This document shows positions 1 through 64,000 of a stretch of DNA of 64,000 bases, in pieces. A program made the translations under genes and the position numbers. Positions within the stretch are counted from its first letter, which is position 1. Each line of letters starts with the position of its first letter. The notes beneath the pieces are model-generated. The model had not been told where the DNA came from and did not search any database. It saw nothing but the letters and a program-made list of their open reading frames with translations. Origin of the DNA: Onchidella celtica (Eukaryota; Mollusca; Gastropoda; Systellommatophora; Onchidiidae); NCBI GenBank assembly GCA_963931925.1, contig OZ007571.1, positions 11,339,160 through 11,403,159 of the forward strand. Direction: 5' to 3'.

Positions 1-663
1 AAAATATACAGATCAAAAGCCCCTTCAATCCCTAAGATCAATGTAACAGCAATCAGAGATGAATCAAATAGAAAGTCATTTGAAAAGTTATTTGCTGAAA
101 GCATGGATAATGTCAGCCAATGTGACTCGGTAGATGAAACATGGAACACTCTCAGTTCAAAAATTCATGACTGTGCCATCAAGTCTTTTGGACAGCATAA
201 AGTTTCAAACAACCACTGGGTAGCCCAGAACAGCGAAATTCTCCTACCTCTCATTGAGCAAAAGAAATCTGCTTTCAATGAGTATAACAAAAATTGCAAT
301 CAGAGTACAAAAACTTGTTTGAAAAATGCAAAAGCTAAACTTCAGCTGGAGGTAAGACGTTGCGCCAACAAATACTGGACAGACAAGAACAGCATACAAG
401 AGGCAAATGAAAAGGGAGATATGAAAACCGCCTTTAGTCAGATGAAAGTAGCTCTTGGGCCAATCATCACCAAAAGCGCCCCACTTAAGTCTGTAAATGG
501 TGAACCCATCACAGATAAAAATGAACAACTGAATAGGTGGGTAGAGCATTACTCTCTGTTGTATTCAACTGAGAAAAATATTCCACCAGATTTTGAGGAA
601 CACCTCCAAAAACTGCCAATAATGGCCGAACTTGACGCTGAACCTTCCTTAGTCGAGCTTTCC

Positions 664-1508
664 AATAATAATAATAATAATAATAATATATTGCATTTAT
701 ATAGCGCCCAACCCCGTCGATGACAAGCTCTGGGCGCTTTAACAAATTCTTACACACACACACGCACACACGCATACACAAAAGAAATTCAAAAATATTT
801 ACTATTGTTGCTGCCGAAAAACACCTAGCCTGGTTTGTCTGAAAGAAATGGGTCTTCAGATGGCGTTTGAAAGAACCAATGTCATTAATTTCCCTGGTTG
901 TCTTTGGAAGAGTGTTCCAGATGGTAGGGCCAAGAAATGAAAAGGACTTTTCTCCTACAGTGGACAGATTCATTTTAGGTACTTTCAATTTTGTAGTGTC
1001 AGATGATGATCTTAGTTGACGAGATGGAACATAGTAATCAGTTAAATCAACTAGGTACGATGGAGCAGTATTATTGACACATTTGTGACAAATGGATGAC
1101 AATTTGTACATTATTCTTTTCTCGACTGGCAGCCAGTGCAAACTCTGCAGAAGTGGCAGTGCTGAATCTCTTTTCTTTTTCTTCAAAACAAGTCTCGCTG
1201 CATTGTTTTGAGCAATTTTGAGTTTTCTAATATTTTTTTGTGAAATTCCAGCCAAAAGGGAGTTGCAATAGTCAAGCTTTGAAAGTACAAAAGAATTTAC
1301 TAAAACAGCCGCAGTTTCAGTTGAAATAAGATGTCTGATTTTACCAATTTTCCAGATTTCCATGTATAGAATACGAATGAGGTGACTAACCTGAGATGAC
1401 ATAGAAAGATTTGAATCAATGTAAACCCCTAGGTTTTTTACTTTTTTTGAAATTTCTATTGAATTAGTGCCAATTATCATCTCAGTTCTGTCCACTTCTT
1501 GCAGAACC
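664..1508 (-). mobile_element. LINE B: 5'-truncated CR1/L2-type LINE nested in LINE A
   Basis: Read on the minus strand this encodes the RT C-terminal region of a CR1/L2-superfamily LINE (motifs KNLGVYIDSNLSM, SKLDYCNSLLAG, SLHWLPVEKR, GPTIWNTLP) with a stop-free frame. Downstream of it is a 3' UTR with a CA/GT run, a hairpin made of AGCGCCCA and TGGGCGCT, the segment TATATAAATGCAATAT and an ATT repeat tail at 664-690. That tail style is common in mollusc LINEs. It splits LINE A between codons for ELS and NAIDHL. I could not define a clear target-site duplication, so the 5' junction (about 1500-1515) is approximate. Confidence 0.8.
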
Positions 1509-1633
1509 CGCTCACGGCAATGCAATCGACCACCTGTCTGCTGGAAAAGCCACAGGAAGTGACAACATTCCTGCAGAGGTATTAAAAGACCTAAAAGGCC
1601 CACTATTACCACACCTGTATAATCTGTTACTGC

Positions 1634-1680
1634 AGTGTTGGACCGTCTGTAAAGACGCTAAAGGCCATATATAGTGTTGG
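1634..1680 (+). mobile_element. 31-bp tail-only insertion of the LINE A family with 8-bp TSD
   Basis: Bases 1642-1672 match the last 31 bases of LINE A (about 3289-3319: ACCGTCTGTAAAGACGCTAA and on). They are flanked by AGTGTTGG at 1634-1641 and again at 1673-1680. Removing one copy plus the insert leaves the normal codons for LLLQCWKEGV. The added 39 bp keeps the frame but supplies an in-frame TAG. This is an extremely 5'-truncated retrotransposition event. Confidence 0.85.
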
Positions 1681-1689
1681 AAAGAAGGC

Positions 1690-3264
1690 GTGATACCACA
1701 TGATATGAGAGACGCCAAAATTGTCACACTTTACAAGAACAAAGGAGACAAAGGCGACTGCAACAACTACCGAGGCATATCCCTCCTCAGCATTACTGGA
1801 AAGGCTTTTGCTCGCGTCATCCTCTGCCGCCTTCAACAACTGGCGGAAAAAGTCTTACCAGAAACACAATGTGGCTTTCGAAGCAAACGATCAACTATTG
1901 ACATGATATTGGCACTTCGGCAAATCCAAGAAAAATGTAAAGAACAAAACAGGCCGCTTATAACATGCTTTGTGGACCTAACAAAGGCTTTCGACACCGT
2001 AAGCCGATCTGGCCTGTATGCAGTCCTTAAATCCATAGGCTGTCCACCAACATTGCTAAAACTTATTGCATCCTTCCACACTGACATGAGGGCATGTGTC
2101 AACTTTGAAGGCTGCACATCCAATTCATTTGCTGTAAACAGCGGTGTGAAGCAGGGATGTGTTCTTGCTCCTACCTTATTTGGTATATATTTTGCAGCCC
2201 TACTCAAGAATGCCTTTGGTCAATGTTCAGGTGGAGTACTTATTAACACCAGAGTGGACGGCTCCATTTTTAATGTTGCCAGACTAAAAGCAAAATCTCG
2301 TACAGAGCATATTATGTTACAAGAGCTCCTCTTCGCAGATGATGCTGCAATCGTGGCCCACGATGAAACCACGCTCCAGGCTCTCATCAATAGCCTTGCC
2401 AAAGCCTGTGACAAATTCATGCTAAGGATCAGTGTCTCAAAAACTGTAGTTTTGACACAAGGCTTGAGAAACCCCAACCCAATCATGCTGAATGGCTCTT
2501 TTCTGGAGCAAGTGGGAAAATTCTGCTACCTAGGCTCAACCATCAGTGGTAGCACAGACATAACAACTGAAATAAATGCCAGAATAGGAAAGGCGGCCAC
2601 AGCTTTTGGCAAACTCTCAAAAAGGGTGTGGAACAATAGCAAGCTGACCATCAAAACAAAGGTACTCGTGTACCAAACTTGCGTCCTAAGCACCCTGCTG
2701 TATGGCTCAGAGACATGGACCACCTACTCCAAACATGAAAGATCCCTCAACTCCTTCCACCTGCGCTGCCTACGCAAAATTCTCAAGATCAAGTGGCAAG
2801 ACAGGATCTCAAATATCGAAGTTCTGAGCCGAGCCAACATTCCATCAACTCAGGCTCTCCTAGGCAAAAAAAGACTGCGGTGGCTTGGACATCTCCACCG
2901 TATGGAAAATGATCGCATCCCCAAACAAATTCTCTACGGGGAACTTGCTACTGGCAACCGACCCAGAGGTAGGCCACATCTGCGATTCAAAGACACTTGC
3001 AAGGTCACGATGAAAGCATTCAACATCGACCCCAATGAATGGGAGAACCTTGCAAATGATCGAAGCAGATGGAGACAAAAATTGCGCAGTGGCACGCTCG
3101 CAATAGACTTCAAGGCAAAAGAAACATACCTGACAAAACGACAGAGGCGGAATGAAAACACTCGCCAAAGTGAACCCAAAAGACTGACCTGCAATCACTG
3201 CCATCGCACTCTCGGGTCAAACATTGGTAGAATAAGCCACGAGAGAAGCTGTCAGTCAAAGTGA
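1690..3264 (+). pseudogene. Reverse transcriptase ORF of LINE A (C-terminal 525 codons)
   Basis: This is the uninterrupted part of the LINE A polyprotein. It would polymerise cDNA by target-primed reverse transcription. The palm motifs are intact: the FVDLTKAFDTV aspartate and the FADD pair near 2335. Further on it has the RWLGHLHRM and GRPHLRFKD segments typical of RTE-like LINE C-termini and a terminal CCHC-type finger. There is no true ATG start. The frame continues upstream to about 1516 but is stopped by TAG at 1672-1674, which belongs to the short inserted tail fragment. I see no other stop or frame break in this part, so it looks fairly young. Confidence 0.85.
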
Positions 3265-3323
3265 AAGTGAATATTCTAGCTGCTAAGACCGTCTGTAAAG
3301 ACGCTAAAGGCCATATATATATA

Positions 3324-6300
3324 CCTTTAGTTGCATGTTAGGATGGTGGTAAAGTGGCGGGGGTGGGGGTGCAATGACAGAAAATTGCCTGAAAAAAGGT
3401 TGAGAGCCCCCACGTCTCCCCTTTTGACGTCCCCCTAACCCCCACCGAGGCTCAAAATTGTCCCATGGGTGGGGATGGAGGCGCTTTCACCCCCGTTGAG
3501 AAACAATGCGATAGATTAAATGGCATGATATGACAACCCGGCTAGTATTCCGACATCAGTCCGACGTAGATATGTATAGGATTTCCATGGGATTGGTAGG
3601 GACAGACGTCGGCGCCATGTCGTAATCAGAAGATTTTTAGTAATTAATACATAGCAACGATGGCATGGTATGTCTAAACTTGCCATCAGTCCGCGACAGA
3701 TTTTTGTAAGGTAGCTGGCTATGAAATGATTCTAAGATCGTTTTTGACATAAATGAAATATACAAACCTCACTACAGTAATAGCTGATTTATTGGTGGTT
3801 GGTCAATAATACAAACGACGGAGATGCACACCCGGCTCTTCTTTTCCTAGAATAACGGTTGAATAAGGAAGACACGAATGGGAGAGTGAGACAGAATGGC
3901 GACAAGAGACAGGAAACTAGAAGTAAACGTGTAACATTCTGAGGATCATCAACTTGAAAGTCGCCGGATTAGGGAAAACGCACATAGGAAGATCGTAGTT
4001 GTTAATGTCGGGATTTCTAATAATAATTTCTTATTGCATCTGCATTGAAACTGTTTGAACGTCCTGGTTGCCCGCGATCTCCAGCTATTCAAATGTTGAA
4101 AGACCGCCCGTTTGTGACAAACCAGACTTAGTCATGCGAACCTTTTCATGGATAAAAGCACTTTTTGAAAGGACCGTGTACAGTGAATAAAAGAGAGCTA
4201 TGCTTGACAGTAGGGTTGTAAAGTCGCAGCGGGGGGATAAGATTGAATGTCGTCAATAGCTGGAGCCACAGCCCATGGGATTTTCGGAGCTAGTCATTCA
4301 AGAGCAGTTGTTTTTTTTCTTTCCTCAGTCCTCTACCTGATGTAATCTCAGCGCCCACATTATTAAAAAATAATGATCATAAAAAAAGCCCTCAAAGCAA
4401 GTTGCCCCGAATGCATCAATGATAATAATAATTATTATGTACATCTCCAAGCATGAACGTTCGTTCCGGTTGGTGACGTTTTTTTACGAGTAATGTGTCC
4501 GTGTGTACTGTAACGGCCGAGGCCAGCGTGGAATGGTGTTTTTTACTTGCTAGTAATGTCCCTTAAGGTCTTTCTGCACGAGCATATTCTTTAGGCATTT
4601 TATGAACCGAAACTGCATGGGCGAAAGACATGTTTGTTTAATCAAAACAAAACAAAACTTGTCCATCATTTTTTGTAAGCATTTTTAGGGGGAGAGGTTG
4701 GAGGTGGAAAGCTAGTGATGCAGATTTTAAGTGAGTGTATGAAATGTATTTTAGAGCTGAAAAGCTTTCTGGGGCCAGCTGCAGGAAATTCCTGAGCTAA
4801 CGTGAGCACCCTTCACTGAATTTATTATAAAAAGAACCACATTCTGAATTAATATAGATCTATTACTGTCAAGTTCCAACTCATTTATCAGATTGTTTAC
4901 CAGATTTTTAAAATTATTTCACATACTCAAAGGCTATATTTTCTAGTGTCAAAAATAACTTTTTATTTAATGATTGAAGTGTGCGTCAGATCTTCTGGGC
5001 ACATATTTTCACGCAAATTGGCAGGTAATTCGAAAGCAGGCAACATAATGGTGAAACACACCATGGGAATGAATACTACATTCGAACCCCACTAAATGCA
5101 TGCATGAAGGAAAATATATCACGTGAAAATACACTTTGTTGAAAGAGGAGAAAGTATACAATATGAACTGAATCGATTTTTGTGAATTTTTTTTTTCTCT
5201 TATTGGTGGTACAATTTTTGAAATCATTATCGCTCATTTTAAGAAAACCATTTTCAAATATCCAAATTGTTGGGAATGTGTATACCTCACACTTTCACAC
5301 AGACAGTGGAGCACATCTAGCAAGAGCTTTCGATGGCGAACCCAGAGACTTAAGTTGACCATGAATGTTCCTATGAATTTTTTTCCTTTTCCATACAAAC
5401 AACCAGGATGTTTGCAGTTCACTCTGTACGTATGAATTCTCAAAGGCAATTAAAACAGGATTTATGAAGTGTCCTGCATGGCTTCTTTTGGCGTGTCTTA
5501 TGACCGGGGCAAGAAAGCAGGCCGACGTTTTACAGCACATCCATTGCCTGACAAAGATTTTGAAATGAAAGGAGGAGAAAAAAGGGAAATGTTTAAAATC
5601 AACAAACTTGACTGAGACGTACTTACCTGTTTAAAGAATCTGTTTCAGAAACGTTCACAGAAGCATTAAACTGAGAAGTATATTGCTGGTGTATTTCATG
5701 CAATGGCTGTGAATCAGTCAAATACGTTTTGTTTCAAGGGCATCGTGTGGTAAGTTGATTTGTACAAACTTTAAGGTACTAGACCTGCGTAATCCGGGGT
5801 TATTATTTTAAAGGAGTATCTCTCGCTGCAGTTTTGTGTAATATATAACATTCAGAAACTCAACCGTGAATCCTATAGGGGAACCAATTAAGGCCAGTGG
5901 TCTCCATACCTAGGAGAGTGTTCTAACAGTCGTCGTTTCTTGTTCACACAAAGTTGTCTAAAAAAACTTTTGATCTCTGAGAGTTCTTATGTAAGTATGA
6001 CTAAGTTAAGATCAAGTGTGTTGATGGGATTATAGATCGATGTAATGAGCAGTAAACAGTGTTAGAAATTCAAGGACAAAATCACTTGTTTGACGGTTTC
6101 TCCCTTCCTCTGAAGATTTCTAGTGATTTCGCTATCCCAACTGTTTCAGTTCTGTATTTTTATAATTCTAACATAAAATCGTTAAGTATTTCTTGGTGTT
6201 GTTCAATTGAACAGTCAGGCACAATGTAACACATAATATTCAGTATTTATGCACAATGTATATTTTTTTTTAACGGAAATGATTTTTTAAAATGAAAATC

Positions 6301-8203
6301 AGTAGGCAGGTATATGTTGGTTTACTGACATACATGGAAAAAGTCCAATGCCATTTAAGTGAACACATATCGACATTATAAAATTAATATATGGCGTAAG
6401 ACTTCTAAATGTCACCCACGCTCGCACACACACACACACACACACACACTCATCGTGTGCGTAATATTATGGTCATCACAGAAACGGGAATAAAGGAGAA
6501 AGGATGGGGTAGCACTTCAATACAGGAATAGTGCACTAAAGAGATCGATTCCGGTGTGTTTACAATAGTGTGCTCGTTATTTGATTTTAAAAAATATCAT
6601 GACTAGAGGTTTTGTTTGTCAGCTTTTACAACCAGGAAGCTGTGCATGAACACAATGCTGGGAGACATAAGGAAAAAGAAAAAACTTTTCATATACACAT
6701 TTCAAACTTTCTATTCAATATGTCTTAGAAGTTGGAAAGATGTCAATTATATGGTACAAATGCCTATCATTATCAATACATAACGCAGTGTATAAGTGTA
6801 AGTATATCATTCTGATTTTGAATCGTTTCTAATGGCTGATGGTATGATTTTTTTTTTCATGCTTGTATTCGATTGCAGTTCTCACTATAGACAAAAACAG
6901 CAACTCCAACCGATAATTGGAATGTCTAGTTCACGATTGTTTCGACAAAATTTGCCTGGCAGGGAAAGAAACTGAGAAAATAATATTTACTACTTCAGGA
7001 TATGTCCGGAAACCTGCAGCAATGAACTCTGCTTGGTGCCCCTCACATATCGGAGATGAAAGGATTTTTTTTTTTAAAAAGGGAAAGAAATTTCACCTAG
7101 TGAAATGTAGCTGAAATTACTCCATATTACTTACCATAACGTTTCCTTTTTACAGTGGTGGCATCCAGGATGCATAATATTCTGGAAGTAAAACCCCCAT
7201 GATGCACGCCACCATAATTATATGACTGACGCTACTTACACATTATTTGAAATGACACGGTTACAAGTGCTATAGGATGTTTTTAAATTTAGTTATCTGA
7301 TACAAAATAACAGAATAACACTGTCACTGGCAGTTGGCGTCCAGTAAAAGAGAACAACGGACACGTAAATAAAGGACAGAGGAAATGCGTGCATAATGAT
7401 GATCGTCCATTTCTTCATTTTAACTGGGTCTTTCCTCTCAGCGTCTACAGCTGTAGCCCAGGGTTTGTATTCCAGTATTATTGATTTTATTTCTTGTTGA
7501 ACTGATTGGCTTTATGACATTGTAATTGAATGAGGGTGTGAGCGAACGATAAAAAAAAAAAAATAATTGAATGAGTATGTGACTCAAGTGAGTAAGTGCA
7601 CGAATGGATACTTGAGTATAATGTGGATTTGTTAGGTACAAAGGTCGAAATCATAATTTTATAATAATACGTTTTCAGAAAATGTAAGTGTTTAAGTAAA
7701 TGTTCGTACAGCTATCTATAATGCAAAAATATTTGTTCTGGTCTTCTAGTGTACGTTTGTTTGTTATTTGTAGATGGCCAATCGGCTTACCTGGGGGAGG
7801 GGGGGGGGAGCATGAAATTTGACCCATGGGTGGTCAATTGACACAGCAATGATCACTAAAGTGATGTCCAGACTGTCTGGTTGAGTCATTTGTCTATTTG
7901 ATTATTTTATCATTTTCTTAAACATTAAACACTTTTATCTACAACTGTTATTAATAGAAGTGCGTACGTATAGTCCCAAAATATTGAATTTAAATCTATG
8001 TTATTGAATTGGGAGGGGGGGGGGGAGGAGGAGGAGGAGGCTGAATCATTGACATGAATATAGATTTTCAGGGCGGTAACGCATGATGATAATTATGTCC
8101 TGAATAGATGATGCACTCACATTTTTACAGCGTTGTTAGTTATTGTTGTAGTTGGTCTTGATAAAAATTAATGATTATTTTTACTCTTCACATTCCGTGT
8201 CAG
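3324..8203. other. Stretch without a recognisable gene, upstream of first exon found
   Basis: No exon with both splice sites, no signal-peptide exon and no clear transposon was found on either strand. It contains a CA dinucleotide run at 6425-6449, G-rich runs near 7796-7810 and 8012-8040, and a loose inverted repeat around 7155-7212 (GGTGGC...GCCACC). It may be 5' intron or intergenic DNA of the phosphatase gene. Confidence 0.5.
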
Positions 8204-8338
8204 GCTGTGACCCAGGCTGGTTTGGATCATCATGTCGGTACAAATGTCGTTGTCCTGGAGACCAGTGTGATACAGAAGGACAATGTACTGATGGTGCTGC
8301 CTGTGAGAAGGGATGGTTCGGTCCTTCATGCCAGTATG
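8204..8338 (+). CDS. Exon 1 (of those found): EGF/laminin-type repeat
   Basis: Acceptor GTGTCAG and donor GTATGT bound a phase 1-1 exon encoding CDPGWFGSSCRYKCRC through CEKGWFGPSCQY, with eight cysteines in a laminin-EGF-like spacing. The GWFG...CQY pattern is typical of mollusc EGF/fucolectin receptors. The terminal G joins TG of exon 2 to give Val before DLSQVG. An upstream exon must exist because the exon begins in phase 1. Confidence 0.85.
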
Positions 8339-11300
8339 GTATGTATCGTAAACTTGGTAGATCCCTACTGTGACAAAATGATGATTTGTTAATGAACGTT
8401 AACACTGAGAGGCGGCTACCCTACAACTGTTTTCTTCTTTTTAATATAAAAAGCCATATTTGGAAAAAAATGTAGGACGTTTTTTTGTTTTTTTTTACCT
8501 AATCAACCAGGGATCTACATAATTATGGTTTTGAATATACCCAGTGAAAGAATGTTGTTTAGAGAAACACCTGTCAGGTTTTATCAAGTGATCAGATTGA
8601 CCCAGTAATCTGTGAATCCATTTTACTTTACAGAAGTATTGCATTCATAAAAAAGACAACAGATGCAAAGTATTAAGCTACTGAATACATGACGATGACA
8701 TTAATATTTTATGTATACATGACAAAAGATGTGTCAATTTAATACACATGACAACAGGTATCTTGCTATTATTTACATGACAACAAAGGTGATTTTATAT
8801 AACTTTAGTATAAATAACAATAAGTAATTTACGTAAATTTTGTTGATGACACAGAAAAATGCTTTCTCACTTACTAAATACAGATAAATATTGAAATAAA
8901 TAATATATAAATAAATCTAATATAATAATAATTTTGTACAAAATCTCGCACCGGCCTGTACAAACTTCAGTCAATCCTGCAGACTTTATTTGGCAAGGTA
9001 TGTTACTGAAATGATACCGATACCCATTAATAAAAAAAAACAATTTGGACTGATCGCTTTCGACGTCATATACGTGTGTCACGAGTGGAGTGAGTGCAAT
9101 TAAGGGGATTGCTACAGAGCGGGTGTAGAGTAAGAAGGACTCACGGTAGACAAGTAAGATAAGCGTGCTGTCGTGAGTAGTGGGGCGGTCTGAATGAGGC
9201 GAAAGCGATGTATTACTATCACTGCAAGTTAGAAGGTCCTACGGATCGGACCTGTGAATAAAAGCCCATCGGGCGGACATAAAGGGAAGCAGTCGAGAAG
9301 ACTAGTGAGAGTCTTTCCAGTAATGACTGGTATGTAGAACGTTGATTGATTATTATGATTGATGTATTATATTATATTCGTCTATTACCATGATGTGAAT
9401 AAGTATATGTGAGGAATGTGGAAGTCCTTGATATTGGATATAGCAATGTGCGCCACGAGCGATAGATGAAAGTGAGTTCATGGATTTGTAGCGCGAGTGA
9501 GTAGTGTGTACTCCGATGGAGGTGTGTTACCGTAAGATGTGTGGTGAGTGAAAGGTGAACTAGTGTGTGTACGCTTCATGGGTTGTAAGGAGAGGTGGAG
9601 TGAATAGAAATGGTAGGGTATTATACCAATGTAATGTTATTCTTGTAGGTGTCGGGGACGGGCCGCAGAGCCACCTCGATGAGCACAAGTGATAGGCCAG
9701 CATAGGGCCGGAGGCCACACATAGGCCAGAAGTGAGACTGTCAGTGCAGGACAGTAGAGGCACATAAAGTCGTGGCAGTCAGGCCACGGACAGGGACGTA
9801 GATATGAGAGTGAATGAGATACTATATTGTTGCCATGTTGATAGGCTAGTGAACTGATACTATGTTGTTGCCATGTTGATAGGCTAGTGAACTGATACTA
9901 TGTTGTTGCCATGTTGATGGCTACGGAAATAATAATGTGTTATTGCCCTGCTGAGGTGCGAGGGGAATGCTAAGGTGTATGACAATAGGAAGGGGATATT
10001 GAGAGACTGCGGTGCCAGTGAATTATTAATGTGCTATTAAGACCCTGAGGGGAGAGGCTGAGGCCGAAGTGCCTTTAGGAGTAACTACCGGATTGTGGAT
10101 CCGAGGGAGAGTGTGTGTGAGAATAAGGCCGTTGTACGGCAGTCATTTCAATAATATAATGTATGTAATTGCGCTATTATATGTATAATTATGTTTAATA
10201 AATGTGTGAGTCTGATGGGCTGTTTTGTTAAGTGTTAAACTTGTTTGTTCGTGATTGTCGTCCTGTCATAAACTATTACATCTCCCAGTCTGGGATTTGT
10301 GACAACGTGTTCCTTCTTTTTTTTATTTTTTGACATTTTTTGTATTCGCTTGCCGTTCCCCTTTTCACGTAAACATGAGCAAATCATGTCACCACTTACT
10401 TCTGCTAGACCATCCACGCTGAGTCGACACGCTGTGGTGAACACACACCAAGCTTACCTTCTTTCATTCGTTACAGAACAGAACACAATGCTTGAGCGCC
10501 TCCTCCATCTCCTTAATCCCTCACGTTGTTGGTAAGGAGATACTTAAACAAACTAACTACCAGTGTGCGGATTACCGCCACTTCCTGACGAACTTCGCAT
10601 CAAATGCCGGACGGGGTGCATAGCGCATTAACGTGCACGAAGAACGCAATAAAGACTTATCAAAAATCAAAGAAACAAATAAACAATGACAAAAATAAAC
10701 TTAGAGGAACGTGCAAACTGAAACATATCGGTTCTAATCACCCAGAATTGAAACTAATAAGTAATTTATGCGGTGCAACGCCAGGACCACGGCTAGTAAT
10801 ACATAAATACATGTAAATATATAAATAAATAAATAAGCACATAAATAAATAAATTATGATAAATGCCATTTCTTTTATTCAGACAGTCAAGAAAACATGA
10901 CAGATAATTCAATCTTGTGAGTGTCATGTGCGTGCATTTATTAAGACTTGTCATCCAAATAATGTAAATGGTTGTTGTTAGAGGTCTTTCACATTCTAAT
11001 CCATTGCTGGACAGTGAATACAACTCTGTATTTCTCTATTTGCCTTTGTAATTAGACTACGGGCCCCTAACAACATTCAGTATTGTAAAAGGTAAAACAA
11101 CAGCAACACTGACAAGAACTATTTAATCCCTATCAAAACTGTTCTATATCATTTTACATCTGTGACTGTCTGTGGCACACTGAACCATCTTCAAGTAACT
11201 CAAGCTGGGCACAAGTATCCCCATATACAATATCATGACGTAATAGCTTAAAATGAAAATCACACGAGCACAGTCAGTATCGGTAGAAGAACAGTCACTA

Positions 11301-14300
11301 ACCTTAGGTTTGCCGATGACATTGACGGTCTGGCAGGAAATGAAGAAGAACTCGCCAGACTGGTGAAACGACTGGATGAAACATCAACCAGATATGGCAT
11401 GGAAATTAGTGCCGAGAAAACAAAGATAATGAGAAATAGTGACGAGCCCATCAAAACCAAAGTCACAGTCAGTGGTCAACAGCTCGAAACAGTCGACCAG
11501 TTCAAGTACCTTGGTGCTATCATCAGCCAAGAAAGATCCAAGCCAGAAGTCCATGCACGAATTGCACAAATAACAGGGGCGCTTACAAAATTAAGACCAA
11601 TATGGAAAGACAGAAACATCTCAGTCACATCCAAGCTCAGACTACTCTATGCCCTCGTTATCCCCATCCTTCTGTATGCTTGTGAATCTTGGACCTTGAC
11701 CGCAGAGCTGCAGAGGGAAATCCAATCAGCCGAAATGAGATGCTTTAGACGACTCCCTGGCATCTCATACACTGACCACGTCACAAATGAGGAGGTGCGC
11801 AGTAGAGTGAAACAACACATGAGTCATTATGAAGACTTGCTGTCTACTGTGAAACGAAGAAAACTGAAATGGATTTAGCCACATAACAAGATCGTGTGGC
11901 ATATCCAAGACCATTCTTCAGGGAACTGTGCAGGGGAGGAGAAGAAGAGGAAGGCAAAGGAAGAGGTGGACCGACAACATTGCGGAGTGGACCGGGAAAT
12001 CCTTCGCCCAAACTCAGGCGCTTGCAAACAACCGCGAAAACTGGAGGCACCTGACGAGATTCTCTGTCATGCAGCGCCCCTACGATCCTGGTTGATTATG
12101 GGATCAGTAGCAGTAGCAGTAATAGCTTAAACAGTGGCATCTTCCATGTCCAATCATGCCCGTTTTTTCATGAAAAATCGGAATGATTCTCATCAAATCG
12201 GAATTGGTGGCAGCTCTGCTGCAGCATCAGCGCCATAGTAGGGTCTTATACATTATGGCGAATGAGATGTAAACAGTACAGACCTCAGTAAAGTGATTAG
12301 GCCAAGAACTTCACTTGTCATGGTATGTGTTCCTGTTAAGAATAATAAAAATATTATTTTTCTACAAGATCACATGTATTCTATAATCTATGGAATAAAG
12401 AATTCAGATATGTATGACGTATGTATGTTATGGATGCAAGTAGGTAGACATTAGGTATTATAGCACATGGGGAGATACAAAATCACCATCAATATTCTTA
12501 TATACATGGTATATTGTTATCATGCGATCTGGAAGAGATGGGAGAGGAGACTCTGTGTGTGTGTATGTGTGAATGGATGGGTAGGCTAGTATGTGAGTTC
12601 TGTACGTGCTGAGGTGTTAGGGCCAGAGATATTTGTTTGTGACACACGAGCCAATTTATTTACTGAAGCAGATTGAGAACACAATTATTATGTATTTACT
12701 ATGTTAAGATTACGAGTATATAACTTCTATTTATGACAGTATTGTTACACGAGGTGATTTTTCGGTAGATTTTTTAACCTCTAAGATGCTCGACAAGTGG
12801 ATGGGGAAGCTTGACCTGTGGCATTCTCGGTGTGCCATGATCAAATAAATTTACATCCCCATTCCCCTTTTACTGCCAGATTCGTAAAGAAGATGTTGCT
12901 CCTTTTGGATTACTTTTCTCTATGAATAGCCCCTTCTCCTTCTCCATGCTACAGTTGCACTTTCTTCCATTCAATCACTTGATGGATTGGACAGGAGCAC
13001 ATTGTTAGCTAACATTAATCGCCCTATTTAGAGCGGCCGTCGGCAGTTTAGAGGCATTTGTTATTGTTGGGCCTCTGGACAAACAACAAACACTTTTTTG
13101 ATGGAGCAGGAAAGAGGGAAGAGCTTATCCCTAGGTTGTTGGTGTTTTTTTTTTAGACCACGGGCAAGTAGAAAAGTAACAAACATTTGCAATAACATAT
13201 TAATCATTTTATTTCTTACCTACTTTTTCAAACGGCAATGAGAAGAAAAAGAAATTAGCTAACAGGACAACACAATATCGACAGTCGTGGCTAAGAATAA
13301 ACGCAATCACAATAACACCATCAAACTCAATCACTGATCGCCCCCCCCCCCCACCCCACCCCATCCCACCTCACCCCCACCCTCCACCACACACAAAAAT
13401 TATAATAAGCCCGGGTTTAAAGTTGTGGCCTGTATAATTATCATGAGAGAGAATGGTTGGCGGCATTCACATCATTATGATATGGTGGTTATTATTGCTG
13501 TTAATTTCCAATCGCTTTATCCAGGTCTAAACGCAACATTTAATATGTAGATCAATATCTTATCCACATCCGTGTTTAAAATTATCATCGCAGTCATCTG
13601 CTTTTCTTCCTCATCGTAGTGGATCTGTCACAGGTCGGAACTGTCACTTCCAACTCGCAAATAAATTTAAGTCTGGTGACAGATGGGAATGACAAAACCT
13701 GCCTGGAGAACTCAACACTTCAGTCTGTAACTGTTGAATGGTCAACACCTTATCCATTCACCTGGCTCAGGTTATTTGCCAACAATGAAGGTGAGCTTAA
13801 TTCAATACGAAGTAAAAACTTATTGAACATTCAATTAATTGTTTGCACCAACGTTTTGTTTCAGATGTTCTTAATCAGATCATCCTGCTGGAAATCAATA
13901 GTTTCATATGTATTGTTGTCAATATTGATGGTTTCTCAAATAATTAAACTGTGTTTGAAAGACAAAACAGTAAATCTATTTTATTCACCTTTAGTTTTGA
14001 ACATCAAAAGAAACGTCATAAATTTTATCATGTCCTTAATTATCAGTTGACTAACATTAAATCCGTTCCGGTTGTTTAATCAGTATAAGTATGAAATTTG
14101 ATATTAATATTTTTGTCCACTGCTATGCTAACAAATGGCAACAGATGCGCTACACAACGTCACGGTACAGTTCAGCAACGGCACATCATCATCAACTGTT
14201 GACTGCATCAACCGTCAGAACGCCACCATCTCTGACACAGCACTGGACATTCACTGTGATCTGAGTGTTACAATCTCTCAGGTTATCCTTACAGGGGAGG

Positions 14301-17300
14301 GAATCAAAGCACTCTGTTCTCTCTACATTAGTGGAGGTATGTCATTTTCTTAGTTGAGAGTTAGTTAAAAATTATGGATTTTAAATGGAAATCACATAAA
14401 TAAGAGTGAAAAAAACAACAACGGACAAATGTATTATACATTAATATTAATATATATTGAGATGTTCGAGTTCTTTTGTTTTTCGTCCTTTTTAATTAAA
14501 TACACTTACTCTCAAAGAAATGGAAGTCATTTAAACAAATAAATTCTTTAAATCAAAGAAAAAAATGGAACGATGTACTCGGTATGTTTCATGATTGTTA
14601 TTAATGAGAGCCTCCTGATTCTGGTACTTCGCCTCTCTACCAATGAACTCCGACACCATTATAAATATGAAATAGACACAGATAAAGGAGGAAATGAACA
14701 GTAGTTTGCTTTCACTTTCTTTTTAGGTCGCAATGTAGCGTTACGGCAAAAAGCGACGCAGACAAGTACAGCTAATAGGTACACAGCTGATATAGCAGTT
14801 AACGGAGTTGAAGAAGCTGGGACCCAAGCTTCAGCTTGCACTCACACCAATCCAAATACAGATCGGCGGCCTAGCTGGACTGTGACACTTACAGAGGAAC
14901 ATTTCATCAACAGATATGTTATCTACAACAGACGCGGTGAGTTGTTCCATGTGTGTGAAATATACAAGATCAAAATGGCATGTGCAATTATGCCCCCCCC
15001 CCTTTTTTTTTCGTATCTCAGTTAAACAACAATTGTAAACCAGAGTAATGACATCAGCCCCGAAGTCATGCTATGTGCCAAATCTGCGAGTCCTTGGTTT
15101 TGGGCTTGAAGTAAAGGAGGCTATCTCACTGCTTGCAGTTCTTCCATGACAAAATATGTCTACAGATGCCGTTTGAAGACCAAATATAACTCAGTTAAAT
15201 ACCTTTAAACGTTTTGTTCCTAACCCGATTAGTATGAAGGTGCCAAAGTACGACAGTAGCTCAATATCTGATGAATAGTTTAGGGGGAATCTAAATTCAT
15301 GACAATAGGCCTCTTAACTATTAGTAACTATAGAAACAAAAACTACGCCCAGCTGAATGAATTGTGAAAGCTTTCCATCTGTACGTGGATAGGATGTCCC
15401 TCATGCATTTACTGCGGTCACAGCCAATACATTTCGGTTAATTTGGTCCATGGTGAACATTGTGAGACATTCTATCAGAAAAATGGAAACACTATACTGT
15501 CAGGTAGCTAGGTAGATACATAGACAGACAGATAGATAGATAGACGGACAGACAGACAGTGTGGGTGTGTATCAGCCTATACTGTGTATCTGTCTGTTTG
15601 TTTGATTGTGTCATACTGTATATATCTATGTGTGTAGTTAGGTAGCTAGTCAGGTAGGTAGGTAGGTAGGTAGGTAGATAGGTTTGTAGTTAGGTACGTA
15701 GGTAGGTTAGATATTTAGGTAGGTTGGTAAGTAGGTAGGTTTGCAGTTAAGTACGTAGTTGGTTAGATATTTAGGTAGGTAGGTAGGTAGGTAGGTAGGT
15801 GGGTAGGTAGGTTTGTAGTTAGGTACGTAGGAAGGTTAGGTATTTAGGTAGGTAGGTTAAGTAGGTAGGCTTGTAGTTAGGTAAGTACGTAGGTATTTAA
15901 ATAGGTAGGTCAGTAGTTAGGTAGGTAGGTAGATAGGTAGGTAATTAGGTATGTAGGTAGGTAGGTAGGTGAGTAGGTCTGAATGCATGTGGGTAAGTAT
16001 CAATGCATGTAGGGAGGTATCTGCGTAGGTGGTAGGTAGATTAAGTAGGTAGATAGGTAGGTTAGGTAGGTAGGTACGTAAGTTCGGTAGGTTAGGTAGA
16101 TTGGGTAGTTTAGGTAGGTTAGGTATGTAGAAAGGTAGGTACGTAGGTTGGTAGATTAGGTGGATAGGTACGTAGGTAGGTAGGTAATTCGGTAGGTAGG
16201 TAGGTAGGTGGGTAGGTAGGTAGGTAGGTAGGTAGGTAGGTAGGTAGGTAGGTAGGTAGGTAGGTGGGTAGGTAGAGGGGTAGGTATGTAAGTTAGTAGG
16301 AAGGTAGGTAGTGTCTAGATATGAATGCATGTAATGAGGTAGGTCTTTAGGTCTTTTAGTAGGTTTGGTAAGTATTTAGGTAGGTATTTAGGTAGGTAAG
16401 TAGGTAGGTGGATAGGTGGGTAGGTAGGTAGGTGGGTAGGTAGGTAGGTAGGTAGGTAGGTAGGTTAGTAGGAAGGTCGGTAGTGGACAGATATGAATGC
16501 ATGTAATGAGGTAGGTCTTTACGTTTTTAGTAGGTTTGGTAAGTAGGTAGCTAGGTAGGTAGAGGGGTAGGTGGATATGTGGATAGGTGGATAGGTGGAT
16601 AGGTGGGTAGGTAGGTAGGTGGGTAGGTAGGTAGGTATGTAGGTAGGTAGGTAGGTAGGTAGGTTAGTAGGAAGGTAGGTAGTGGACAAATATGAATGCA
16701 TGTTATGAGGTAGGTCTTTACGTTTTTAGTAGGTTTGGTAAGTAGGTAGGTAGGTAGGTAGGTAGGTAGGTAGGTAGGTAGGTAGGTTAGGTAGGTTTTC
16801 AGGTAGGTGTGTAGGTTTTTAGGTAGTCTAGGTAGGTAGGTAGGTATATCGGTAGGTAGTTAGGTTACTATATAGGTAGGTAGGTATCTAGGTAGGTAGG
16901 TAGGTATTTAGGTAGGTAGGTATTTAGGTAGGTAGGTAGGTAAATTAGGTAGGTAGGTAGGTAGGTAGGTAGGTGGGTGGGAGGGTGGGTGGGTAGGAAG
17001 GTAGGTAGGTAGGTAGGTAGGTAGGTAGGTAGGTAGTGTCACGATCACGTGCGTGAAGATCGTCACGACCACGTGTGTGATGTGTACTTAACTTATTTTT
17101 CCTTTCAAACCCAGCTAACAAGCCAAGCAAGCAGACCAGCGACTAACGGACACATGGAGTGAAATTTAAATCAAACAATATTTAATTCTAAATGCATGAC
17201 AAATAACTTATGCCAAAACATTACATTCATAATAAGCAATTACACAGTCACAAAACAGATATTCGAAAATCACTCTTGGGGATCATGGCTATTCACTACT

Positions 17301-20300
17301 TCCCCACTATCATCTAACCCCTTTGTCCATAAACTTAATTATTTATACTCAAGAGTCTCTGTCGATAGCTGATCTCCTCGCTGATGCAGTTTCACGCCTC
17401 CAGAGTTCAAGCGATCCTTCCTAGATCTCCAACTTCAACGACAAAGGGGAACAGACGCTCCTGGCTTCAGACGAATAAGAAAATATACAGCTCACACCCG
17501 TCATCGATCATCACTGGTTCCTCCTGAAGGGTTCCCATCTCCTCCTCAGGACTCCTTAAGCTGCAGACGATTAGAAAACAGACGGTTCACACCCGTCATC
17601 GATCATCACTGGTTCCTCCTGGAGGGTTCCCATCTCCTCCTCAGGACTCCTTAAGCTGCAGACGATTAGAAAACAGACGGTTCACACCTGTCATCGATCA
17701 TCACTGGTTCCTCACACCTAACACTTCTGGTCCCCATGGCACGACCTTCCACTTGTCGCCCGGACCGATAATTCTGCTTTTTGGGAAACAAATGGGAACA
17801 TCATAGATCCCTCACACACCTAACACCTCTGGTCCCCATGGCACGACCTTCCACTTGTCGCCCGGACCGGTACTCTCTGCGTCTTCCTCTAGGAATGAAT
17901 AATTTGGGAACCTCATAGATCCCTCACATACTTAACACCCCTGGTCACCATGGCACGACCTTACACTTGTCGCCCGGACCGGTACTCTCTGCGACTTCCT
18001 CTAGGAATGAATAATTTGGGAACCTCATAGATCCCTCACATACTTAACACCCCTGGTCCCCATGGCACGACCTTACACTTGTCGCCCGGACCGGTACTCT
18101 CTGCGTCTTCCTCTAGGAATGAATAATTTGGGAACCACGTGTGTCGAGCTTCTCCTGTATTTATGCTCCCGAGGTTTTTGCACACGCGACTAGTTTAAAG
18201 CGAGACGTGTGTATCTTTTCACGCTCGTCAACAATGTTAAAAACCGTGTTTTCCCCTGCTAAGCTCACCCCCTCTAGACTCGTGGCGCACAAGGCCACCG
18301 ACCTTACTCGTGATAGTAACCTCGTCAACAACTTTAAACTCCCCTTCTCCCCTACTAAGTTTACCCCCTCTACACTCGTGGCGTACAAGGCCATCAACCT
18401 TAATCGTGACAGTAGATAGGTGGGTGGGTGGGTAGGTAGGTAAGTAGGTAGGTATTTAGGTAGGTAGGTAGGGAGGTAGGTAGTGGGTAGGTATGAATGC
18501 GTGTAATGAGGTAGGTGTTTAGGTTTTAAGGTAGGTTTGGTAGGTATGTTGGTAGGTAGGTTAGGTAGGTAGGTAGGTAGGTAGGTAAGTAGGTAAGTAG
18601 GTAGGTAGGCACGTAGGTAGACATCTAGGTAGGTAGGTCATCGAACACTTAAAAGTGATTTAGAGAAAATCAGATTGGATAACGCCACATGTGGAAATAA
18701 AAAAAAATGTGTTTTGCCATCATGACATTTTAAAAGAATGCATAAAAGTTTATTAAATACAATAGTTCGATATAGAGGACACTTGGTTAATTAGTGGATT
18801 CTTAAGATCATTAATTTTGAACTTTATGCAACTGTCATTCGGGCTATAGTGTTGAGCAAAATTTTATAAGTGATGTTGAACTCGTTCAATGAATGGGAAT
18901 TTGAGCGGATATTGTTAATATTTAATTTCTTTAAATTTGATCGGTCAGTGAATACATCCGATCTGGGCTAATCAATTGGAGACAGAAAATGGGTTTTTTT
19001 AGGGGTTGTTTTGACAACATTTTTAAAAGGTGCCTGAACCTTGAGTAAATGCTGTAGGCAGATATAAAGGTGATTGGGTTAGATTGGTTGTCGTTTATGA
19101 AATCTAATTTTATAATTTTTTAAAATGTCATTCAGGTTGTAGCGTTGACTCCCCCACCCCCTACCCGTACCCCTTACCGAGGGGGTCGGGGCGCAATTGC
19201 ACTATTATAAAGAAGTATCCCCCCCCCCCCCACTATGTTTTTAAAATAATAATAAACGATAGATAGAAAAAGGAATGTGTTGACAGGTGAGGAACGACAA
19301 CGTAAAATTTAAAACATGTCAGTAAAATTAAATGTTTTACTAATTTGATACAGACACTGCTATTGTTAATTGATGATTTTCTGATATCTTTCTATCAGTA
19401 TTTTGTCCACTGACTGAAGTAAAGCTGGGGGAGGTCAAGTCAAATAATTATACACGTTTGTCTTTGGCTTCGTTTACAGCTTGCTGCGAAGAGCGACTAC
19501 AAGGATTCGTTCTGACAAGTTTTGGTCCAAATAGCGATGTTGTCTTCAATTATACAGATATGTCTGAAGTTTCATTAGTCTACAGTGTCACATCTGTCAT
19601 AGATACACGACCAATCACTAGTGTTCGGGTCAATGCAACAAAGTTTGATTCTCCAATTCTGACTCTGTGCGAAGTGGAACTTTATGGGGGTGAGTTAGAT
19701 GACTCATATCGTCACTCGCCTACATGTAATTATAACCATCACCGGATTAAATATTGTAATTGCCATTTGAACTGAACATTTTATTATACTTCAGTATTTT
19801 ACCATAATAGTTTAATATTTTAAGAGTCAGAACTATTGGTAAAGATTAGGCCTAAAATGTTATAGTTTGTTTGAAATCATAATTGGAGTGAATAATTCTA
19901 TCCAAATACAGTATTTTATGTATTAATGAGATGTTTATGTATGCAGGGAGGATGCTACTATCAGAGCAGTTCTGTACGCTACTTATTAACAGTATCATAA
20001 TATCGACTGTGCGATCACAGAGGTAAATATCAAGGATGGTGCGATATTTACCACACGAAACTCTTATTTTTGTCACCACTAAATTAGTATTTCCTTATCA
20101 AAGATACACTGTGTTTTAGGTCACACCTGTTTTTTTTTAATTTTCAAAAGCAATTTCATTTACGTGGGCAAAGCCTATAAGTTAGTCTCAAACCAAGTAG
20201 ACAGAGTGGTTGTGCTATATTATATACAGCTGAACACAATTGTCTGCACTACATCCTACCATGCTTCCTAAATGCATTACAATTGTCTTTTCATGAAAGT

Positions 20301-20871
20301 AACATCCGGGTACAGTTTGACAAATTTCACATGGTTCAGAGCGACAAACTGATGGACGGTCTCTCAATTACTTAAACTGTTATTTCAGACTCAGCATGTC
20401 AGACAGGGAAATATGGCAGAGAATGTGAGAAAGATTGTAACTGTGCTGTACTAAATGAGACATGTTTTGTCAGTACTGGAGGATGTCCGTCTGGATGTGC
20501 TGCTGGATTCTATGGCGAGGATTGTCAAACAGGTAATTTAAATCGCAAAGATGTCCGCGCTTGTAGTCAAAAATGTGGCATTCTTTCCATCTTCATTTTT
20601 AAAGAAAAGTTTAAAAAAATATAAAATGCTCAATATCCAAAATGCCACCCAGAGTCAAACTCCCACCTACAACATATCTTTTTTGACAGGTGAGAACTTT
20701 TCTACACTCACATGTTTATTGTTTTTCACAGACTTCTTCCTGAGCCCTGTCAACACAATAGATCAATCAATGGTTCTGGGGAGAAAATATGTGAGAGTGC
20801 TAGTATGATGAGAGAGATGAAGAGAGAGAGAGAGAGAGAAAGAAGGAGAGGAAGAGACAGAAAGAGAGGAA

Positions 20872-20938
<67 letters not shown>

Positions 20939-23900
20939 GAGAGGGAGAGAGAGAAAGGGAGAGAAAGAGTTATATTCATCTCAAACATCAAACCTCAGAT
21001 ATCAATCTCTGCGTGCTGCTGGTGCCAAATGTTTTTTGTTTCTGCTTGAGCAAATCAAAATTCTCGTCTGAGATAAATAAGGAGTGTGATTATGATTGTG
21101 ATATTCACCATGTTCATTAGTACCTGTTTTCTGATCAAGAACCGTTATCTCCACCCAGACTGTCCACCCACACGTTATGGTATCAGCTGTAGAGAAAGGT
21201 GCAGTACCAACTGTAGAGGCCAGTTATGTCATATTGTGACTGGAAATTGTCAGCAATGTGCACCTGGCAAATCAGGAGACCGGTGCGAGAAAGGTAATTA
21301 TGTTTGGTTATCTATCTATATAGTTTGGTAACTCGAAACTTTGGTCACCTAAGGCTCAGTTCATCACACTCAGGCTTCAAACTTTGCACAACAGCATATT
21401 ATCAAGGCGAAATTAACATGGGCTATATTAGAAATTATGAAATGTTCAGGCTTCTACGTTTCATTTTTCATTGTGTCGGCATCATTTAGATCTATTTCGA
21501 GTCATGGTTCGCCATTTTAAGGTTTCGTTATCACTTCCTGCGATGTGTTCACGATCAAACACACTAACCCGTGAGCAAATCATGCTATTGTACGGGACGC
21601 GCAGGGTGTCAACTCACAAAGGCAGAGCAGTAAGACTTATTTAAAAACAAACACACAAAAATAAAATAAACAAATAGGAACAGGCAATATAAGTAGAGCC
21701 ACAATAACCACCAAGAACTGAAACAAATAATATTCAAACCAATTTATCCCGGGCAGGGCCCTGGACCCCAGCTAGTAATTTACATTATTGTGAAGGTAAA
21801 AGCTTCTTCCCTACCATTTTGTTTGACTATTATTATAACTCTGCATGACAGTATTAAAAGAAAACTTAATTAATAGATTAAGAGATTTCAGTTCCAGAGA
21901 AAGTTCAACTTGGACGCGAGATGTTTTTTACTTTGTTTTTTTTTTTTAATTTATGCCTTTTATTTTACTGAAGGTCATTAATTTTATTTTATTTCGGGGC
22001 CCCGTGAGCGAACGCTGTTACTGTAGGATGAAATAATGGCGCTCGGTATTTCAATACTATTTAATCATTTTTGCCACATCCAAATTACAGAGGCGTTCTA
22101 TTCTGTTTTCTTTAAGATGATGTGGAGTTGTGACGCCTGAAAACTCGAATTTGGGCAAAATATCGTTTTTTTTTCATGTTTTGCATTATAAGATTCCCAA
22201 AGAAGTGCGAACATTTCACCTATTCTGTTTGCTTGTTTATGTTTTTAGAATAAATCGTTCCTTGACTACTCCCGTAGTTTCCTAAAATTGGCCTTTGTAT
22301 TAAAGTCTACTACATTACCGGTCTTAGCAAATCGCTATTTTGAAATTACAATTTCCTTCTTCATAATGTCAAGTACTCACTAAAATGGCGCATTTATCAA
22401 TTCAGTCACCAACTCCTTGTCGTAATGATTGTATTGCTGGGTATTCATTTCATAGAAAAACTATTACAGAAAACCAATGGCACTGCAGTTAAGACTATCC
22501 ACACAAGACAGAATCTCTTACGTTCATGTCAGTGAGGAAAATGCTATTTCGTGTTTTCCACTGTACCAATCTGCTACCGTTTATTAAAGAAATAAGGTTA
22601 TTTAAGCAGTTACTAGAGGACGGGATGGTTGGTTAGCTTAAATCTAATCAACACGATGTTGTAACACAAAATTATAAACCAGACATCAAACGCCTGCCTG
22701 AACATGTTTAGTTTCATTTTCTTTCAGTTTGCATGTTTATGATAAAACCAGTTGAACCGACATAGTTTTAGTTCCTAACAATGTTGAAAATTCTTTATGT
22801 TCCAACACGCCAACTTCGTCTTCAGCTGATATAACAAAATTCATAGTTCCAACAATGTCTCTTAGATTACCCATCAGTGATAGATCATACCTGCGAGATA
22901 TTCAAACACTGAAACGTTTTTAGAAAAACGCCCCCAAACACACCTTTTTAATTCATGGAATAGAACCTCGGGTGGCTATGACCTTTGACGCATGTTCAAT
23001 ATATTCTTTATATTGGAGAATGGAATATGAGTTGAAAAATGAATGTAAAGGGCTTAGAGCTTGCATTTGACAGAATCAGACGCGATATGACGTTATTTAT
23101 TATTATTTATGTCTATATCCATTTTTGCCACATCCAAGTTGGAGGCGCTCTGTTCTGTTTTCTTTAAGATGGTGGGGAGTTGTGCCACTTGGAAACTCGT
23201 ATTTGAACAAATAAAATTAAGATAATTATCGTCGTGATCATATGGCAGTTTCTCCACGATACCCAACTAAAATTATCCAGTGTCTGTACACAAAGTATCG
23301 AAAGTGAACAGTTCAGGTTAAAACACCAATGCGTCAAGTTCTAACTGTCTCTAAACATGGTGTAACAATGAGGTTGTTGTAGCACGTTGTAGTAGGGGGG
23401 AGTTAGCTGATCTAACTACAACCCTTTAGAAAACGAAACTATTACAGCTGTAGAAAAAATAAACACGAGATCCGACGATCGATTAAATAATATTAAATTT
23501 TAATAATTGTATACTGAACAATAAAATATTAGGAAAGCACCAGCGAACAACTAAATATCCTACGCCACACGAGAAGAAAAACTCACTTACTTACCAACCA
23601 CCCACTTACATGGGTCTATACATATAGATATTTCTGTAGAAAATTCCCGAAATTAATCTAACCTCTGCCATCGCCCGAAACACACAAACTAACCAATCAC
23701 GTATCAATACGTCACCAGGTTACATCACTCAAGGCCAAACCTGGCGTAAACATCTAGTTCTACGACATTATCGAACGTTCAGGAATATCTAATATTTACG
23801 ATCACCCAAAAACAACTTCTCACTAGGAAGGGATGGTAAGGTCACGGAGTTCACTCTGGCGAACGTCAACAATAAAAGGAAAAAAGAAGTGAACACATGC

Positions 23901-25087
23901 TGAGTCACCAGTATGACGAGCAAAACGGGGAAGGGCAAGGGGGTAGCTTGCAGATGCTACACATGGGAAGGGCTGCGGCGGCACTAAGACTGGATCTGCC
24001 AGTCCGCTTCCCAGGAAGAAGGTGCAAAGAAGATTATGGGCAACATGAACAGCTAATTTTGTAATTTTCATGTAATATGTACCTTGGCGTATGAATCTGT
24101 GACCAGCTGGTAGAACAGTATTGAAATCTAGTTCAGCATTATATCAGTCTTTTTGTTTCTCTTTCATGTTGCAAAGACTGTCCAGATGGAACATATGGAC
24201 AGGACTGTCATGAAACTTGCAGTGATTATTGTGTTGGTGGTGCAATATGCAATCCAGTCAATGGATCATGCCTTCAAGGGTGTGAGCCCGGCTACATCAC
24301 ACCCCAATGCAATGCAAGTAAGTCTATGGGGAAATCACCAAAACATAATACTTCTAAAATTACAAGTGATCTCATTAAAAAATTCATTTTTATTTGCTGA
24401 AAAAATAATAGTTAAGTATTTGATACCGGAGACTGTTCCCATTGATGGTTATGAACGTATCGTGTACACAATCACATATATATTGTGCGATTATACATAT
24501 ATATAAAAAGAGAGAGAGAAGAAAGAGAGACGGGGGCGGGGGGGGGGGGGAGAGAAATAGAGAGACGTCGAGAGAGGCCTGGGACATTATTATTTCAGCT
24601 TTTTTGTTTCTCTTTCATCCTACAAAGGTTGCGCAAGCGGAGCTTATGGTCAGGACTGTAATGAAACTTGCAGTGAACATTGTGTTGGTGGTGCAATGTG
24701 CAATCCCGTCAATGGGTCATGTCCTAATGGGTGTGAATCTGGCTATACCTTACCCCAGTGTAATACAAGTAAGTCTGGAGAAAAGTATAATACCCCCAGC
24801 GTTCTGTTGCAAAATTACAACTGATTTTTATTAAAGTATTGATTTTTATTTGGTAAAGACAAACTACATGTAGTTACCTCTGCCACAGACGGACCTTTTC
24901 AAAATCAATCAAGAAAAATAATATTTCTGTGAATTATATTATCTAAGTACACAAAGAGAGTGAGAAAGGGAGGGGGAATGAAAGAGAACGAGAGAGAGTG
25001 AGAAAGAGGGCGTGTCTGACTGAGTGAGCATGTATGTGTGTGAGTGAAGAGGAGAGAGAAATAGAGAGAGAGGGCGAGAGAGAGAAG

Positions 25088-25118
<31 letters not shown>

Positions 25119-28100
25119 CGGGGAGATCTAGTGCAATACTATTTCAACTTTTTTGTTTCTCTTCCATACTACAAAGCCTGCCCAAACGGAAGGTATGGTC
25201 AGGGCTGTGAAGAAACTTGCAGTGAACATTGTGTTGGTGAGGCAATGTGCAATCCAGTCAATGGTTCATGTCTCCAGGGGTGTAAGTCTGGCTATACCTC
25301 ACCCCAGTGTGATACAGGTAAGTATGTGGATAAGCATAATACCCCCCCCCCCTCCAGGTGGTTTATTGCAAAATTACAAATACTCTCATCAGATATTCTA
25401 TTTTTATTTGGTGAAGACAAGAAACTTATAGCTGACACCGAAGACAATTTGTATCGAAAGAAATTGATAAAACCAGTGAGGAATAATACTACTTCTGTGA
25501 ATTATATTATACAATCTAAGTACAGAGAGAAAGAAAGAGAGGGATACAGAGAGAAAAAGAGAGAGAATGTATGTTTATGATGTATGTGCGTGTATATGAG
25601 AGAGAAGAGAAGAACGAAGAGAGACGCAGAAAGACAAAGAGAGAGAGAGAGAGAGAGAGAGAAACAGATAGGGAGAGAGAGAGATATAATTTTATTGCTG
25701 CATTTTATCGCAATGACCCATTGAATTTCATCAACACAAATTAATATTAATTTTGATCATTCAAATTTCTGACACATTGATTGTAACCTTGGTGTTTTTC
25801 TCTTACTCATTGAAGTGTGCCCTAACAAGACCTATGGTCCAGGCTGCAACATGACTTGTAGTGCTAATTGTAAAGTGAATGAGACCTTAGCACCGTCCGT
25901 GTGTGACCATGTCATAGGTCGTTGTATTCTGGGATGCATCAATGATACTGCTGCTGATGAATGTTCACGTCTTCCTGTCACTGGATCAAGTCAGTAACAA
26001 ATCACCTTCCTTTATTCACTGTCATGCTTCCTGATATTTGTATATCATACTCTGATGTCTCTGCAGATCATTTTCAAATTTGTATTTTATATTAAACTAT
26101 ACTTTATCTCCCTAAATATATTGAAAATAGTCTTGACCAACAATGTTTCTTTGTTTGTCACTTCTCATTTCTTTTTCCGCATGACCAGGGGTTTAAAGTG
26201 TGACTTAAGCATAAAGTAACACATTAGAGTACATGAATCTTTTATCCAGTGCTAATTCAGTGTTTATCGTGTACTATGTAACCTGGCATGTAAGACTGTG
26301 AACAGCTGATAAAATACTACACCCGTGCAGTATTATTTCATCTTTTATTCTTTCAAGATAAAAAGATCCCTTGAGTGCTCCGATACAAAATCCAAATGTC
26401 CTCACGAAAATATTTGATGAGGAGGAAGCAATCATACCTGACGTCGCGGAATGTTGGCATTTGTGAAAGTTTACAGTGCCAGTGAAGAATAATTTTTCTG
26501 TGAATTTTTTATTAGCAAAGTATCTGGTAACCCAAGGGTGGGTAATCAGAGACTCCCATGCCCCAGGCGGCTCTTTCAGCTTTCATCTGGGACTCTCCTT
26601 TCCTGAAATGGCAGTAAAAAAAAAATCTGTAGATGGAAAAACAATACTACTGATATAACAAATGTGGAATTTAGTGCTTGTTTTGGCTCACGCTAAAGTT
26701 GAATTCTATCGAAAATTTTAAACACGGTTCTCCTTATAAACTGAAAGGGTACCTGCCCCCAATACACACAATCACACTTGATGGAGTTCAAGATTCCACA
26801 GGACAGTTAAGGTGCAGTTTCTAAGGACAGCAAGTCAACAATGAGCAGATGAGGATAAATTTCCGTCATAGTCTCTTTGTACAAAATCTTGTTATTTTAG
26901 CAATGACGAACGTGGAGACAAAGACATCAGATTTCCCTCTTGTGGCTAGTCTTTACCTTCGTGTCCAGTTCATGTGTGAGGACGCTGTATAAGAACCAAG
27001 GCTATGCTCTTACTCCAGGGTCAACCCCATCCCCTTCCTTTCCAGTCTGGCAATGGGCCAGCACCTGGAAGGTTTTGAAATATGGGTTTGATTCCTAAGT
27101 GCATTGTTTGTAAAAAAAAAATACTACTTTTTGCAAACGGCAACTATATTACAACGTTCATGACTTTTGCAGAATGGAACTTTCGTAGATGTGCAACAAT
27201 TATTTGTCTTTTTAATCATTATTAATTGAGCTCCTTAATATCTTGAGTGAGGTGAAGATGATAGCGATCATCATGTAGAATGTTTTTGTAGTTTTTATTT
27301 TTGCCTTCAGCGACAGACGACAGTGATGGCACAGAATTAGTTATAGGTCTTGTCATGGCTGCTGTGGTAGTTTTACTCCTAGCCGTCATTCTTGCTGTGA
27401 TTTTCTGGAGGTATGTTATTGTTTTACATGTTCATTTGTGAACAAATAAGTATGAGATTTTGATAATTTAATTCACTATTTCAAAAAATGGTAGATTATA
27501 GTGAATGATAACCATCACTATAATGATCTAAAATATTGTTTGGGCATAAGATTGTCAAAATGAGCTTGAACCGACTGTTAAATGGGAACTTCTTAAGATT
27601 GAAATAAAATTTTTCTGTGTACAGTATTCAAACACAAAGAACCAGCTCAGGAAAAATAAAGAACGGGAATTAGAACGGGAGATTGAAAGGACAAATAAGC
27701 AGTTACTGGCAGAACCTAACAATCAAAACTTACAAAAACAAATGGCAATCCTTAAACAGACTTTAGAAATATTTCTGCTACATAAAGCAAGAGGGGCCCA
27801 GATAAGGTCGAGAGTTAAGTGGATAGAGCAGGGTGAAAAAAACACAAAATACTTTTTATCACTAGAAAAGAGGAACGGAATTGTAAACACAATATATGAA
27901 TTAAGGGTAAAGGATAACGTCTTTAAAAAACCGTTAGACATATTGGATCAGATCCGACAGTTTTTTGAGGGTCTGTATAGGAAAGATAGTATAGAGATGG
28001 AAGGAAAGACATTATTGAATGGCTATCTGGAAAACACTGAATATCCAATACTAGACGAAGGCGAAAAAGAACTAATGGAAAAAGATATTACAGTAGAAGA

Positions 28101-31100
28101 TATGGGAAACGCATTATCTAAACTTAACAATGAGTCAGCACCTGGGAGTGATGGACTTACGACTCCCTTCTATAAATGTTTTTGGTCTCGACTTAAAACA
28201 TTGCTATGGGAAAGCCTATCATATTCAGTTAGAAAGGGAGAACTTACAGCCACTCAAAAAAGGGGAGTAATCACATTAATACATAAGGGAAACAATCTAG
28301 AGAGGAATAACATAAACAACTGGAGACCAGTGAGTCTTACCAACACAGATTATAAAATCTTTTCTAAATGTCTAGCCTTAAAACTCCAGAGGGTCATGGA
28401 TAAACTCATACATTGCAATCAGGTAGGTTTTATTAAAGGCAGATCTATTACGAATTTGATTCGTACTATAGATGACTGTTTGACTTTAGCAAGGGAGGGA
28501 GAGGGTGGGGCAGGCATTTTGGTCTCACTGGATTTCCAAAAGGCCTTCGATAGTATTGAAAAAAAAGCAATTATATATGCACTTGAAACCTTCAACTTTG
28601 GTAATAACTTTATTCAATATGTCAAAACATTGATACGGAGTACAGAGAGCTGTGTAAAAAATGGGGGCTGGGTCTCCAAATGGTTCAATACAGAACGTGG
28701 AGTGAGGCAAGGCTGCTGTGTCAGTCCTCTACTGTTTATTTTGGTGGCAGAAATTATGGCCATCAAGATAAGACATAATCCAGATATCAAGTGTATACAA
28801 ATGGAAAATACTCTGAATCATAAACTGCTCCAGTACGCAGATGACGTAACATTGATGTTAAACCATACTGATGACCTGAGAGAAGCTCTCAGAGACATCG
28901 CAGCATTTGGAGAATTTTCAGGGTTGAAATTAAATAAGAACAAATGTAAAGGGATGGAAATAGGAGACGGGAATATGAAAACTTGTGATATGGGAATTTC
29001 GTGGGTCAACAAGGGAGATAACATGAAAATACTGGGCATTTACTTCAATGCTGATAAAGAAATATCCTGTGTGGAAGAGAATTGGAAAGAAAGGGTAAGG
29101 AAACTTGAAGAAATCATCCAAAGATGGAAAAGACGCAATTTATCATGTTATGGTAAAGTAACTGTGGTAAAGAGCTTACTACTATCACAATTGAGCTATA
29201 TAGTACAATCAGTAAGTCTGCCACAAAACATACTACAAGAAATAGACTCTAAGATATTTAAATTCATCTGGCAGAAAAAATATTCAAATAAGAAAGCATT
29301 TGAGAAGGTAAAAAGAAATGTAATTTGCAAAGAATTGTCTGAAGGAGGATTGGGTATGATTAGTATAAAGGACCAACAGAAAATATTCCTAATGAAGTGG
29401 ATGAAATGGCTGACATCGAAAGGCAATAGGACGAATGAAAGCCACATAAACACCTCTGAACATTTCTTCTCACAGTTTGGGGGTAGCAAATACTTTGTAG
29501 AAAGTAATTTCAGCCTTAAACATAAGGCAAAAATAAACACTATCACATCTTTGTTCTGGCGAACTGTAGCCAGTGCCTGGATAGAAGCAAAGGACACAAA
29601 AGTAATTGTTAGTGACACGGACAACATGTCACTACAGGAATTGTTAAATCAACCCTTGTTTGATAATAAGTTGTTCCAATATAAAAGAGACCTCCTTTTC
29701 TTCCCGAAATGGATCAAGGCAAATATAAGATATATACATGACGTGTGGAGCGAGAGAGGAATAATCAATGATAAATGCCTTCACAGAAAACCAGAGAACG
29801 CTTTTAGGCAGTGTTACAAGGAACATGATTAGGGAAGCAAAAGAGACAGCTTGTAAGCTTCCTGAATATATTGAATGTTTCTTTGCCAAAACTAATAAAC
29901 AAATAAGAAATAGATTTCTAAACAGTAGAGAAGGCACTAGTTGTGGAGTTGGCTTCTGGAAAAGAAAGCTTGATATCGATGTCACAAAATATTTTATGGT
30001 AGCAAAAAATTCATCTAGGGAAAGTAGACTTAGGCTTCTTCACTTTAAATTAATCCATAATATCTACCCTACCAATATATTACTTACAAGATTAGGAATA
30101 AAATCATCAGAAAAATGTGCTTATTGTAATGAAAGAGACTACATAGAGCATTTCTTCTTTTACTGTAAGAAAATCAGGGGATTTTGGAATCATATAGCCA
30201 ATGTCATTCTTATGAAAACGGGCCATAAATTAATCATGAACGAGGTGACAGCACTCTTTGGAATAGTGAAAAAAGATTGTAACGAATGTACAAGTAAGAA
30301 AATAAATACTATAAATCATATTATATTAGTGGCCAAGCTATGTATAAGTAAGCTGAAATATGGAACCATGAATAATATTTTCCATATCTTTGAAATAGAA
30401 TGGAAGCATAGAGAACATTTCATCGAATAGTTATTATTTGTACGCCACGAGATGTCTCAGTATCCTTAACTCATCTCAGGCTCCATTAACGTTAAATATG
30501 AATGGAAATTTTATTGTATGAGCGAGTGAAATAGAGATAAAGAAAAAAAAAAAAAAAAAGGGCAATGACGAAAAGATGAAAAATGCAACAAATTTTGGTA
30601 TTCCAATGTGCATGAAAGTAAAGTTATTCCACGGTCACTTTTTATTTTTTATATTCTGGTACTGATAATATTATATTATTATTATTTGGTTAGAAAATTG
30701 GCAGACTTTTTTTTTTTTTTTTTTACTGTTTTGTTTTCCTTGTCTCGATTGACTCTATTATGCATCACATCTGCATTAATTATAGTATAGATGACTCATC
30801 CTCTTAGTATTTAAAACCATTGGGAACACACTTAGCACATGGAAGACAGATTTATTTTATTTTATATTTTTTCTGAAATGTCTGTCTGTTCTTTTAATCT
30901 GTATTTTTAAAACTTCTGCTCAGGTTTATTATATATATTTACTGATTATTATTATGATTGGCTTGTGTTTGTATTGCTACAGTACCAGCTGTTTAAAACT
31001 GAACTCTAAAACTGATCAGCTGATAATGTTAAAGACCTAGAGGGTTCGAGAAGGCCGACAACACAGAATTCAGTAGTTAACAATTCTGGGATATAAAAGA

Positions 31101-34100
31101 CTCAAGTTGGGTCCGATCCCCAGGATAGTCCCCATAGACAGCTGTGTATTCATTTACTTGGTTATATTATTATGTTCTCTCTTACTCATCTATTTATTTA
31201 TTCATCTATTTATTTATTCATCTATTTATTGACCTTAGTCTTCACTCTTAATTCCACCGAGTATCTACATACATATATGTTCAAACACACCTGTATGGGC
31301 ATCTATATATATTTTTAAAAAAATTTAAAAAAAAATTTGAAGTTGTTCATGTCTGTTGGCTTAATTAGGTACCCTATTATTTCTTTATTTAGTGATCACT
31401 GAGTCATGCACTGAATGAAGACATTCAAAATCGCATTTCAATCTGAGCTCTTAAAAAGAAAAAAAAAAAAAGAGAGAAAGAGAAAAAAAAAGAAAAGAAA
31501 AAAAAAAAAAAAAAAAGATTGTCAAAATGTTATGTCTGTTATTTCTGAAAGTTGTGACTTCAAAACTGAGAATATTTAAACAATTAAAAATGGGGTCTTT
31601 GGCCTAATGAGATTAACGCTCTAGACATAAGTAAAACCGATGTAGGGATTGGTCTTATTTTGAACCCCCATATTGTAAAAGGCTGAATCTTGAGATGTTT
31701 GAATGAACTCCTTTGCTTTGCAGTTTTAGAGAGTTCGAATCTCCATTAAATCAACGACTGGAAAGGTAACATGAACATCTCAACAGGTAATGTCATCTTG
31801 TGTGGAGTACTGTTGGTATTTTCCATAGTCAAATTATATTGAAATAAATTTCAGCCTAATATTACACAGGAAATATATTGTTTTCAATGTCTTGTTTACC
31901 AAGGAGGAGAAGAAGAAATTCTACACCAAAGGTTCAGTCTAACATGGAAATACCTATGGACAAGATTGAGCCAGTATCCTCTCAACCCAAGAGAGCTTCA
32001 TCCTCGCAGAAGGCTGTCCACAACACAGCTGATGATGTTGGAGATGGCACAGCAGATGGTACTACTTTCATTGTACAGACAGTGTTTTCCTGTGTGTCCA
32101 TAATTTACTGAAATGAAGTTTTCACTAGCGTTGCCTGAAGATGATTTTATGAAGAAAGGCAAATTTGTAAAAGAAAAAATTAAAAGCACTGTTACAGATT
32201 AAGATTTTAGACATTTCCCTAGAGCATCTTCTGGGCTGGTGAGTCATTTCATTTATGTAAGTTAAGTATTTAAAGGGAAAAACAAAATCTTTGAAAAAAG
32301 TTTAGTGGTTTTTGTAAATAAAACAGCTGTTGACAAACTATTAACAACAATAGTGAGGGTGAAGATGGGTGTGAGATACACTAGAATCTCCAGCTGACAG
32401 TGGTGCTAATTAATTTTGATTAAGAAATAAACTAGATCTATATACTTTGAATAAGAGTGGCAAAAGCAAACAATAACAACCGCGACACAAAACAAACCAA
32501 AAGAAAAATTATGGGATGGCAGAATGTAGTAGTTTTTTGTTTCTTTTTTTTTTTTACCATATTAAAAGTTCAGCTATTTAGGTTGATAAACTACTTTCTT
32601 GTCATACAAATCTATTTATTTTTGCTACGACGTTGTTGTTTTTTTGTTGTTATTGGGTTTTTTATTTTTTTCACCATAAATTTTCTTCAGAATCAGCAAT
32701 TTTAATCAGTCGAGTGACATGACGTCACGACACTGAATTTCAGTAAGATGTCACTTGTTGACCTGTGCAGAGGTCTCATTGAAAGTAACCGTCGTGACAT
32801 CACGGTCCAGGTTACTAGTCGGGTGATGAAATTTGGTTAGTATGTGCCGATACTAAAAGTAAACAAAAGTTTAGATGCACGCGGTGTTCAATTGGGGGTG
32901 GATCAGACCAAGGCTAGTGTGGGCGCCAGATGGTGGCTGGCCGCATAGTTATTAATTATACATCACATTAAATCTCTACTCACTGACCATACCGCCAATA
33001 TTTTTTTACCAGCTGAGTGAACACATTTTATTGAAATAATGATGCCTTGATTACATCATAGACATTCAAATTTATAAATGATTCTCTCGGGCATCCTCCC
33101 TAATAAATACTTTTCATGGCAATAGATGCTCCTGATATGGCTGAGACACCGGCTACCAATGCAACAGGTGGATATTACAACACACATACTGTATGCGCGA
33201 CTGCCATTCGTATTGATGATCTGGGTGCTTTCTTGTCCAGCCATGATAAAGACTTCTACAGGAAACAGTTTGAGGTGTGTAGGCTGTGATAAACAACTAA
33301 TATGATGCGATAACTTGCCATCCATTACAGTACTATATTCTCCGCGGATATTGAATGCAAAATTAAAGAGTCGTGTCTTGATACTTGTATTTTAATTCTA
33401 AATATTTTCAAACCATTGCATCATGCTTAGTTTACCCTTTGTGTTTTGACATGCAGATACACATTCTATAGAAGAATATGACTGCAGTATTGTAATGTTA
33501 TTATGTTTAGTATTAACATTCTCAGTACAGCTTTCTCATTTATACGCTAATTCCTGCCAATGGCAATGTCAGTCCTACTGTTCAGGCAAATTAGAACATG
33601 TCACTCACTCGCGACGGTTCTTTCAGAAAGGTACATTTGGGTATTTTGTGTTCTATGGGTGCAGAAGTCACACAATATAATTACTGTTGTCTAAATTTAC
33701 TTCCTCATGTCTTGGGTGGACAGGAAAGGTCCTCCAGCCCTTGCTTACCGGAGAAAGCCGAGACTGCCAATAAAAATACCACTTCTTTAGGGGTTCTCTA
33801 CAGTTTGAAATCTGCTAGTTGATTCTGCGATTTTCTCAGCTTTAACATATTTTTCTGTAAAAATCACAATCTCCAACTAATTAATATACATATGACAAGA
33901 TTTTCAGTGTTAAAATTGTTTTCTATATTTTCGACCCAAAATTTGGAATGACCAGTACCTCAATTTGACCATCGGGGATTTTTGGACCGACCCTTCACGA
34001 TGCGTCATAATAACTGATTACTTTTGAATGTGTCGTAAAGACCAAAGTGGACCAATAGTAATGAGAGAAAAACTAGATATAACAAAATACTGGCAACTTG

Positions 34101-37100
34101 TCGCATGCAAAAAGTTGTTAAGTTGTTCTAATGTCGTTGTTTGTTTGTTTATTTGATAAATAGCTTTTGCCATACATTTTCCATAAGATGATACCAACGC
34201 ATTTATTTTTTTTCCCGAGCTCATTATACTTGTTTTGTTGCTTCTGTTTTTTTGGGTACCTCATAATTAGCAAGAAAGTTTAACTTGTTAAGTCTGGTTA
34301 TGTTTAGACAATACTGTCTGTACTTTGACATCCCCTTAGTTGCCTTTTTCGTATTTTGTTTTAGTTGCTGCTTGTTTTCAAATAGCACAGTAGTTACTTC
34401 TTCAGGTAACAGTAATTATGACAGTCATATTCAGTGAGTTTCTACCTTTTCTTTTGTTTTGTACTTTCAACGTTTATAATTTTATTGTAGATACTGGCGC
34501 ATGCCTGCTGGACTAGTACTATTTTGATTCATCTTTAGATTATGTTCTCAGACAAGAGGAAATTAAAGATGAACCTATACATCCTAATTAATTATATGAA
34601 TATTGAATGAATGACTCCTTGATGTGCATTTTACTGTTATTTAGAAAGTGCCGGGCATCATTGAGAGATTTACCATGGACGTGGGACTTAGTGATGAGAA
34701 CAAATGCAAGAACAAATACAAGAATATTTGTCCATGTAAGTTTTTCATTCATCGGATGTAACAGAACACGATTGTGATCCTCCCAATGGCTTTCAATTAT
34801 TTCATCTGTCTAAGGTTCTAGCATGGCTTTAAATTGTTAGCCACAGACTCAACGCTTTAAAAAACATAATATTATGTACATTGCTTATTATGACTAATGT
34901 ATTGGTGCACTCTAGAAATACATTAAGATATATTAGGATATTGGCTTGTTTTGGGATTCAGAATAGTTTAAATTTTTCATTCAGAGGTCAGATATATGTA
35001 ATATCTAACAACTCTTAAAGTTCCTTCTCTGCTATTTCTTTGGATCATAATGACAAGAAAGTCCACCTAATCATGAAACATGAATATACGCAATCATTGC
35101 TTTGGAGGTCTATGAATTAGTCGGGGCAAAAGCTTCCCGTGTGTACGGGAGGAGGATCAACTTTAAAAGCATTGCTGAAAGGAGGAAATGAGAGCGTCTT
35201 TCTTTCAGACTTGTCAGGTACAGTGCTGTCTGTCAGGAGAATTTCTTTCCTTATACAAACACGAACGTTACACAAATAAAATTAAGATTTCTTTCTTTCA
35301 ATGAGGCTAAGTATTTCTGATGAGAATTTACTTCGTCCTTTTTAGTACCAGTACCACTTCCTACAGACAGTTTAGTCTTAACATTTTAATGACAGCGCCC
35401 TCTTTCTTCAGGAATGTTTTTAAACGCATTGAATAAGCTCAGAGTGGCAGTCTTAAATTCAATGACTGTAAAAAAAAAAGTCTTACAGTTGTTTTTCTTT
35501 GACAACAAAAGTTATTTGCATAAAATTAATGTTCTACTTTTCAAAGATGACCATTCTCGTGTCCACCTGAAGATAAATCGGAACAGACATGAAGGCGACT
35601 ACATCAATGCATCATATGTGGAGGTAATAATTACATTTCTTATGATAATCCCACGTTTATTGTTATTGTTGTTGCATTGTTATTATCATATTATTTTCAA
35701 TGTTGCCATTTGCTGTTGAAAAGAAACATAATTTAAGATGTGTGTGTGCGTGTGTATGTGCGTGTGTGTGTGCATGCGTGTGTACCACATGCCACAAAAA
35801 ATGAACTGCATCTCTTCATATTTTCTCTTTTTGATAGAATAGATTGCATTTGTTAAACTATGCTCTTAATCATTACTTCACAAAACAACAAAATTCACAA
35901 ACATGTTTCCTTCCATTGAGAATCCATTTGGACCCTACTACACAGGTTTTTCATCATTTCTTTGAGTGGTCAAATTTTATTGTCAACGTGTATATCATAG
36001 CACTGTTTTAGACATGGTACAGTACCTGTAGTCATCAGGCTTTTCTTTTCTACAGTGTCATGATTCGGATATTATTAAAACTCACGCAGAGAGTGAGTTG
36101 TTGTTGTTTACCAGGGCCATGAGAAATTGGCTGGTGGCCTTGAACGGTCCTCGCGAAATTATAGTTGGTGAGTAAATAAATGTAAAGTTAAACTGTTAGA
36201 TTCACGCTTGTGGGTTTTAATGTTCGTGATTAATAAGTAATGGAGTAGGGGTGAAACAAGGTGGGGACAGTTGACATTGTTAAGTATGACTAGACAAGTT
36301 TTGCACGTTAACTGGCTGGTAGAATAGTGCAGACGTATTACTACAGTTAAAATGGTGGGAGGTTTCGACCTATGAGATAGCTGAACTAATTGGGCCAGCG
36401 GACTAGCACGCTGGGTAGTTAGATAGTATATAACATCGTGTAACGTTCAGATTTAGTGAATACAGACGAGAGAAGCATCGTTTCGTGAAGTATCTCCGGT
36501 TGGCCAGTACCTGAACTGTGTGGTCTGAAGACTAAGAAGTCCTTGCTAACGGACTGACTGAGCTCTCGAAAGAAAGGTCTGAGTGGGCTGACCTTTGAAA
36601 GCCCACGCTGCGCTATTTTGATGTTCGCGCCTCTCAGTAGGCGTGAGCAATGGTAATATATCTTAATTATTCAAGTATAATAGAGATCGGAGATAGAGAG
36701 AGAACTACAGCCTCATAGGAAGACTAAGGAAACCCCAGCTGGCACTCGACCACGAGTGTCCTGTATGATAGATCTATTGCCATAGTATGATTGGAATAAT
36801 ATAGCACATTGTTGATGAATTGAATAGTGATTGTGCATAAAATATAGTCTTTTGGCAACTGCTTAAATTACCTACAAGCCGAAGAGTGCTTCTGTAGGCT
36901 TTGAACGTACTGGGCTCTCCTAACATTTAAGCCCATATGATTTATGGAGAGTTTGCCTGGCGACTGGCCAGTGGCGACTCAACTGTCACTTTAAATTGAT
37001 ATCCAGTTTCGTATAATATACCTATTTACTATTGATTGCAGTACCTCCATAGTTACATGAATATCATTGGTTAAGTTATTAATTAGAGTTTTTGGTTTGA

Positions 37101-40100
37101 ATATATACCTCTATTGTCTTTTGTTTTGTTATTAATATTTATGTAAACTATGGCCTGACCGGCCTGACATATATACGCTCTCGTTATTTAGTACTTTTCT
37201 TGTGTGGTAGTGTCCGAGTGTGAGTTAGCTGCCTCTCGTGCAGTCGTAACATCCCCAAGACCCTAACTCTGCTCGTGACATCTGGAGGGGACCCCACTGA
37301 CATCTGAAGAGGACCCGTCACCTTCTGACATCTAGAGAACACTACTATCATCGGAAGAGGACCCCGTCAACAGCTGCAGGTCTACCACTCTAAGACTCCA
37401 CTGTTATTTATGTAATTTTTGTAGTTTATAGTTTTGTATACTGCTGATTTTTTTGTTTTTGTTTCTCCCCCACATGTCTGGCATGTCCTCTCGTCATTGA
37501 TCCTGGGACCACTACGAGGGACTGACAGCTAGCATCAGGAAAAGACAAGACCAGCGCTGTGGACCAAAGGAAAGAGCCAGTCCATTTTGCCCAGTTAAGT
37601 GAACCATCTGTATTTGTCTTCGTTTGAGGGGTTCGTCGTTCCAGCTCCCCTACTTTTGACAGGCATTATTTTTTTCTTTTGTATTAGATTAGATAGGCGG
37701 GAGGTTGGAAGGGATCGAGACTCAGCATACCTCTTTTTGCCAGACTAGCAGATCTAGATGGCGTTTAAAACGGATAGGAGATACGCTTTGCCTTGAATAG
37801 TTCTGTAGGGACCTGTTATTCGTATAGATTGTTAGCGTTCTATCTTCCTCGTATTTTAGGAAGACGTCTCTCCTGTTCTTTTTCTTACCTTTTTGTAGAT
37901 AGTTTCAGGTTAGTCAGGTCTGTTGTCGTTTATTTCTGTTAGTCTCGTCTTACTCTCCATGTAATTCTTTTCCATTATAGTGTTGCATTATTATATTTTG
38001 TATTCATACTTGCTATATTATTGCCTGGGATAAATCACGTGTCTAGGGCACGTTGAGAGATAATCTGGATATTAGAGTTGTTAGGCTGGTATAGCCAAGG
38101 AAGTTCATATCGTGAATATTGATTTATTCCGATTTATAGCAGAGGGAACGCTGCTAGGAGTGTACGGAAAATACACTGGGAATATTACATTGGTATCGTT
38201 AGTAACGACCAATCACGGAAGCAGTAGACTCACTGCTTGAGGATTAGGAGAAATAAGTGGAGTTAAGTGATCACTGAGATAGCTCAACCACTACTTGGTT
38301 GACTAAGACGTACAGTTTGTTGTTGATTTCGTTAATTTCGTTCATACTGCAGGAACGAGCACCCGCAGAGTGCAATTGATAAATTGCTTCAAGGGAGAAT
38401 AAAGTTGGAGATTTTTCAGGAGCTGTCCTCGATTAGGACATTATTATATCGTATTATCGACCGATATCATGGCCGAACTACAGAAATATTTGGAACTGGC
38501 CCAATCATTTGGCATACCGGAAGCTCAGCGTGCTTCTTGGGTAGACCAGAAACTGAAAGAAGAACGAGAAGAAAAGGCCGCGGAGAGATTACGAGAAGAA
38601 AAGGCCGCGGAGAGATTACGAGAAGAAAAGGCCGCGGAGAGATTACGAGAAGAAAAGGCCGCGGAGAGATTACGAGAAGAAAAAGCCGCGGAACGAGAAG
38701 ATAGAGCCGCGGAACGCGCGGAAAAACAGGCTCAAAGAGAGTACGAGCTCGCTTTGAAACAGTTAGAAGCGAAGCAAGCCCAACCTACCGGGGCTCCGGA
38801 AGTTACTTCCAATAATAAAACGAAGCCTAAATTGCCAACCTTTAATGATAAGGTTGATCGTATTGATTCCTACCTACACCGCTTCGAACTCCATGCCGTT
38901 TGCGCGGGGTGGCAGCGTAGTGAGTACACGTCATGCCTCGCCAATCTTTTGACAGGGAGAGCGTTGGAAGTTTTCCATAGCCTCACTATTGATGACGCTA
39001 GGGACTATGACATTCTAAAGACCGCGCTATTAAAGCGTTTCCAACATACGGAAGATGGATTTCATAAGCGTTTCCGCGATTGCAAGCCGGAGGCATCTGA
39101 GAATTTCTCTACTTACGTGGACCGCCTCCGCCACCTACTCAGCCGTTGGACTGAGTTGGCCGGTGTGGAAGAGGGAAACTATAAGAAACTATATGATTTG
39201 ATAATTAAAGACCAAATATATATGTCCTGCCACACGGACCTGGTGGCGCATTTTAAGGAACAAGCCCCCAAAACTACCGTCGAGATAACATCGATAGCGG
39301 AACGGTATGCTGCAGCTCACCCTAATCGATCGTTAGCTAAAGCTAAAGTAAACGAACCGTGTTACGCCGGCGCTGCTACTAAGACACCGGTACCGTCGAG
39401 ACAATCAAGACAGCCCTTTCGACAGTCGCCGCAGGTTCGTCCACGGTCCGAGCCGCCGGTTAGCAGGAGGCAACCGAATCCCCATAAATTTTCTCGGGAC
39501 TGGGAACCCCGATATACACGTCCTTTCCCTACCGGAGGACCGCGTAACAACTACTATCAAGCGCCCACATTTCCTTCTTATCGAGGTACACCTCGAAGGG
39601 ATGATAATCCAGTCTACTGTTATAGATGTGGCGCCGGAGGCCACATTGCGCGACAATGCAGAGTTAGATTAGATGCGGCAAATGCATGCTCTGTAGCATT
39701 CACCGAAAACCGCGGTTACAGAACTAGGAATGCCGAAACCGTAGATAAAGTTATTCCAGTGATGTCCGCCCTCCACGAGCGAGGCGCGCTGACATTGTAT
39801 GAGGGACGAGTAAACGCCATACGAGCATCCGTATTGCGAGATTCAGGCTGTACGACCGTCGGTGTACGTGAATCCCTGGTCCGTCCTGCACAACTCCTGG
39901 ATCGCGATGCGACTTGCATTACTTTTGGTGGTTCAGTTGAACATTTTCGTTTGGCGGAAATATATGTTGACACACCGTTTATAACTGGTGTTGTCACGGC
40001 CTGCGTGCTACCAAATCCGGTCGCCGACCTAATCATTGGGAATATTCCCCACTTAAAGGACGTCTCCGATTGCGAACTCGGGATTTGGGATGATAACGAC

Positions 40101-43100
40101 ATTGCGTGTGTCACGACAAGACAACAATCGCGTCGCCAGAATGACGACACATTACGATCGCCTGTCGTCGATTTGGATGTAACCCCCGAGATTTTTCGTA
40201 ACGAACAGCGCACAGATCCATCACTAAAGCCCCTCTTTGCTAAGATTGATCCGGACAACCCGGATACATCCAGGTTCTGCCTTAAAGACGACCTCCTATA
40301 TCGCGTTTTTCGGGGAAAGCGCGAAACTATTTTGCAATTGGTCATACCGAGATCATTTCGCCGAGACATCACCCGCCTCGCGCACGACACGCCATTGGCG
40401 GGCCACCAAGGCAAAGCGAGAACAAAATCGAGAGTCCTGTCTCAGTTTTTTTGGCCCGGGGTTTACGGGGACATAAATAGCTATGTGTCGCGTTGCGATA
40501 CATGCCAGAAAAGAACCCCCAAAGGAAAAACTTCGCGGGCGCCTATACAAGAGATGCCGCCGGTTTCCACTCCATTTCAGCGAGTTGCCGTCGACATCGT
40601 CGGGCCATTACCGAAGTCGGATAGAGGCCATCGGTTTATTCTATCAGTAATCGATTATGCCACCCGTTGGCCTGAGGCTGTCCCTTTAAAGGAAATATCG
40701 GCCGATCACGTCGCCGAGGCATTGGTGACCATATTCACACGTGTCGGATTCCCGTCCGAATTATTATCTGATAGAGGTCCGCAATTCACCTCTGACCTTT
40801 TCAGGAAAGTATTGGAACTCACGGGCATTAGGCAGAAACTTACGTCGCCATACCATCCACAGTCCAATGGCTGTTGCGAGCGCTGGAATGCCACCATGAA
40901 AGCTATGCTGGCACGCGTTTCCGCCGATAGACCTGGTGACTGGGACCGTCGACTTCCGGCCATCTTGTTCGCATATAGGGAACTCCCAAATGCGACAACG
41001 GGTTTTTCCCCGTTTGAACTGTTATACGGTCGAAAACCACGTGGCCCGATGGCCATTTTACGCGATTTATACGCCGGTTCTGATACCGACGTTCCTGATA
41101 CGCGATCCGCGTATCAGTACATAGTCGATCTCCGACATAGAATAGTTAATGCATGCGACCTGGCTCGACAATTTGCATGCGTACGGACCAGGTCATTTAT
41201 AGGATATCGCGATCGGGGTAGTCGGTTAAGAACCCTGTCAGTCGGAGATCGGGCATTGGTGCTGTTACCAGAAACGAATAACAAACTACTCCTCACTTGG
41301 AAAGGCCCCTTTCTAGTTAAAAAGCGACTCTCGAGAGTTAATTATCTCATTACCATACGTGGTAACGATAAGGTGTACCATATTAATATGTTGAAAAAGT
41401 ATCTTACCGATGATCAAACTCATCACGATCATTCATGCCATGTTGTGGCCCAAGCAAACGCAGCGATGGTCACTATCGATGACAACGACCGGGAGCCATT
41501 ATCTATGACAAGATCGCTCCTATCCTTGCAAGCCACAGAGGACGCGACTTCCGTTAATATCAATCCAGAGCTGGATCAAAGTAAGACACAGGACATCATG
41601 AATCTTGTTCGGGAGTTTTCGCCAGTATTCACTGATTTGCCGGGTAAAACATCCTTAGTTCAACACGTCATCCGGTTGCACTCGGACGTACCCGTGTTTG
41701 TCAAACCCTACCCGCGCCCGCTGCAAGCGCACGACACCATACAGTCCGAGGTGGAAAAGATGCTCAGCTTAGGAGTCATTGAGCGCTCGACGAGCCCTTA
41801 CTGCTCGCCGATTGTACTAGTAAAGAAAACAGACGGTTCCGTTAGATTTTGTATCGATTACAGGAAGCTTAACGCTCTAACCATTTACGATGCTGAACCT
41901 ATCCCGAATCAGGAAGATCTATTTGCGCGATTGGCCGAGTCGTCCGTGTTTTCGAAAATAGATTTGGCTAAAGGCTACTGGCAAATCCCAATGGAAGAGG
42001 CCAGTAAACAGTACACAGCGTTTCAGACCCCTATGGGTCTCATGCAATGGAGATTCATGCCATTCGGTCTCGTAACGGCACCAGCGACATTTGCGAGGAT
42101 GATGAACATCCTATTGCAGCAGACACCATGCGTCCTAAGCTACTTTGACGACATTTGCGCTTTCCATACGGATTGGAAAGGCCACTTAGAAGCACTTCGT
42201 CAAGTGCTTAGTAAACTTCGAGATGCCGGGCTTACAGCTAAGCCTAGCAAAGTCTTCCTGGGTTATACGCAGATTAACTTTCTGGGACATACTATCGCCA
42301 AAGGCGTCCAAACACCGGACGACAGTAAGATAAGTAAGATTTTAAAACTCCAGGCTCCTCATACTAAGAAGCAGGTTCGTAGCCTGTTAGGCTTCTTAAG
42401 CTATTATCGGAAATTTGTTCCTAATTTTTCGGCCCTTACGGCCCCGTTATCCGATCTTACAAGAAAAGACAGACCCAACAAAATTACCTGGAATACGCAG
42501 TGCGCCACCGCGCTCGCGACAGTGCAGCAACTGTTCTCCAGTTCGCCGCTGCTTATACTACCGAATATTAGGCGCACCTTCACCGTCCGAACTGACGCGT
42601 CGGACCAGGGAATTGGAGCTGTTTTGCTTCAGGAAAGAGATGGCTTATTGCGCCCTTGTATGTACGCTAGCCGGAAATTACTTCCGAGAGAGCAGAGATA
42701 CGCTATTATAGAGCGAGAATGCCTGGCGATTGTATACGCCGTAGACGCGTTTTCCCGCTACCTACTTATGACAGAATTCGTCATCGAGACAGACCATAAA
42801 CCGTTGTTATTTTTAAAATCGAACCGAGCCAAGAACGCTCGTTTGACCAGATGGAGTCTGGCCCTTCAGGAATACCGCTTCATTATAAAGGCCATTCCTG
42901 GTGGAGATAATGTCCATGCCGACCTATTATCACGGTTACCTTAATCTTGTTGTATTTTAGTCTGTCATATGTATTGGCGTTGGATACTGATTAGCACCTC
43001 ATTCAGAGACCGAGGGATGGTATCACATATTGTTCACCCATTGTGAACACTTTTCACCTACCCCTGTGCTTTCCTTTGTTCCAACAGCTATTTTACTGAC

Positions 43101-46100
43101 GTCGACCCGTATTTTGGCCACACCAGACGTTGTTGCCCAGGGTCGAGGACGAGAAGATCATGGCAGACCAGGAGTCCAGATCCACTAATGCCATCGATGC
43201 TACTATAGTTATCTTTTCTTGAGTATTATTCATTGTATGTATGCATTCCTGATGACATTCGCACAGGATCAGTGTTGTACTCTAAAATTTTAGAGTTATG
43301 ATTGTTAATGTCTACCTATTTAGAGGTAAGATTTAATCCTCAGAGAGATATATACTTTTGGACGGAGCCTTAAGATTTTCATGAAGTTTTGTCCATCAAT
43401 GATACCCGTCCTGTAGGTTTTTTTCAACTTTAGTACTAGTCTTAGTTATTACCTAGTATTCTTAGTTAAGTTAACCTTTCGAGCAATTTCTCGACTCATG
43501 CCTTCCCTTTACGATAATAATTTATATCGTTAAAATTGCAAATTTTAACTGGGGTGGGGGATGTGTCATGATTCGGATATTATTAAAACTCACGCAGAGA
43601 GTGAGTTGTTGTTGTTTACCAGGGCCATGAGAAATTGGCTGGTGGCCTTGAACGGTCCTCGCGAAATTATAGTTGGTGAGTAAATAAATGTAAAGTTAAA
43701 CTGTTAGATTCACGCTTGTGGGTTTTAATGTTCGTGATTAATAAGTAATGGAGTAGGGGTGAAACAAGGTGGGGACAGTTGACATTGTTAAGTATGACTA
43801 GACAAGTTTTGCACGTTAACTGGCTGGTAGAATAGTGCAGACGTATTACTACAGTTAAAATGGTGGGAGGTTTCGACCTATGAGATAGCTGAACTAATTG
43901 GGCCAGCGGACTAGCACGCTGGGTAGTTAGATAGTATATAACATCGTGTAACGTTCAGATTTAGTGAATACAGACGAGAGAAGCATCGTTTCGTGAAGTA
44001 TCTCCGGTTGGCCAGTACCTGAACTGTGTGGTCTGAAGACTAAGAAGTCCTTGCTAACGGACTGACTGAGCTCTCGAAAGAAAGGTCTGAGTGGGCTGAC
44101 CTTTGAAAGCCCACGCTGCGCTATTTTGATGTTCGCGCCTCTCAGTAGGCGTGAGCAATGGTAATATATCTTAATTATTCAAGTATAATAGAGATCGGAG
44201 ATAGAGAGAGAACTACAGCCTCATAGGAAGACTAAGGAAACCCCAGCTGGCACTCGACCACGAGTGTCCTGTATGATAGATCTATTGCCATAGTATGATT
44301 GGAATAATATAGCACATTGTTGATGAATTGAATAGTGATTGTGCATAAAATATAGTCTTTTGGCAACTGCTTAAATTACCTACAAGCCGAAGAGTGCTTC
44401 TGTAGGCTTTGAACGTACTGGGCTCTCCTAACATTTAAGCCCATATGATTTATGGAGAGTTTGCCTGGCGACTGGCCAGTGGCGACTCAACTGTCACTTT
44501 AAATTGATATCCAGTTTCGTATAATATACCTATTTACTATTGATTGCAGTACCTCCATAGTTACATGAATATCATTGGTTAAGTTATTAATTAGAGTTTT
44601 TGGTTTGAATATATACCTCTATTGTCTTTTGTTTTGTTATTAATATTTATGTAAACTATGGCCTGACCGGCCTGACATATATACGCTCTCGTTATTTAGT
44701 ACTTTTCTTGTGTGGTAGTGTCCGAGTGTGAGTTAGCTGCCTCTCGTGCAGTCGTAACATCCCCAAGACCCTAACTCTGCTCGTGACATACAGGGCTACA
44801 ACAATGAAGAGAAATATATTGCATCCCAAGGTCAATATAAATGTTTGCATTTTTACATTATTATTTGCCATGTATTAGGACCATGTAGACATGTTTAGGA
44901 TATAAGTGTCAAACCAAAACCATAATATTCTGTTATTACTTGATCATTTCGCAAATTACTTGATTTAAAAACAGACATTTGCCACTCTAAGACTGGCTCA
45001 AAATGCATTTGGAATAAGAAGAAGCAAATATTAATACTTTCTTGTTTTCAACATGTTATAATTATCATATAATCAGTGTGTGGGCAATCTTACCTTATAC
45101 ATGCATTCATTATTTCAATAGTTCATCAGTTTGTCATAGAGCAAGTATCACTGTTCATCTTCAGTCCTGGGTTGTAATAGCTTCAAGATATACACTGAAT
45201 CTAGTTACGAGTGAACAACTCACCTTTACACTTATTCATCCATATTACTATATTATTATACAATAGTATGTGTTTATGCCAAGTTAAGTACAAGGAATGT
45301 ATTTCCATACTACTGCAGCACCTAACCAGCTTATGCTTGACGATTTCATCCGGATGTTGTGGGAGCAAAAACCCGACAAAGTGGTGATGTTGACCAACCT
45401 GATTGAAGAAGGAAAGGTCTGATCATTTTCTCTTGCATTTTATTATGGCAAGAGAAAAATGTAGCTGTATCATTTTGTTATTTCGAAGACGAGAACCACG
45501 TTAAAATATGCTACAATGCAGTGTATATTTTGTCAATATCGTCTTACTCCAATTTAAAATACGAAAAGTCCTCTTCTCATATGATGCCAAATTCATGTTA
45601 GTTTTCACTAGAGCAGGTGGTATTTAGCTTTTTTGAAACATGCCACAAGAATAAGTTCCTCTGCAGTCTCATTATAGCCTCCAATAATGCACAAAGGCCC
45701 AGGCCAGCAGTTTTCCCTTTCTTGCTCACATGTGGGACTATACTACAGGGTGTGCTCTGGTGCCTATACCGTAGCCTATTGTGGCCAATTCTCAGTCTGG
45801 TGATCACTGTCTGTTTTCTCCTGTCCAATGTGTGTATGGCAGTGTGTGAAGTAAGAAAACGAGGTCTTTTATTATTTCTGGAATGAATACTTTGCTGTTT
45901 TTAGTTTGACAAATTTCTCTCAGACACACACTTATCCTGTGCTGGCAAAGGACTTAAGATATCATGAGAAAGAGACAGTTTCAAAGTTGACTTAGCTCAG
46001 CAGTACATTAGCTGCAATGACAATATGCTGGGTATTGTTTATAGGTGAAATTCACTGGCCAATAGTGTAGAATTATGACAATATAATAGTGAAAACAATG

Positions 46101-46340
46101 TCCCAGAATAGACAAGAAACAACTTTTAGTTCGTCAAATATTTGTTTAGAAATGAGTGTATGATTGGGTCATCGTAAAGGATAAGAAAAAAATGATATGT
46201 ATTTTGCTTTCTTGTCTTATTTGTACTGTTTTTACAATCAGTTAAATGGACGGAATTCGGATTGCAAACAACAACAAAAAAAAAGTTCATTGGATTAAAA
46301 TGTTGATCAACCCTTTTAAATTTTTTCATGTGCTGTTATC

Positions 46341-46391
<51 letters not shown>

Positions 46392-47694
46392 ACGAGGTGT
46401 GCCCTCGAGTGTTACGGGGTTGGTTTATATGGAATTATAGGTTCGACTGCATTTTAAACTATCGAGAGGTTTTTAAACATTACTCTTCCATACCATGCCA
46501 CATACACTAATAACAATTCGAATAAGTTTTATCAAGGACCTTGCAGGGCCACAAATTTATTACTTTAAATTCCCTAACAATTTCGTCTAACTCTTACATA
46601 CTAAAAAGACAACATCAGCAGCATCAAATGAAAATTCAATAATATCACTAGAAGTTTCCTCTAGATTCTTAAAAGATTATATCATTCTAACTCGTTCACA
46701 ATTTAATTATTACTTATCTATCTTTCAGAAATAGCCTACCTACTATCTAACAAATAATATCTTAATGTCTCAGACGACAATGTTAACACAGTTATTTGTG
46801 CCTACCGCTTAACAAGGATATAACTCGTCAACACAACTGACGTAGTTACATTAGATCTAGATCTACTCTAGGATGGGCTGGCAATCCCCAGCCTCATCCA
46901 GACACATCAATTTCAATTTACAAATGTGTATACCAGACACTCATGCTAGATCTAGTTGCATGTAAAATACATTATAGTCTTGCATTCTTTGGTAGCACTT
47001 CTACTGGAAACTTAAGGTCAGATTCACGTTCATCGTCGAATCAGTTGGTAGATCTAGAAACTTACGATTGGCCCCTGATCCGAGATCAGGGAGCTGGAGA
47101 TAATAGCAGTAGAAAAATTCGTAAGGGCGTATGGTCTCATTCCAATGTCTATCAATGGCATAGACATGGCTTTAACAATCTTCTGATTCTCTCAGGCCGA
47201 ATCCAGCCGACTGCCCTCGCAGATGGATAACAATTCTGCATGGAGTGCTCAAACACAGTAATGGCTCCACTTATATACCAGCGCGGCCATATGCAATTCC
47301 CCAGCCAACTGCCCAAATTTGATTGGTGCATCCATTTCGAGCTCAGCTCGTAGTATTAATAGATTCTATTAATAGTAACAGACAATGTCAAATTAAGATA
47401 TCAAAACCCTTGCCAAAGTCTCTAAACCCTCTACGTTTTATGTACGAATTTACTCACTCCCTTTCTCACCCCTGTTAAAGTTTATCAAATCACGGGGTCG
47501 AAAATTGCACCGTCACTGCTACTCATCCATTTATTCTATCTTGCCCCACTTTCTTTCCATCTCTAAGAAAAAGCGTTACAAAAACAAACTGTCCACGAGA
47601 ATAGTTCAAGGACATTTGCACTGGCTAAAATCAACGCGACCCTGAAATAAACAAACCGTGACCCAGCACGGTAATTCTAGTCCTAACCCTGACA

Positions 47695-47728
<34 letters not shown>

Positions 47729-50700
47729 TTAATTATAAATTTCACAGTAACTTGATGTTTAAATAATAATAAGTTTCTAGCCTCCTTAATCTTTGATTCA
47801 AATTTTGCAGTATGAATTTTAATGTTAGAATTTCCCTTTACTTTGAGTGGGCAAAAACTAGTAGAAATTATTTTCATTGGCTATATAATTCAGATGGACG
47901 GATGAGTTTTATTGACGAGAGAAATACTCCCCCTCCGCCATATACACATCCTATGTCTTCAGACAACTTTATTCATGTCTACATCGGAAGATACTTCTCC
48001 ACAAACATCTAAACATATTTTTTTTTTATTATGGTATTCTTTGAACAGGTCAGGTGTGAGCAATATTGGCCAGACGATGGGGAAATCGTGGTCGGTGGAA
48101 TTTCCATAGAACTTCAAACTACACATGTTTTTGCTGACTACACAATCAGAAAACTTTGTCTGAGCAAGGTGTGTATTTCTATAACACGTGGACATGTATG
48201 GATCTGTGTAAATGAAAGATTTCGTTGACACTTCACAGTCAAATAAGATTGAAGGCTAAGTCAGACAAATGTATTCATTCCATTGTGCAGAAAAAAGCAA
48301 GTCACAACTTGACCCAGTTCCACTTCACCTCCTGGCCAGACAAAGGTGTTCCCGACACGCCCTGGCCACTGGTAGATTTTGAACAACGAGTTGCCTCGTG
48401 CCCAACCACCAAACCTATCGTTGTGCATTGCAGGTGAGTCTCCTTGATACATGATGGAGTATTTCAGTATGTTTCTTTCATGGGGTCCACAATGGGTAAT
48501 GTGTCATTCTGTGTGAGCTTGTGCAGATCATTTATCATTTTCGATCATCATGTTTGTGTTGAGCGGAAAAACCGGGTTTTATACTAAAATGGTGCCATTT
48601 TGGCCATACCTAAGTCGAAAATTGTTAGATCAAATAAAATGAGTGCATGGTGTTAACAGATCTCCAGAGAACACATATTTATTGTGTTTTTGAGATCAGT
48701 ATTTGGATGACTGACCGGAAGATAATAGTTTTCCTTTGTGTTTTGCTAGGACCCATTATAAACTGCAACCTTGACGTATTTGTTCATTAGTTTCTGCTGG
48801 TAATAATTGGCAGGCAAAGCGGACACCACTATTGTCCACCCGTGAACAATGCGGGGGGTGGGGTGGGTGGTGTAAATATATTTACGATAAATCAAAATAC
48901 AATTACATGGGTCACTCCCCCAAAATTGCCAACAGTTTTCAAGGGAAGTCAAATTTTTATTAGCTCAAAGTGTCATCAGCACTAGTTACGCCTCTGCTGC
49001 TCTCTCAGAAATTGATTATAGTTGTCAAGAAACGCTTAACATTGCATGAATCTGTTTGATAATAATTATTAATTACAATGCCGATTCAAACATGGTCATA
49101 CCAGAACACGATAAATGAGGTGCTATGATATTAAATGACATTAAGTTTTTTATGGTCAGTGCTGGTGTGGGACGCACTGGAACATTCATTGCTCTACATC
49201 ATGTGATGAGAGAGGCAGAAGACAAAATTACAATGGATTTCTACTCAACACTGGAAAAACTAAGAAATGCCAGGATGAACATGATACAAACCCTGGTAAG
49301 CTTTGTCAAATTTTGAGACCAAATATTGTTCACACTATTACAATGTGAGTGGTAGTAATTTTCCTTCGCTAAACGACGTACAAGGATGAAACAGACTTTA
49401 GATTTGGAAGAATCGCAATGACATCCAGAAATTAATACCATGCAGAGAAATTATTGATATATCACAAATCTTGCTCATTTGTGAGATCGTTATACAAGTT
49501 TCAATGTTGAGTAAAAGAAACCATTTATGTTATATCCTATGGACAAGTTTATAATTGTCCTGTTCTGAAACTACATGAATAAACATTCCACACTGCAATC
49601 GTTTCTCTCGGACAACTGCCTTTGATTATTCCTTGTCTATGTGATCTTGTCTTCCACATTCTCATCCTGCAGGATCAATACATATTTCTGCATAGAGCTG
49701 CCTATGTGGCAATGATCTGTCAGGGTACAACCGTGACGGCCAGCAAGAGCACAGACAGACTTGAAAAGTTGCAAACATTGTCATCAACAGGGCAAAGTAA
49801 CATGGAGTCTGAATTTGAAGTAAATGTTCATATAGTTAGTCCTTATAATTGCTTCACAGCTTTCTGCATTCTCATAGATTTGTAATAGATTTGGGAATTT
49901 TATTCAGTTTACTAACATCACAACAACAATGTTATTGAAGGGCACAGTAGTTTGGCATGTTTTCATTCTTCATCTAAGGCATTATCAATACTTCATCATT
50001 TTAATTATTCTGATACGATGTTTAAAAAAAATCAGTCCCTTAAACATTAATACTAAGATCTTCAGCAAATGCACATAATTTATTTTTACACTTGTTTTCT
50101 TACATTTTAACCTAAAACTAGGCAGTGCGCAGCGCTTGCTCTGTAGACATCACCACAGTCTTGGACCAGAGCACAGGATCTGATGACGTCACTGAAAATG
50201 TTTATGAGAATAGCCGAACAGCTGATAACAAGCTCAAGAATCGAGTTCATAACATTCTACCAAGTGAGTGGAATGAAAGTACCGGTCGTTGTAAATTTAT
50301 ATGTCTATGCGGTCTGGCATTTCAAATTTTTGCACCATAATAGTTTGACTGACAAAATATAATCTGCAGTACACACCAGTAGAATAAAGTCAATGAATTT
50401 ATGGCAGGCCGCATGATTTTTTTCGTACGAGCTCTACGAGCAGGGAAGCAACACACCCCCAAACACAGATCATCGGCTAAATCTGCCAGGACAAACTATA
50501 ATGAAAATATGCATTCCTTAACAAACCGCAAGACACAGACTGGCTGAGTCAAAGCTGGAGTTCCCTAATTTTAACACAATAACCAGTGACATGTTTAAAA
50601 TTATTTTACACCAGAACGACCCGATGCAGAGTAAAAGAGAATTTTGAGACTGGTTTATATTATGTATTAGTCTATGGACCAACATCCAGCTCAGTATCCA

Positions 50701-53700
50701 CCCAACATTCCAATTCCCACCCTTGCCTTTCGATCCAACCAGACACTGACTGAAATGATGCAGGTGTAACAGAGAATGTTCAGTTTGCTTTACATCTTCT
50801 AATCATGACTACGGACTAACTACCTGCGCAACACCCATCTCCCCATACCGGCATACACCCCCCGGAGTTGGTATGTCGAATGGTGTCCAATCCCAGTAAA
50901 TTCACTGTTTCCATTTTCAGATGCTTGATCTAGCAATGTCTGGCTTTGGAGATGTGTGAATGATGTTACTTATTTCCCCAGATGAAAATTACAGGGCTGT
51001 CTTAACCCGTGAATTGAAAGGTGTCGGGGATTATATCAATGCTGTTGTGATGCCGGTAAGGAGAACTTTTCACTATAAAATGAATGTATAGTTTGAGTGC
51101 AGTTTAACATAACTTCAGGCAATCATTGTAGATAAATGTTCGGTTTTATTTTAACGTCGTGCGGGCTATCCCAGAAAAAAAGGACAGTTTCCGGAAAACT
51201 GAGGTTAATGATTTTTGGCCTTCGACAAATGCCTAGATCACATTTATTTTCTGATGAATTTACCCGTACTTTTAACTATGGACTGAGAAAAAACAATGTC
51301 AAAAGAAATAAAATAATGCCTACTTTCCACCAGAGCCCAGAGCCGTCTTAACACATGGGAACACTGTGCAGTTGTCGGGGGCCCCAGGAGTTTAGGGGGG
51401 CCCACGCAGAAACATTTCTGAGTTGCTGTGTAGGGTGCGGGCCGCAGTCCTTTGCTTTGCCCAGGGGCCCATAATGATGCTTTCCACGTTTACAGTGACA
51501 TTTATATTTGCAAAAATGTGTTGTTTCAGTGCTCACACTTTCAAACCCCATCCCGAGTGTTGGCTATCAATCAGTTCTCGGTTTGTTAAACGGTTTTTTT
51601 TTGCAATACAAGGATACCTCATATTTTACATAAAGAGTCTGATTTTGTCCGTGAATAATGTTTGCGTGTCCACGACCATCTGTGAACCCACTACAATTCT
51701 TATTCGTTGAAATGTTATCTCCCATGCTTTGACAGAGTTTTACCCACAAACTTGTTCTTTTTTTTTCCTTCTTAATTCCCTTTTTCCAATTCCTGTCACT
51801 GAATTGAAGGAAACCCTTTACTTTTTAAAAACAAATATTTCATTATACTTTAAGATATTAAAATATGGTTATTTTCCTCTTTAAAAGAGGGTAGTGAAAA
51901 CTTTTTTTCCTTATTTTTTTTAAAAGATATATGTAAAAATGCAGAACATGTAATGGACTGTCACTTTTGGAGAAAGTGTTTAGCAAAATGATTATGTTAA
52001 CAGAGCTTCACACAGAGAGATGATCAAATATTGACTCAGCTACCAATGCCAGGAACTGTGTTGGACTTTTGGCGTCTGGTCATGCAGTATCAGATCACTG
52101 TGGTTGTAGCTTTTGAAGCTGATTCCAGGGACACAGATGAGGTTAGCAGGGATCTCAAATTACTTTTAAGATTGCTTTCTTTCTGAAAAACATAAGGTGA
52201 AATCACAAGAGGATGATCCTGTCTGTCCACAAAATATTGTGAATCACAACCATTTAGTCATCCGATCACTATTTAGTTGTAAACAATACAATTCTACTTG
52301 CTGTCTGCATTTGCCATCATCAGTGGGCACCACAGAGGAAAAACAATAATTATAGTGACGAAATAAAAAAGACGACGTTCAGCGATTTGAGATGTAGTGA
52401 AATTAGTAAGTACCAATATAATTTTTCTTTTGCACTATCATTAATTTATCTTTGGCCTGTAATAAATTTATTTCTTGACGTTTCACACACACAGACTATT
52501 GGAGAATACTTACCAGCAAGTGAGAATGACGTTGTTACTAGTGGACCATTTGACATCAAGACAGAATCAATAACTTCAGCCAGTCTGTGGGACAAACAAA
52601 AACTGGTGATCTCCACCAATGATCAATACAGTTCCATGTCAGTTACCAGTTCCATTGTAAGTTATCCTTCTCTTTGCAGTTCGGCTTCAAGCTTCTGGTT
52701 AAAAAAATACATACACAATTTACATGTCTGTTCAAATTAAAGGGAACAGATGTGCAGTAGTCATCGCATGTGTTGATGGTCGTTTTAGGCCAAACAATGA
52801 TGAACGTGCAGTTCAATAGAGTTGCGAATAGCATTAAGCAGTTAATGTGTCTACATTTTTGGATGTTGGAGAATAACGTGATCACTTTCACCATCTCGTC
52901 TTGTTTCCATAATACCTTTGTACTAGCTATGACTGTGTGGTTTAAATTACGAAATCATTCACCATATTAGGCAATGATGCAATTGATAGTCTTTCACCTC
53001 CGTCTTCTTTTGAAATTTTGATGGAGGTTGTCGGGAGGGGGGCTTCTCGTTATATCATTATACTTTGGCATGAGGCATATAATGCCTTAATGTAGTTAAC
53101 AACATCTGTGAGTACTGGGATTAAATGTGAATTTACACAAAAATGTACTTTGAGAAAGGAATCAATCTAATCATAGTAGGCAATGAGACAAAAGGTAGCT
53201 TCTTCTTGTTCTATTTCTTATATTTTGATGGAAATGTGGGGAAGGTGGTGTTGACTTGGTCTTGTCATAACATTTTAGCATAATGCGTGCATAATGCGTG
53301 TATTCCACAACAACTGTTGGTACGCAGATAAAGAGTGAATTTGTACTAAAATGTACTTAGAGTAGAGAGAGAGTACTGACCTGTGTAGGAGTGTTGCATA
53401 TTTCAAAAGAGATGCTACTTTACCTTCTGGCGATGTTTAGTTCACGTTTTACTTTAAGACTGGAATAAAGAACAATGCCAAGAGGGCACAATCAAGTAGC
53501 AGTTCGAATCTGTGACAACATTGAAAGATGGCCGGAGAACCCATGAGATATGCTACTTTTCACCATGTTATGACATTTTGGCAAACAAACATTACACACT
53601 GATCAACGTTGCAGGGAACATCAAAGTAAATTAATATACATGTATCTTTTTCTTTTTGTGCAATGTATCGTTTTAAAATGTGCAGGATACATTTTCTGAG

Positions 53701-55568
53701 GATACTTTATTTGCACAGGACTACAGAGAGCTCCAGATTCACCATCTCAAGTGTACATGCACCAGCACTGATGCCAAGAACTTGTTGAGCATTGTGGGAC
53801 AGATCAGATCTTTGAGATCTTCCAGTCAGGGGCGGACTTTGTACATGTGCAGGTTAGTGCTGTTTCCGTGGTTACGAGCTTTTGGGTTGGTGGGGGTGGG
53901 GGTGGGATTGGGAGGAATGGTGCTAGTTGCTGAGAGACACTCTCGTGCTGACCAGATGTTCATTTATCGTGAATAATTTATTCAGTTGACATAGACATGT
54001 AGTAACTAAATATCGGAAAAGAGTTGTATGGGAAAGTTGTGGGGGCTTTTAAAGTGGTGGAGCACTGAAAAGATTTTCATAGTTTCCAGATAATTTAATT
54101 TATTGGGGAGGGGGGCGGGGGCGGGAGAAGGTGGATGTACAAAAGAAGTACCTGCATGGAGCAGATCGAGCAGCCAATATATTATTGTCAACATTACGGT
54201 AAAGTATAGAGGAGATATACGTTTGGATTTGTGTAAGGGAATTTTTATCATGGGAACAACATGAGCATGTTTTCATTAGCAGTTATAAATACTTGACAAG
54301 ATCATGGGAGAAAAGAAACGTTAGAGGAGGAAAGTTCCAGACTGTAACGACTGATAGCCTTGGAATTTCAAATAAATACATGAAACAGTAGTTACAGAGG
54401 ACTATTCTCATTCTTTTTTTTTTGTTTAATTTTGGTAGAGGCATGTTAAAATATTGAGCTGTCTGAAGCAATCGATATTTCCGAGTTTATCCGTTTTACT
54501 AGAGATGCAGCTGAGAAGACACCAAGCTGGACAAGTCTGGAATTGTTCATTGTTCTATATTGTTTGGTTACAGAAATGGTGCAAATTACAGTGGCCTGGT
54601 CTGTGTCTTGACTCTTTTGCTAGACAGACTGGACAATGACCATTGTTTGACTGTACCTTTGGTAGTTGGTACTGTCAAATGCATTCGCCAACAGATCATC
54701 CCAACACTGGTAAGAATCACGCAGAGTGGTAAAAAACGATGTTAAGTTTCCAATTTAAAAAAAATGAAAATCATCTACTTCATTCCTCGTATATCCGTGG
54801 TGCTTTGTTCGGCCCCCATATTTGAACAATAATGTCTTTTAATAAAATATTAGCAACATAACGGCGAACGCATTAAGCTGAGCACAAATCCGGGTACTGA
54901 GCTGGAATGTCCTGGCATTTCGCTTTTAGGACTATGAGGTGTGCAATCGACAGGGTCCCTTTTCCCCTTACGGCAGGGTTTTATAGACATATGGGGTAAG
55001 AGAGCTGAATATTAGACTGCCGGGTTTAACTGTCTATCAGTACAAGTTTTACAGAGGAGCGCGACAGAAAACTCAATTGATACCATGATGCCTACAATCA
55101 CTTGGCAGAAGCTTAGCGTCACAAAGATGATTACACACGTGTGTCAAAACTTCTGAATAAAGAGTACAGCCTTCTGTGGTTTGATAAAACGTTTTAGATT
55201 AGGGCTAGTTCGATGTCATGTGCTTTCATTTAATTTATTTACAATTGATTCGTGTATCTTTAAATGTTAACGTTCATATTTTCATCTTTGAGCATTATTC
55301 TGCAAGCTCACAGGGCTGAATTGCCAATCTCTTGATTGCAAAGTTTCACATAGAAGCAATGCTATTTGTTTATCAACAGGATCAATACAAGGCTCTTTAT
55401 GATGTTCTGCAACGGTATGTGGAGACTCGCAGTGATTACACAAATTTTGGAGAACATAATTTTGTAGTCAATCAACAGTCCACAGCTGAAGCCACAGAAC
55501 CCGATGACCAATCTGACGAGGAATCAGATGATGAAGCTAAAGTTTATGCTAATGTGGATAGGAAATAA
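8204..55568 (+). CDS. Receptor-type protein tyrosine phosphatase with EGF-like and fucolectin ectodomain (29 exons, 5' incomplete)
   Basis: This is a single-pass membrane phosphatase expected to dephosphorylate phosphotyrosine in the cytosol under control of a carbohydrate- or protein-binding ectodomain. Joining 29 exons gives about 1,350 residues without a stop. Approximate residues in this partial model: EGF 1-45, galactose-binding-like 46-165, fucolectin domain 166-305, EGF-like repeats 306-597, transmembrane helix 607-631 followed by five arginines, PTP D1 735-1015, PTP D2 1045-1310, acidic tail to 1350. D1 keeps the WPD aspartate (890), the catalytic Cys (920) in HCSAGVGRTG and Arg (926). 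D2 has MCRNGANYSG instead and should be inactive. Ectodomain exons are all phase 1-1. No start or signal peptide was seen, so exons are missing at the 5' end. Its introns hold most of the window's mobile elements. Domain mix resembles mollusc PTPR genes. No ortholog symbol can be assigned. Confidence 0.9.
8687..8803 (+). repeat. Decayed 29-30 bp minisatellite, four units
   Basis: The core ACATGAC recurs at 8687, 8717, 8746 and 8775, a regular period of 29-30 bp, each followed by A-rich then T-rich sequence. It lies in intron 1. No coding potential. Confidence 0.6.
9077..10304 (+). mobile_element. Solo LTR 1 (1,228 bp), TSD ACGTG
   Basis: The segment starts TGTCACGAGTGG and ends GGGATTTGTGACA, so the ends are short inverted repeats (TGTCAC/GTGACA). 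ACGTG precedes it at 9072-9076 and follows it at 10305-10309, a perfect 5-bp duplication. An AATAAA near 10197 fits a plus-strand polyadenylation signal. Inside is a 38-bp unit repeated three times from about 9819 (cores at 9821, 9859, 9897). No coding sequence. It is a recombination relic of an LTR retrotransposon, family unknown; its length and ends recall the 1,225-bp LTRs at 36056 and 43564, but the sequences do not align by eye. Confidence 0.85.
10600..10797 (+). mobile_element. Helitron 3' end (non-autonomous remnant)
   Basis: The end reads GGTGCAACGCC, then AGGACCACGG, then CTAGT at 10793-10797. A GC-rich hairpin about 10 bases before CTAG is the hallmark of Helitron 3' termini. About 200 bp upstream resemble the copy at 21590-21776 (AGACTTAT, then GAATTGAAAC, then TTTAT before the hairpin). 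The 5' TC end could not be placed. Helitrons leave no target duplication. Confidence 0.6.
11240..12131 (+). mobile_element. LINE D: 5'-truncated RTE-type LINE with 13-bp TSD
   Basis: The body (11253-12118) is flanked by GTAATAGCTTAAA at 11240-11252 and 12119-12131. It encodes the RT C-terminal half: FADDIDGLAGNEEEL, KYLGAIISQE, LYACESWTLTAELQR and DHVTNEEVRS, all typical of the RTE clade. After KRRKLKW one base is added near 11873, which gives a TAG at 11876-11878. The remainder continues in another frame (HITRSCGISKTILQG to QRPYDPG and stop at about 12096). The tail is an AGTAGC repeat. It lies in intron 1, sense to the host gene. Confidence 0.88.
12132..13619. other. Remainder of intron 1
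   Basis: No gene or clear element seen. It contains a C-rich run at about 13340-13385 and ends in a pyrimidine-rich acceptor region before exon 2. Confidence 0.5.
13620..13790 (+). CDS. Exon 2: first half of galactose-binding-like region
   Basis: Acceptor CATCGTAG, donor GTGAGC, phase 1-1. Encodes DLSQVGTVTSNSQINL to WSTPYPFTWLRLFANNE. The pattern (unpaired DGN, then W and a hydrophobic strand WLRLFAN) fits a divergent discoidin/fucolectin-type jelly roll. It contains an N-glycosylation sequon. Confidence 0.85.
14145..14336 (+). CDS. Exon 3: second half of galactose-binding-like region
   Basis: Acceptor GCAACAG, donor GTATGT, phase 1-1. Encodes ALHNVTVQFSNGTSSSTVDC to ALCSLYISGG. Several N-glycosylation sequons (NVT, NGT, NAT). 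Ends in the C-x-L-x-I-x-G strand that usually closes such domains (compare CEVELYGG in exon 5). Confidence 0.85.
14727..14936 (+). CDS. Exon 4: fucolectin (FTP) domain, first half
   Basis: Acceptor CTTTTTAG, donor GTGAGT, phase 1-1, 210 bp. Encodes RNVALRQKATQTSTANRYTA, then AVNGVEE, ACTHTNPNTDRRPSWTVTL and FINRYVIYNRR. This matches the eel-fucolectin/tachylectin family layout NVAL-KPATQSS, AVDG, CTHT, W-V-L, I-x-x-V-x-I-Y-NR. These domains bind fucose and calcium. Whether the sugar-binding residues are kept cannot be judged by eye. Confidence 0.88.
15640..17036 (+). repeat. Degenerate TAGG tetranucleotide array with higher-order units
   Basis: Imperfect runs of GGTA/TAGG. Embedded in them is a non-simple segment, ATATGAATGCATGTAATGAG plus AGGTAGGTCTTTA and AGTAGGTTTGGTAAGTA, at about 16318, 16490 and 16687, and a fourth, more diverged copy at about 18491 beyond the LTR. 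This shows a higher-order unit of roughly 170-200 bp. Minus-strand reading frames here (repeats of YLPT) are by-products of the repeat. Confidence 0.9.
17037..18411 (-). mobile_element. Solo LTR 2 (1,375 bp) inside the TAGG array
   Basis: Ends are TGTCACGATCACG and TTAATCGTGACA, inverted TGTCACGAT/ATCGTGACA. GTAG lies immediately on both sides; the repetitive target makes a 4 or 5 bp duplication hard to fix. Minus orientation is inferred from a CATAAATAC-like TATA box on that strand near 18160. Internal tandem repeats: about 112-bp units with core CATGGCACGACC at 17735, 17837, 17949 and 18060, a unit of about 120 bp repeated near 17485-17710, and a duplicated segment at about 18250-18400. No coding sequence. 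Relic of an LTR retrotransposon of unknown family. Confidence 0.75.
18417..18645 (+). repeat. TAGG array, distal part
   Basis: Continuation of the array on the other side of the solo LTR. Contains the fourth copy of the GTATGAATGCGTGTAATGAG segment. Followed to 19479 by AT-rich sequence with a C run at about 19220 and no gene. Confidence 0.85.
19480..19689 (+). CDS. Exon 5: fucolectin (FTP) domain, second half
   Basis: Acceptor GTTTACAG, donor GTGAGT, phase 1-1, 210 bp. Encodes CCEERLQGFVLTSFGPN to LTLCEVELYGG. CC-ERL-x-x-F and C-E-V-E-L-Y-G are the usual second-half landmarks of fucolectin domains. Sequons NYT and NAT are present. Confidence 0.88.
20389..20532 (+). CDS. Exon 6: EGF-like repeat
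   Basis: Acceptor TATTTCAG, donor GTAATT, phase 1-1. Encodes ACQTGKYGRECEKDCNC to CAAGFYGEDCQTG with eight cysteines in the MEGF/laminin-EGF style. No methionine, so it would be missed by ORF length filters. Confidence 0.82.
20819..20970 (+). repeat. GA-rich microsatellite
   Basis: Nearly pure GA repeats with AAAG variants in intron 6. No coding significance. Confidence 0.95.
21159..21293 (+). CDS. Exon 7: EGF-like repeat
   Basis: Acceptor CCACCCAG, donor GTAATT, phase 1-1. Encodes CPPTRYGISCRERCSTNC to CAPGKSGDRCEKG. Eight cysteines and the YG-x-x-C...G-x-x-C spacing of MEGF-type repeats. Confidence 0.85.
21590..21776 (+). mobile_element. Helitron 3' end (second copy)
   Basis: Ends CCCGGGCAGGGCCCTGG, then ACCCCAG, then CTAGT at 21772-21776: a GC-rich hairpin followed by CTAG, the Helitron 3' signature. 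Shares AGACTTAT, A-rich, AGAACTGAAAC and AATTTAT blocks with the copy ending at 10797. 5' end not located. Confidence 0.6.
22066..22168 (+). repeat. Dispersed repeat P, direct copy of 23118-23212
   Basis: About 95 bp shared with 23118-23212 in the same orientation: TTTTTGCCACATCCAA, GAGGCG, TTCTGTTTTCTTTAAGATG, GGAGTTGTG and AAACTCG. Roughly 80 percent alike by eye. Nature unknown. Confidence 0.6.
23043..23112 (+). repeat. Decayed LINE/SINE 3' tail of CR1/L2 style
   Basis: TGTAAAGGGCTTAGAGC followed by GACGCGATATGA and a TTATT repeat resembles the GCGC hairpin plus TATAAAT plus ATT tail seen at the end of LINE B. Short and degraded. Confidence 0.45.
23118..23212 (+). repeat. Dispersed repeat Q, direct copy of 22066-22168
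   Basis: Second copy of the repeat described at 22066. It directly follows the decayed tail at 23043-23112. The rest of this intron, to 24176, shows nothing I can name with confidence. Confidence 0.6.
24177..24317 (+). CDS. Exon 8: EGF-like repeat, cassette copy 1
   Basis: Acceptor TTGCAAAG, donor GTAAGT, phase 1-1, 141 bp. Encodes CPDGTYGQDCHETCSDYC, then CNPVNGSCLQGC and GYITPQCNA. Nearly the same as exons 9 and 10, together with the intron flanks, marking a tandem duplication. Confidence 0.88.
24628..24768 (+). CDS. Exon 9: EGF-like repeat, cassette copy 2
   Basis: Acceptor CTACAAAG, donor GTAAGT, phase 1-1, 141 bp. Encodes CASGAYGQDCNETCSEHC, CNPVNGSCPNGC and GYTLPQCNT. Preceded by the same TTTTTGTTTCTCTTTCAT tract as exon 8. 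A GA-rich run at 24507-24570 lies just upstream. Confidence 0.88.
25177..25317 (+). CDS. Exon 10: EGF-like repeat, cassette copy 3
   Basis: Acceptor CTACAAAG, donor GTAAGT, phase 1-1, 141 bp. Encodes CPNGRYGQGCEETCSEHC, CNPVNGSCLQGC and GYTSPQCDTG. GA-rich repeats flank it at 24955-25120 and 25521-25685. The overlapping frames that are also open in exons 8-10 (for example MKLAV-x-IVLVVQ) are shadows. Confidence 0.88.
25816..25989 (+). CDS. Exon 11: last EGF-like repeat and stalk
   Basis: Acceptor ATTGAAG, donor GTCAGT, phase 1-1, 174 bp. Encodes CPNKTYGPGCNMTCSANC to CILGCINDTAADECSRLPVT. The second half has lost the usual GxxGxxC ending and forms a short stalk to the membrane. Confidence 0.83.
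26279..26540 (+). repeat. Relic of a fourth EGF cassette, exon lost
   Basis: 26279-26350 matches the intron upstream of exon 8 at about 24079 (ACCTGGCATGTAAG versus ACCTTGGCGTATGAA, then GTGA-CAGCTG, then CAG-ATTAT). 26475-26520 matches the intron downstream of exon 10 at about 25470 (CAGTGAAGAATAATTTTTCT versus CAGTGAGGAATAATACTACT). The EGF coding part between them is not recognisable. Confidence 0.5.
27311..27410 (+). CDS. Exon 12: transmembrane helix
   Basis: Acceptor GCCTTCAG, donor GTATGT, phase 1-2. Encodes TDDSDGTE followed by LVIGLVMAAVVVLLLAVILA and VIFWR, a single hydrophobic helix of about 24 residues. The next exon starts with more arginines, the stop-transfer signal. Confidence 0.92.
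27563..29832 (+). pseudogene. LINE C ORF2: linker, reverse transcriptase
   Basis: Reverse transcriptase of the L1/Tx1 group. The endonuclease is missing because of 5' truncation; the frame begins at the junction with QNELEPTVKWELLK-like residues. The fingers and palm are complete, with YADD, and thumb motifs such as GKVTVVKSLLLSQLSYI and GGLGMISIKDQ are present. It ends at TAG 29830-29832 because the frame is lost before the C-terminal knuckle. Confidence 0.88.
29768..30430 (+). pseudogene. LINE C ORF2: C-terminal region with cysteine/histidine knuckle
   Basis: Continues ORF2 in the +1 frame: RLRLLHFKLIHNIYPTN, then EKCAYCNERDYIEHFFFYC (CX2C...HX4C), ending at a stop at 30428-30430. This is the usual end of L1/Tx1-type proteins. 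Overlaps the upstream frame by about 65 bp, where the frameshift must lie. Confidence 0.85.
31904..32058 (+). CDS. Exon 13: cytoplasmic juxtamembrane segment
   Basis: Phase 2 acceptor TACCAAG and donor GTACTA. Completes FWR and continues RRRRNSTPKVQSNMEIPMD to VGDGTAD. Basic cluster, then a polar, probably disordered region. The donor is weaker than others in the gene, so its exact end is a little less certain. Confidence 0.75.
32059..33125. other. Intron 13
   Basis: AT-rich, with T runs near 32545 and 32640. Nothing recognisable. Confidence 0.5.
33126..33274 (+). CDS. Exon 14: juxtamembrane wedge
   Basis: Acceptor GGCAATAG, donor GTGTGT, phase 1-0. Encodes APDMAETPATNATGGYYN to AIRIDDLGAFLSSHDKDFYR-KQFE, the helix that precedes RPTP D1 domains (pattern L-x-x-[YF]-x-x-x...F-x-x-[EQ]FE). 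Confidence 0.85.
33275..34644. other. Intron 14
   Basis: No element or gene recognised on either strand. Confidence 0.5.
34645..34735 (+). CDS. Exon 15: start of PTP D1
   Basis: Acceptor TTATTTAG, donor GTAAGT, phase 0-1. Encodes KVPGIIERFTMDVGLSDENK ending in NKYKNICP, the equivalent of the KNRYxNI-PYD phosphotyrosine-recognition loop. The usual Arg is a Lys here. Confidence 0.9.
35547..35623 (+). CDS. Exon 16: PTP D1, DHSRV segment
   Basis: Acceptor TTCAAAG, donor GTAATA, phase 1-0. Encodes YDHSRVHLKINRNRHEGDY and INASYVE, the conserved D-x-SRV and DYINA-Y motifs of PTPs. The next exon lies 9.2 kb away because of the LTR element. Confidence 0.93.
36056..37280 (+). repeat. 5' LTR
   Basis: Starts TGTCATGATTCGG, ends CTCGTGACA, giving imperfect terminal inverted repeats. 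A TATATAAC box candidate lies at 36427-36434. Length equals that of the 3' LTR. Confidence 0.95.
38469..42944 (+). CDS. Gag-Pol polyprotein of the Gmr1-like element (1,491 codons)
   Basis: Fossil element protein in one frame. Parts in order by residue: N-terminal charged coiled coil with five copies of a nine-residue REEKAAERL unit (about 32-76), Gag core (about 120-290), CCHC knuckle (384-397), retropepsin with DSG (about 458), integrase HHCC zinc domain (about 637-682), integrase core (about 705-805), GPF/Y module (about 935-980), reverse transcriptase (about 1080-1260, YFDD near 1225), RNase H (about 1370-1491). The integrase-before-RT order is copia-like although the RT and GPF/Y module are gypsy-like. 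It looks whole. Base composition is higher in GC than the flanking host DNA. Confidence 0.95.
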   Translation: MAELQKYLELAQSFGIPEAQRASWVDQKLKEEREEKAAERLREEKAAERLREEKAAERLREEKAAERLREEKAAEREDRAAERAEKQAQREYELALKQLEAKQAQPTGAPEVTSNNKTKPKLPTFNDKVDRIDSYLHRFELHAVCAGWQRSEYTSCLANLLTGRALEVFHSLTIDDARDYDILKTALLKRFQHTEDGFHKRFRDCKPEASENFSTYVDRLRHLLSRWTELAGVEEGNYKKLYDLIIKDQIYMSCHTDLVAHFKEQAPKTTVEITSIAERYAAAHPNRSLAKAKVNEPCYAGAATKTPVPSRQSRQPFRQSPQVRPRSEPPVSRRQPNPHKFSRDWEPRYTRPFPTGGPRNNYYQAPTFPSYRGTPRRDDNPVYCYRCGAGGHIARQCRVRLDAANACSVAFTENRGYRTRNAETVDKVIPVMSALHERGALTLYEGRVNAIRASVLRDSGCTTVGVRESLVRPAQLLDRDATCITFGGSVEHFRLAEIYVDTPFITGVVTACVLPNPVADLIIGNIPHLKDVSDCELGIWDDNDIACVTTRQQSRRQNDDTLRSPVVDLDVTPEIFRNEQRTDPSLKPLFAKIDPDNPDTSRFCLKDDLLYRVFRGKRETILQLVIPRSFRRDITRLAHDTPLAGHQGKARTKSRVLSQFFWPGVYGDINSYVSRCDTCQKRTPKGKTSRAPIQEMPPVSTPFQRVAVDIVGPLPKSDRGHRFILSVIDYATRWPEAVPLKEISADHVAEALVTIFTRVGFPSELLSDRGPQFTSDLFRKVLELTGIRQKLTSPYHPQSNGCCERWNATMKAMLARVSADRPGDWDRRLPAILFAYRELPNATTGFSPFELLYGRKPRGPMAILRDLYAGSDTDVPDTRSAYQYIVDLRHRIVNACDLARQFACVRTRSFIGYRDRGSRLRTLSVGDRALVLLPETNNKLLLTWKGPFLVKKRLSRVNYLITIRGNDKVYHINMLKKYLTDDQTHHDHSCHVVAQANAAMVTIDDNDREPLSMTRSLLSLQATEDATSVNINPELDQSKTQDIMNLVREFSPVFTDLPGKTSLVQHVIRLHSDVPVFVKPYPRPLQAHDTIQSEVEKMLSLGVIERSTSPYCSPIVLVKKTDGSVRFCIDYRKLNALTIYDAEPIPNQEDLFARLAESSVFSKIDLAKGYWQIPMEEASKQYTAFQTPMGLMQWRFMPFGLVTAPATFARMMNILLQQTPCVLSYFDDICAFHTDWKGHLEALRQVLSKLRDAGLTAKPSKVFLGYTQINFLGHTIAKGVQTPDDSKISKILKLQAPHTKKQVRSLLGFLSYYRKFVPNFSALTAPLSDLTRKDRPNKITWNTQCATALATVQQLFSSSPLLILPNIRRTFTVRTDASDQGIGAVLLQERDGLLRPCMYASRKLLPREQRYAIIERECLAIVYAVDAFSRYLLMTEFVIETDHKPLLFLKSNRAKNARLTRWSLALQEYRFIIKAIPGGDNVHADLLSRLP
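43551..43563 (+). other. Polypurine tract of the LTR element
   Basis: GGGGTGGGGGATG directly before the 3' LTR, in the position where plus-strand synthesis is primed in LTR retrotransposons. Confidence 0.75.
43564..44788 (+). repeat. 3' LTR
   Basis: Copy of 36056-37280 at a constant offset of 7,508 bases. I found no difference on reading both through. Ends five bases before host exon 17. Confidence 0.95.
44794..44830 (+). CDS. Exon 17: PTP D1, short exon at the insertion edge
   Basis: 37 bp, phase 0-1, encoding GYNNEEKYIASQ, the usual G-Y-x-x-x-x-x-[FY]IA-[ST]Q motif. Its acceptor AG is the right-hand TSD copy (TACAG); the native pyrimidine tract (CTTTTCTTTTC at 36040-36050) is now 8.7 kb upstream. 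Donor GTCAAT is unusual. The next exon supplies CAP in place of the common GP. Confidence 0.85.
45319..45416 (+). CDS. Exon 18: PTP D1
   Basis: Acceptor ACTGCAG, donor GTCTGA, phase 1-0. Encodes APNQLMLDDFIRMLWEQKPD and KVVMLTNLIEEGK, the D-F-W-R-M-x-W-E and I-V-M-L-T-N-L-x-E-x-G-K motifs of PTPs. Confidence 0.92.
46388..47694 (-). mobile_element. Solo LTR 3 (1,307 bp) in a CT microsatellite
   Basis: Plus-strand ends TGTTACGAGG and CCTAACCCTGACA. CT repeats lie directly on both sides (46341-46387 and 47695-47730), consistent with a CTCTC duplication that the repeat makes ambiguous. On the minus strand there is a TATATAAG box near 47271-47278 and AATAAA downstream at about 46555, in promoter-then-poly(A) order, so minus orientation is likely. 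No coding sequence. Relic of an LTR retrotransposon, family unknown. Confidence 0.75.
48049..48168 (+). CDS. Exon 19: PTP D1
   Basis: Acceptor TTGAACAG, donor GTGTGT, phase 0-0. Encodes VRCEQYWPDDGEIVVGGISI to FADYTIRKLCLSK: the KCxxYWP motif and the following beta strands. Confidence 0.93.
48291..48433 (+). CDS. Exon 20: PTP D1, WPD loop and catalytic Cys
   Basis: Acceptor TGTGCAG, donor GTGAGT, phase 0-2. Encodes LTQFHFTSWPDKGVPDTP with the general-acid Asp of the WPD loop, and ends at VVHC, the catalytic cysteine, with AG of the next Ser codon. Confidence 0.95.
49160..49295 (+). CDS. Exon 21: PTP D1, P-loop
   Basis: Acceptor ATGGTCAG, donor GTAAGC, phase 2-0. Continues SAGVGRTGTFIALHHVMREA, completing HCSAGVGRTG with the phosphate-binding Arg. 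Ends RNARMNMIQTL, leading into the Q-loop. Confidence 0.95.
49673..49819 (+). CDS. Exon 22: end of PTP D1
   Basis: Acceptor CCTGCAG, donor GTAAAT, phase 0-0. Encodes DQYIFLHRAAYVAMICQGTT to NMESEFE; Q-Y-x-F-x-H-x-A is the conserved Q-loop helix. The EFE end is the usual link to D2. Confidence 0.93.
50122..50263 (+). CDS. Exon 23: D1-D2 linker and start of D2
   Basis: Acceptor AAACTAG, donor GTGAGT, phase 0-1. Encodes AVRSACSVDITTVLD to NVYENSRTADNKLKNRVHNILP. KNRxxNILP begins D2. YENS is a possible phosphotyrosine docking site (YxN). Confidence 0.9.
50982..51055 (+). CDS. Exon 24: PTP D2
   Basis: Acceptor TTCCCCAG, donor GTAAGG, phase 1-0. Encodes NENYRAVLTRELKGVGDYIN-AVVMP, aligned with the D-x-x-R-V...DYINA segment of D1. 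Confidence 0.9.
52004..52141 (+). CDS. Exon 25: PTP D2
   Basis: Acceptor GTTAACAG, donor GTTAGC, phase 0-0. Encodes SFTQRDDQILTQLPMPGTVL-DFWRLVMQYQITVVVAFEAD: the T-Q-x-P-M-x-x-T-V-x-DFWR motif of D2 domains. Confidence 0.92.
52495..52656 (+). CDS. Exon 26: PTP D2
   Basis: Acceptor ACACACAG, donor GTAAGT, phase 0-0. Encodes TIGEYLPASENDVVTSGPFD to SSMSVTSSI. YLP replaces the YWP motif, a usual sign of D2 divergence. Confidence 0.9.
53686..53852 (+). CDS. Exon 27: PTP D2, degenerate WPD region
   Basis: Acceptor TGTGCAG, donor GTTAGT, phase 0-2. Encodes DYRELQIHHLKCTCTSTDAK to GRTLYMC. The stretch where WPD should be (HHLKCTCTSTDA) has no WPD. A Cys at the catalytic position is kept. Confidence 0.88.
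54574..54709 (+). CDS. Exon 28: PTP D2, degenerate P-loop
   Basis: Acceptor GGTTACAG, donor GTAAGA, phase 2-0. Gives MCRNGANYSGLVCVLTLLLD, in which the P-loop Arg is replaced by Tyr, then VKCIRQQIIPTL. D2 is therefore expected to be a regulatory or scaffolding pseudophosphatase. Confidence 0.92.
55380..55568 (+). CDS. Exon 29: last exon, C-terminal tail and stop
   Basis: Acceptor ATCAACAG, phase 0. Encodes DQYKALYDVLQRYVETRSDY (D2 Q-loop helix), then an acidic tail and KVYANVDRK, stop TAA at 55566-55568. YANV fits the Grb2 SH2 consensus pYxN. Confidence 0.93.
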   Translation, partial: DQYKALYDVLQRYVETRSDYTNFGEHNFVVNQQSTAEATEPDDQSDEESDDEAKVYANVDRK

Positions 55569-55591
55569 ATGGAACTCAAGTTTGACCTTTT

Positions 55592-55597
55592 AATAAA
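55592..55597 (+). promoter_or_regulatory. Candidate polyadenylation signal
   Basis: AATAAA 24 bp after the stop codon; another AATAAA overlaps the stop at 55564-55569. Either would give a very short 3' UTR; longer ones cannot be excluded. Confidence 0.5.
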
Positions 55598-58500
55598 TTA
55601 CTATTGCTACCAGAACGTCCATTGGTCGACATTGGCATGAAGCATTCATTGCGAGAAATCTGGGAAACAATAGAAGACTGGTTACTGATTCATCTTTCTT
55701 TGTCCATTATAGCCACTAACGTCTTTTTTCATAATATTTAATCTCTTGCTTAGATAGCTTTAACAAATACCTGCATAGTGCACCACACATCAATTAATTG
55801 AATATCTTAAAAATGAGTATGTTTGGTTATACATGTATTTTAATTTTAATATGCAGTTAACTACATTTACATTTGCTGATCTGGGTAACAATCAAACAAA
55901 ATTATATTCAGGTTCGACAGAGGATAAAAGTTCGCTGTTATTGTATTGCTTCATAATTGAAATCAATTCCGTTTTGCTGTCAAACAAAAGTCATTGGCAT
56001 ATATTTTTTTTTTATACAGTTCTCCTTCCGGACTCCCGTCTCTTATTTTTTTGGCCCCTACAAGTTCTTCTGAACATTCATTCTGGTAGCTGAGAAAAGT
56101 ATTTGGGTAAAGGGGCTCTTCTAAGCCAGGTTATAAATTTGCATAATATATGCATTCAACTACAACAGGAAGAGGTGCCTCAGTTCAGATTGAAACCATC
56201 ATGGAACTGCATAGCTTTGTTATTATCAAAATGTTTTCACATAATTTATGTCATGTCTTTCTTTTCGTTATCGTGATGTCTATGGTGCAGTTCTGATAAT
56301 CCTGTCTCTATTTTTGACACGTCAGAAAAAATGACCCCATACTGCTTGATGACATACTCAAAATAGTTTATAATGCTATGATATATTAAATAAATAACCA
56401 TTCTGATTCCGAAATAAAACATTGAAAAGCGCATTTGGGTCCAATTGAGTATGTTCCATTCCCCAGTTCTTGTAATGTGAACTTCATCTGTTGTAAAGTT
56501 CAGATGGGTCTACTGACGAACGACTATGGCAACTGAACTACCATGCAAAAAGAAAAATCTGTCAGTGGACAGACCCCATTCCAGCATGTTACAAATTACT
56601 TTTCATTACTTATGAATAATTTTGTAAAAGTCTTGACGGCCGGGGAACAGACAAACAGATTAGATCGATTGATAAATAATTGACAGACAGAAATGATAAG
56701 AATTTGTGTAAGAATTATGTGCCCTTGTGGTATTCCTTTTATTGGCTTTGTCTAGTCAATATTTCACCTGTCTGTCTGTAAGGCTGATTCTGTCTGTCAA
56801 TCTATTTTTCTGTCTGCGATAGAAGGAGAGTAATAACTACTCCAGATAATCTTAAGTTCCTTTGTCTCTAAATGTTTTAGAAAATGTATTTTTAAATGTT
56901 TCATCCGAGCAGCTATGTGTGGAATCATAGTGATTAACTTACAAGGCGTTAAATTCGGTGCGCTTTACCCTACTAGGCTCAGAATAATATGTAAAGCATT
57001 AAATCGCATGAGACACTGCCTTGGACTTGCGCTTAATGCAGTTCCACCACCTACCTTGTGAGGAATGTATAGTGCCTTGGCGCTCATGCGATCCTTAGCG
57101 AGACTGCAGGTTAAGGGAAATTATCACCTGATCATGATCTTTTATACATTGTGTGTTTTTTCTGTGTAGTGATTTTTTTCTTAACTTTGGATTCTATTGA
57201 TCAACGACTTGGGTACTTTGCTTCGTTTGAATATAATCAGGACCCCCCAAAAAGTCCTGCACAATTATATAGATGAATGGTGTTGTAATTTTTTTTTGCG
57301 AAGAATCTAACGTATGGATCGAGAGAAGGACAGCGGGGAGAAAGAGAGAGAGAGACGGAGAGACCAAGGGGGGCGAAAGCAGGTTTATCGCTTGCAACCT
57401 CAACCATGTGGTTGCGTATTACCAAAGATATTAGATTGATCAGATCAAACAATCCCTTCTTCCGACCCCTTAAAATACCGTTTACATAGGGTCACGGGTA
57501 CCGCCCACTCTCGGAGCGCAGACTCAGCGCTTCGCCAAAGCATTTGCATGGAAAAAGACACAACATCGATCGGTTTCGCCTCCAGAGGCAGTTTCACTAT
57601 TTTTAAAATTTGCAATATGTAATTAATGATGAAATTCAATATAAAGAAAAGCAAAAAAAGAGCTGGTGAAGGAAGGAAAAAGAGAGAGAAAACAGATTTT
57701 CACGAGATTACTTAGGCAAAGATATATTAATGTGCGTGCTGCTTCCTCGGCCTCTCTCGCAACGTTAAATTTAGACAACCGACAGCGCTTGGATCTCGAC
57801 TGCTAACTGTTTGTACTGCTACATGTCTCTATTGCGACTGTTGATGTGATTCTCGACGATGGTGTACTTTTCGTGAATTAGGAGAAGAAAAAGAAGAGGA
57901 GGAAGAACAAGAAGAAGGAAAATCCAAGGTTGGTCTGTTGTTGTTAAAGAAAAGTCATTGCATTAAACGTTTTCAAAACCCTTCATAGTTCCCGCTATTG
58001 TTCACTTTCTTACTTGCACTCATTTTGCTGCTGGGAGACAGGGCACGCGAGTTACGTCATGAACGGAAAATCCAGCCTTCTGTCCCATGTTATTCTAAAA
58101 ATATACTAGATTTGTCATCGGTATGATGGAAAATTAATAAAACTGCCGGGTACTGCGACATTGCTACCACATTTAAAAAGGACAAAAAATAGTCAGAGGT
58201 TTCCTACAACGAACAACTTTATAATTACAAAGTGTAAGCAGCTTCCTAGGGTGAGAGCTGAACACTGAAGAAAACTTGGCATTTTGTCTATTCGGCTTTG
58301 TAAAAAGTGCCGTTGTTTACATCTCTCACGCGTATGCCACTAGGTGGTGCTGCCAAACCAGTGCACGCGAAAACCCCGAGTTGTCTCATCTTATCATTTC
58401 TGGTATCTTTGGTAATACTAACACTAACAGAAGACTTCATTTCCTTTTATGGCCCTAGCCCAGGAACGTTTGGATCTTACTGACTTCGTTGAATACTGTG

Positions 58501-59114
58501 ATATGGTTATGTGTAATGAGCAGTTTTAAATACTAGTATATTTTGCTTGTATTTTTTCAGTTTGACACTGATGATCTTTTACCACGCTCCATGGTCTACA
58601 TCACATGATATATCTCATTGATATGAAATAAAGGCTTGTAATGTCCTAACCGAAAAGTGTTCATATTTTTTGTCTCCGGATCCATGTCATGTTTGTTGCG
58701 TTTGTCCGCAGATTCAAATGTTTCCCCCAAAAAATGTTCCATTTTAGTGAACTCCATAAAGGTAATATGGACATTAGTTTGCAGACATCCGAGAAGAACA
58801 GCGATATGATACGAAGCTTGACAAAAATCCACGTAACAACTGAATGGTTATGAAATTAAATGTTACAAGTTAATAAATTAATATTCCAAGTTAAACAATA
58901 AATGTCATATGCCGTTTTATCACTTTCATTCCTTATTTCCAGAACCATACCATTTGAGAGTGTCTGTACTAATAAATTCGCCACAGACACAAATTTAAGT
59001 AGCTACAGAGAGAAACATCTTGCCGTGCAACTGGTCAAGACACAAAATTTAATGAGAAAATTAAGAAAAGAGATGGTGCAAGGACAGAGAGAGAGAGAGA
59101 GAGAGAGAGAGAAG

Positions 59115-59150
<36 letters not shown>

Positions 59151-59573
59151 GAGAGTGGCAGAATTTAATAGAGCATATCGAAGAAGTGTGTAATGCTTAC
59201 ATGCTCTCAGGGTCACTAACATAATTATCAACTTTATTGAATTAAACAAGTGCACGTCAAAAATAGAACACGACTTTTATTACTTCGCAACCATACAGCT
59301 GACAACATAATTATTCATCTTATGAACTGGTTACTTTCGAATAAAGATATCAACTTCCATCACATTTCTACAAGTAGGTACTGAGATAATGGCCCTTGAA
59401 GATGAGCAAACCTAACATTTCGGTCACATTCAGACCCCAAAAATGTATTTCTCAAAAACCAATTGGTCAACGTTTAAAACACGGTTCATTCAGTGTGGTA
59501 TGAGGAGAAAAATCAAATTGCACATGAAATCCTTAACTATCCACAGTTATGCCCCTTGAGTGACAAACCTTAA
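55598..59573. other. Downstream stretch without a recognisable gene
   Basis: No exon series or transposon coding found on either strand. Short GA runs occur at about 57335-57365, an A/G-rich run at about 57880-57920, and a GA microsatellite at 59083-59157. Confidence 0.5.
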
Positions 59574-60208
59574 CGTGCAGGCAGAGTGGGCGCTGCTTGG
59601 ACGCCACTTCCACTTGGCCGCTCCTTGCTCGCACCATTTTGCAGCGACCAAAATCAAGACAACAAGAAATGCGTTACCGAAGACAGCGTGGAAGCACCTG
59701 GCTAGCCACTCCCTCTCACCACAGAGACACCTTGGACGCACCAAAAAACTTGCAACGTGGTGGTTTAGTGCCGCACTAATTTTGTCGCCCCTTACAGGCC
59801 ACATGTATTTATTCATTCATACATTACCTTAACGTGGTAACCACTTGACAATGGTTTTCGAAAGTTAGTGGTTCTTTTTTCTAGGTATGGTCCAACTTTG
59901 GCAAGGAATAGCTTAAAAGTAGACGATTTCATTCTTATATACGACAAACATTTTTCATCATCTGAAAATACTTGTTCCATTAAATGATAATATTCGCCAT
60001 ATGTAGAGCGGCATTGTTGAATTTTGTGGACCCAGTAACGGCATCTGTTCAACCTTCGTTTTCTTAACCAATACAAAATCATAAATTGAAGAATTCCACT
60101 CTGTCTCCTCCAGGCCGCATGCTCGCCTTTCCCCTTGCTCGCCCCTTTTGGGGCCTCCAAGGAGCGTCCAAGGGGCATCCAAGCAGCGCCCACTCTGCCT
60201 GCACCTAA
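59571..60208 (-). mobile_element. PIF/Harbinger-like DNA transposon, deletion derivative, TSD TAA
   Basis: The element (59574-60205) has inverted ends: GTGCAGGCAGAGTGGGCGCT then GCTTGGACGCC on the left, and its near-perfect complement on the right, flanked by TAA at 59571-59573 and 60206-60208. TAA/TTA targets are typical of Harbinger. The minus strand inside encodes a fragment resembling the N-terminal region of Harbinger transposase (about 60075-59830: RRLNRCRYWVHKI, STYGEYYHLMEQV, MKSSTFKLFLAKVGPYLEK, TTNFRKPL). The DDE catalytic part is absent, so it cannot move on its own. Confidence 0.82.
59830..60075 (-). pseudogene. Harbinger transposase N-terminal fragment
   Basis: About 80 codons matching by pattern the start of PIF/Harbinger transposases (R-x-x-W...G-x-Y-x-x-L...F-R-M-x-x-x-x-F-x-x-L-L-x-x-V...I-x-K-x-x-T-N-x-R-x-x-[IL]). 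The longer open frame to 60322 runs through the terminal repeat into flanking DNA and is not a real gene. Confidence 0.7.
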
Positions 60209-62458
60209 ACGCCTACCGAAGAGAGCAGAAAAATACCATGTCTTGCTATTTAGTCTTGTTTCGAACAGGTTCATTGAAACACCTAAATTTGAAGTATTTT
60301 TTATTCCATTTCCCAATTTCACATATCACGAAGTTACGTGCATTATTATGTGAGTAAATCTTTGTGTGCCGAAACAGCTGTCCTCATGGCCTCATTGTTT
60401 GAAGAATGTCCTTTCATGCTATGTTGTTATACACATCTGACATGCCCTTGTCAATCCTTCTGTGCTAATACATTGCTCCATTCATCTAATGCTGTAGCCC
60501 TGACTAATTGGGATGCACCATAATAGTAAGCAGTACACAGAAGGGTCTTCTTGTGGAATGACTGTTTTGAAACTAGCACAGCGAATATCTCTGATTTGTT
60601 AGGTGTATTTCAATGGCTTTAGAATAGAATTCTTCAGAACAGTCTTCTATCATACTCCCTGTGTAGGTCACTCATATTAGGCAGAAAGATGCAGGTGGCA
60701 AAACGTATGCACCAGGTATGAATTGGAATTAGTTGGACAATTGTGTTTGCCAAGTATCCGGGAAAGATCTTTACCTGGTGAATATCAAATAATTGTCTGA
60801 CCTTACGGCACCAGTAATTTTTTTTTTTTTTAAACTACAACTTTGCAATCCACTTCGTGCATTTACTGATATACAACTTTTAAAGCGGTAGCTTATGAGC
60901 TAACTTGCACATGTTAGTTCTCTCCTCTTTTCCTCAGATTTGTGCTGTGGTCATCACCCATTTCTTCTGATATACTTTTTCCTCATGCTGAGGCTGAAAG
61001 AAAGCCTGTTCTACTTCCAGTATGGTATACTCTTCATCAGATGTAGAAAATAGGATTAGATTATTCCTGCCACACGCTGCCCATTTTCAAATAAACTGCT
61101 CGAAAGAATCGATTAATGAAACCATATCTCTTAGAAAGACCTCCTCAAGACAAACAAAAAAGTCAACAAGTAATATAAATCAGTATTCCTATATTAATTA
61201 GTCAAACTATTTTTTTTCATCTAGGGAAAAGAAATGAAATTACCCTGGATATTTCTATAACTAGTAATTTAATTTGAAATACGACAACAGGAGAAGCATA
61301 AACTTGCATCTCTGTGTGCATCAATAAATCACCCGGCTTTACTATCTGGCATAAAAGAGACGTCCTGTGATATAAGTATAAAAGAACAACATTACAGCAG
61401 ATTTATTACTAGAACTGGACATTGCATTAGATTTATTAGTCTACTGCTTAGTCACACGGTCGACAGGTATTCGAAACTTATAATCTCACACCAAAGCTAA
61501 TCTCTTTTTGCTGTGATCCCATCTTCTCACAGCCATACTTAAAGAGGAAAAACATTGATAAAAAAATATATGAAATCAAATATAATTCCCAACTGGTTAT
61601 ATCGCTTTTACATACGTGTGGGCTTTTATTCACCAACAGCAGTACAATCTGTCTTGCTCATGCTTTCACCTTTTTTTCTTTCACAATCTTAATCTTCATC
61701 TCAGATAGCCCAGATCTGTAACATCTACGATATCACCACCCTCCTCTTCCAGATTTGTAGATCTAGATCTGGTTTTACGATTCCAATCGTTACATTTCCT
61801 ACATTTCGACTATTTCTTGCTCTTCAAAACTCCTCTCCCTCCGCACTGTAATTACTCACAAACTCAATGACATGTAGATACTCGTCTACAAGCTTTCTTA
61901 CCTAACTTTGTCCCAACAGCAGTTACATTTTTTAAAAACGTCCATGATACGTTTGTAACAGACGCCACTATTGTATTGTTTGGCTGCCGTGTTTCATAAA
62001 GAGTGCGTTGGCTTCGACCAAACGCTAATGAGAGAGTGGCATGCCCCGGGGCTTGGCTAAATAGCCGACGTGAGAACCCCGTACTCAGAGGAATTTGCCG
62101 ATAACTAGGTATGACCTAAAATGTTAACAATCGTTTTGTATTATGTCAGACGCTCTGGTTTGGTTAAATTTGATGTAAACCATTCAAAAATGATCTTAAC
62201 CTGTTGTTGATATTATCGTCCATATGCTGATGTATCATGCTATTTACCAGTTACTGTCAGGAAAAGGCTTTGAATAACAATCCTTCACCCTCAGAGATGC
62301 ACACAAACAGAGTTTTCCTGAGTTTTAGTGTTTTAATTTAGTGCTGATTGTCAGGTAAATGGATAAAGAAGAAAAAGAAATAAAAAAAATGATTTTTTTT
62401 TTTTTTCTACCCAAAATTTGGATATTAATTTTTATTTGATTTTTAGGTGGGCGCTATG
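60209..62458. other. Stretch with nothing recognised
   Basis: AT-rich. I see no exon series, RNA gene or transposon with defined ends. A GC-richer patch at about 61950-62100 begins TGTAACAGACGCC but I found no matching LTR end or TSD. Confidence 0.45.
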
Positions 62459-63690
62459 AGTGAATTTTCTGATCATGTGTGTCTTAGCTTCAGTTTTGTA
62501 AGCCACGCTGTAAATGTGATGGAAGAATTTCAAGAAAATGTACAGAGATGAGAACGAAAGTGAAACGGAAAGAAAGAAAACATGTTGAATTTGTTGACAT
62601 TTCCAGCGCCGAGTACGTAGACAGGCTGCATGAAATTGTTGACATGTTGAACAACGATTGTCCCAAAGAGATCTTGCTGAGCAGTGTGTACATAAACTAG
62701 GGGATGTAATATTATGTGCGGGGGAAATCCCATTGAGTGAAAGTAGGTCAGCCAGAGTGTAAGAAGTGGTGAACGATGGTATGATAATGAATCCTAGGAA
62801 AAACGTGAAGTGTTTAAGTGGGCGGAGAGAAAATTTCGCGTGACCGAGAGTGCGGAAGACCGGGAGAGGATGTGCACTGCAAGAAAAGAGTATAGAAAGT
62901 GTTGTCGTAAGAAAAGGAGGAAGGAGATAATAATTTTTTTATTGTTCTGTATTGTACTCTGTTCATTCTACTACAATAACTGCTCCCCTTCTATTATCTT
63001 ATTCTATTAACACTCCCTCGCTAATTGCCTGCCGTGCCCTCGCTATTGTCTTCCGTTGTTCTCGCACTCTTGATTCCTTTGTCTTAGTGTCAACCTGCTG
63101 TTGCAACCAGTCGAACAATAAACTCCTATCATCATCATCAATACCCCTCCAAAACATTTATCAACAATAATAATTATTATCTGCAAATTAGAGCTTAGTC
63201 GTTCTGATCTAATACGTTTTTGGAGAAAACTAAAAAACCAATAAAACTCAGGTAAAAGGAAAGTGCGACTTCGTAGATTATTTCCAGACCCTAAATAACA
63301 GGATATCAATGTTGGGGGAAGTGGAAGAAGAAGAAATTAGTCTGTGGGAGGGGAATGAGGATCAACATTGTGACCAACTACTTGATGAAGAAATATCAGT
63401 GGATGATAACAGTTTGAAAAGTAACAACGCTGCAGGTTACGACAATAACGTTAACGAATTTATTAATGTGGGGGTTACGCTGTTAAAGTAGTTTTAGTAA
63501 AATTATTTAATACGGTTTTAAAATTGGGTTGTTTTTCCGAAATTGTGGGCAGTAGGGGAAATCGTCCCAATTTAGAAAACCGGACACAAAGATGACCCCA
63601 AAAATTATCGAGGAATAACTCGTTTGAGCTGCCTGGGTAAACATTTCACTAATATGCTATGTTGCGATGTGGTTTATGGCAAACGACTGC
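62459..63690 (+). mobile_element. LINE E: decayed non-LTR retrotransposon, endonuclease end to RT start
   Basis: Coding fragments in several frames, in the expected order: endonuclease end SDHVCLSFSF (about 62470), linker with WYDNES (about 62769), KWAERKFRVTESAEDRERM-like charged helix (about 62813-62925), then after an inserted solo LTR KCDFVDYFQTLNNRISMLGE and NNAAGYDNNVNEFI (63270-63470), and KNYRGITRLSCLGKHFT (about 63600-63650). Stops and frame changes are frequent, so it is old. The NYRGITLLSCLGKLF style is found in Jockey/I/CR1-type LINEs; clade not fixed. Confidence 0.75.
62938..63161 (+). mobile_element. Short solo LTR 4 (214 bp) inside LINE E, TSD TTTAT
   Basis: The segment 62943-63156 starts TGTTCTGTATTG and ends CCCCTCCAAAACA and is flanked by TTTAT at 62938-62942 and 63157-63161. 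An AATAAA lies near 63117. It separates the charged linker of LINE E from the following coding part. Length resembles short-LTR gypsy-type or TRIM elements; family unknown. It is younger than LINE E. Confidence 0.75.
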
Positions 63691-64000
63691 AATTTCAAAG
63701 AGGAAAAACCCACACTGGACAACCACACTAAACTTTCGTACTGGAAATACTAACCAAATCAAATGAAATATTGTCAGGCCCGTAGGGCCACAATAATGTA
63801 TTCAGTTAAACAGAAATAAATATAACATATGTAAATGAATTTCAGGGTAACTGTAAAACAAGTGGAATTGTAGGAGCAGAGTCTCCAATGGCAAAGTCAC
63901 TTGCACTGAAAGTGCTACACAATTTAATTTTAGAATGGACAAAAACATCATAGCACTGAATCAAACATAACGTTAGACTCATAATGACTTAATATGGAAT
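63691..64000. other. Window end, nothing recognised
   Basis: Possibly the rest of LINE E, but no motif can be followed beyond about 63690. Confidence 0.4.

Follow-up and report, generated by a model that had tools for sequence, protein, structure and literature searches.

What happens to an exon when a retrotransposon duplicates its splice acceptor and comes to lie between the two copies? This question was addressed at a receptor-type PTP gene of Onchidella celtica, within a 64,000-nucleotide stretch of genomic DNA (contig OZ007571.1, forward strand; the window). An earlier note, made from the letters alone, had described an LTR retrotransposon inserted exactly on a splice acceptor, and both parts of that description hold. 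The two 1,225-bp LTRs show no differences and have TG...CA ends. A 5-bp target-site duplication (TSD), TACAG, flanks the element and is the host splice acceptor of the 37-nt exon 17 (Table 1). The left junction reads cttttcttttcTACAG/TGTCATG and the right junction ctctgctcgtgacaTACAG/GGCTACAAC. The element, labelled Gmr1-like below, integrated in the sense orientation, with the 5-bp staggered cut exactly on the exon 17 3' splice site. The insertion splits the acceptor into two putative sites: a left copy, which keeps the host pyrimidine tract and would open into the LTR, and a right copy, which would depend on whatever the LTR end supplies. The gene is identified as a receptor-type PTP by its D1 motifs and HCSAGxGRTG loop; EGF-like exons lie upstream of the PTP exons, separate from the exon 16-22 model.

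Table 1. Features of the insertion locus, in window positions; a slash marks an exon boundary.
Feature	Position	Strand	Basis
Host exon 16, 77 nt, PTP D1, ends in phase 0	35547..35623	+	frame, GAG/GTAATA donor, PTPRA-like
Native pyrimidine tract and acceptor, including left TSD copy TACAG (36051-36055)	36040..36055	+	single copy in paralogue L009
5' LTR, 1,225 bp	36056..37280	+	identical to 3' LTR
Predicted LTR exon, 112 nt, open in host frame, donor TTG/GTGAGT	36056..36167	+	frame, donor pairing; use in RNA predicted
In-frame TAA (36173), AATAAA (36175)	36173..36180	+	sequence, frame
Single gag-pol ORF, 1,491 aa, integrase before RT and RNase H	38469..42944	+	ORF, Pfam domains
3' LTR; end carries CTAAC, A at 44774	43564..44788	+	identical to 5' LTR
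Right TSD copy TACAG, acceptor immediately 5' of exon 17	44789..44793	+	sequence
Host exon 17, 37 nt, GYNNEEKYIASQ, donor AAG/GTCAAT	44794..44830	+	frame, paralogue comparison
Host exon 18, 98 nt, predicted partner of LTR donor	45319..45416	+	frame
Host exons 19-22 (48049-48168, 48291-48433, 49160-49295, 49673-49819), catalytic loop VVHC/SAGVGRTG	48049..49819	+	frame

The element belongs to a recent, high-copy family, and the inserted copy is very young. Four domains of its single ORF exceed the Pfam cut-off (H2C2 626-684, rve 702-797, RVT_1 1118-1276 and RNase H 1341-1469), and their order, with integrase upstream of RT and RNase H, suggests a Gmr1-like Ty3/gypsy element. In the available portions of two sources, Gmr1-clade Ty3/gypsy elements are described as having integrase upstream of reverse transcriptase, and 5 bp is the commonest TSD length among the elements of an annelid study (PMC6238403, PMC8220671); the present element resembles them in both respects. 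Among 30 LTRs read, host sequence is present on both sides of 15 insertions, which show 14 exact 5-bp TSDs and one with a single mismatch. A tRNA search found no primer-binding match within the window.

The corresponding empty site lies in a tandem paralogue about 87 kb downstream in this genome. The paralogue carries a single TACAG (L009 1728-1732), and both flanks of the element are colinear with it. An assembly artefact at the LTR junctions, which the earlier note had named as a possible refutation, is conceivable as a misjoin within a high-copy family of near-identical LTRs, but it is scarcely credible: the TSD matches the paralogue's single copy, the TG...CA ends are intact, and no other LTR that was read comes closer than 5 substitutions. 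The empty site with one TACAG is itself a strong argument against it. Exon 17 looks real, since it is present in 8/8 paralogues read (L009, L074-L080; more are listed), each with a T-rich tract and YAG. At the insertion locus, its donor has A at +5 where these eight have G. The locus is a useful natural test of acceptor choice, as the earlier note had suggested: the acceptor is parted from its exon, and a close paralogue with an empty site serves as an internal control, albeit an imperfect one because the exon-17 donor differs too.

To compare the two acceptors, a small local matrix was built from 17 native acceptors. The empty site scored 10.1, the left acceptor 8.5 and the right acceptor -7.1. 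Among the 601 AGs of the enlarged intron, the left ranks third and the right 435th, and the right falls below all 17 native acceptors under three pseudocounts. The matrix cannot predict use by itself, because it comprises only 17 acceptors and two AGs outscore the left acceptor, including the one at 35842 within the native intron. The left site keeps the strong native tract, as the earlier note had described. The right site, claimed to lack a tract, is indeed weak, but it is not entirely without signals. From the LTR end it receives CTAAC, whose A lies 19 nt before the intron end, with no AG between it and the TSD AG, and positions -20 to -4 hold 10/17 pyrimidines, within the native range (4/17 native sites have 10 or fewer).

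These features, together with the G retained at +1, could allow the right AG to be used, in which case the protein would be unchanged because the element would leave inside a 9.2-kb intron. Retrotransposon 412 in Drosophila vermilion, reportedly shown by Fridell and colleagues in 1990 to be handled by the spliceosome, would be a model for this outcome, although that insertion is said to be exonic, unlike the acceptor insertion here. Ready rescue through CTAAC was downgraded after the matrix scores and ranks were obtained. The LTR AGs at 44751 and 44767, just upstream, also outscore the right acceptor (44751 opens on TCG TAA), and the exon-17 donor is weak. Removal of the element through the right AG is thus considered unlikely.

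The reading preferred here, with a probability of about 45%, is exon replacement. The spliceosome would take the left AG, with its host pyrimidine tract, and the LTR GTGAGT donor, 112 nt further on, would be recognised and joined to exon 18. The resulting in-frame message would carry 37 LTR codons in place of exon 17's 12 and encode a receptor of full length whose D1 is disrupted and probably inactive, with some truncated product alongside. The shortness of exon 17, its poor acceptor and the A at +5 of its donor would favour the left AG and LTR donor. With the LTR donor in this position, a replacement exon could stay in frame: 112 and 37 are congruent modulo 3, and the exon 16-LTR-exon 18 join is in frame and reads through exon 22. 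Splicing exon 17 after the LTR exon gives a stop. U1 pairing of the LTR donor (-10.8 kcal/mol) is joint first, with its 3' LTR twin, among the region's 541 GTs, while that of the exon-17 donor is -4.1 versus -8.4 in the paralogue; exons 18 and 22 have similarly weak native donors (-4.3 and -3.3). The GTGAGT word is found in 30/30 LTRs read.

Use of the left AG could also end the message within the LTR, through the TAA that follows 39 LTR codons and the AATAAA, the only one in the LTR, leaving a membrane receptor without phosphatase domains. The sense orientation of the element favours this reading, and truncation is a frequent effect of mouse IAP and ETn insertions in the available part of one review (PMC6466679). 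The strong donor, however, lies 8 nt upstream of the AATAAA. Bound U1 can suppress nearby polyadenylation signals of this kind. Truncation as the principal outcome is accordingly judged improbable.

As the earlier note had stated, loss of exon 17 alone shifts the frame upstream of the catalytic Cys. A stop then precedes that residue, but if exon 18 is skipped as well, the frame is kept. The insertion may instead have no effect that matters, if this paralogue is little expressed or losing function. Relatives of the host gene form a large cluster, some with stops inside the matches, and the +5 A of the exon-17 donor is derived. Exons 16-22 are open, however, with 9/253 amino-acid differences from the paralogue and 15 synonymous versus 9 non-synonymous codons, and a silent or decaying copy is rated a poor explanation.

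The coincidence of TSD and acceptor needs no targeting, because one acceptor-like left flank was seen genome-wide against about 0.4 expected. The expectation is based on some 1,770 LTR left ends that are exact and flanked by host sequence, a figure obtained from 1,427 counted ends (-5 base not G) scaled by base composition. Acceptor targeting by the element was rejected on these numbers, and the earlier emphasis on rarity loses its force. AG-ending TSDs occur at 282 of about 2,700-2,900 right ends, 1.65-1.77 times the AG frequency, but at 5/98 in one listing. The sole other exact copy with the LTR end and TACAG (C13:5626205) is followed, within 50 codons, by stops in each of the three frames.

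Insertions of retroelements at splice acceptors have been described before. The entries listed by a literature search for LTR elements whose duplication is the acceptor pointed to the dog merle SINE and mouse cases and included no identical LTR case, which is not proof of absence. The precedents are described here from the available portions of their sources. In canine merle, a SINE flanked by a 15-bp TSD has inserted into the original acceptor at the PMEL intron 10/exon 11 boundary, and the element offers a competing acceptor (PMC7349775). The TSD at exon 17 likewise includes the acceptor, but the merle SINE is reversed, with its poly(T) as tract, whereas here a sense LTR element leaves the host tract with the left copy. 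In mouse Spta1 sph-Dem, an IAP, also an LTR element in sense, sits at the intron 10/exon 11 junction; exon skipping is reported there, and exon replacement is predicted here (PMC6466679). In sense ETn insertions in mouse introns, an acceptor together with a donor or poly(A) signal further downstream turns an LTR segment into an exon, as proposed here, but that acceptor is the LTR's own and not the host's (PMC6466679). Introners also derive splice sites from TSDs (PMC9860276), yet they create new introns, while here an existing one is lengthened; an introner was rejected because the paralogue has the same intron without the element. These precedents, the LTR donor, the exon-17 +5 A, the empty-site paralogue and the in-frame loss of exon 18 together with exon 17 go beyond the earlier note.

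The insertion separates exon 17 from the acceptor AG and tract that once served it, and distinct, countable RNA products are predicted. From the duplication on the acceptor and the LTR donor 112 nt in, it is tentatively proposed that a conserved 37-nt exon has been swapped in frame for an LTR exon in one linked paralogue, while its sister retains the old exon. If so, the full-length receptor of one paralogue would gain a new LTR-encoded stretch in D1, and a single transposition could replace one exon by another in frame within an expanded receptor family.

A complete LTR retrotransposon spans positions 36056-44788, as the earlier note had proposed, and its insertion has split a host splice acceptor into two copies. 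The LTRs begin with TGTCA and end with TGACA, and the element encodes a single long gag-pol ORF. Pfam profiles match an integrase (residues 626-797) followed by reverse transcriptase and RNase H (1118-1469); capsid-like matches in the same ORF fall under the Pfam cut-offs. Integrase ahead of reverse transcriptase in a Ty3/gypsy element is described as the Gmr1 arrangement (PMC6238403, PMC8220671), which the domain order suggests for this copy. No env-like ORF of at least 150 aa was seen in the element's ORF listing, since the sole other listed ORF of that length lies on the minus strand within gag-pol. In gag, a 27-bp tandem repeat of 4.8 copies (38564-38692) encodes a repeated charged nonapeptide.

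Coordinates of the inserted element and its target site duplication (TSD)
Feature	Position	Size	Remarks
LTRs	36056-37280 and 43564-44788	1,225 bp each	0 base differences between the pair
TSD, TACAG	36051-36055 and 44789-44793		both flanks of element
Single ORF	38469-42944	1,491 aa	CCHC knuckle, integrase, RT, RNase H

The host exons 16-22 encode the D1 domain of a receptor-type PTP, for which PTPRA is the best solved relative; the catalytic loop is split over exons 20 (VVHC) and 21 (SAGVGRTG). A tandem paralogue ∼87 kb downstream is colinear with the window copy on both insertion flanks. It retains the empty site, where cttttcttttcTACAG runs directly into GGCTACAAC with a single TACAG. Over the 253 codons compared, 9 amino acids separate the two copies (15 synonymous and 9 non-synonymous codons). 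Exon 17 is 37 nt long and preceded by a T-rich tract and acceptor in all eight relatives read, the paralogue included. These eight also share a G at +5 of the exon-17 donor, so the A in the window copy (GTCAAT, 44831-44836) is probably derived. This A weakens exon 17 a second time, independently of the insertion: U1 pairing of the donor is -4.1 kcal/mol versus -8.4 in the paralogue.

A protein search of the genome reported 151 exon-level matches. Among those listed, many form a large cluster of receptor-PTP relatives on contig C5 (∼3.3-4.2 and 11.2-13.5 Mb), others lie on C1, C2, C4, C6, C8, C10, C11 and C15, and some, including some in the C5 cluster, contain internal stops. In the canonical PTP loop the motif is C(X)5R; the second PTP domain of the window gene (54515-54742) reads IVHCSILFGYRNGANYSG and, because this motif is missing, is probably a pseudophosphatase. 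Between the EGF-like and PTP exons, two overlapping frames (27550-29832 and 29765-30430) hold long ORFs resembling reverse transcriptase, which apparently mark a non-LTR element at 27550-30427, labelled by eye.

The family is large and young. Exact matches to the LTR 3' terminus number 3,545 in the 1.14-Gb, 43-contig genome. The 30 LTRs read were the first of 40 scored matches from 1,004 first-look candidates, and are thus the most similar; all 30 share their last 40 bases. Among them, both host flanks are present for 15 insertions; 14 of these carry an exact 5-bp TSD, and in one (L031/L032) the TSD has one mismatch. Twelve LTR pairs were compared: eight show no substitutions, three show one, and one shows four plus gaps. 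If substitution rates of 5e-9 to 2e-9 per site per year are assumed, the absence of any difference over 1,225 bp places the insertion of the window copy within the last ∼0.25-0.6 My. On contig C1, five LTR ends at 3,812-bp spacing (23644868-23660133) look like a tandem array with shared LTRs. An LTR pair 54 nt apart with the TSD outside (C1:69157806-69160309) is a nearly empty, non-autonomous derivative.

The earlier note stressed the rarity of a TSD on an acceptor, but genome-wide counts indicate that chance suffices. Exact LTR starts with host-like flanks number 1,427 with a base other than G at -5, or ∼1,770 once scaled, and the window copy is the only one with a Y9-N-YAG left flank. In host sequence this word turns up 43 times in 178,812, a frequency of 2.4e-4 for each base and strand, so ∼0.4 such flanks are expected across these starts. 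A family of this size would make such a hit by chance in roughly one case out of three. The TSD ends in AG at 282 host-flanked right ends out of an estimated 2,700-2,900, which is 1.65-1.77 times the AG frequency in the window; among 98 distinct sites, all on C1, there are 5, no excess. These 98 favor T at position 2 and A at 7, with few A at 5 and almost no G at 8; the window site lacks the preferred T and A. Taken together, these counts show no acceptor targeting.

To compare the two acceptor copies, a 27-column matrix was built on the 17 native acceptors of the host gene. The empty site scores 10.1, the left site 8.5 and the right site -7.1 (-4.4 and -2.3 at larger pseudocounts; all 17 native sites, scored leave-one-out, lie above it at every setting). 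Ranked against all 601 AGs in the now longer intron, the left AG takes third place and the right AG place 435. Two AGs, 38352 (within the element) and 35842 (native intron), outscore the left one, so AG use cannot be read from the matrix alone. The left AG keeps its tract, as the earlier note said, but the right AG is not wholly bare: there, a CTAAC ends 18 nt before exon 17 with no intervening AG, and pyrimidines fill 10 of 17 positions, a count no higher in 4 of the 17 native sites. Exon 17 could thus be rescued by the LTR end, joining exon 16 to exon 17 in the normal frame; these signals would favor the right site, although its rank and the higher-scoring LTR AGs at 44751 and 44767 speak against it.

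The best reading of the signals is instead that a predicted LTR exon replaces exon 17. The left AG would be used, and the LTR donor TTG/GTGAGT, 112 nt into the LTR, would be spliced to exon 18. At -10.8 kcal/mol, this donor and its 3' LTR twin have the best U1 pairing among 541 GTs in 35801-44900 (native donors span -3.3 to -12.2; exon 17 shares its weak pairing with exons 18 and 22). All 30 LTRs read contain the donor word, 25 of them at offset 112 and the other 5 at 110. Because 112 and 37 share the same remainder, the junction with exon 18 is in frame and open through exon 22, with 37 LTR codons replacing GYNNEEKYIASQ. Splicing to exon 17 gives a stop inside that exon, and splicing to exon 19 an early stop. 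Skipping exon 17 alone causes a frameshift, as the earlier note claimed, and a stop; skipping exons 17 and 18 together is in frame. Alternatively, the message could be truncated within the LTR: read-through from the left AG yields 39 LTR codons before an in-frame TAA at 36173, with AATAAA at 36175. If the predicted LTR exon is used, the swapped D1 would be expected to be inactive, since the lost stretch aligns with PTPRA INGYQEKNKFIAAQG.

Related cases are described for dog merle, a SINE within a splice acceptor with its TSD there too (PMC7349775); mouse Spta1, where an IAP sits at the boundary of intron 10 and exon 11 and exon skipping is reported, along with ETn elements, which exonise LTR segments (PMC6466679); and introners, which derive splice sites from TSDs (PMC9860276). 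Given these precedents, retroelements at splice acceptors are already known and the window insertion is a further case of this kind. Its tandem paralogue, with the site empty, provides a good though imperfect internal control.
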